DNA of 33,325 bases, from contig JAEULD010000352.1 in NCBI GenBank assembly GCA_016792765.1, positions 1-33,325 on the forward strand, read 5' to 3'. The notes below the pieces were generated by a model. It did no database searches, was not told where the DNA came from, and saw nothing but the letters and a program-made list of their open reading frames with translations. The DNA is from Candidatus Odyssella sp. Lineage in GTDB: Bacteria > Pseudomonadota > Alphaproteobacteria > Bin65. Shown in pieces: positions 1 through 33,325 of this stretch. The translations under genes were made by a program, and so were the position numbers. Each line of letters opens with the position of its first letter. The first letter of the stretch is position 1.

Positions 1-177
1 GTCCGCGCCTGCGACGCGCGCGGCAAGATCGACGGCCGCACGCTGAAGGCCCAGACGATGATGCTGATCGGAATGATCAATTACACTTACATCTGGTACG
101 ACCCGGCCGGCCCGGTCACGCCCGAGGAATACGCCGCGCTCGTCTCCGGCACCTATCTCGGCGGGTTGAAGGCCTGA
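1..177 (+). CDS. TetR/AcrR-type regulator, C-terminal end (partial)
   Basis: The reading frame is open from the window edge to a TGA at 175-177, giving the last 58 residues of a protein. The segment with 'MINYTYIWYDPAGPVTPEEYA' character, followed by a short final helix (VSGTYLGGLKA), resembles the C-terminal ligand-binding/dimerisation domain of many TetR-family repressors. Those often end with a tryptophan/tyrosine-rich helix, a Pro-Glu-Glu turn and a last amphipathic helix. The DNA-binding domain lies outside the window, so the family call is an inference. Its target cannot be read from here. Confidence 0.55.
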   Translation, partial: VRACDARGKIDGRTLKAQTMMLIGMINYTYIWYDPAGPVTPEEYAALVSGTYLGGLKA

Positions 178-252
178 CCGCGCCGCCTCGCGCGGCCGCC
201 CCGGCGAGATGCGGCGCGAATTCGGGCGCGTCGAGGACGAACGGGCTCGGCA

Positions 253-619
253 TCATCGCGCCTCCTCCATGATCGCGCGCACCATGGCGCCCCTGCGCCG
301 CCACATGTCTTCGATCGTGGCCTTGCGCTCGTGATCGCCGAAAGTTTCGCACATCGCGTCGATCGTCAGCTCGGCGTCGCGGACGTCGGCCGCCGCCGGC
401 GGCCGCGCCTGCAAGCGTGATTTCGAGCGCATGGCCGCTGGGGTCGCGAAAACAGATCGAGCGGATCGTCTCGTGCTCGATCTCCTCGCTCACCGGCACG
501 CCGTGCTTCCGGAGACGATCGCGCCAGGCGGTGAGCTCCGCGGGGCTTCCGGCGGAGAGGCAGAGCTGCGATGTCAATTTTTCGACACGAGAGAACGGGC
601 GCCCGCCCCGGCGCCGGGC
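253..619 (-). pseudogene. Broken glyoxalase/VOC-family remnant
   Basis: On the minus strand, codons from about 619 down to about 395 encode the second half of a VOC (glyoxalase/bleomycin-resistance) fold: a LTSQLCLSAG strand, an AWRDRLRKHGVPV helix, then a SICFRDPSGHALEITLA strand pair typical of the family's C-terminal beta-alpha-beta-beta-beta unit. The first half is missing, because the M24 peptidase gene ends directly upstream at 620. After a GC-rich Ala/Gly run near 385-400 the coding look moves to another frame. That frame encodes a charged, convincing tail (DAMCETFGDHERKATIEDMW) ending with a TGA at 253-255. The remnant therefore looks 5'-truncated and frameshifted. The tail could instead belong to a different lost gene. 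Confidence 0.45.
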
Positions 620-1870
620 CTATCCGATCTCGCGCAGCGCGCGCGGCAGCTTGCTCATCGGCTCGTGGCCCGCCTCGGTCACCAGCATCTGGTCCTCGAT
701 GATCATGCCGCCGACGCCGTCGACGTACCACGGCGTCTCGAACGCGAGCACCATGCCGGCCTCCATCGGGATCGCGCTGTCCGCGGCGATGAACGGCCAT
801 TCCTCGCTGCCGACATTGGCGCCGAGCCCGTGGCCGAAATGGCCGCGCGTGAATTCGGGAAAGCCGGCGCGCGCCAGCCCGCGCTGCGCGGCGTGGAACA
901 CGTCGGAAAGGAGATTGCCGGGCCTGATCGCGGCGCTGCCCTCGGCGAAGGCCTCGGCGAGCGCGCCGAACAGGCGGCGCTGCAGCGGGCTCGATCCGCC
1001 GACCGCGTAGGTGCGGCCGGCATCCGAGGAATAGCCCGCGATCACGCAGCCGACATCGACCTTCACGAGATCGCCGCGGCGCGCGACCGCGTCGCCGCCC
1101 CAGGGATTGGGCCCGACCGAGACGTATTCCCACGCGCCGGTGAGATTGCCGACGCCGCGCGCGGCCGCCTCGGCATCCACGCCCGCGCGCCACGCGGCGG
1201 CGAGCGCGTTGCGCGAAATGCCCGGCGCGATCGCGCGTTCGAGCGCCGCCGTTCCCGCCTCGGACAGCTCGACGGCGGTGCGGAGATGCGCGATTTCGGC
1301 GGCGCTCTTGACCATGCGTGCGAGCGCCAGAACGCGCGTGCCGTCGACCCACTCGGCCTCCGGGATCGCCGCTTTCAGCGCCGCGTGATCGGCGACCGAG
1401 AGCAGGCTGAACTCGAGCCCGATGCGCCCCTTGAGCAGGCCGCGCTCGGCGAGCTGGTCGCGCAGATGCGCGAAGCAGGCGCCGGCGTCGAACGTCTCGG
1501 GGCGCCGGAAGCCGCGCGGCCGCCCGGCGCGGCGGTGGTTCTCGGCCAGCGCCGCCGCGGGATCGTTGACGCCGGGATCGATCCCCGCGAGATCGTCGGT
1601 CTCGACCCAGATCGGGTGCGTGCGCATGTCGGCGATGCCGCTCGCGGCGCGGAAGCGCGGCGCGAGCAGGTCGTAGACGACGGCGGCCTCGGCGAGCGCG
1701 GGATCGGCCGGCACCAGCGCCGCGGCGGCGCCCGCGCGGCGCCACATGAAGGCCGGGCCGCCGGGCACGCCGGTGGCGTAGGCGAAGCCCTCGGGAGTCA
1801 GCAGCACCAGCGCGTCGAGGCCGGCCTCCGCCATCAGCCGCCCGGCGCGCGTGCGGTCGAGATAGCCCAT
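620..1870 (-). CDS. M24-family metallopeptidase (Xaa-Pro aminopeptidase/creatinase-like)
   Basis: The product has 416 residues, the usual length for two-domain M24 enzymes. The N-terminal creatinase-like domain (about 1-170) starts with a helix that leads into 'LDALVLLTPEGFAYATG'. The C-terminal pita-bread domain shows all five metal ligands in order: Asp in KVDVGC, Asp in SSDAGRTY, His in GHFGHGLG, Glu in AFETPWY and Glu in IIEDQML. It should hydrolyse an Xaa-Pro peptide, or a small amide such as creatine or an ectoine-type compound. It lies 4 bases downstream of the TRAP permease gene, so the imported solute may be its substrate or a precursor of it. The substrate cannot be read from the sequence. 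Confidence 0.85.
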   Translation of the reverse strand: MGYLDRTRAGRLMAEAGLDALVLLTPEGFAYATGVPGGPAFMWRRAGAAAALVPADPALAEAAVVYDLLAPRFRAASGIADMRTHPIWVETDDLAGIDPGVNDPAAALAENHRRAGRPRGFRRPETFDAGACFAHLRDQLAERGLLKGRIGLEFSLLSVADHAALKAAIPEAEWVDGTRVLALARMVKSAAEIAHLRTAVELSEAGTAALERAIAPGISRNALAAAWRAGVDAEAAARGVGNLTGAWEYVSVGPNPWGGDAVARRGDLVKVDVGCVIAGYSSDAGRTYAVGGSSPLQRRLFGALAEAFAEGSAAIRPGNLLSDVFHAAQRGLARAGFPEFTRGHFGHGLGANVGSEEWPFIAADSAIPMEAGMVLAFETPWYVDGVGGMIIEDQMLVTEAGHEPMSKLPRALREIG

Positions 1871-1874
1871 GGCG

Positions 1875-3173
1875 CTAGCGCTTCCCCATGACGAGATCGG
1901 GCAGGCCCGTCGCGAGCCCGGGCACCGCGACCATGATCGCGACCAGGGCCATCAGCGCGAACCAGTAGGGCAACGCCGCCCGCGCCGCGTCGCCGAGCGA
2001 GATGCTGTTGCCGGAGATGCCGACCAGGACGAACAGATTCATTCCGACCGGCGGCGTGAGCATGCCCACCTCGATCATGATCGTGACGACGACGCCGAGC
2101 CAGACGGGATCGTAGCCGAGCCCGGTCAGCAGCGGGAACACGACCGGCAGGGTCATGATCATCATCGAGAGGCCGTCGAACAGGCAGCCGAGGCCGAGAT
2201 AGATCAGCACCACGAGCGCCAGCATCGCCAGCGGCGGGATGCCGAGATCGGAGACCGTGCGCAGGAGCTGCTGCGGCAGGCCCAGCACGCTGATCGACTG
2301 CGCGAGGATGATGGCGCCCATGAACACGACGGCGATGACGGCGAAGGTCTTGACCGTGGACATCAGCGCCTCGCCGAGCTTCGCGAGCGTGAGGCTTCCG
2401 AAGACGGCGCCGACGAGCACCGCCGCCGCGACGCCGGCGCCGGCCGCCTCCGTGGGCGTGGCGATGCCGGCGAACAGCGTGCCGAGCACGGCGGCGATCA
2501 GGAGCAGCAGCGGCCAGATGCGGAGCATGCCGACGAGCGCGCGGCCGAGGCGCATCGCCGGCGCCTCCTCCGGCGCCAGCGCGGGATTGCGCCCGGCCGA
2601 CCACCAGATCCACGCCATGAACAGCATCGCCGCCGCGAGGCCCGGCACCACCCCGGCGAGGAACAGCCGGCCGACCGAAGTTTCGGTGATCGCGCCGTAG
2701 ATCAGCAGGCTCAGGCTGGGCGGGATCAGCAGGCCGAGCGTGCCGCCGCCGGCCAGGCTGCCGACCACGGCCGCGCGGTCGTAGCCGCGCTTCGTGAGCT
2801 CGGGATAGGCGACGGAGCCGGCGAGCGCCGCGACCGAGATCGAGGAGCCGCTGACCGCGCCGAACACGGTGCACACCGCGATGTTGGTGTGGAGGAGCCC
2901 GCCGCGCATGCGCGCGAAGACCGGCGCCATCGCCTTGTAGACGTCGCCCGCGAGGCCGCTGACCACGAGAATGTCGCCGAGCAGGATGAACAGCGGAATC
3001 GCGGTGAGCGTGAAGTCGTTGAAGACGTTCCACACCGCCTGCACGCCGAGCTGCGTGCCGCCATCGGCGAAGAAATGAAGGATCGCGAAGCCGGTGAGGC
3101 CGAGCGCCGCGCCGAGCACGGCGCCGCTCGCGACCGTGACCCCAAGCAGGCCGGCGAGAACGGTCCAGACCAT
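1875..3173 (-). CDS. dctM: TRAP transporter large permease (DctM-like)
   Basis: This 432-residue, strongly hydrophobic protein has about 12 membrane helices. It carries the family's typical segments: FADGGTQLGVQAVWNVFNDF near the start, then 'LFILLGDILVVSGLAGDVYKAM', 'GAVSGSSISVAALAGSVAYPEL' and 'LAGGGTLGLLIPPSLSLLIYG'. The GGTLGxLIPPS motif is diagnostic of DctM. It forms the ion-coupled translocation unit of a tripartite ATP-independent periplasmic transporter in the inner membrane. The gene follows dctQ with a 4-base gap and precedes the M24 peptidase gene. Order dctP-dctQ-dctM-peptidase suggests one transcript read on the minus strand. Confidence 0.93.
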   Translation of the reverse strand: MVWTVLAGLLGVTVASGAVLGAALGLTGFAILHFFADGGTQLGVQAVWNVFNDFTLTAIPLFILLGDILVVSGLAGDVYKAMAPVFARMRGGLLHTNIAVCTVFGAVSGSSISVAALAGSVAYPELTKRGYDRAAVVGSLAGGGTLGLLIPPSLSLLIYGAITETSVGRLFLAGVVPGLAAAMLFMAWIWWSAGRNPALAPEEAPAMRLGRALVGMLRIWPLLLLIAAVLGTLFAGIATPTEAAGAGVAAAVLVGAVFGSLTLAKLGEALMSTVKTFAVIAVVFMGAIILAQSISVLGLPQQLLRTVSDLGIPPLAMLALVVLIYLGLGCLFDGLSMMIMTLPVVFPLLTGLGYDPVWLGVVVTIMIEVGMLTPPVGMNLFVLVGISGNSISLGDAARAALPYWFALMALVAIMVAVPGLATGLPDLVMGKR

Positions 3174-3177
3174 CGGC

Positions 3178-3687
3178 TCAGCCCGGCGGCGGCGGCGGGC
3201 GCAGCGCGCGCCAGACCGCGAACAGCGCGAGCAGCGCCGTGGCCGCGACCATCGCGATCATCCACGGCGCCAGGACGAGGCGCGCCTGCTCGGTCTTGAG
3301 ATTCCGCGCCATCGTGAAATCGGCGAGCGTCCACGCCTCGAGCAGGAACACGGTTCCGAACGCGGCGAGGACGAGCTGGCCGAACACGAAGAGCGCGCGC
3401 CGCGCCGGCGGCGAAAGCCGGTCGGGGAGCAGCGTGACGCGGATGTTGAGATCGGCCGCGACCGTGAGCGGCATCGCGAGGAACGCGGCCATCGCCAGCA
3501 GCAGCCCGGCCAGTTCCTCGCTGAAGCGGAACGGCGCGCCGAGCGCGTAGCGCATCACGACCGAGGCGACGACGAGCGCCGCCAGCGCCGCCACGGCCGC
3601 CGCGGCGAGCGCCGCCAGCGCCCGCGCCAGCAAGAGAACGGCCGCGTCGAGGCGCGGCCGCTCCGGCGCCGGTCCGGCTTGCGCCAT
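3178..3687 (-). CDS. dctQ: TRAP transporter small permease (DctQ-like)
   Basis: This 169-residue protein has four predicted membrane helices, as in DctQ. The stretch 'VMRYALGAPFRFSEELAGLLL' after the first helix matches the family's R-Y-x-F/L-G-x-P-x-x-x-x-E-E-L signature. It connects to the large subunit and helps dock the binding protein. It starts with ATG directly after the dctP stop (one-base gap) and ends 4 bases before dctM, consistent with translational coupling. Confidence 0.9.
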   Translation of the reverse strand: MAQAGPAPERPRLDAAVLLLARALAALAAAAVAALAALVVASVVMRYALGAPFRFSEELAGLLLAMAAFLAMPLTVAADLNIRVTLLPDRLSPPARRALFVFGQLVLAAFGTVFLLEAWTLADFTMARNLKTEQARLVLAPWMIAMVAATALLALFAVWRALRPPPPPG

Positions 3688-3688
3688 T

Positions 3689-4708
3689 CTAGTCGCTGCG
3701 GCCCAGCGCCTTCAGGATGCGCTCGCGGTTGGCGACGGCGGCGGCACCCGCCTCGCCGGCGATCGTCTTCCAGGTGGCGAGCGCGGCCTTGCGGATCGCC
3801 TCCTGGTCGGCGGCGGCAAGATCGGGATGCCAGGTGACGCCGGCCGCGCGCAGCTTTTCGCGCGCGTCCTTCTCGGCCGCCGCGTCCTTGCCGAAGTCGG
3901 ACGACGCTTCCTTGAGCCGGGCGGTGGCCGCCGCGAGCGCCGCCTTCATGTCGGCGGGCAGCGCCGCGTGCTTGGCCTGATTGACCATGATCACGTAGGG
4001 CACCGGCGGGAACGGGAAGCCGGTGTAGGTGGCATGCTTCGCCACCTCGTGCAGCGAGACCGATTGCGCGAAGCGCGCGGCGTAGAGCGCGCAATCGACG
4101 ACGCCGGTCTGCAGCGCCGAGTAGAGCTCGTTCTGCGGCACGATCTGCGCCGCCACGCCGAGCGCCTTGAAGGTTTCCACCTGCTCGCGCGTGCCGACGC
4201 GGAGCTTGACGCGCTTCAGCTCGTCGAGCGAGCGCACCGGCTGGCGGCAGAACAGCGTCGCGTCGATGATCGGCAGGCCCATGAAGCCGGCGACGCCGAT
4301 CTTGGCCTTGTTGTAGCCCTCGGCGAGGATCTGCTCGAGCGCCGGCAGCGCTTTGAGGTGCTCGGCGGCGGTGGAAACCGAGCCGTAGACGTAGAGATTG
4401 GCGAGCTCGGGCGCATCGCGGCCGAGGAAGGGCGGCCAGTTGAACGCGATCTCGGGCGTGCCGATCGTCATCCAGCGCAGCGCGTCGGCGTCGCGCAGGT
4501 TCATCGCCCCGCCTTCGAGCACCGTGATCTTGAAGCGCCCGGACGTTGCCGTTTCGAGATCCTTGGCGAAATTCCGGACGTGCGCCGATTCGGGGCGCGT
4601 CGGCGCGTAGTTGTTGTTGAACTTCCACTCGATGGTCTGGGCCGAGGCCGCGACGGCGCACAGCAACGCGAAAGCGCCCGCGACGGCGGCGGGCAAGCGA
4701 AGCGGCAT
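3689..4708 (-). CDS. dctP: TRAP transporter periplasmic solute-binding protein (DctP-like)
   Basis: The product has 339 residues and starts with a Sec signal peptide (hydrophobic core AGAFALLCAVAASAQ, cleavage probably after ASA). Mature sequence follows the DctP pattern, with 'IEWKFNNNYAPTRPESAH' at the start, KDLETATSGRFKITVLEGG, and 'LKRVKLRVGTREQVETFKALG'. That last segment carries the conserved Arg that binds a substrate carboxylate. The ligand is therefore likely an organic acid, though which one is unknown. A GGAGGGAAC ribosome site precedes the ATG. It is the first gene of the dctPQM-M24 run. Confidence 0.9.
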   Translation of the reverse strand: MPLRLPAAVAGAFALLCAVAASAQTIEWKFNNNYAPTRPESAHVRNFAKDLETATSGRFKITVLEGGAMNLRDADALRWMTIGTPEIAFNWPPFLGRDAPELANLYVYGSVSTAAEHLKALPALEQILAEGYNKAKIGVAGFMGLPIIDATLFCRQPVRSLDELKRVKLRVGTREQVETFKALGVAAQIVPQNELYSALQTGVVDCALYAARFAQSVSLHEVAKHATYTGFPFPPVPYVIMVNQAKHAALPADMKAALAAATARLKEASSDFGKDAAAEKDAREKLRAAGVTWHPDLAAADQEAIRKAALATWKTIAGEAGAAAVANRERILKALGRSD

Positions 4709-4838
4709 GGTGTTCCCTCCTCGATGGGCTGCACGGCGATGCTAGCGGCTGCCGCCGGCGGCGCCAAGCGCCGGCGAACGGGCTTGCCCTGCCGCGATCC
4801 GCGCGACAGGGTGCCGCCGCGCAGCAGGGGAGCATCCG

Positions 4839-5276
4839 ATGATCGATCCGTTTTGCCACACCAGCAGCATCGCCGTGGCCGTGCCGGCCGATGCCGCGTT
4901 CAGGATCATGGCCGACGGAATCGAGCAGGGCCGCTGGGCGTGGGGAAGCTGGCAGCGCCGCGAGGCCGAGCCCGGCCTGTTCGTCGGCACGTCGATCTTC
5001 GACGGCAAGGAGACCTGGGTGCGCCTGCATGCCGACCCCAGGCGCCTCACGGTCGACTACGACGTGGGGCGCACGCGCGACAAGATGCAGTTCCGCAATG
5101 CGGCACGCGTGCTGCCCGGCGCGCTGCTGGGCCGCGATCCGGGGTCCTGCGTCGTCACGCTGATGAGCTGGCGGCTCGCCTCGCAATCCGAGGATGCGTG
5201 GCAGCAGACCTGCACCGTGCACGAAGCGGAAATGTATCTGATCCGCGGGCTCCTGGAGCGCGAGCGGCGCGGGTAA
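4839..5276 (+). CDS. Uncharacterised SRPBCC/START-like protein
   Basis: The product has 145 residues and no signal peptide or membrane segment. Its opening 'IAVAVPADAAFRIMADGIEQGRWAWGSW' resembles the first strand and helices of the SRPBCC (polyketide cyclase/START) fold, and later strands (FVGTSIFDGKETWVRL, RLTVDYDVG, CVVTLMSWRL) fit a beta sheet wrapped around a C-terminal helix. The fold call is from pattern, not from a conserved active site. A GGGGAGC ribosome site precedes the ATG. It is transcribed divergently from dctP with a 130-base gap, and its role is unknown. Confidence 0.6.
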   Translation: MIDPFCHTSSIAVAVPADAAFRIMADGIEQGRWAWGSWQRREAEPGLFVGTSIFDGKETWVRLHADPRRLTVDYDVGRTRDKMQFRNAARVLPGALLGRDPGSCVVTLMSWRLASQSEDAWQQTCTVHEAEMYLIRGLLERERRG

Positions 5277-5291
5277 CGTCGCGCCCGCTTC

Positions 5292-5336
5292 CATCCTTCG
5301 AGGCCGCCGCAAGAGCGGCGGCACCTCAGGATGAGG
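5292..5336. repeat. Intergenic palindromic repeat, copy 1
   Basis: The unit begins with CATCCTTCGAGG and ends with CCTCAGGATGAGG, with a small internal hairpin (GCCGCC...GGCGGC) between. This kind of unit is common between genes in many Rhizobiales and related alphaproteobacteria. It lies between two genes and pairs with copy 2 in opposite orientation. Confidence 0.75.
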
Positions 5337-5359
5337 CGCACTTGTTGCGGCAAAATCAG

Positions 5360-5405
5360 CCTCATCCTGAGGTGCGCGCCTTTTTTGGGCGCGCCTCGAA
5401 GGATG
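5360..5405. repeat. Intergenic palindromic repeat, copy 2 (inverted)
   Basis: This is the inverted partner of copy 1: it begins with CCTCATCCTGAGG and ends with CCTCGAAGGATG, so 5292-5336 and 5360-5405 can fold into one long stem. Its own centre holds GCGCGCC, six T residues and GGGCGCGC, a second hairpin. Sited downstream of both convergent flanking genes, it could act as a bidirectional terminator or mRNA stabiliser; that role is inferred. Confidence 0.75.
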
Positions 5406-5452
5406 ACCGCACGTACAGCGCGGGCGCGTTGTCTCCTAACGCCGTCCGCCTA

Positions 5453-6679
5453 CTATCCCGCGTACTTCCAGTTCTTCATCATTCCGTTCGACGGCAATTT
5501 GGGATCGAGCAGCTTCTTCGCCTGCTCGATGCCGCTGACCGGCAGGAGCTTCGGGTCGAGCAGGCCGATCTGAACCAGCACGCTCGCCTGATCCCAGTAG
5601 ATGTGCTCGTTGTAGAGCTTGTCGCCGCGGAAGTTGATGATCGCGATCAGCGGCACTTCCACGTATTTGCCGGTGGGCTTCACGCCGGGCAGCATCCAGT
5701 CGATCTCGCGGTCGTGCGTGAAGCAGAACAGGATCTCGTCGACGACGCGGTCGCCGCCGATCGTGCGCGAGATCGGGATCAGCTTCGTGTCGGCCGGGTT
5801 CGAGTTGACGAAGTGGTTCTGATAGAAGTGGCTGAGCTGCCTGTAGCCGACGCCGCCGGTCATCGTCGGGATGTGGTTGACGTAGGGCTCGGCGATCATC
5901 GTCGCCATCGTCTTCGGCACGTTGCGCTCCGCGAATTCGTATTCGCAGTGCTTGTCCCAGAGCCCGCTCAGATCGTAGTGCGGGCCCATGACGCGCCGGA
6001 ACATCGCCATCGAGCGCGAATGCGCCATCATCGCCGCCGGCTTGTTGTAGGAGGCGCGGCCCGGATTGTTGAACGCGTGATCGACGCCGGGATAGACGTA
6101 GATCTCCACCTCGTCGCGGCCGGCGAACGCGGCCTTGATCTGCTCCACCGCCGCCGCGGGCACGAACTTGTCTTCGCCGGCGAAGTGCAGGACCATCGGC
6201 ACCTTGATGGACCTGGCCAGGCCGAGATCGGCCTCGATGCCGACGCCGTAATACGACACCGCGCAATCGACCCCGGCGCGCGCGGCGGCGAGATAGGCGA
6301 GCTTGCCGCCGAGGCAGAAGCCGATCGCGCCGACCTTGCCCTTGCACTCGGGCAGCGCGCGCAGCGCCTTCGCCGAGGCCGCGATGTCGTCGATGCTCTT
6401 CGCAGCGTCGAATTTCTGATAGTAGCCGAACGCCTCGGGCAGATCGGCGTCGGTACCGGCGAGCTCGACGCCCGGCTTCAGGCGCCAGAACAGATCGGGC
6501 GCGATGACGACATAGCCCTCCTCGGCATAGAGATCGGCGAGGTCGCGGATGTGCTTGTTGACCCCGAATATCTCCTGGCACAGCACGAGCCCCGGCCCGC
6601 TGCCCTTGGCCGGCTTGGCGACATAGGCCTTGAACGAGCCGCCATCGCCCGCGGCCACCGTGATGAAGCTACCCGACAA
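5453..6679 (-). CDS. Dienelactone hydrolase fused to a SnoaL-like domain
   Basis: The product has 408 residues in two parts. Residues about 1-245 are a dienelactone hydrolase-type alpha/beta hydrolase with the nucleophile-elbow Cys in GFCLGG, the acid in HFAGEDKFV and the His in GVDHAFNNP. Residues about 265-400 resemble a SnoaL/NTF2-like domain, with LSHFYQNHFV, DEILFCFTHDREIDWMLPG and a closing strand. The start is TTG at 6677-6679, preceded by a strong GGAGGAGGGAGCC ribosome site, and no better ATG lies nearby. DLH enzymes hydrolyse lactones or esters, often in aromatic catabolism. Which substrate applies here is unknown. It is separated from the liv1 operon by 143 bases. Confidence 0.85.
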   Translation of the reverse strand: MSGSFITVAAGDGGSFKAYVAKPAKGSGPGLVLCQEIFGVNKHIRDLADLYAEEGYVVIAPDLFWRLKPGVELAGTDADLPEAFGYYQKFDAAKSIDDIAASAKALRALPECKGKVGAIGFCLGGKLAYLAAARAGVDCAVSYYGVGIEADLGLARSIKVPMVLHFAGEDKFVPAAAVEQIKAAFAGRDEVEIYVYPGVDHAFNNPGRASYNKPAAMMAHSRSMAMFRRVMGPHYDLSGLWDKHCEYEFAERNVPKTMATMIAEPYVNHIPTMTGGVGYRQLSHFYQNHFVNSNPADTKLIPISRTIGGDRVVDEILFCFTHDREIDWMLPGVKPTGKYVEVPLIAIINFRGDKLYNEHIYWDQASVLVQIGLLDPKLLPVSGIEQAKKLLDPKLPSNGMMKNWKYAG

Positions 6680-6822
6680 GGCTCCCTCCTCCTCTATGAG
6701 CGAATGACCCGCTCCGGTCTTAGCAGAAACCGCGGCAAGATGGATTCGCTTCTCCGCCGGACGGCCATGGCCGCCGCGACGGGGCCCGGCGGCGGCGGGA
6801 AGGCGGCGGCCCGGACCGGCGC

Positions 6823-7524
6823 TCAGGCGGCGAGGTAGGCGCGGCGCAGCTCGTCCTTATACTGCAGCGCGTTGGCGGGGCCGTCATGGACGATGCGGCC
6901 GGTTTCCATGACGCAGCCGCGATCGGCGACGGCGAGCGCCGCATGCGCGTTCTGCTCGACGAGCAGGATGGTGGTGCCGTCGCGCCGCAGGGCGGCGATC
7001 GCGGCGAAGATCTCCGCCGCGATCACCGGCGCGAGGCCCATGCTCGGCTCGTCGAGCAGCAGCAGCCGCGGCTCGGCCATCAGCGCGCGGCCGATCGCCA
7101 GCATCTGCTGCTGACCGCCCGACAGCGTGCCGGCCGGGGAATCGCGCCGCTCGCGCAGCACCGGGAACATCGCGTAGACGCGCTCGATGCCGCGCGCGGC
7201 CGCGGCGCGCGAGAGCGTGTAGGCGCCGAGGCGCAGATTGTCCTCCACCGAGAGCACGGTGAAGACCTGGCGGCCCTCGGGCACCTGGGCGATGCCGAGG
7301 CGCACGCGGCGGTGCGCGGGCACGGTCGTGATGTCCTCGCCCCGGAAGATCACGGCGCCGCCGCTGGCGCGGTGCGTGCCGGAGATCGCGTTGATCAGCG
7401 TCGTCTTGCCCGCCCCGTTGGCGCCGACGAGCGCCACGGTCTCGCGTTCCTGGAGCGCGAGGCCGACGCCGTGCAGCGCCTGCACGCGGCCGTAATGGCT
7501 GGTGAGGGCGCGGATCTCAAGCAC
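6823..7524 (-). CDS. livF: Branched-chain-type ABC transporter ATPase, LivF-like (system 1)
   Basis: The product has 233 residues, the length of LivF. It shows Walker A (GANGAGKTT, about residue 34-42), the LivF-type 'VPEGRQVFTVLSVEDNLRLGA' segment, the ABC signature LSGGQQQ, Walker B (RLLLLDEPSMGLAP) and the switch His in LLVEQNAHAAL. It is a cytoplasmic ATP-hydrolysing subunit. The GTG start at 7522-7524 overlaps the end of livG by 8 bases. It is last of five genes. Confidence 0.93.
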   Translation of the reverse strand: MLEIRALTSHYGRVQALHGVGLALQERETVALVGANGAGKTTLINAISGTHRASGGAVIFRGEDITTVPAHRRVRLGIAQVPEGRQVFTVLSVEDNLRLGAYTLSRAAAARGIERVYAMFPVLRERRDSPAGTLSGGQQQMLAIGRALMAEPRLLLLDEPSMGLAPVIAAEIFAAIAALRRDGTTILLVEQNAHAALAVADRGCVMETGRIVHDGPANALQYKDELRRAYLAA

Positions 7525-8305
7525 GGCGGCGCTCCTCGGACGGCGCCGCCTCGGCGCCGAGATAGGCGGCGACGACCTCGGGATGGCGCTGCACGTCGGC
7601 CGGCGCGCCCTCGACGAGCACGCGGCCCGAGACCAGCACGAGCACGCGCTCGGAGATTCCCATCACCATGCGCATGTTGTGCTCGATGAGGACGACGGTG
7701 ACGCCGGTCTCGGCGATCGCCCGCAGCACGCCCACCATCTCTTCGGCCTCGCCGGCGTTGAGGCCCGCGGCCGGCTCGTCGAGCAAGAGCAGACGCGGCT
7801 TGCTGGCCATGGCCCGCGCCACTTCGAGACGCTTGAGCGCGCCGTAGGGAAGCGATCCGGCCTCGGCATCGCGATAGCGCCCGAGGCCGAGGCGCTCCAT
7901 GAGCGCGGCCGCATCAGCGCGGCACGCTTTTTCGGCGGCGCGGAAACGGCCGAGCCGCGCGATCGCCGGCAGGAGGCCGGACCTCAGATGCCGGTGCGCG
8001 CCGACCATGACGTTCTCGACCGCGCTCATGTTGAGGAACACCTGCGGCGTCTGGAACGTGCGCGCGAGGCCGTGGCGCGCCAGCAGGTGCGGCGGCTGGC
8101 CGGTGACGTCTTCGCCGGACAGGAAAACGCGGCCCGCCGAAGGCCGGTAGACGCCGCTGATGAGGTTGAACAGCGTCGTCTTCCCGGCGCCGTTCGGGCC
8201 GATCAGCGCGAAGATCTGCCGCGGCGCCACGGCGAAGCTCACCTCGGCGACGGCGGTCACGCCGCCGAAGCTCTTGCTCACCTGCTCGAGGCGCAGCGCG
8301 CTCAC
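7517..8305 (-). CDS. livG: Branched-chain-type ABC transporter ATPase, LivG-like (system 1)
   Basis: The product has 262 residues, with Walker A (GPNGAGKTT), a LivG-type 'LARTFQTPQVFLNMSAVENV' segment, the signature-like LPYGALKRLE, Walker B (RLLLLDEPAAGLN) and 'VVLIEHNMRMVMGISERVLVL'. The start is taken as GTG at 8303-8305, which overlaps the livM stop and gives MSALRLEQVSKSFGG, the normal LivG beginning. The frame stays open further upstream inside livM, but that stretch does not look like part of an ATPase. Confidence 0.93.
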   Translation of the reverse strand: MSALRLEQVSKSFGGVTAVAEVSFAVAPRQIFALIGPNGAGKTTLFNLISGVYRPSAGRVFLSGEDVTGQPPHLLARHGLARTFQTPQVFLNMSAVENVMVGAHRHLRSGLLPAIARLGRFRAAEKACRADAAALMERLGLGRYRDAEAGSLPYGALKRLEVARAMASKPRLLLLDEPAAGLNAGEAEEMVGVLRAIAETGVTVVLIEHNMRMVMGISERVLVLVSGRVLVEGAPADVQRHPEVVAAYLGAEAAPSEERRRA

Positions 8306-9252
8306 GGCCGCCGCCCGACGAGCCGCGCCAGCGTCGGCACCAGGCCGCGCGGCATGAAAATCATCGTCGCCATCAGCACGATGCCGAACACCAGCGATTC
8401 GTAGTCCTTGAACACGGTCAGGAGCTGCGGCAGCGCGGTGAGGATCGCGGCGCCCACGACCGCGCCGTAGGTGGACGCCATGCCGCCGAGCACGACCATC
8501 GTGACGAGCTCGATGGAGTGGAGGAAGCCGACCTTGCCGGGCGTGATGAAGCCGCCATAGTGCGCGGTGAGGCTTCCGGCCACGGCCGCGAGAACCGCCG
8601 AGACCACGAAGATCAGCAGCTTGGCCCGCGCGATATCGACTCCCATCGCTTCGGCCGCGACCTCCGAGCCGTGGATCGCCCGCAGCGCGCGCCCGAGCGG
8701 CGAATCGATGAGGTTGAACGCCAGCCAGACCGTGGCGATCAGCAGCGCGCCGACGATCCAGTACCACATCTTCTCGCCCTGGAGCGCGGCGCCGAACACG
8801 CCGAGCGGCGCCACCGGCATGCCGTCGGGCCCGCCGGTCAGGCGTTCTTCGGTCGTGATCACGACCGCGATGATGATGCCGAGCCCGAGCGTGGCCATCG
8901 CGAGATAATGGCCCCTGAGCCGCAGGATCGGCCGGCCGAGCGCGAGCGCGAGCACGCCGACCAGCGCGGCCGCCGCGACGAGCGACACCAGCGACGGCCA
9001 GCCGTAATTCGTGGTGAGAATGGCCGACGCATAGGCGCCGAGCCCGAAGAATCCGGCGTGGCCGAGGCTGATCTGCCCGGCGAATCCGATCAGCAGGTTG
9101 AGCCCGACGCAGACGATCGCGTTCAAGCCGATGAGGATCGCGACGTCGTAGAAGTAGCGGTTGGGCATCGCCAGCGGGAGCACCGCCACGACGAGCGCGA
9201 GCACGGCGAGCCCGCCATGGCGCCCCTGCAGCAATGCCATCGCCCGGCCCAT
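8302..9252 (-). CDS. livM: Branched-chain-type ABC transporter permease, LivM-like (system 1)
   Basis: The product has 316 residues and about 9-10 membrane helices. It carries the typical LivM stretch 'LNLLIGFAGQISLGHAGFFGLGAYA' and the cytoplasmic EAA-like loop 'GRALRAIHGSEVAAEAMGVD'. The start ATG (9250-9252) overlaps the livH stop as TGATG. A second in-frame ATG at 9238-9240 is an alternative. With LivH it forms the membrane channel. Confidence 0.93.
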   Translation of the reverse strand: MGRAMALLQGRHGGLAVLALVVAVLPLAMPNRYFYDVAILIGLNAIVCVGLNLLIGFAGQISLGHAGFFGLGAYASAILTTNYGWPSLVSLVAAAALVGVLALALGRPILRLRGHYLAMATLGLGIIIAVVITTEERLTGGPDGMPVAPLGVFGAALQGEKMWYWIVGALLIATVWLAFNLIDSPLGRALRAIHGSEVAAEAMGVDIARAKLLIFVVSAVLAAVAGSLTAHYGGFITPGKVGFLHSIELVTMVVLGGMASTYGAVVGAAILTALPQLLTVFKDYESLVFGIVLMATMIFMPRGLVPTLARLVGRRP

Positions 9253-10124
9253 CACACGCGCTCGGCGCTGGCTTTGCCGAACAGGCCGCCCGGCATGAAG
9301 ACCAGCACGGCCAGGATGATGACGAAGGCGATGACGTCCTTGTAGGCCGAGGAGAGGTATCCGGCGCCGAGGGCCTCGGCGAGGCCGAGCAGCAGGCCGC
9401 CGGCGATGGCGCCGACGCCGCTGCCGAGGCCGCCGAGCATGGCGGCCGCGAAGCCCTTGAGGCCGACCATGATGCCGACATCGAACGACGTGAGCGTGAT
9501 CGGCGAGATCAGCACGCCGGCGACGGCGCCGAGCAGCGCCGAAAGACCGAAGCTCAGCAGCAGGATGAAGCGCACGTTGATGCCCACGAGCTGCGCCGCG
9601 TTGCGGTTGTTGGCGGCGGCGAGCATCGCCTTGCCGAGCTTGGTGCGGCCGAAGAAGGCGCTGAGGCCGACGACGACCGCGACCGACGCGCCCATGACCC
9701 ACAGCGACTGCGGCAGGATCGTCGCCCCCGCGACCGCGATCGGCTGCTCGCCGGTGAACGGCGGCACGGTGTGGAACTGCTTGCCGAACAGGAGCTGCGC
9801 CACGCCGCGGATCGCGATCGAGGCGCCGATCGTGATGATGATGAGCGTCACCACGGGGGCGCGGCGCGCCGGCTCGATCGCGAATTTCTCGAGCAGCAGG
9901 CCGATCGCGACCCCGGCCGCGACGGCGACCGCGACGGCGAGCGGCAGCGGAACGCCGGCCGCGACGAGGAAGGAGGCGGACATGCCGCCCGCCATCACGA
10001 ACTCGCCCTGCGCGAAATTGATGACGCCGCTGGCGTTGTAGATGATGGCGAAGCCGAGCGCCACCAGCGCATAGGTGGCGCCCACGGTGAGGCCGGAGAA
10101 GACGAATTGCAGCAGTTCCGCCAT
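9252..10124 (-). CDS. livH: Branched-chain-type ABC transporter permease, LivH-like (system 1)
   Basis: The product has 290 residues and about 8 membrane helices. Hallmarks are 'VFSGLTVGATYALVALGFAIIYNASGVINFAQGEFVM' near the start and 'GKAMLAAANNRNAAQLVGINV' as the coupling loop. It sits 64 bases after the binding-protein gene. That gap holds a perfect hairpin (10151-10172). It is the second membrane subunit of transporter 1. Confidence 0.93.
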   Translation of the reverse strand: MAELLQFVFSGLTVGATYALVALGFAIIYNASGVINFAQGEFVMAGGMSASFLVAAGVPLPLAVAVAVAAGVAIGLLLEKFAIEPARRAPVVTLIIITIGASIAIRGVAQLLFGKQFHTVPPFTGEQPIAVAGATILPQSLWVMGASVAVVVGLSAFFGRTKLGKAMLAAANNRNAAQLVGINVRFILLLSFGLSALLGAVAGVLISPITLTSFDVGIMVGLKGFAAAMLGGLGSGVGAIAGGLLLGLAEALGAGYLSSAYKDVIAFVIILAVLVFMPGGLFGKASAERV

Positions 10125-10150
10125 CGCGCCGTTCCTCGGCCGGCGCGAAG

Positions 10151-10172
10151 GGCGGCGCCTCGCGGCGCCGCC
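10151..10172. promoter_or_regulatory. Hairpin between binding-protein gene 1 and livH
   Basis: GGCGGCGCC and GGCGCCGCC form a perfect 9-bp stem with a TCGC loop. An outer pair (GGCGCG at 10142-10147, CGCGCC at 10177-10182) can extend it. It lies after the binding-protein stop and has no T-run, so I read it as a partial attenuator or mRNA-stabilising stem rather than a full terminator. The second Liv system has an analogous stem. Confidence 0.6.
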
Positions 10173-10188
10173 GCGGCGCGCCGATCCG

Positions 10189-11352
10189 CTATTTCACGAG
10201 CGTCCACTCGCCCTTCTTCACCTCGAGCATGCGGAACGCCGAGAGATCGAGCCCCATGTGGTCGGTCGGCGACATGTTGACGATCCCCGCCGTGCCCACG
10301 AAGCCCTTGGTCGTCTCCAGCGCGTCGCGCAGCTTGGCCTTGTCGGTGGTCTTCGCGCGCTTGAGCGCATCGACCGCGAGGAACAGGCCGTCATAGGCGC
10401 TGCCGCCGAAGGTCGAGACGTCGGAGCCGTACTTCGTCTCGTAGTCTCTCTTGTAGCCGACCACGACGGCTTTCTGCGGATCGTTGGCCGGAAGGATCTC
10501 GGCGACCAGCAGCGCGGCCGCGGGCAGGCGCACGCCTTCCGCCGCTTCGCCGGCCAGCTTGATGAATTCCTTCGAGGCGACGCCGTGCGACTGATACAGC
10601 GGCATCGTCATGCCGAGCTGGCGGAAATTCTTGGTGACGATCGCGGGGCCCTGGCCGAAGCCGGGATTGACGACGGCCTGAACGCCCGCCGTGTTCTTGA
10701 TCTTCGTGAGCTGGGCGGTCATGTCGCTGTCTTTGGCGCCGTAGCTCTCGTCGGCGACGATCGAGATGCCGTATTTCCCCGCGACCTTCAGGCACTCCTG
10801 GCGCATCGAGCGGTCGAAGCCGCCGGCGCCGGCGATCATCCCGATCTTGGCGATGCCGCGCGCCTTCATGTCTTCGAAGATCTTCTCGCACGCCATGCGG
10901 TCGGTGTGCGGGGTCTTGAACACCCACTTCTTGACCGGCTCGATGATGACCACCGCGCCGGCGAGGGAAATGAACGGCATCCCGGCCTGCTCGGCCAGCG
11001 GAACCGCCGCCATCGTGGTTCCCGTCGTGGTGCCGCCGACGATGATGTCGACCTTGTCCTGGTCGATGAGCCGCTTGGCGAAGGTGCGCGCCTTGTCGCT
11101 GTCGCCGGCATCGTCGTAGACGACGAGCTCGATCTTGCGCCCGATCACGCCGCCGGCCGCGTTGAGCTTTTCGACATAGAGCTTCAGCGTCTTCTCCTCG
11201 GGGTCGCCGAGGAAGGCCGCCGGGCCGGTGACCGACAGGAAGCTTCCGATCTTGATCGGCGGCGCTTCGGCCGCGGCCGGCGCCGCAATCAGGGCGCCCG
11301 CGGCGAGCGAGAGGGCGGCGGACATGAAGGCGCGAATCGGCAGGGATCGCAT
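10189..11352 (-). CDS. ABC transporter periplasmic binding protein, Peripla_BP_6 type (system 1)
   Basis: The product has 387 residues. A Sec signal peptide (core AFMSAALSLAAGALIAAPAAA) is followed by 'IKIGSFLSVTGPAAFLGDPEEKTLKLYVEKLNAAGG', the standard opening of LivJ-like proteins. Later segments (VDIIVGGTTTGTTMA, SLAGAVVIIEP, YDGLFLAVDALKRA) fit the two-lobe fold. The ATG at 11350-11352 has a good GGAGGAAC ribosome site, so the longer in-frame upstream extension is discarded. In aromatic degraders such proteins often bind benzoate-like acids. That ligand is inferred here from the bcr context and a shared operator-like site 72 bases upstream. Confidence 0.9.
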   Translation of the reverse strand: MRSLPIRAFMSAALSLAAGALIAAPAAAEAPPIKIGSFLSVTGPAAFLGDPEEKTLKLYVEKLNAAGGVIGRKIELVVYDDAGDSDKARTFAKRLIDQDKVDIIVGGTTTGTTMAAVPLAEQAGMPFISLAGAVVIIEPVKKWVFKTPHTDRMACEKIFEDMKARGIAKIGMIAGAGGFDRSMRQECLKVAGKYGISIVADESYGAKDSDMTAQLTKIKNTAGVQAVVNPGFGQGPAIVTKNFRQLGMTMPLYQSHGVASKEFIKLAGEAAEGVRLPAAALLVAEILPANDPQKAVVVGYKRDYETKYGSDVSTFGGSAYDGLFLAVDALKRAKTTDKAKLRDALETTKGFVGTAGIVNMSPTDHMGLDLSAFRMLEVKKGEWTLVK

Positions 11353-11417
11353 GGTCGTTCCTCCGGGTTGAATCCCGGCTGCCCGATCCCCCAGGGCGGC
11401 CGGCACGCTTATTTACG

Positions 11418-11443
11418 TATTTCGGTATTCTATTGCTTATTTG
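11418..11443. promoter_or_regulatory. Putative Rrf2 operator, site A (upstream of liv system 1)
   Basis: The core GGTATTCTATTGCT (11424-11437) matches the local dyad GGTA-N6-TACC on the left and weakly on the right (TGCT), and is followed by TATTTG. Half-sites match TAAATAGGTA at 7/10 and its complement at 7/10. A further partial half (GCTTATTTACG) sits just left of it at 11407-11417, so this may be a double site. It lies 66-91 bases before the binding-protein start. Confidence 0.5.
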
Positions 11444-11493
11444 ACGAAAGCCGCACGCGGCTGTCAATCCCGCGGTTGCGGCGGCCGGTGCGA

Positions 11494-11958
11494 CTATTTG
11501 GCGGCGCGGACGACCGCGCGCAGTTCGGGTGCGGCGCCCGGCGCGGCGCCGGTGTTGCGCTTGATCTGGTTGACCAGCGTCTCGATCGTGATCGAATCGA
11601 GCGTGGCGCGCGCGATCTGCTCGATCTCGTTCAGCACCGGATGAAGGCTGCGCCCGATGTCGGTGCGCGCGCCGCGATCCGCGGCATCCGAAGCCGGGGC
11701 GCCGATGTCTTCGAACATCTCGATGATGTCGAGCAGCGTCGTGCGCTTGGCGTTGCCGGAGAAGCGGTAGCCGCCGCCGACCCCGCGCGTCGATTCGACC
11801 AGGCCGGCGCGCCCGAGGTCGCGCAGCACCTTGGCGAGGTGATTGTTGGAAATTCCGTACTTCTCCGCAATCTCGGCCGCAGACGATTGCCGCTCCGGAT
11901 CGAGCGCCAGCTCGAGGACCGAATACAGCGCGAACTGCGTGGCCTTCTGGAGTTTCAT
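11494..11958 (-). CDS. Rrf2-family transcriptional regulator without cysteines
   Basis: The product has 154 residues, the normal Rrf2 size. The N-terminal winged helix-turn-helix (about 1-75) is clear: MKLQKATQFALYSVLELA, 'SSAAEIAEKYGISNNHLAKVL' as helix-turn-helix, then GLVESTRGVGGGYRF as the wing. After it comes 'TLLDIIEMFEDIG', the usual dimerisation helix. In IscR, NsrR and RirA the next loop carries three Cys that bind an Fe-S cluster. Here it reads APASDAADRGARTDIGRS, and the entire protein has no Cys. It must sense something else or act through a partner. It is downstream of a GNAT gene with a 26-base gap. I infer that it controls the aromatic regulon. Confidence 0.88.
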   Translation of the reverse strand: MKLQKATQFALYSVLELALDPERQSSAAEIAEKYGISNNHLAKVLRDLGRAGLVESTRGVGGGYRFSGNAKRTTLLDIIEMFEDIGAPASDAADRGARTDIGRSLHPVLNEIEQIARATLDSITIETLVNQIKRNTGAAPGAAPELRAVVRAAK

Positions 11959-11984
11959 CGAATTACCGGATCTCGTGGTTGGTA

Positions 11985-12470
11985 TCAGATGAGCGCTTTT
12001 TCGAGCTGAATGAAGGGGCCGGCCATCATCCCCTGGCTGCGGAAGAATCGGAGGTTGAGCAGGTCGTCGCGAGACAGCATCGTGCGCAGCTTCCGCACGC
12101 CGGCCTTCTTGAAGCAGTCGACGATCGCGTCGACGAGCATCGTGCCGATCCGGCGCAGCCGCACGTCGGCATCCACTTCGGCCGCCAGCACCCAGCCGCA
12201 GGGCACCGACCCGAATTCCCACGCGCGGATCTCGCCGACGATGAAGCCCACCAGCTTCGAGCGCTCCTCGGCGACGAGTATGAAGTGCGTCTTGCGGCGC
12301 CGGCCGTAGTCGGCGAACAGCTCGCGCCAGTATTGCGGCTTCGCCACGCCGGTGTTGGCCGCATCGAGCGCCACGACCGCGCGGTGATCGCGCGGCATCA
12401 GCGGCCGAACCCGTATCCCGGACGGAGCCCGCGCCTCGGGAGCGCGGCGGCTCTGGCTTCGGCTGCTCAT
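11985..12470 (-). CDS. GNAT-family N-acetyltransferase
   Basis: The product has 161 residues. After a basic, Arg-rich N terminus it follows the GNAT pattern: IRVRPLMPRDHRAVVALDAAN, FILVAEERSKLVGFIVGEI, a strand with GWVLAAEVDADVRLRRIGTMLVDAIVDC (acetyl-CoA loop R-R-I-G-T), then a final segment with LRFFRSQGMMAGPFIQLEKAL. The ATG at 12468-12470 has a GAGAAGG ribosome site; an upstream in-frame TTG is less likely. It is the first gene before rrf2 and has operator site B 16-41 bases upstream. A protein-lysine acetyltransferase role acting on CoA ligases is possible but unproven. Confidence 0.8.
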   Translation of the reverse strand: MSSRSQSRRAPEARAPSGIRVRPLMPRDHRAVVALDAANTGVAKPQYWRELFADYGRRRKTHFILVAEERSKLVGFIVGEIRAWEFGSVPCGWVLAAEVDADVRLRRIGTMLVDAIVDCFKKAGVRKLRTMLSRDDLLNLRFFRSQGMMAGPFIQLEKALI

Positions 12471-12485
12471 GGCAACGCGCCTTCT

Positions 12486-12511
12486 CAAATTGGTATTCTC
12501 GTACCGTATTT
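12486..12511. promoter_or_regulatory. Putative Rrf2 operator, site B (upstream of GNAT-rrf2)
   Basis: The core GGTATTCTCGTACC (12492-12505) is a perfect GGTA-N6-TACC dyad, flanked left by CAAATT (left half 8/10 to TAAATAGGTA) and right by GTATTT. It lies just upstream of the minus-strand GNAT gene that precedes rrf2, as expected for autoregulation. Site C lies 75 bases away for the divergent operon. Confidence 0.6.
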
Positions 12512-12586
12512 GCTTCGGGCCGCTCCAGCAAGAGGCGGGAGCCGCATGCCGGGCGGCGGGCGAATGGGTCGCAGGCCTTTTTCGGC

Positions 12587-12612
12587 AATATTGGTACTAT
12601 AATGCCTATTTA
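12587..12612. promoter_or_regulatory. Putative Rrf2 operator, site C (DUF2249 operon), overlapping a -10 like TATAAT
   Basis: The core GGTACTATAATGCC (12593-12606) continues into TATTTAGG; the right half TGCCTATTTA matches 9/10. The sequence TATAAT at 12598-12603 inside the core is a perfect sigma-70 -10 hexamer, though no strong -35 is visible 17 bases upstream. Binding here would block the promoter of the gene that starts at 12650. Confidence 0.6.
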
Positions 12613-12649
12613 GGCGAGACGGTCGCCGCACACGTATCGGAGCCGCATC

Positions 12650-13450
12650 ATGGCCGCATCGAGGGTTACCGCGGAGACGACGATCGCCCGCGCGCTGGCG
12701 GCGGATCCCGATCTCGTCGACCGTCTGATCGCGTTCAATCCGACGTTCCGCAAGCTCAAGAACCCCATCCTGCGGCGGACGATGGCGCGGCTCGCGAACT
12801 TCGCCGACGCGGCGCGGGTGGCGGGCGTGCCGCTCGAGGCGCTGCTCGCCGTGGCGAACGGCGCGGCGCCGCCGCCGATCGAGCAATCGGCCGAGCCGCC
12901 GGCCGACGCGGGTGCCGCCGACGCGCCCGGCTGGGTCGCGGCGCTCGATCGCGCCGCGGCGACGCCGCTCGACGTCCGGCCCGTGCTGGCCTCCGGCCGG
13001 GACCCTTACGCGACCATCATGGGCGTCGTCGCCAAGCTGCAGCCCGGCGCCGTCTTGATCCTGGATGCGCCGTTCGATCCCGCCCCGTTGCGCCGCGTTC
13101 TGGCGGGGAAAGGTTTCGTCGATCATGCGGAGTGCCTGGCGCCCGACCATTGGCGGATCTACTTCCGGAACGCGGGCCGCGCCCCGGCGCCGGCCGCGCC
13201 CGCCGCCGGCGCCCGCCTCTGGCGCGACGGCGGCGTCGCGCACATCGACGTGCGCGGCCTCGAGCCGCCCGAGCCGATGCTCGCGATCCTGCGCCTGCTC
13301 GAGCAGCCCGACTGCGGCCCGAGCGTGATCGTCCACCACGAGCGCGAGCCGGTGTTCCTCTACCCCGAGCTGGCCGAGCGCGGATGGCGGCACGAGATCG
13401 TCGACGGCGACGCCGGGGAAGTGCGCCTGCGGCTGACGCGCTCCGCATGA
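12650..13450 (+). CDS. DUF1858 plus two DUF2249 domains protein
   Basis: The product has 266 residues and is soluble. Residues about 8-68 match the DUF1858 pattern (DPDLVDRLIAFNPTFRKLKNP, then RRTMARLANFADAARVAGV). Residues about 104-180 and about 199-262 are two DUF2249-like units, each opening with LDVRP or IDVRGLEPPEPM and containing a hydrophobic strand (AVLILDAPFDPAPL, VIVHHEREPVFLYPELAERG) and a final beta strand. Such proteins occur next to hemerythrins, NnrS and nitrite/NO genes in denitrifiers, where they are thought to help nitrosative-stress or redox handling. Its stop overlaps the next ATG (ATGA), so the two are probably translated together. Confidence 0.8.
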   Translation: MAASRVTAETTIARALAADPDLVDRLIAFNPTFRKLKNPILRRTMARLANFADAARVAGVPLEALLAVANGAAPPPIEQSAEPPADAGAADAPGWVAALDRAAATPLDVRPVLASGRDPYATIMGVVAKLQPGAVLILDAPFDPAPLRRVLAGKGFVDHAECLAPDHWRIYFRNAGRAPAPAAPAAGARLWRDGGVAHIDVRGLEPPEPMLAILRLLEQPDCGPSVIVHHEREPVFLYPELAERGWRHEIVDGDAGEVRLRLTRSA

Positions 13451-14733
13451 CTCGCCCCGCCAATCCCGCCGCCGCCAGCTTCCTCGGCGGCGCCAAGAGC
13501 CGGCTCCTGCCGTCGTCGATCCCGTTCCGCTTCTTCGGCGGCGCCGTGTTCTTTCACCTGGCGTTCTGGTGCGGCGTCGTCTGGGCCGCCGCGGAGATTC
13601 CGAATTTCGTGATCGGACCCGGCCGCGTGCTGGCGGTGCTGCACTTGCTGACGCTCGGCGTCTTCGCCGCAACCGCGTTCGGCGCGGCCTTCCAGCTGCT
13701 GCCGGTCGCGACGAAGCAGCCGCTGCGGGCGGAATGGCCGGCGCGCCTCGTCGCATGGCTGCTTTTTCCCGGCGTCGCGCTGTTCGCGGCCGGCATCGCG
13801 GAGACGCTCCACGTGCCCGCGGCGATCGGCGGAATCCTGTCGGCCGCGGGCGTGATGCTCGCCGGCGCGCTGCTCGCCGACAATCTCGCGCGGGCGCGCG
13901 GCATGGCGAGCGTGGTCGCGCATGGCTGGGCCGCCGTCGCGAGCCTGTTCGCGCTCGCCGTTCTCGGTTTCCTCCTCGTCGTCGACCAGCACCACGGGCT
14001 CTTCGCCAGCCGCAACGGCATCGGCGCGACGCACGCGATCCTCGCCGTCTACGGCTTCATGGGCATGCTGGCGCTCGGCTTCAGCTATGTGCTGGTGCCG
14101 ATGTTCGGACTGGCGCCGGCGCCCCCGGCGCGCGCGGCCCTGGCGAGCTGCGCGCTTGCCGTGGCCGGCCTCGTTCTCGGCGCCGGCGGCGCGCTTCTCG
14201 GCGAGCCCGCGGTTCTCGCCGCCGCCGCCGCGGCCGGGCTCGGCGCCGTGGCGCTCCATCTCCGGCTGATGGCCGGCGCGATGAAGGCGCGGATGCGCAA
14301 GCGGCTCGGTCCGTCTTTTCTGCTGGTCCGGATCGCCTGGGCGTGCCTGCCGGCCTCGCTGATCCTGGGCGCGCTGATGGCGCTGGATCTCTGGCCGTGG
14401 CGCGCGCCGGCGCTGTTCGGCGCCGTGGTCCTGCTCGGATGGCTGCTGACCTTCGTGCTCGGGATGCTGCAGCGCATCGTTCCGTTCCTCGCCTCGATGC
14501 ACGCGAGCGGCCCGGGCCGCGCGCCGCCGCTGGTTTCGAACCTGACGGCGGAAGGGCCGCTGGCGATCCACCGCCATTGCCACTTCGCGGCCGTGGCCGG
14601 GCTCATGGCCGGCATCGCGGGCGACTGGCCGATCGTGATACAGGTCTCGGGCGCGATCGGCGCGGCCGGCGCCGCCGCCTTCGCGTGGTTCTTCGTCGGC
14701 GCGCTCGTGCGCATGCGGAACGCCGCCCGCTGA
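13447..14733 (+). CDS. Polytopic membrane protein, NnrS / heme-copper oxidase subunit I-like
   Basis: The product has 428 residues and about 12 membrane helices. Histidines lie in or at the edge of helices in a heme-protein manner: VLHLLTLG (helix 2), VVAHGWA, VVDQHHGLF, GATHAILAVYGFMGMLALGFSYVL and AIHRHCHFAAVAG. This pattern resembles NnrS and distant heme-copper oxidase subunit I relatives that sit beside DUF2249 and hemerythrin genes in denitrifiers. A role in NO or O2 handling at the inner membrane is an inference from this context. It follows the DUF2249 gene with an ATGA overlap. Confidence 0.6.
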   Translation: MTRPANPAAASFLGGAKSRLLPSSIPFRFFGGAVFFHLAFWCGVVWAAAEIPNFVIGPGRVLAVLHLLTLGVFAATAFGAAFQLLPVATKQPLRAEWPARLVAWLLFPGVALFAAGIAETLHVPAAIGGILSAAGVMLAGALLADNLARARGMASVVAHGWAAVASLFALAVLGFLLVVDQHHGLFASRNGIGATHAILAVYGFMGMLALGFSYVLVPMFGLAPAPPARAALASCALAVAGLVLGAGGALLGEPAVLAAAAAAGLGAVALHLRLMAGAMKARMRKRLGPSFLLVRIAWACLPASLILGALMALDLWPWRAPALFGAVVLLGWLLTFVLGMLQRIVPFLASMHASGPGRAPPLVSNLTAEGPLAIHRHCHFAAVAGLMAGIAGDWPIVIQVSGAIGAAGAAAFAWFFVGALVRMRNAAR

Positions 14734-14754
14734 CAAAGGGAAAGAGAGAAAACC

Positions 14755-15054
14755 GTGTCCGATCTCGTCGACCGTGCGCGCGACGCGCTGAAATCCGTCG
14801 TCGATCCCGAGGCGGGGCTGAACATCGTCGACCTCGGCCTGGTCTACGACGTCGCGATCGAGAACGGACGGCTGGTGGCGCTGATCACGTTCACGACCGA
14901 GGCCTGCCCGGTCGGGCCGCGCCTCGCCGCGGAGGCCGAGCGCGCCCTGGCGGCCGTGGCCGGCCCCGCCCCGGTCGAGATCCGCGTCACCTTCGATCCG
15001 CCCTGGACGCCGGAGCGCATCACCCCGGACGGCCGCGCGCTGCTCGGCCGATAG
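14755..15054 (+). CDS. MIP18/DUF59-family Fe-S assembly factor
   Basis: The product has 99 residues, the size of a stand-alone DUF59 (SufT/PaaD-type) domain. It shows LKSVVDPEAGLNIVDLGLVYDVAIENG and the signature Cys in TTEACPVGPRLAAEAERAL, then FDPPWTPERIT, which is a typical family ending. These proteins help mature Fe-S clusters. The start is GTG at 14755-14757 behind AAGGGAAAGAGAG. It is the third gene of its operon. Bcr, KorAB and the ferredoxin in this window are all Fe-S proteins, which makes a cluster-assembly role fitting. Confidence 0.87.
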   Translation: MSDLVDRARDALKSVVDPEAGLNIVDLGLVYDVAIENGRLVALITFTTEACPVGPRLAAEAERALAAVAGPAPVEIRVTFDPPWTPERITPDGRALLGR

Positions 15055-15084
15055 CGGCATTTGCGCGCGGGCGGCGGCGCCCGG

Positions 15085-15114
15085 TTGACCCTCGCGGCCC
15101 GAAACAGGTATTTT
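15085..15114 (+). promoter_or_regulatory. Predicted sigma-70-like promoter for the hemerythrin operon
   Basis: TTGACC (15085-15090) is followed after 18 bases by TATTTT (15109-15114). The -10 overlaps the left edge of operator site D, which gives a simple repression geometry. The gene starts 32 bases downstream of the -10. Confidence 0.4.
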
Positions 15115-15134
15115 GGTACTGTCATACCTATTTA
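15109..15134. promoter_or_regulatory. Putative Rrf2 operator, site D (upstream of hemerythrin)
   Basis: The core GGTACTGTCATACC (15115-15128) is a perfect GGTA-N6-TACC dyad and its right half TACCTATTTA matches the consensus 10/10. The left half reads TATTTTGGTA. It ends 11 bases before the hemerythrin ATG, so it covers the expected start of transcription. Confidence 0.65.
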
Positions 15135-15145
15135 GGCACCCCGCC

Positions 15146-15640
15146 ATGGAGTTCGCGCGCCAGGTTCCGGCCTGCATTCATCGGGAGCACCTCGAGACGC
15201 TCGCGCTGCTCGAGCGGATCGAGGCGGCGCTGGCGAAGGGCAAGGCCGCGCCGGCGCCGGGCGATGCCGGCTGGTCGCGCCTTCTCCGCGAGTTCGACGC
15301 CAATCTCGCCAACGAGATCGGGCGCCATTTCGGATTCGAGGAGCAGGAGCTGTTTCCGCTTCTCGCCGACGGCGGCGACGGCGACATCGCCGCGCTGCTC
15401 GCGGACGAGCACGCGGCCATTCTCGCGCTGGCCAAGCGCATGATCCCGGCCCTGCGCGCCTTCGCGGCGCACGGCGCCGCCGGGGATTGGCCGGCCCTGC
15501 GCGAGATGGCGCTGGAGCTGATCGAACGGCAGGTGGCGCATATCCAGAAGGAGGAGATGTCGCTGCTGCCGGTGCTTGAGGACGTTCTCGACGCCGAGCG
15601 CGATCGGGCGCTGCTCGACCGCTATCTCGCGGCGGCGTGA
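15146..15640 (+). CDS. Hemerythrin HHE domain protein
   Basis: The product has 164 residues. The di-iron ligand pattern runs along a four-helix bundle: CIHREHLETLALLERIEAAL (helix A His), EIGRHFGFEEQELFPLL (helix B His and Glu), LLADEHAAILALAKRM (helix C His) and 'RQVAHIQKEEMSLLPVLED' (helix D His/Glu). Such proteins bind O2 or repair Fe-S clusters after NO damage. The ATG at 15146-15148 is chosen because the longer frame would begin inside operator site D. The protein may protect the oxygen-sensitive Bcr and Kor enzymes. Confidence 0.87.
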   Translation: MEFARQVPACIHREHLETLALLERIEAALAKGKAAPAPGDAGWSRLLREFDANLANEIGRHFGFEEQELFPLLADGGDGDIAALLADEHAAILALAKRMIPALRAFAAHGAAGDWPALREMALELIERQVAHIQKEEMSLLPVLEDVLDAERDRALLDRYLAAA

Positions 15641-15672
15641 ACGGGCAGAGGGAAGGAACAGGGAGCAAATCC

Positions 15673-16710
15673 ATGACGACGGCGCAGCTGGCAACCGCCA
15701 TTCCGGGCGGCAACACGGTGCGGGCCATGCGGCCCGACGATCTCGACGCCGTGGCGGCGCTCGACGCGCGGATCGGCGGGCGCATGCGCCGGGGCTATTT
15801 CGTCCGCCGGCTCGAATCGGCGCTGGCCGCGCCCGAGCGGCACGTCCAGCTCGCGGCCGAGGGCGACAACGGCGCTCTCGCGGGCTTCATCTTCTACCTC
15901 ATCGAGGCGGGCGAGTTCGGCGCCGGCGAGCGCATCGCGGCGCTCGAGACCATCGGGGTCCTTCCCGAGCTGCGGCGGCGGCGGGTCGGGGCGGCGCTGA
16001 TCGAGCGCGCGCGCGCCATCATGCGCCGCAAGGGCATCGCGAGCGAGACGACGCGCGCCGACTGGCGGAATCACGGCCTGCTCGCGTTCATCGACGGCGC
16101 CGGCTTCAAGCTCGCGCCGCGGCACGTGATCTCGTTCGATCTCGCCAATGCGCACTCCGTCCTGGAAAGCGAGGCGGAGGCCGCGGCGCTGGCCGCCGCC
16201 GGCCTGCAGGCCGAACCGCAAGAGATCGACTATGGCGGGCCCCAGTTCGAATCCGATCCGCCGGCGCGCGGCAGCATTCCGGTGCGCTCGATGAACGCCG
16301 ACGATTTCGCCGCCGTGATGCGGATCGACCGCCTCACCTTCGCACGCGATCGCCACGACTATATCCGCTCCAAGATGACCGAGGCGCTGCAGCGCTCGGG
16401 CGTGCGCGTTTCGCTCGTGGCGGAGATCGACCGCACGCCGGTCGGCTTCGTGATGGCGAAGATGGAGTTCGGGGAGTTCGGCCGGACCGAGCCGGTGGCC
16501 GTGCTCGACACGATCGGCGTCGATCCGAAGTTCCGCCGCGCCGGCGTCGCCAGCGCCCTGCTGACGCAGCTCGTCGGCAACCTCCGCGGCCTCGCGATCG
16601 ACCATCTCGAGACCGAAGCGGCGCGCGACCAGTTCGACATGCTCGGATTCTTCTACCGCCGCGGCTTCGCGCCCTCGCAGCGCCTGGCCTTCTCCCGCCC
16701 GCTCACGTGA
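15673..16710 (+). CDS. Two-domain GNAT acetyltransferase
   Basis: The product has 345 residues and two GNAT domains in tandem, about 16-160 and about 208-345. Both begin alike (VRAMRPDDLDAVAALD; VRSMNADDFAAVMRID) and both keep the acetyl-CoA loop (LPELRRRRVGAALI; DPKFRRAGVASALL). Each ends with a 'GAGFK' or 'RRGFA' strand. The start is ATG at 15673 behind GGGAGC. It follows the hemerythrin gene by 32 bases and probably shares its promoter. Its target is unknown. Together with the single-domain GNAT at 11985 it means two acetyltransferases are under the same kind of operator. Confidence 0.83.
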   Translation: MTTAQLATAIPGGNTVRAMRPDDLDAVAALDARIGGRMRRGYFVRRLESALAAPERHVQLAAEGDNGALAGFIFYLIEAGEFGAGERIAALETIGVLPELRRRRVGAALIERARAIMRRKGIASETTRADWRNHGLLAFIDGAGFKLAPRHVISFDLANAHSVLESEAEAAALAAAGLQAEPQEIDYGGPQFESDPPARGSIPVRSMNADDFAAVMRIDRLTFARDRHDYIRSKMTEALQRSGVRVSLVAEIDRTPVGFVMAKMEFGEFGRTEPVAVLDTIGVDPKFRRAGVASALLTQLVGNLRGLAIDHLETEAARDQFDMLGFFYRRGFAPSQRLAFSRPLT

Positions 16711-16726
16711 CGGATCCGCGGCGCCG

Positions 16727-17497
16727 TCAGGCCGGCGTTTCCTCGGCGGGCGTCTCGGCGCCGACCCCGAGATAGCGGTTGAGGAGCTGCGGCCGCGCCG
16801 CGAGGTCGGCCGTCCTGCCTTCGAACACGACGCGGCCCTTCGCGAGCACGACGCTGCGGTCGGTCACGGCCGCCAGCGCGCGGATGTCCTTGTCGACGAC
16901 GAGCGTCGCGACGCCGGCCGCCTTGATCGCGGAGATCACCGACCAGATCTCCTTGCGCATCAGCGGCGCGAGGCCTTCGGTCGCCTCGTCGAGCAGCAGC
17001 AGCGTCGGGTTGGTCATCAGCGCGCGGCCGATCGACAGCATCTGCTGTTCGCCGCCCGAGAGCTGCAGGCCGAAATTGCGGTTGCGTTCCGCGAGGCGCG
17101 GAAACAGCGCGAGGATGCGCTCCAGCGTCCAGTCGGCCCGGCCCCCCGGACCGCGCCGCGCCGACATCACGAGGTGCTCGCGCACCGTCAGCGTCGGGAT
17201 GATGCCGCGCCCTTCCGGCACCATCGCCAGGCCCGCGCGCGCGATGCGGTGGGTCGGCGTCCGCGTCACGTCGCTGCCGGCGAACCGGATCGTGCCCCGG
17301 CGCGGCGGCGTCAGCCCCGCGATCGCGCGCAGCAGCGTGGTCTTGCCCATGCCGTTGCGGCCGAGCAGGCCGACCGCCTCGCCCGGCGCCATGGCCAGGC
17401 TCACGCCGTGCAGCACGTGGCTCGCGCCGTAGAAGACATCGAGGCCTTCGGCGGCGAGGATGGGGACGGCCGTTCCGGCGGCGCCGTGCGGGCTCAT
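16727..17497 (-). CDS. livF: Branched-chain-type ABC transporter ATPase, LivF-like (system 2)
   Basis: The product has 256 residues with Walker A (GRNGMGKTT), a LivF-type 'VPEGRGIIPTLTVREHLVM' segment, signature LSGGEQQM, Walker B (TLLLLDEATEGLAP) and a D-K-D in place of the usual switch His region (VVDKDIRALAAV). The ATG at 17495-17497 overlaps the livG stop (ATGA). An in-frame upstream extension inside livG is discarded. It is the last gene of the long minus-strand run and converges on the double-GNAT gene with a 16-base gap. Confidence 0.92.
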   Translation of the reverse strand: MSPHGAAGTAVPILAAEGLDVFYGASHVLHGVSLAMAPGEAVGLLGRNGMGKTTLLRAIAGLTPPRRGTIRFAGSDVTRTPTHRIARAGLAMVPEGRGIIPTLTVREHLVMSARRGPGGRADWTLERILALFPRLAERNRNFGLQLSGGEQQMLSIGRALMTNPTLLLLDEATEGLAPLMRKEIWSVISAIKAAGVATLVVDKDIRALAAVTDRSVVLAKGRVVFEGRTADLAARPQLLNRYLGVGAETPAEETPA

Positions 17498-18249
17498 GGC
17501 TGCTCCTCGGCGCCGAGATAGGCCGCCTGCACCGCGGGGCTGCTCTGGATCGCCGCCACCGGCCCGGTCTCGAGAACCGTGCCGTTGACCAGGACCGTGA
17601 CGCGATCGGCGATCGAGAACACGGCGTCCATGTCGTGCTCGATCAGCACCAGCGTGTGGCTCTGGGCGATGCGCCGCAGCAGCGCGATCACGTCCTGCGA
17701 TTCGCGATAGCCCATGCCGGCGAGCGGCTCGTCGAACAGCAGGAGCTCGGGCTGCGTCGCGAGAATCATCGCGATCTCGAGCTGGCGGCGCTCGCCGTGG
17801 CTCAGCGCCGCCGCGATGCGATCCTGGCGGTCGATCAGCCCGCACTGCTCGAGGCTGTCTCGGGCCGCCGCGGCGAGATCGCCGCGCCGGCCGGCCGGTC
17901 GGAAGAAGCGCAGCGACGTCGGCAGCCGCGACTGCGCCGCGATCCAGCAGTTCTCGAAGCAGGTGAGCTCGGTGAACACGTTCGTCCGCTGGAACGAGCG
18001 GCCGATGCCGAGGCGCGCGATGCGATCGGGCGTGAGGCCGGTGATCGCGCTTCCCTTGAACAGCACCGCGCCCGAGGTCGGCCGCATTTCGCCGGACAGG
18101 AGATTGAGGAACGTCGTCTTGCCGGCGCCGTTGGGGCCGATCACCGCATGCACGCGGCCGGCCTCGAACGCGACCGACACGTCGTTCACCGCGGCGAGGC
18201 CGCCGAACTGCTTGGACAGGCCGCGCGTCTCGAGCAGGGGCTCAGTCAT
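17494..18249 (-). CDS. livG: Branched-chain-type ABC transporter ATPase, LivG-like (system 2)
   Basis: The product has 251 residues with Walker A (GPNGAGKTT), 'RIARLGIGRSFQRTNVFTELTCFENC', signature LSHGERRQLE, Walker B (ELLLFDEPLAGMG) and the switch His in LVLIEHDMDAVF. It overlaps livM by 8 bases and livF by 4. It is the second ATPase of transporter 2. Confidence 0.93.
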   Translation of the reverse strand: MTEPLLETRGLSKQFGGLAAVNDVSVAFEAGRVHAVIGPNGAGKTTFLNLLSGEMRPTSGAVLFKGSAITGLTPDRIARLGIGRSFQRTNVFTELTCFENCWIAAQSRLPTSLRFFRPAGRRGDLAAAARDSLEQCGLIDRQDRIAAALSHGERRQLEIAMILATQPELLLFDEPLAGMGYRESQDVIALLRRIAQSHTLVLIEHDMDAVFSIADRVTVLVNGTVLETGPVAAIQSSPAVQAAYLGAEEQP

Positions 18250-19246
18250 CGCCGGGCTCCGCGGCCGCGCGCTTGCGCGCGCCCCGCCCGAAGAGCCGGC
18301 CCGCGAAGTCGCCGAGCGGCAGGCTCGCGATGCCGCGCGGCAGCAGCAGGACGACCGCGATCACGAAGACGCCGATGAACAGCAGCCAGTGCTCGGTGAT
18401 GCCGGCGGCCACGTCTTCCAGCACGATGAGGACGAACGCGCCTGCGACCGGGCCGTAGAGCGTGCCCATTCCGCCGAGGATCACGATCACCAGCGCCTGG
18501 CCCGATTGGTGCCACGACAGAAAGGCCGGGTTGACGATGCCGTCCTGCGCCGCGCCGACGTAGCCGGCGAGGCCGGCCACGGTTCCGGCGATGGTGAACA
18601 TCGCGAGCTTGTAGTGCCAGGTGGTGAAGCCCAGCGCCCGCGCGCGCGGCTCGTTGCAGCGGACGGCGTCGATGGCGCGGCCGAACAGCGACGCCAGCAC
18701 CATGCGCGCGACGAGGAAGCTCGCGACCAGCGCCGCCAGCGCGAAATAGTAGAACGTCGTGCGGTTCTTGAGGTCGAAGATCGCGACGCCGAACAGCTCC
18801 GCGGTGGGCTTGGTGGCGAGGAACATGCCGTCCGATCCGCCGAGCGCCTTGGTGTCGTTGGCGAAGTAGTAGAGCATCTGCGCGATCGCGAGCGTCACCA
18901 TGATGAAGTAGATGCCCGAGGTGCGGATCGCGAGCGCGCCGACCAGCAGCGCGGCCAGCGCGCAGACGACCAGCGTCAGCGGCAGCGTCGTCCACAGCGA
19001 GACGAGGCCGAGATCGCGCTGCAAGACCGCCAGCGCGTAGCCGGCCAGCCCGAAGAACGCCGCATGGCCCAGGCTGACCAGCCGCGTGTAGCCCACCAGC
19101 AGGTCGAGGCTCATCGCGAAGATGGCCATCACGATGATCTTGGTGGCGAGCTGGACGTAGTAGCGCTCGACGAATTGCGGGAAGACGGCGAGCAGCGCCA
19201 CGATCACGAGCAGGATGCCGAGCAGCGATCGCGGGATCGGACGCAT
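18242..19246 (-). CDS. livM: Branched-chain-type ABC transporter permease, LivM-like (system 2)
   Basis: The product has 334 residues and about 9-10 membrane helices. It carries 'SLDLLVGYTRLVSLGHAAFFGLAGYAL' and the coupling loop 'GRAIDAVRCNEPRARALGF'. A basic C-terminal tail (FGRGARKRAAAEPGDD) follows the last helix. The gap to livH is 9 bases. Confidence 0.93.
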   Translation of the reverse strand: MRPIPRSLLGILLVIVALLAVFPQFVERYYVQLATKIIVMAIFAMSLDLLVGYTRLVSLGHAAFFGLAGYALAVLQRDLGLVSLWTTLPLTLVVCALAALLVGALAIRTSGIYFIMVTLAIAQMLYYFANDTKALGGSDGMFLATKPTAELFGVAIFDLKNRTTFYYFALAALVASFLVARMVLASLFGRAIDAVRCNEPRARALGFTTWHYKLAMFTIAGTVAGLAGYVGAAQDGIVNPAFLSWHQSGQALVIVILGGMGTLYGPVAGAFVLIVLEDVAAGITEHWLLFIGVFVIAVVLLLPRGIASLPLGDFAGRLFGRGARKRAAAEPGDD

Positions 19247-19255
19247 CGCCGCTTC

Positions 19256-20128
19256 CTATGCCGGCCGCGCGCCGAACAGGCCCTGCGGCCGCCACAGCAG
19301 CACCGCGGCCATGAACGCGTAGACCGAAAGGCTGGCCGCCTCGGGCAGGAAGACCTTGCCGAACGTGTCGACGAAGCCGATCAGCATGGCCCCCACGAAC
19401 GCGCCCTGGATCGAGCCGAGGCCGCCGATCACGACGACCACGAACGAGATGATCAGGATGTGCTCGCCCATGCCGGGATAGACCGAATTGACCGGGGCCG
19501 AGAGCATGCCGGCGAAGGCCGTGAGCGCCGCGCCGAGCGCGAACACCAGCGCGTAGAGCCGCTTCACGCCGAAGCCGAGCAGCTCCACCATTTCCCGGTT
19601 GGCGGCGCCGGCGCGGATCAGCATGCCGAGCTTGGTGCGGTGGATCACGACGTACATCGCCGCCGCGACGCCGATGCAGGCGATCGAGATGAAGAACCGA
19701 TACAGCGGGTAGGACTGCGCCTCGGTCAGCGGGATCGAGGCGGACAGGAGCGCCGGCACCGGAACGCCGTGCACGTCGTTGCCCCAGAGGATGCGCTGGA
19801 GCTCGTTGAAGATGAGGATCAGCCCGTAGGTGAGCAGCACCTGATAGAGGTGGTCGCGCGCGTAGAGGAAGCCGATGGCCAGGCGCTCGACCGCCAGGCC
19901 GAGGAGGAAGCTGAGCGGCAGCGCCAGCGCGATCGCGACGAAGAGGTTCCCGGTCTTGAGCGCCAGCCAATGCGCGAGGTAGGCGCCGATCATGAAGAAC
20001 GAGCCGTGCGCGAGATTGATGACGCCGAGGATGCCGAAGATCAGCGTGAGCCCGCTCGCGACCAGGAACAGCAGGAAGCCGTACTGGACGCTGTTCAGGC
20101 TCTGGACGAGAAACGACGAGACATCCAT
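19256..20128 (-). CDS. livH: Branched-chain-type ABC transporter permease, LivH-like (system 2)
   Basis: The product has 290 residues and about 8 membrane helices, with 'SGLTLIFGILGVINLAHGSFFMIGAYLA' near the start and the coupling loop 'KLGMLIRAGAANREMVELLGFGV'. It differs clearly from LivH of system 1, so the two systems are not a recent tandem duplication. It lies 76 bases after the binding-protein gene, with a hairpin in between. Confidence 0.93.
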   Translation of the reverse strand: MDVSSFLVQSLNSVQYGFLLFLVASGLTLIFGILGVINLAHGSFFMIGAYLAHWLALKTGNLFVAIALALPLSFLLGLAVERLAIGFLYARDHLYQVLLTYGLILIFNELQRILWGNDVHGVPVPALLSASIPLTEAQSYPLYRFFISIACIGVAAAMYVVIHRTKLGMLIRAGAANREMVELLGFGVKRLYALVFALGAALTAFAGMLSAPVNSVYPGMGEHILIISFVVVVIGGLGSIQGAFVGAMLIGFVDTFGKVFLPEAASLSVYAFMAAVLLWRPQGLFGARPA

Positions 20129-20154
20129 GGGCGCCTCCCCCGCTCCGCGGCAAA

Positions 20155-20184
20155 GGCGGCGGCGGAACCACTTCCGCCGCCGCC
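20155..20184. promoter_or_regulatory. Hairpin between binding-protein gene 2 and livH
   Basis: GGCGGCGGCGGAA and TTCCGCCGCCGCC form a perfect 13-bp stem with a CCAC loop. There is no following T-run on the transcribed side. It probably lowers read-through to the permease genes or stabilises the upstream mRNA, so that more binding protein than permease is made. Confidence 0.65.
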
Positions 20185-20204
20185 CCGATCGGCCGGCTTC
20201 CGGA

Positions 20205-21401
20205 TCAGGTCATGCCGCAGCCCCGGCCCGGATCTTCCACCGCCTTCTGCGCCACGCCGAGCACGACGTTGTCGCCGTTCTTGACCTCGCGCAGATAGAT
20301 GTCCTGGATCGGGTTCTGGGACTTCGAGAACGTCATCGTTCCGCGCGGGCTGTCGAGCTTCGCCGCGCGCATCGCGGCCATGATCTCCTTCTTCGCCTTG
20401 ACGTCGCCCTTCACCGCCTTCATCGCGTGCACCAGCAGCTGGCCGGTGTCGTAGCCCTGGACCGCGAACACGTCGGCGGGGCGGCCGGTCTTGGCCTTGA
20501 AGGCGGCCGTGAAGCGCTTGTTGGTCGGGTTGGCGAGCGATTCGGCGTAGTGGAGCGTGGTGATGATCCCCTCGCCCGCCGGCCCCGCCGCCTGCAGCGT
20601 GCCGTCGGTCAGGAATCCGGCGCCGAACAGCGGGATGCTCTTCTTGAGCCCGGCGGCGTCGTAGTCCTTCATGAACTTCACCGCGCCGCCGCCCGAGAAG
20701 AACGTGAAGACCGCGTCGGGCTTGAGCGAGGCGATCTCGGTGAGATGCGCCTGGAACTCGATGTTCGGAAACGGGATCAGGATCTCCTTCGCCACCTGCC
20801 CGCCGGCCTTGACGTAGCCTTCCTTGAACGCGCCGATCATCTCGTGGCCGGCCGCGTAGTTCCACGTGATCGACACCGCCTTCTTGTGGCCCCGCTTCAC
20901 CATCTCCGGGCCCATCGGATAGCAGGTCTGCCAGTTCGAGAACGAGGTGCGGAAGACGTTCGGCGCGCACATCTGGCGCGTGACCGCGTCGGCGCCGGCG
21001 TTGGAGACGATCGTGATGGTTCCTTCCTCGCGCGCGATCTTGACCATCGCCATCGCGACGCCCGAATGCACGGGGCCGGTGAGGAAATCGACCTTCTCGC
21101 CGGCGATCAGCTTGTTGGCGTTATTCGCCGCCTTGGCCGGATCGGCCTCGGAATCGACTTTCACGTACTCGACCGGGCGCCCGCCAAGCGTGCCGCCGGC
21201 CCCCTCGATCGCCATGATCATGGCGTCGGTGATGTTGTGGCCGAGCGACGCGTAGGTGCCGGTGTAGGGCAGCAGGATGCCGACCTTCACCTTGGCCGTC
21301 TGTGCCAGCACGAACGGCGCGGGCAACAGCGATGCCGCTGCGCCGGCGCCGGCGGCCGCCGACAGGAAGCGTCGACGGGTCGGGGTCTTGCGGGTCGTCA
21401 T
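20205..21401 (-). CDS. ABC transporter periplasmic binding protein, Peripla_BP_6 type, Tat signal (system 2)
   Basis: The product has 398 residues. Its N terminus holds TPTRRRFLSAAAGAGAAASLL, a twin-arginine (T-R-R-x-F-L) signal with an Ala-rich core, ending near APFVLAQ. Mature sequence opens as usual for the family (VKVGILLPYTGTYASLGHNITDAM) and continues with KVDFLTGPVHSGVA and 'YPMGPEMVKRGHKKAVSITWNYAAGHEMIGAFKEGY'. The ATG at 21399-21401 has a strong AGGAGGAAC ribosome site. It follows the ferredoxin gene by 80 bases in the same direction. An aromatic ligand is inferred from being carried in the bcr run. Confidence 0.9.
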   Translation of the reverse strand: MTTRKTPTRRRFLSAAAGAGAAASLLPAPFVLAQTAKVKVGILLPYTGTYASLGHNITDAMIMAIEGAGGTLGGRPVEYVKVDSEADPAKAANNANKLIAGEKVDFLTGPVHSGVAMAMVKIAREEGTITIVSNAGADAVTRQMCAPNVFRTSFSNWQTCYPMGPEMVKRGHKKAVSITWNYAAGHEMIGAFKEGYVKAGGQVAKEILIPFPNIEFQAHLTEIASLKPDAVFTFFSGGGAVKFMKDYDAAGLKKSIPLFGAGFLTDGTLQAAGPAGEGIITTLHYAESLANPTNKRFTAAFKAKTGRPADVFAVQGYDTGQLLVHAMKAVKGDVKAKKEIMAAMRAAKLDSPRGTMTFSKSQNPIQDIYLREVKNGDNVVLGVAQKAVEDPGRGCGMT

Positions 21402-21481
21402 GGCGTTCCTCCTGTGGTCTCGGTTATCGCGGCGGGCAATGCGCGCCGCCGCCGTCGCTGGATCCCCACAGTCGTTCGCCC

Positions 21482-21727
21482 TCAGCCGTGCAGCTGGTTG
21501 TACTTCTCCTCCAGTTGCGCCCGGTCTTCGACGAAGTCGGGATTCACTTCGATGCAATTGGCCGGGCAGACCAGCTTGCACTGAGGCTCGTCGTGCGCGC
21601 CGACGCATTCGGTGCAGCGCAGCGGATCGATGACGTGAATCGGATTGCCGGTGGCGATCGCTTCGTTGGGGCAGACCGGCCGGCAGGCGTCGCAGGCGGT
21701 GCAGTCTTGCGTGATGTGGAGGGCCAT
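21482..21727 (-). CDS. fdx: 2x[4Fe-4S] ferredoxin, electron donor for benzoyl-CoA reductase
   Basis: The product has 81 residues. Cluster 1 uses Cys9, Cys12, Cys15 and Cys54 by the usual crossed pattern (C-x2-C-x2-C-x3-C-P), and cluster 2 uses Cys38, Cys41, Cys50 and Cys19. The eight-residue gap between Cys41 and Cys50 and the charged C-terminal helix (EDRAQLEEKYNQLHG) mark the Allochromatium/Thauera type of low-potential ferredoxin. It ends the bcrCBAD block by 14 bases and is the expected carrier from KorAB to Bcr. Confidence 0.93.
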   Translation of the reverse strand: MALHITQDCTACDACRPVCPNEAIATGNPIHVIDPLRCTECVGAHDEPQCKLVCPANCIEVNPDFVEDRAQLEEKYNQLHG

Positions 21728-21741
21728 GGGCGGGCTCCGGC

Positions 21742-22578
21742 TCAGGCGGCTTTGCGTTCGAGCATGGAAAGCTTCTCGTGGCGGAAAGCGCCCCACAGCG
21801 CGGCGCCGATCGCGCCGGCATAGATCGAGTCGGGGCTGCTCTTGATCTCCACCGTGATCTTCTCCTTGACGCAGGTCTCGCGCATGGCCGCGACGAGGCC
21901 GCCGTCGAGCGCGAGCCCGCCGGTCATCATCACCACGCCGTCCTTGGTGCCGGCCGACTTGAGCAGCTTCGCGAGGCGATCCGCCATCGAGATGTGGATG
22001 CCCTTGAGGATGTTGGCGGCCGAGATGCCGCGCGACACCATGTTGATCACGTCGGTTTCGGCGAGCACCGCGCAGATGCCGCTGACCTTCTCGGGCGACG
22101 CGCCCTGCTGCGAGAGCACGCCGATCTCGTCCTGGGCGATGCCGAGATAGCGCGCGATGTTCTCGAGGAACTGGCCCGAGCCCGAGGCGCACTGGCTCGT
22201 CATCTTGTAGCCGACCACCTTGCCGCGCTCGTCGATGCGGATCGCGCGGCCGTGCAGCGCGCCGACGTCGAGCACCGCGCGCGACGCGGGATCGAGCTCG
22301 ATGGCGCCGCGGGCGTGCGTCGTCATGGAATAGAAGTGGCCGGTCTGGAAGCCGAGGCTCTCGCCCTCGCCGGTCGTGGCGCAGTAGGCGATGTCGTCGC
22401 GCTTCAGGCCCGCCGCTTCGAGCGACTGGTCGTAGGCTTCGGCCGCGAGCTTCAGCGGATCGCGCTGGCGCACGCGGTCGCAGCGCTTCGAGATCAGACG
22501 GGTGCTCGGGCCGTCGACGGCGTAGAGCACCGTCTTGACCGCACCCGTTCCCACGTCGATTCCGGCAGTGAATACCAT
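21742..22578 (-). CDS. bcrD: Benzoyl-CoA reductase subunit D (ATPase/activator half)
   Basis: The product has 278 residues, typical for BcrD (BadG). It belongs to the ASKHA-type ATPase activators (FldI/HgdC relatives): phosphate-1 loop GIDVGTGAVKTVLY, VLDVGALHGRAI, then TSQCASGSGQFLE and 'SGICAVLAETDVIN'. These contain the two Cys that, with those of BcrA, hold the bridging [4Fe-4S] cluster. The C-terminal GGLALDGGLVAAM segment is the adenosine motif. With BcrA it drives ATP-dependent electron transfer into BcrBC. It follows bcrA by 11 bases. Confidence 0.95.
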   Translation of the reverse strand: MVFTAGIDVGTGAVKTVLYAVDGPSTRLISKRCDRVRQRDPLKLAAEAYDQSLEAAGLKRDDIAYCATTGEGESLGFQTGHFYSMTTHARGAIELDPASRAVLDVGALHGRAIRIDERGKVVGYKMTSQCASGSGQFLENIARYLGIAQDEIGVLSQQGASPEKVSGICAVLAETDVINMVSRGISAANILKGIHISMADRLAKLLKSAGTKDGVVMMTGGLALDGGLVAAMRETCVKEKITVEIKSSPDSIYAGAIGAALWGAFRHEKLSMLERKAA

Positions 22579-22589
22579 GGCCCTCTCCC

Positions 22590-23903
22590 TCAATGCACGA
22601 CGGCGCGGCGCGCGAACTCGGCGGCGCCGAGCGCGCCGGTGTAGATCGAGTCGGGATTGATGTTGATCGCGACCTTGCCGTAGTTCTCCTCGATCAGCTT
22701 TCTCAACTCGGTCACCGCCGCCTCGTTCTTGGCGACGCCGCCGGTGAACGTGAACTGATCCTTGACTCCGCCGGACCGCGACAGGATCGACATCGCGCGC
22801 AGGATGATGGCGCGGTGCAGGCCGGCGATGATGTCCTCGCGCTTCTCGCCGAGCGCCAGGCGGTCGCGCAGCTCGGCGCCGGCGAACACGGTGCAGGTGG
22901 AGTTGATGCGTACCGTGCGCGTGGCCTGCATCGCGAGCGGCCCCAGCTCGTGGAGGCCGAGGTTCATCTCGTCCGCGATGTAGCCGAGGTAGCGCCCGCA
23001 GCCGGCGGCGCAGCGGTCGTTCATCTGGAAGTTCTCGACGATGCCGGCCGCGTCGACCTGGATCGCCTTCGTATCCTGCCCGCCGATGTCGAGCACCGTG
23101 CGCGTTTCGGGATACATCAGGTGGGCGCCGAGCCCGTGGCACAGGATCTCGGAGCGGATGTGCTCCTTGGAGAACGGAAGCGTCACGCGCCCGTAGCCGG
23201 TGCCCACGACGTAGGTTTCCTCGAGCGGGATCGCGAGCGAGGCACGCACCGCCTGCGCGACGTCCGCGCTCTGGCCGGCGAGCGAGGGCATGAAGCCGAT
23301 CGCGCGATCGAGCGCGCGCAGAAGCTTGCCGCTCTCGTCGTCGGCCGGCGGCCGGTTCTCGACCTCGATGATCGAGCGGTCGTAGATGTTCAGCAGCAGG
23401 TCGAACGGGAACTTGTAGCGGCCCGCCACCTCCTCGCCGATGGCCATGAAGCGCGAGCCGGCGATGTCGCGGAAGAAATCGGACTTGCGCTTGGCGCCCT
23501 TCGCGAACAGCGCCGGGGCATCCTTGCGGAGCTGCGCGAACACCTCGGCCAGCGCATCGCGGATCTTGCCTTGCACATCGCGGAAGCGCTCGCCCTGCGC
23601 GTTGTCGCCGCAGACCCGCTCGAGGTCGCCGATCTGCTCGAGATACTGCTCGAGCCGGAACGCGCGCTCGAGCTCGGCCAGGAACTGCTCGAGCAGGCCG
23701 GCGCCGAACGCAATGGCGCCGAGGCCGCGGCGGAACAGCGTGAAGCGCGTGTCGATCAGGGCTTCGTGCTTGGCGACGCGCGTCGCCGTGTCGTAGTTCG
23801 AGCGCGAGTTGGTGATGCCGCGGCCGAGAATCGCGCTGTTCTCGTCCATCACCACCGCCTTGGTGGTGGTCGATCCGAGATCGATGCCGATGAAAGTGCG
23901 CAT
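22590..23903 (-). CDS. bcrA: Benzoyl-CoA reductase subunit A (ATPase/activator half)
   Basis: The product has 437 residues, longer than BcrD by an insert of about 140 residues after the first ATPase lobe, as in known BcrA (BadF). Motifs are [13 protein letters not shown] (about 6-18), [25 protein letters not shown] and [13 protein letters not shown] (cluster cysteines), and [12 protein letters not shown] near the end. It hydrolyses ATP and passes one electron at a time to the BcrBC active-site half. It lies 9 bases after bcrB. Confidence 0.96.
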
Positions 23904-23912
23904 GGCCGTCCC

Positions 23913-25250
23913 CTACTGCATCGCCGCCGCGGGCGCGGCGCCGGGCATTGCCGCGGCCGGCGGCGCGATGCCGCTGCGGCGCTTCTGCTCGATCATCTGC
24001 AGGTAGCTCTCGAGCCGGTTCTTGACGTTCGCCGGCGAGAAGTAGCGCGGATCGACGAGGTCGGTCTCGATGAACGCCGCCGGCCGGCCGGTGCGCCGCT
24101 CGATCTCGCGCAGGATCAGGAGCTGGCCGGCCGAGAAGCTGTTGCAGCTCTTGATCGAATTGATCAGCAGGCCGTCGGCCTCGTATTCGTTCACGTACTT
24201 CTCGATGAGGTCGATGCGCGACGGCAGGTTCCGGTTCGTGTAGCAGCCGAGGCAGTAGTCGGCGAGCGATTCGAGCGGATGGTCGGGATCGTGCCGGAAG
24301 CCGAGATCGTAGACGCCGCCCACCTTGGTGTAGGTGCTGGCGACGACGACGGCGCCCTCGTCGTAGAACATCTTCCAGAAGTCGCGGAAGCTCGTCCAGT
24401 TGGGCGGGCCCTCGACGACGAGGCGGTACTTCTCCTCCTTCATCTCGCCGTCGGGCGTGATCGGGCCCTGGCCGTTCGCGATGCGCTGCTCGATCTCGCC
24501 GCGCAGCAGGCGGTAATACTCGGTTGCGTCGGGCGTGCCGCGAAACGCGGTGAAGATCGGGCCGACGTAGTAGACGCCGCCGAAATACGCGTCGATCGGC
24601 GACGGCTTGTTCTTGGCGCTCTGCAGCACCCAGACGAAATGCGACTCCGCCTTGGCCGATTCGCGCAGGATCTCGCGCAGGCGGTCGATGTCGAACTTCA
24701 CGCCGCTGACGCGCTCGAGGCCGGGGATGATGACCTCCTTGAGCTGCTTGACGATGTAGTCGCGCATGTTCTTCGTGGCGTGCCCGTCGCCCTCGTAGGG
24801 CACGTGCAGCATCAGCGTCTCGCACTTGTACTGCTCGCGCACGAGCTCGAACCACTTCATGAACGTGAAGCAGCCCGTGTAGGACAGCAGCAGCGCGTCG
24901 GGCGCCGGCAGCGGATGGCCGTCGGGGCCGAGATTGCCCTTGGCGATCATGCCGAGATCGGCCTTCACGTAGGTGCAGACGTCTTCGGAGTGGCCGCGCT
25001 TCTCGGCTTCCATGATGTAGCCGCCGGTCTTCTTGCGCATGCCGTTCTGGATCGCGTTGATCTCGGGCAGGTTGTTGACGAGATCGAAGCACATGATGAG
25101 TTCGTTGAGGTTGCCCGGAACGAACGTGGAGACGACCTTCCGGCCCTGCTCCTTCGCGCTCGCCAGCTTCGCGTAATTGCCCGAGATCATCTCCTTCTGC
25201 TTCAGCATCGAAGCTTCTTTGACGACTTCCTTGGGTGCGCGCGCGTTCAT
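23913..25250 (-). CDS. bcrB: Benzoyl-CoA reductase subunit B (active-site half)
   Basis: The product has 445 residues and belongs to the HgdB/FldC-like dehydratase-reductase family. Conserved cysteines that can bind a [4Fe-4S] cluster lie in LLSYTGCFTFMKW, DYCLGCYTNRN and SIKSCNSFSAGQ. It also shows EGPPNWTSFRDFWKMFYDEGAVVV, a segment strongly kept in class I Bcr. The last about 25 residues are Ala/Pro-rich (IAPPAAAMPGAAPAAAMQ) and look dispensable. Its ATG overlaps the bcrC stop (ATGA). With BcrC it reduces the benzoyl-CoA ring to cyclohexa-1,5-diene-1-carbonyl-CoA. Confidence 0.96.
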   Translation of the reverse strand: MNARAPKEVVKEASMLKQKEMISGNYAKLASAKEQGRKVVSTFVPGNLNELIMCFDLVNNLPEINAIQNGMRKKTGGYIMEAEKRGHSEDVCTYVKADLGMIAKGNLGPDGHPLPAPDALLLSYTGCFTFMKWFELVREQYKCETLMLHVPYEGDGHATKNMRDYIVKQLKEVIIPGLERVSGVKFDIDRLREILRESAKAESHFVWVLQSAKNKPSPIDAYFGGVYYVGPIFTAFRGTPDATEYYRLLRGEIEQRIANGQGPITPDGEMKEEKYRLVVEGPPNWTSFRDFWKMFYDEGAVVVASTYTKVGGVYDLGFRHDPDHPLESLADYCLGCYTNRNLPSRIDLIEKYVNEYEADGLLINSIKSCNSFSAGQLLILREIERRTGRPAAFIETDLVDPRYFSPANVKNRLESYLQMIEQKRRSGIAPPAAAMPGAAPAAAMQ

Positions 25251-26416
25251 TGGACGCTCCATAGCTTGATCGAATCGGCGAAAGTGCCGGCCTGCTCGCG
25301 GATGGGCTGCATCTGCCCGGAGTTCTCGGCGTACTTGAACGCCACGAACGGAATCTTGTGCTCGGCGAGGACGCGCTGCAGCATCGGGCGTTCGAGCAGC
25401 GCGGGATCGCAGAAGCTGGGACAGGCGAAGATCACCCCCTCGGCGCGGTTCTTCCGCACCGAGTCCACCAGCCACATGCCCTTTTCCTTCTCGGTGTCTT
25501 CGTACTTCGCCGCGGTGTGCGCCGAGTTGTGGAGATAGGCGTGGGCGAGGTTGGCGAGCGGATCGCCCTCGACGGCGACGTCGGACTGCTCCCACCGGTT
25601 GACCAGCAGGAAGTCGTCGTCGACGATGTAGCAGCCCGACAGCTCGATCGACTTGACGAGATTGAGCGGCGGCTGCTCGCAGAACGCGCCGGTGACGACG
25701 ATGCGGCAATTGTCGCGCTTGCGCGCATCGGCCTTGTCCGCGGCGTCGAGATACTCGCGGAGCATGCGATTGTGCTCCTCGACCGCGAGCGTCATGCCGG
25801 CGCGCATCAGGAGATAGACGTCGGCCGCCGGCGCCTTCCAGGGCTGCGCCGCGCGGAACGCGTAGACCTCGCGCACGAGGCGGCGGTTCTCGTTGAAGAG
25901 CACGATCGAGGCCCGGATCTCGTCGTCGGAGATCCGGCGGCCGGCGAGCTTGCCGAGGCCCTCGCGCAGCTCGTTGAGCTCGTTGATGTAGAACGTTCCG
26001 CCGATGTCGTCGCGATAGTTCTGCGGCACGTCGAAGTATTTCGCGTAGACGTTCGGGAACATCACCTTCCACATGCCCGACAGGTTGCGGACCACGTCGC
26101 AGATGCTGGGGAAGAGCATCCCGTCGACGAAATCGAGCCGTTTCGTGACGGCGAGCTCGATGGTCGAGCGCGGGATGCGGCAGATGTAGCTCTGATAGTA
26201 GGCGTCGCCGTGGATCACCTCGAGCTGATCGCCGCCGCCGAAAATGCCGAGCGGCAGGCCGCCGCCGGCGTGGATGATCTCGCGCGGCACGTAGAACGGC
26301 ATGTGCCCCACGACCTTGCGGCCGGGCTTCGCGGCCTTCCATTCGCGCGCGTAGCCGAAGTTCAGGTCTTCGTAGAGTGCGCTGCAGCGCTCGTTGATTT
26401 CACGCAGGGTCGTCAT
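25247..26416 (-). CDS. bcrC: Benzoyl-CoA reductase subunit C (active-site half)
   Basis: The product has 389 residues. It follows the BcrC (BadD) pattern: KVVGHMPFYVPREIIHAGGGLPLGIFGGGDQLEVIHGDAYYQSYICRIPRS is split here only for length, and later FVDGMLFPSICDVVRNLSGMW and GVIFACPSFCDPALLERP provide the cysteines. It shares the HgdA/B-like fold with BcrB. The ATG at 26414-26416 overlaps the dch stop (TGATG). The order bcrC-bcrB-bcrA-bcrD is that of Thauera and Magnetospirillum. Confidence 0.96.
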   Translation of the reverse strand: MTTLREINERCSALYEDLNFGYAREWKAAKPGRKVVGHMPFYVPREIIHAGGGLPLGIFGGGDQLEVIHGDAYYQSYICRIPRSTIELAVTKRLDFVDGMLFPSICDVVRNLSGMWKVMFPNVYAKYFDVPQNYRDDIGGTFYINELNELREGLGKLAGRRISDDEIRASIVLFNENRRLVREVYAFRAAQPWKAPAADVYLLMRAGMTLAVEEHNRMLREYLDAADKADARKRDNCRIVVTGAFCEQPPLNLVKSIELSGCYIVDDDFLLVNRWEQSDVAVEGDPLANLAHAYLHNSAHTAAKYEDTEKEKGMWLVDSVRKNRAEGVIFACPSFCDPALLERPMLQRVLAEHKIPFVAFKYAENSGQMQPIREQAGTFADSIKLWSVQ

Positions 26417-27186
26417 CAGCGGTGCTCCCAGTTCGCCGCACGCTTCTCGAGGAAGGAATTCAGCCCTTCCAGCGCGTCGCGTGTGGCCATGACGCCGTCG
26501 AGATAGAGGCGCTCGACCGCGCCGATTCGGCGGCGGAAAATATCGGCCAGCTCGCCGCGCGCCGCGACGTTGGCGAAGCGGATGGCGGCGGCGCTTTTCG
26601 GCATCAGATGCCGATCGAACCACGCCGCGGCGGCGGCCTCGGGATCGTCGGCGACCGCGGCCGCCAGGCCGAGCCGCAGCGCTTCGGCCGCATCGACGCT
26701 GCGGCCGGAGACGAGGAGATCGTCGGCGGGGCCGGCGCCGATGCGGGCGGGCAGCAGGCACGACGCCGCCGGCGCGATCACGCCGAGCGAGATCTCCGGC
26801 TGGCCGAGCTTCGCGTCGGGCGCCGCGAAGATCAGGGAGCCGGCGGCGGCCAGCTCGAGGCCACCGCCCAGGCACTGGCCGCGCACCGCCACCAGGATCG
26901 GCGCCGGAAAGTCGAGCATCGACTGCAGCAGCGCGTGGAAGCCCGCGAGCATCGACGCGCACTTCGCGGGCAGATGCTCCTCCACGCTGGCCCCGAACGA
27001 GAAATGCGGGCCTTCCGCGTCGAGCAGCACGGCCGCCAGATCCGGGCGCTCGCGGTGCTGGCGCAGCGCCGTGGCCAGCGCGCCGATCATCTCGGCGTCG
27101 AGCACGTTGGCCTTGGGCCGCGCGAGCCGGAGGCGCAGCAGGCGCCCGCCGCGATCGAACCAGACCTTGAGCGGCGCGCCGCTCAT
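26416..27186 (-). CDS. dch: Cyclohexa-1,5-diene-1-carbonyl-CoA hydratase
   Basis: The product has 256 residues and is a crotonase-fold enzyme. Oxyanion-hole segments are FSFGASVEEHLP (first) and AVRGQCLGGGLELAAAGSLIFAAPDAKLGQPEISLGVIAP (second), the latter with the family's GGGLEL and the Glu of QPEI. It adds water to the dienoyl-CoA made by Bcr, giving 6-hydroxycyclohex-1-ene-1-carbonyl-CoA. The choice of Dch over general enoyl-CoA hydratase rests on its place between oah and bcrC, with ATGA/TGATG overlaps on both sides. Confidence 0.92.
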   Translation of the reverse strand: MSGAPLKVWFDRGGRLLRLRLARPKANVLDAEMIGALATALRQHRERPDLAAVLLDAEGPHFSFGASVEEHLPAKCASMLAGFHALLQSMLDFPAPILVAVRGQCLGGGLELAAAGSLIFAAPDAKLGQPEISLGVIAPAASCLLPARIGAGPADDLLVSGRSVDAAEALRLGLAAAVADDPEAAAAAWFDRHLMPKSAAAIRFANVAARGELADIFRRRIGAVERLYLDGVMATRDALEGLNSFLEKRAANWEHR

Positions 27187-28313
27187 GCGCGCGCCCTGTT
27201 CTTGGGCATCACGCTCTCGGTGAGCCGGTCGGTCCACGGCGTGCCCTTGGCGAGCGCCTGCCGCAATCCGACGAAATCGATCTCGCGGTCGTCCTTGGTT
27301 CCTTCGTTGAACGCGCGGAAGCCGGCGCGGGCCTCGGTCATCATGTTGAGGGCGAGCCAGGCCCGGGCATCCTCCTTGTTGCGGTTCCACGCCTCGAGCT
27401 TGGGCTTGCGCAGCTCCTCGATCGTCTTGGTCGTGCAATCGGGGAACGTGAGCAGCAGCTTGGCGCAGAGCTCCTCGATCTTGGCGTCGAGCAGCGAGAG
27501 GTCGATCGTGCCGCGCGCCATCAGGGCCTTGCCCTCGGCGAGCGCCGCGCCGGTCTTCGCCTCGCCATAGGCCGGGCGGCCGTATTCGTCGACGACGAAC
27601 TGCGTCTCGACGAGCGGGTTGGCGACGAACTTTCCGTCCACCTTGAGGGCCGGCACGACCGCCGTCAGCAGGCCCCAATTGAGCGCCTTGTGCGCCGAGA
27701 ACGGCTCGCACAGGACGCAGGCGATCATCGCGCGCTCGGAGCCGACGATCACCGGCAGGAAATCGGTGGCGCCGCCGATCGGCGCCGAGCCGTGCTTCGG
27801 GCCCGCCTGGCCGAACCGCGCGAGGTCCTGCGCCACCGAGAAGTCGCAGGCCATGCCGATCTCCTGGCCGCCGCCGATGCGCATGCCGTTCACGCGGCAG
27901 ATCACCGGCTTGTCGCAGGCCAGGATCGCCGAGACCATGTCGTTGAACACCCGCATGTACTGGCGGTACTCCTGCGGGTTGCCGGCGTAGTATTCGGCGT
28001 ATTCCTTCGTGTTGCCGCCGGTGCAGAAGGCCTTGTCGCCGGCGCCGGTGAAGACCACGGCGTTCACGTCGCGCGCGTTCGAGGCGGCGCGGAAGGCGTG
28101 GATCACGCCTTTCGCCATGTCGGTGGTGTAGGAATTGAACTGGCTCTGGTTGTCGAGAACGATCCAGGCGTTGTAGAGGCCGGGCACGATCGCGCCGTTC
28201 GGCAGCCGCGCGGGGCGCTTCTCGAAGCGTACGCCCGGAACCGAATAGTCGGCGACGAGGTCGTGGTTCTTGAGTTCGGCGGGCTCGGCGCGGCGTGCGG
28301 GTTCGGCGTTCAT
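27183..28313 (-). CDS. oah: 6-oxocyclohex-1-ene-1-carbonyl-CoA hydrolase (ring opening)
   Basis: The product has 376 residues, the right length for Oah, which is a long crotonase. Typical Oah stretches are LKNHDLVADYSVPGVRFEKRP, VVFTGAGDKAFCTGGNTKEYAEYYAGNPQEYRQYMRVFNDMV (oxyanion loop), then RVNGMRIGGGQEIGMACDF and 'RFGQAGPKHGSAPIGGATDFLP'. It hydrates and cleaves the ring to 3-hydroxypimeloyl-CoA in the cytoplasm. It follows had by 19 bases and overlaps dch by 4. Together with had it marks the Thauera-type route, not the cyclohexanecarboxylate-type route of Rhodopseudomonas. Confidence 0.95.
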   Translation of the reverse strand: MNAEPARRAEPAELKNHDLVADYSVPGVRFEKRPARLPNGAIVPGLYNAWIVLDNQSQFNSYTTDMAKGVIHAFRAASNARDVNAVVFTGAGDKAFCTGGNTKEYAEYYAGNPQEYRQYMRVFNDMVSAILACDKPVICRVNGMRIGGGQEIGMACDFSVAQDLARFGQAGPKHGSAPIGGATDFLPVIVGSERAMIACVLCEPFSAHKALNWGLLTAVVPALKVDGKFVANPLVETQFVVDEYGRPAYGEAKTGAALAEGKALMARGTIDLSLLDAKIEELCAKLLLTFPDCTTKTIEELRKPKLEAWNRNKEDARAWLALNMMTEARAGFRAFNEGTKDDREIDFVGLRQALAKGTPWTDRLTESVMPKNRARA

Positions 28314-28332
28314 GGGCGGCCTCCTCGGAACA

Positions 28333-29406
28333 TCAGGCGGGGACGAGCACGGCGCGGCGCGAAAGCTCGTGGCGGTGCGCCGCCGCGAAAACGTCGTTGA
28401 TCCGCTGCAGCGGATGCTTCTCGACGAACGGCTTGAGCTCGATCTTGCGGTCGAGCACGAGATCGAGCGCGCCGGGATAGAGCTCGGGCGGGCAGCCCCA
28501 GTTGCCGATGGCGCGCGCGTCGAACGCCATCAGGTTCGACAGGCGGATCTCGACGCGATCCATGGTGAAGCCGACGACCGAGAGCGTCGCGCCGTGCGTC
28601 AGCAGGCCGAACGCCGTCGCCTGGCCGGCCGCGGTGCCCGAACACTCGAACACGAACCACTCGGTCTGGGGCAGGTTCTTCTCCTTGGCGAAGGCCTGCA
28701 CCGCGGCGCGCAGCGCCTTCTGGTCGTGGGCGCGCGCGTTGAGCGCGAGCGACGCGACCTTGCCCATCGCCGCGAGCTTCGCGTCGTCGACGTCGACCGC
28801 GACGACGGTGGCGCCCATCGCCTTGGCGACCTGCGCGGCGTAGCCCCCGACCCCGCCGATGCCGACGACGATGGCGAGGCTGCCGGGCCAGACGCCGGCG
28901 CGCGTCGCCGCCTGATACGGCGTCGTGACCGCGTCGGCGATCACCGAGAGTTCCGCCAGCTCGAGGCCGGCCTTGGCGAGGCGGCCTTCGTCCACCGCGC
29001 AGAGCCCGCGCGACGGCACCACCACGTGGCTCGCGAACCCGCCGTGAATGTCGTTTCCGGGCATGCGCTGCTTGCGGCAGATCATCGGCCTGCCGCGCTT
29101 GCAGAGCGCGCATTCGCCGCACGGCATCACCGACGGGACGACCACCGCCTTGCCGAGCCAGGAGCCGGCGCCGGCGCCGGGGCCGGCGGCGATCACGCGG
29201 CCGGCGATCTCGTGGCCGAGCGCCAGCGGGAGCGGGTGATTGGTCCGGACGCCGTCGTAATAATAGCCGAGATCGGTGTGGCAGACCCCGCAGCCGGCGA
29301 TCTCGACGGTGACGTCGCCGGGCGCTTCCGGCGCCGCGTCGAATTCGGCCCGCACCAGCGGCGCCCCGACCCCCGTCATGAGCCAGCGATGAGCTGCGAT
29401 CGCCAC
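28333..29406 (-). CDS. had: 6-hydroxycyclohex-1-ene-1-carbonyl-CoA dehydrogenase
   Basis: The product has 357 residues and is a zinc-type medium-chain dehydrogenase. Catalytic-zinc ligand Cys39 lies in GCGVCHTD and His65 in LGHEIAG. Structural-zinc cysteines are 96, 99, 102 and 110. The NAD-binding loop is [12 protein letters not shown]. It oxidises the 6-hydroxy intermediate to the 6-oxo compound. I place the start at the GTG at 29404-29406, because GAGGAGG sits directly before it. The longer frame to 29445 begins without such a site. It is the first gene of the minus-strand bcr run and lies opposite korA. Confidence 0.93.
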
Positions 29407-29475
29407 GGCCGTTCCTCCTCGGCGTCCTGGGCCGTCGTGCCGCATTCGCTTCTTCTTGACGGCCCTGAATTTATG

Positions 29476-29501
29476 TAATTAGGTACTGCAATGCTTATTT
29501 A
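29476..29501. promoter_or_regulatory. Putative Rrf2 operator, site E (between had/bcr and kor)
   Basis: The core GGTACTGCAATGCT (29482-29495) continues into TATTTAGG. Its left half TAATTAGGTA matches the consensus half 9/10 and its right half TGCTTATTTA 8/10. It sits about midway in the 177-base divergent gap: 70 bases from the had start and 82 from the korA start. A TTGACG at 29456-29461 is a possible -35 element toward korA, without a clear -10. Confidence 0.6.
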
Positions 29502-29583
29502 GGGGTCAAGCCCGGCGGGGATGCCGCAATGTCGCAGGCGACGCCGCAGCCGGGAAAGCGATCGACGACGGGGACGAACCGCC

Positions 29584-31314
29584 ATGAACCGTGACAACGC
29601 CGCGATCCAATCGCTCTCGTTCGCCATCGTGGGCTCGGGCGGCGCCGGCGTGATGACGGCCGGGCAGATGCTGCTCGACGCCGCCGCGCGCGCGGGCCTT
29701 TGCGGCCTGATGAGCCGATCCTCGGGCCCGCAGATCCGCGGCGGCGAGGCGGCCGCGCTGCTGCGGCTCGCGTCGACGCAGGTGGAATCGCACGGCGACC
29801 GCTTCGACGTCCTGCTCGCCGTCGACTGGCAGAACGCGCATCGCTTCGCGTCCGAGATTCCCATCGACGCGCGGAGCTTCGTCGTGGGCGATCCGGCCGA
29901 AGGCGCCGTGCCGGAGGCCTTTTCCGCCGCCGGGGCGCGCATCGTTCCCGTTCCGCTGAAGGCCATCGCCAAGAAGGTCCCCGGCGGGCGGCCGAACATG
30001 GTGGCGCTCGGCGCGCTCGGCGCGCTCGCCGGCATCGGCGCCGAGACGCTCGCGCGCGCGATCGAGGCGACGCTGCAGAAGGGCGGCGAGGCGCTGAAAT
30101 CGAGCCTGGCCGCGATGCAGGCCGGCATGGCGGCCGTGGCGGAGGCCGGCGTGTCGCTGCCGCGCCTCGCCGCCGGGCAGGCGGCGGGTCGCTGGACGAT
30201 CACCGGCAACGAAGCCACCGGGCTCGGCGCCGTGCGCGGCGGCGTGCGGTTCGTCGCCGCCTACCCGATCACGCCCGCCACCGAAATCCTCGAATGGCTC
30301 TCGTCGGCCCTGCCGCGCGTGGGCGGAACTCTCGTGCAGGCCGAGGACGAGCTCGCCTCGATCAACATGGCGATCGGCGCGTCCTACGGCGGCGTTCCCT
30401 CGCTCACCGCGACGTCGGGCCCCGGGCTGTCGCTGATGACCGAGGCCCTGGGCCTCGCCGTCGCCGCGGAAATTCCGCTGGTCGTCGTCGACGTCATGCG
30501 CGGCGGGCCCTCCACCGGCATTCCGACCAAATCAGAGCAGGCGGACCTCAACATCGCGCTGTACGGCCTGCACGGCGACGCGCCGCACGTCGTGGTGGCG
30601 CCGAACTCCATCGCCGATTGCCTGCCGGCGACGCAATGGGCCGTTCACCTCGCCGAGACGCTGCAGGTTCCGGCGCTGGTGCTGCCGGATCAGTCGATGG
30701 GCCAGAGCCGCATCGTGCTCGAGCGGCCGGCCAGCCTGCCGCTCGCGGGAGCGCGGCTGGTGGCCGAGCCGGAGACCGCGAATTACCGCCGCTATGCGCT
30801 GACGCCGAGCGGAATCTCGCCGATGGCCCGGCCCGGCACGCGCGGCACCGCCTACACCGCCGACGGCCTCGAGCACAGCGAGCGCGGCATACCTTCGAGC
30901 CAGGCCGGCGATCATCTGGCGCAGCTCGACAAGCGCGCGCGCAAGCTCGATCACGCCGACTACAGCCGCTACTGGGCCGAGATCGAGGGCGAGGGCGACG
31001 TCGCCGTCGTCACCTGGGGCTCGTGCACGGCGCCGGTGCGCGAGGCGCTCGCCCGCGCGCGGGCCGAGGGCGTGAAGGCGCGGCTCGTCTCGCTGCGGCT
31101 GCTCGCCCCCGCGCAGCCCGAGCGGCTCGCGGCCGCGCTCGCCGGCGTGCGCCGCATCCTCGTCGTCGAGCAGACGCATTCGGGCCAGTTCCACCGCTAC
31201 CTGCGCGCGGCTTTCGACCTTCCGTGCGAAACCCGCGTCTTCCATCGCGCCGGACCGCTGCCGATGCGGCCCGGCGAGATCCACAGCAAGATCGTCAAGG
31301 AGCTCGCGGCATGA
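29584..31314 (+). CDS. korA: 2-oxoacid:ferredoxin oxidoreductase, fused gamma-alpha subunit (KorA)
   Basis: The product has 576 residues. The N-terminal gamma domain (about 10-190) opens with IVGSGGAGVMTAGQMLLDAAARAG and holds SRSSGPQIRGGEAAALLR. The alpha part follows from about 200: GNEATGLGAVRGGVRFVAAYPITPATEILEWLS, then VQAEDELASINMAIGASYGG and ATSGPGLSLMTEALGLA, which are the classic alpha motifs. The last third is the C-terminal alpha domain (VAVVTWGSCTAPVREAL). The ATG at 29584 is used; an open stretch to 29521 is Arg-rich and lacks a ribosome site. With KorB it oxidises 2-oxoglutarate to succinyl-CoA and reduces ferredoxin. Confidence 0.92.
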   Translation: MNRDNAAIQSLSFAIVGSGGAGVMTAGQMLLDAAARAGLCGLMSRSSGPQIRGGEAAALLRLASTQVESHGDRFDVLLAVDWQNAHRFASEIPIDARSFVVGDPAEGAVPEAFSAAGARIVPVPLKAIAKKVPGGRPNMVALGALGALAGIGAETLARAIEATLQKGGEALKSSLAAMQAGMAAVAEAGVSLPRLAAGQAAGRWTITGNEATGLGAVRGGVRFVAAYPITPATEILEWLSSALPRVGGTLVQAEDELASINMAIGASYGGVPSLTATSGPGLSLMTEALGLAVAAEIPLVVVDVMRGGPSTGIPTKSEQADLNIALYGLHGDAPHVVVAPNSIADCLPATQWAVHLAETLQVPALVLPDQSMGQSRIVLERPASLPLAGARLVAEPETANYRRYALTPSGISPMARPGTRGTAYTADGLEHSERGIPSSQAGDHLAQLDKRARKLDHADYSRYWAEIEGEGDVAVVTWGSCTAPVREALARARAEGVKARLVSLRLLAPAQPERLAAALAGVRRILVVEQTHSGQFHRYLRAAFDLPCETRVFHRAGPLPMRPGEIHSKIVKELAA

Positions 31315-32144
31315 ACATCGCCACCGCGCCCCAGCCGTTCTCGGCCAACGACTACAAGTCCGACTACAAGCCGGTGTGGTGCCCCGGCTGCGGCGACTAT
31401 TCGGTATTGCTCGCGTTCACGAAGGCGATGGCGCAGCTGCAGCGCCCGCCGGAGGAGATCGCGGTGATCTCCGGCATCGGCTGCTCGTCGCGCATCCCCG
31501 CCTACACCAACTGCTACGGCTTTCACGGCGTGCACGGCCGCGCGCTGCCGGTCGGCACCGGCCTCAAGGTGGCGCGGCCCGAGCTCACCGTCATCGTGGC
31601 CGGCGGCGACGGCGACGGGTTCTCGATCGGCGGCAACCATTTCCTCCACGCCTGCCGGCGCAACATCGACATCACCTACATCGTCATGGACAACCGCGTT
31701 TACGGCATGACGAAGGGCCAGCCTTCGCCCACGACCGAGCCCGACTGGGACAGCGCGCTGGCGCCGGGCGGCACGGGCCTGCGCCCGTTCCACCCGCTGG
31801 TGATCGCGCTGGCCTCGGGCGCGAATTTCGTGGCGCGCGGCTTTTCGGGCGATCCCAACGGCTGCGCCGACCTCATCGTGCAGGCCGTGCGGCATCCGGG
31901 ATTCTCGTTCGTCGAAATCCTCAGCCCGTGCGTCACCTTCCGGCCCGATCAGCGCGAATGGGGCAAGATGGTGCATGCGGCGCCGGTCAATCCCACCGAC
32001 GACGCGGCGCGCGCCGCGCGCCGGATCATGACCGACGACGGCTTCAACACCGGCGTGCTCTACGCCGGCAACCGCGCGCCGTTCCGGCCGCAGACGGCGC
32101 CGGCGGCCGGCCTCGACGCGATCGAAGCGGAGTTCGCGCTATGA
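31311..32144 (+). CDS. korB: 2-oxoacid:ferredoxin oxidoreductase, beta subunit (KorB)
   Basis: The product has 277 residues. Cys residues in KPVWCPGCGDYSVL (two), ISGIGCSSRIP and ILSPCVTF are the four that bind the [4Fe-4S] cluster. The thiamine-diphosphate segment is AGGDGDGFSIGGNHFLHACRRN followed by MDNRVYGMTKGQPSPTT. It starts on the korA stop (ATGA). Substrate assignment to 2-oxoglutarate is by analogy with Thauera and Azoarcus KorAB in benzoate growth, since the related pyruvate and other 2-oxoacid enzymes look alike. Confidence 0.92.
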   Translation: MNIATAPQPFSANDYKSDYKPVWCPGCGDYSVLLAFTKAMAQLQRPPEEIAVISGIGCSSRIPAYTNCYGFHGVHGRALPVGTGLKVARPELTVIVAGGDGDGFSIGGNHFLHACRRNIDITYIVMDNRVYGMTKGQPSPTTEPDWDSALAPGGTGLRPFHPLVIALASGANFVARGFSGDPNGCADLIVQAVRHPGFSFVEILSPCVTFRPDQREWGKMVHAAPVNPTDDAARAARRIMTDDGFNTGVLYAGNRAPFRPQTAPAAGLDAIEAEFAL

Positions 32145-32662
32145 CCGCGGGCGGCGAAAGACGCTATTCGGTGCAGGAGTTCTACGCGCTGCTCTATGCG
32201 ATGGAGCACGAAGCCGCCGAGCGCTACGACGAGCTCGCCAATCAGATGGAGACGCACAACAACGCGCCGGTGGCGTCGCTGTTCCGCGAGCTGGCCGCCA
32301 TCGAGCGCAAGCACGCCGTGAAGCTGCAGTCGCACGGCCAGTCGGTTCAGGCGATCCGGCCGCGCGATCTGCTGCTGGGCGCGAGCTTCGAGCTGCCCGA
32401 GACCGCGCCGCTCGACCGCGCGCACTATCTGATGACGCCGGCGCACGCGCTGGCGCTGGCGCTCGAGAACGAAGAGCAGGCCGCGCGCTGCTTCGACGCG
32501 CTCGCGGCCGCGGCACCCGACGACGAAGTGCGCAAGCTCGCCGCGGACATGGCCGCCGAGGAGCACCGGCACGCGGCGCTCATCCGCGCGAAGCTGGCCG
32601 GCCTGCCCGAGCCGCCCGCCGACTGGGACCAAGACCTCGACCCTCCCCGTTTTTCGGAGTAG
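32141..32662 (+). CDS. Ferritin-like (rubrerythrin-type) di-iron domain protein
   Basis: The product has 173 residues, mostly helical. Two helix pairs carry carboxylate/His ligands: YAMEHEAAERYDELANQ with LAAIERKHAVKLQ (E-x-x-H), and ALENEEQAARCFDALA with MAAEEHRHAALI (E-x-x-H). This is the rubrerythrin/ferritin-like pattern without the rubredoxin tail. It probably binds a di-iron site and may remove peroxide or O2. Its ATG overlaps the korB stop (ATGA). This tight link suggests that it protects or serves KorAB. Confidence 0.8.
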   Translation: MTAGGERRYSVQEFYALLYAMEHEAAERYDELANQMETHNNAPVASLFRELAAIERKHAVKLQSHGQSVQAIRPRDLLLGASFELPETAPLDRAHYLMTPAHALALALENEEQAARCFDALAAAAPDDEVRKLAADMAAEEHRHAALIRAKLAGLPEPPADWDQDLDPPRFSE

Positions 32663-32665
32663 CCC

Positions 32666-33070
32666 ATGAACGAGATTCTGCACCCCGCCGGCTGGTCGCC
32701 GCCGATCGGCTACAGCAACGGCATCGCGACGGCGCAAGGACGCATCGTGTTCGTCGCCGGGCAGATCGGCTGGAACGCGCAGCAGCGCTTCGAGACCAGC
32801 GACCTCGCGCAGCAGTTCGAGAAGGCGCTGGAGAACATCGTCGCGGTTCTGGCCGAGGCCGGCGCCCGGCCCGAGCACATCTGCCGCATGACCGCCTATT
32901 GCACCGACAAGCCCGAATACCTCGCCGCGCGCGGCGGGATCGGGCGCGCCTGGCGGCGCATCATCGGCAAGCATTTTCCGGCGATGACGATGGTCTTCGT
33001 CACCGCGCTGCTCGACGAGGGCGCCAAGATCGAGCTCGAGGCGACCGCGGTCGTTCCGCCCCCGGCCTGA
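32666..33070 (+). CDS. RidA/YjgF-family protein lacking the usual arginine
   Basis: The product has 134 residues, the normal size. It shows SNGIATAQGRIVFVAGQIGWN (first strands) and QFEKALENIVAVLAEAGARPEHICRMTAYCTD. Near the end, RidA proper has P-A-R-[ST]; here the corresponding place reads FPAMTMVFVTALLDEGAKIELEATAVV, with Met for the catalytic Arg. It should therefore not act as a classic enamine/imine deaminase and probably belongs to another Rid subgroup. It follows the ferritin-like gene by 3 bases. Confidence 0.88.
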   Translation: MNEILHPAGWSPPIGYSNGIATAQGRIVFVAGQIGWNAQQRFETSDLAQQFEKALENIVAVLAEAGARPEHICRMTAYCTDKPEYLAARGGIGRAWRRIIGKHFPAMTMVFVTALLDEGAKIELEATAVVPPPA

Positions 33071-33150
33071 GCCGAGGCACCGGCGGAGCGCAACTTCTGC
33101 GCGCCAGGCACCCGTCGTTCTCGATCGTCAGGCAGTCCTTGCGCGATCGC

Positions 33151-33325
33151 TCACGCGGCCTTGCGGCCGGGCGGCTCGCACGCGATCGTTTCGTAGTCGG
33201 CGGGAATATTGAGCTCGAGCACGGTGAAATCGGCCGAGAAGCCGGTCACGTCGTGCTTCAGCCTGTGGGGCAGCGTCATCGCGTCGCCGGCGTGGATCGT
33301 GAACTCGCCCTGGCCCTCGACCTCG
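33151..33325 (-). CDS. Cupin-domain protein, C-terminal part (partial)
   Basis: From the window edge the minus strand encodes 58 residues ending with TGA at 33151-33153. The stretch GEFTIHAGDAMTLPHRLKHDVTGFSADFTVLELNIPADYET is a cupin barrel half: a G-D-A-x-x-L-P-x-x-x-x-H turn followed by two strands. Function is unknown; the N terminus lies outside. It converges on the RidA-family gene with an 80-base gap in which no clear terminator was seen. Confidence 0.7.
   Translation of the reverse strand, partial: EVEGQGEFTIHAGDAMTLPHRLKHDVTGFSADFTVLELNIPADYETIACEPPGRKAA

Follow-up and report, generated by a model that had tools for sequence, protein, structure and literature searches.

The window, as the whole stretch of 33,325 nucleotides of Candidatus Odyssella sp. 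DNA analyzed here is called, carries a gene for an Rrf2-family regulator, badM, situated 26 bp downstream of badL on the same strand and roughly 10 kb from the bcrABCD genes at 21742-26416 (Table 1). BcrA, BcrB, BcrC, BcrD, Dch, Oah and Had all scored above the NCBIfam equivalog cut-offs, and these profile matches identify the window as a true class I benzoyl-CoA reductase locus, in agreement with the initial annotation of the sequence in which the regulator had been assigned to an anaerobic aromatic locus. The had-oah-dch-bcrCBAD operon is transcribed divergently from korA, and two branched-chain-type ABC transporter operons were found in the window. A second, larger GNAT gene (15637-16710) lies directly downstream of the hemerythrin gene. 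The edge of the window (620-6679) holds M24 peptidase, TRAP transporter (DctM and a small membrane subunit) and dienelactone hydrolase-type genes, and no BadM-type sites were found in that part.

Table 1. Genes and predicted operators of the badLM and benzoyl-CoA reductase locus (a dot marks features without strand).
Feature	Position	Strand	Basis
Branched-chain-type ABC transporter 1 (livK1 10189-11352, livH1 9252-10124, livMG 7517-9481, livF 6823-7524), presumed BadM target	6823..11352	-	Profile matches
Predicted BadM operator 3, 24.3 bits, upstream of livK1	11418..11443	.	PWM and pattern
badM, Rrf2-family repressor, 154 aa, no Cys	11494..11958	-	Pfam/TIGRFAM match, AlphaFold2, orthologues
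badL, GNAT acetyltransferase, first gene of the badL-badM pair	11985..12470	-	Pfam Acetyltransf_1
Predicted BadM operator 1, 22.3 bits, ~15 bp upstream of badL start	12486..12511	.	PWM and pattern
Predicted BadM operator 2, 30.5 bits, between badL and divergent DUF1858/DUF2249 gene	12587..12612	.	PWM and pattern
DUF1858/DUF2249 protein, presumed BadM target, divergent from badL	12650..13450	+	
DUF59/FeS_assembly_P protein	14755..15054	+	
Predicted BadM operator 4, 29.9 bits, 11 bp upstream of hemerythrin ATG at 15146	15109..15134	.	PWM and pattern
Hemerythrin-domain protein, presumed BadM target	15146..15640	+	
bcrD	21742..22578	-	TIGR02261 above cut-off
bcrA	22590..23903	-	TIGR02259 above cut-off
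bcrB (start approximate)	23913..25163	-	TIGR02260 above cut-off
bcrC	25247..26416	-	TIGR02263 above cut-off
dch, dienoyl-CoA hydratase	26416..27186	-	TIGR03189 above cut-off
oah, 6-oxocyclohex-1-ene-1-carbonyl-CoA hydratase	27183..28313	-	TIGR03200 above cut-off
had, 6-hydroxycyclohex-1-ene-1-carbonyl-CoA dehydrogenase, first gene of the bcr operon	28333..29445	-	TIGR03201 above cut-off
Predicted BadM operator 5, 31.5 bits, between had-oah-dch-bcrCBAD and korA	29476..29501	.	PWM and pattern
korA, 2-oxoacid:ferredoxin oxidoreductase alpha (presumed electron supply)	29584..31314	+	TIGR03710 above cut-off

The badM reading frame is intact and its product, which begins MKLQKATQFALY, has no Cys among its 154 residues. 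Residues 3-130 matched Pfam Rrf2 at 101.6 bits (cut-off 30) and TIGR00738 was matched at 112 bits (cut-off 73). The AlphaFold2 model (mean pLDDT 89) consists of a winged helix and a long helix at residues 100-122, and the protein is presumed to be a dimer. The description of the gene product as a Cys-free Rrf2 protein retaining winged helix and dimer helix was thus upheld. The closest structures to the model were RsrR, IscR and CymR. The winged helix and dimer helix are shared with IscR, NsrR, RirA and RsrR (24–31% identity to IscR, NsrR and RsrR in structure alignments), but the Cys triad and any other conserved metal ligands of the sensor loop are missing from the window protein. CymR likewise has an Rrf2 fold without an Fe-S cluster (TM-score 0.85 normalised by CymR length); the score of the window protein against the NCBIfam CymR equivalog was 42.7 bits, with a cut-off of 195.

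BzdR, BoxR, BadR and AadR regulate related aromatic pathways; to our knowledge these belong to protein families other than that of BadM and none of them is of the Rrf2 type. By listing BzdR-, BadR- and AadR-type proteins as the described regulators, the initial annotation overlooked BadM, an Rrf2-type repressor already known for such loci (PMC6191541). In R. palustris BadM represses the benzoyl-CoA reductase genes badDEFGAB, BadL is a GNAT enzyme that acetylates aminobenzoates, and acetamidobenzoates release BadM from the badD promoter (PMC6191541). Deletion of badL lowered the badDEFGAB transcript 30-fold and deletion of badM restored it, while added acetamidobenzoates bypassed BadL and distant BadL proteins complemented partially; benzoate and BadM were not acetylated by BadL homologues, and the effect of ligand on BadM-DNA binding needed 10 mM 2-acetamidobenzoate (PMC6191541).

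The window BadM is 57% identical to BadM of R. palustris PS3, in whose locus (L184) badDEFG, badM and badL are close together, and the window BadL, which contains the GNAT domain, is 48% identical to its PS3 counterpart. Judged from sequence, the window regulator is a BadM orthologue and as such a new example of an already described repressor, and by analogy we infer that the window BadL is an aminobenzoate N-acetyltransferase. The two systems share an Rrf2 repressor with an upstream GNAT gene next to benzoyl-CoA reductase genes, an operator match that extends to badD, and a sensor loop free of Cys. The window differs by its use of the oah/had/dch branch, by a pair of predicted operators at badL, and by the kor, hemerythrin and DUF1858 genes that join the predicted regulon. 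A further locus, L152, was rejected as an R. palustris-type bad cluster since badLM there is not in such a cluster; at 7661-9827 its badLM pair precedes two genes, an SDR gene and one of enoyl-CoA hydratase-like type, that resemble the badH/badI cyclohexanecarboxylate branch.

The BadM family was sampled from one-per-species genomes and relatives, which gave 165 loci (some being the same gene twice) and 126 distinct BadM sequences. The badL gene lies directly upstream of badM at 163 of these loci and at the remaining 2 the contig ends there; the genes mostly overlap or are within 60 bp of each other. None of the 126 sequences has an IscR-type Cys triad in the sensor loop, and no Cys or His in that loop is conserved across them. 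Single Cys residues are scattered through the family, chiefly at residue 67 (FCGN) or 9, the latter being the position of the only Cys in R. palustris BadM, and the N-terminal positions 8, 9 and 12 are variable. Lack of Cys from the sensor loop is therefore a family trait and not a sequence error or a local loss, which the initial annotation had proposed to settle from close orthologues. Lacking the triad is in itself nothing unusual for an Rrf2 protein, as the triad was present in 11 and absent in 15 of 26 other paralogues sampled. Across BadM there is almost no variation in the DNA-reading helix (S-x-x-H-L-A-K-V) or the wing (RG-x-GGGY-x-F-x-GN). In a tree with the same 26 proteins BadM formed one clade on a long stem branch, with moderate support (0.74) for what is a short protein, and the median tree distance from the window BadM was 1.2 to BadM sequences versus 4.5 to other Rrf2 proteins.

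Linkage of the gene to bcr elsewhere, the other point on which the initial annotation was to stand or fall, was recovered in part but is not exclusive. In a set of 61 non-redundant loci, each 15 kb or longer, bcr was found in 21 and boxC, a gene of the aerobic benzoyl-CoA pathway, in 14 (one of these has both), with neither in 27. As badLM pairs occur without bcr, the signal could be one that is not confined to anaerobic benzoate metabolism. At L056, L077 and L102 boxC lies on one side of badLM and bcr genes on the other. In a 2024 survey BadM was reported only in alphaproteobacterial contexts (PMC10803450); our scan also found badM in many Burkholderiales and Betaproteobacteria MAGs, for which binning error is possible.

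Using the 250 bp that precede badL in each of 79 non-redundant loci, of which 74 contributed, we built a symmetric weight matrix 26 bp long. The fit was seeded with one L077 site picked by eye, so the shape of the motif is not blind, and the window was excluded, making its scores out of sample. The resulting consensus, TAAATcGGTAcTatAgTACCgATTTA, is an AT-flanked GGTA-N6-TACC palindrome of 26 bp. Five strong sites were obtained in the window (Table 1), together with three overlapping motif copies of 13.9–16.9 bits at three of the five promoters, and the next score in the window was 1.9. Maximum scores in the controls were 6.7 bits for shuffled windows and 10.2 bits for 85 kb of real control DNA, and refitting on loci without bcr returned the same five sites. 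A pattern search of the 4.6-Mb draft genome, with a pattern drawn up with the window sites in view, placed every exact palindrome match within the window. One further genomic site, C203:14203, was rejected as an operator as its score was only 10.3.

The two sites between badL and the divergent gene bear out the remark that badM is autoregulated in appearance. The highest-scoring site in 19.9 kb of R. palustris PS3 was located 76–101 bp upstream of the badD ATG, inside the promoter fragment (-191 to +21) for which BadM binding has been demonstrated (PMC6191541). No operator of at least 13 bits was found before badL itself in the R. palustris loci and autoregulation is therefore not universal. 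A matrix built from box-linked loci only gave the R. palustris badD site a score of about 0, which indicates that details of the operator drift. Both the 26-bp operator and the five-promoter regulon look new, in that they were not found in the searchable literature, mostly non-subscription papers other than the two primary BadM papers.

The reading that we favor, at a probability of roughly 85%, is that the window protein is a BadM repressor that binds the 26-bp palindrome, is released by acetamidobenzoate made by BadL and represses five promoters of one locus. We infer DNA binding, the direction of control and the ligand of the window BadM by analogy with R. palustris (PMC6191541). When the BadL product is lacking, BadM would occupy the palindromes and repress the had-oah-dch-bcrCBAD operon and the divergent kor genes, the ABC transporter, hemerythrin and DUF1858/DUF2249 genes, and its own badLM. 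When aminobenzoate and acetyl-CoA are available, BadL would form acetamidobenzoate that in turn would bind BadM and cause it to leave the DNA. A separate FNR-type protein likely activates anaerobically, as AadR does in R. palustris. The DUF1858/DUF2249 and hemerythrin genes possibly serve in oxygen or Fe-S protection of benzoyl-CoA reductase. One or both of these genes recur by badLM, often with bcr and some with predicted operators, in the window (12602-15640) and at L127, L128, L130, L131, L155, L156, L159, L160, L187, L190 and L191.

Several other accounts of the regulator were weighed, and the most serious accepts the protein as a BadM orthologue but takes benzoyl-CoA, another acyl-CoA or acetyl-CoA as its effector, with BadL modifying or removing that effector or using a different amine. 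Since the published effect on DNA binding was seen only at 10 mM ligand, the true effector may differ, and the predicted regulons of Thalassospira and relatives described below, made up of acyl-CoA rather than aromatic genes, would fit an acyl-CoA-related signal. Set against this are the requirement of badL for derepression in vivo, its bypass by acetamidobenzoates in R. palustris and the failure of BadL homologues to acetylate benzoate or BadM (PMC6191541), and we consider a different effector unlikely, though well ahead of the accounts that follow. The strict pairing of badL and badM, together with the presence of CymR among the closest folds, could also be taken to mean that BadM acts via a complex with BadL and not via the BadL product, in the way that CymR works in complex with CysK. 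This is improbable given that acetamidobenzoates substitute for BadL in R. palustris and that distant BadL proteins complement partially (PMC6191541). The partner protein that the initial annotation had in mind would be the adjacent GNAT protein BadL, acting by making the ligand to which BadM responds.

That RsrR, an Fe-S protein of the Rrf2 family, is among the closest structures leaves room for an Fe-S sensor ligated atypically by few or no Cys and other residues. The chance of this is very slim, as the 126 orthologues lack a conserved Cys or His in the sensor loop and vary at positions 8, 9 and 12, and sensing of a small ligand instead of through an Fe-S cluster, which had been put forward before, is likely. 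Loss of Cys from an IscR-type gene by sequencing error or decay would have to contend with an intact frame, a strongly conserved triad-free family and an equally Cys-free BadM at L003 that is 66% identical to that of the window; the orthologues refute it and we give it practically no weight.

Neither bcr nor box genes adjoin badLM in Thalassospira profundimaris WP0211 (G098) or in G097, a MAG labelled Methylocystaceae. In these genomes the palindrome was found at 18–32 bits before genes read as methylmalonyl-CoA mutase, propionyl-CoA-carboxylase-type carboxyltransferase, propionate-CoA ligase and methylcrotonyl-type carboxylase, and also before branched-chain acyl-CoA dehydrogenase, succinate dehydrogenase, malate dehydrogenase and biotin synthase genes; other genomes of the Thalassospira-related group have it before icmF, bioB, prpE, korA-type and boxC genes, where the names mcm, carboxyltransferases, prpE, icmF, bioB, sdhA and boxC are NCBIfam best matches, mostly of fragments below the full-length cut-off, and the remaining target names are our own reading of the sequence. 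Palindromes before such genes in genomes without linked bcr are those at L238-L257 and L258-L275. Among 90 relatives of G098, at least two motif matches were found in 42 of the 48 genomes with BadM versus 0 of the 42 without, and in 13 of 19 versus 0 of 42 when the first block of 29 genomes, taken as Thalassospira, was set aside; in these counts a palindrome may count twice (once per strand), some genomes have only the badL operator, and the genomes share ancestry, so that the Fisher values for the association are too optimistic. This co-occurrence favors BadM as the binding protein in the Thalassospira group on sequence grounds and disfavors ownership of the sites by another regulator.

We see an even chance that BadM and its operator control propionyl-CoA, methylmalonyl-CoA and isobutyryl-CoA mutase, branched-chain acyl-CoA, biotin and some TCA-cycle genes in Thalassospira and related bacteria with orphan badLM, so that acetylated aminobenzoate might be a broad carbon/acetyl-CoA signal. 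4-Aminobenzoate is a precursor of folate. A comparative analysis covering 33 proteobacterial regulators makes no mention of BadM, and no paper came up when full texts, mostly of non-subscription papers, were searched for Rrf2 together with propionyl-CoA and methylmalonyl-CoA mutase; this is weak evidence of absence. The second role of BadM in acyl-CoA metabolism is a predicted one that was not found in the literature searched, the two primary BadM papers aside.

With these results a Cys-free Rrf2 protein is assigned to a family for which a partner that makes the ligand has been published, and the predicted operator and five-promoter regulon are testable. The analysis further suggests that bacteria without linked benzoate pathways have put the BadM repressor to another use in central acyl-CoA metabolism. 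If this is true, the role of the acetamidobenzoate signal would be wider than benzoate degradation.
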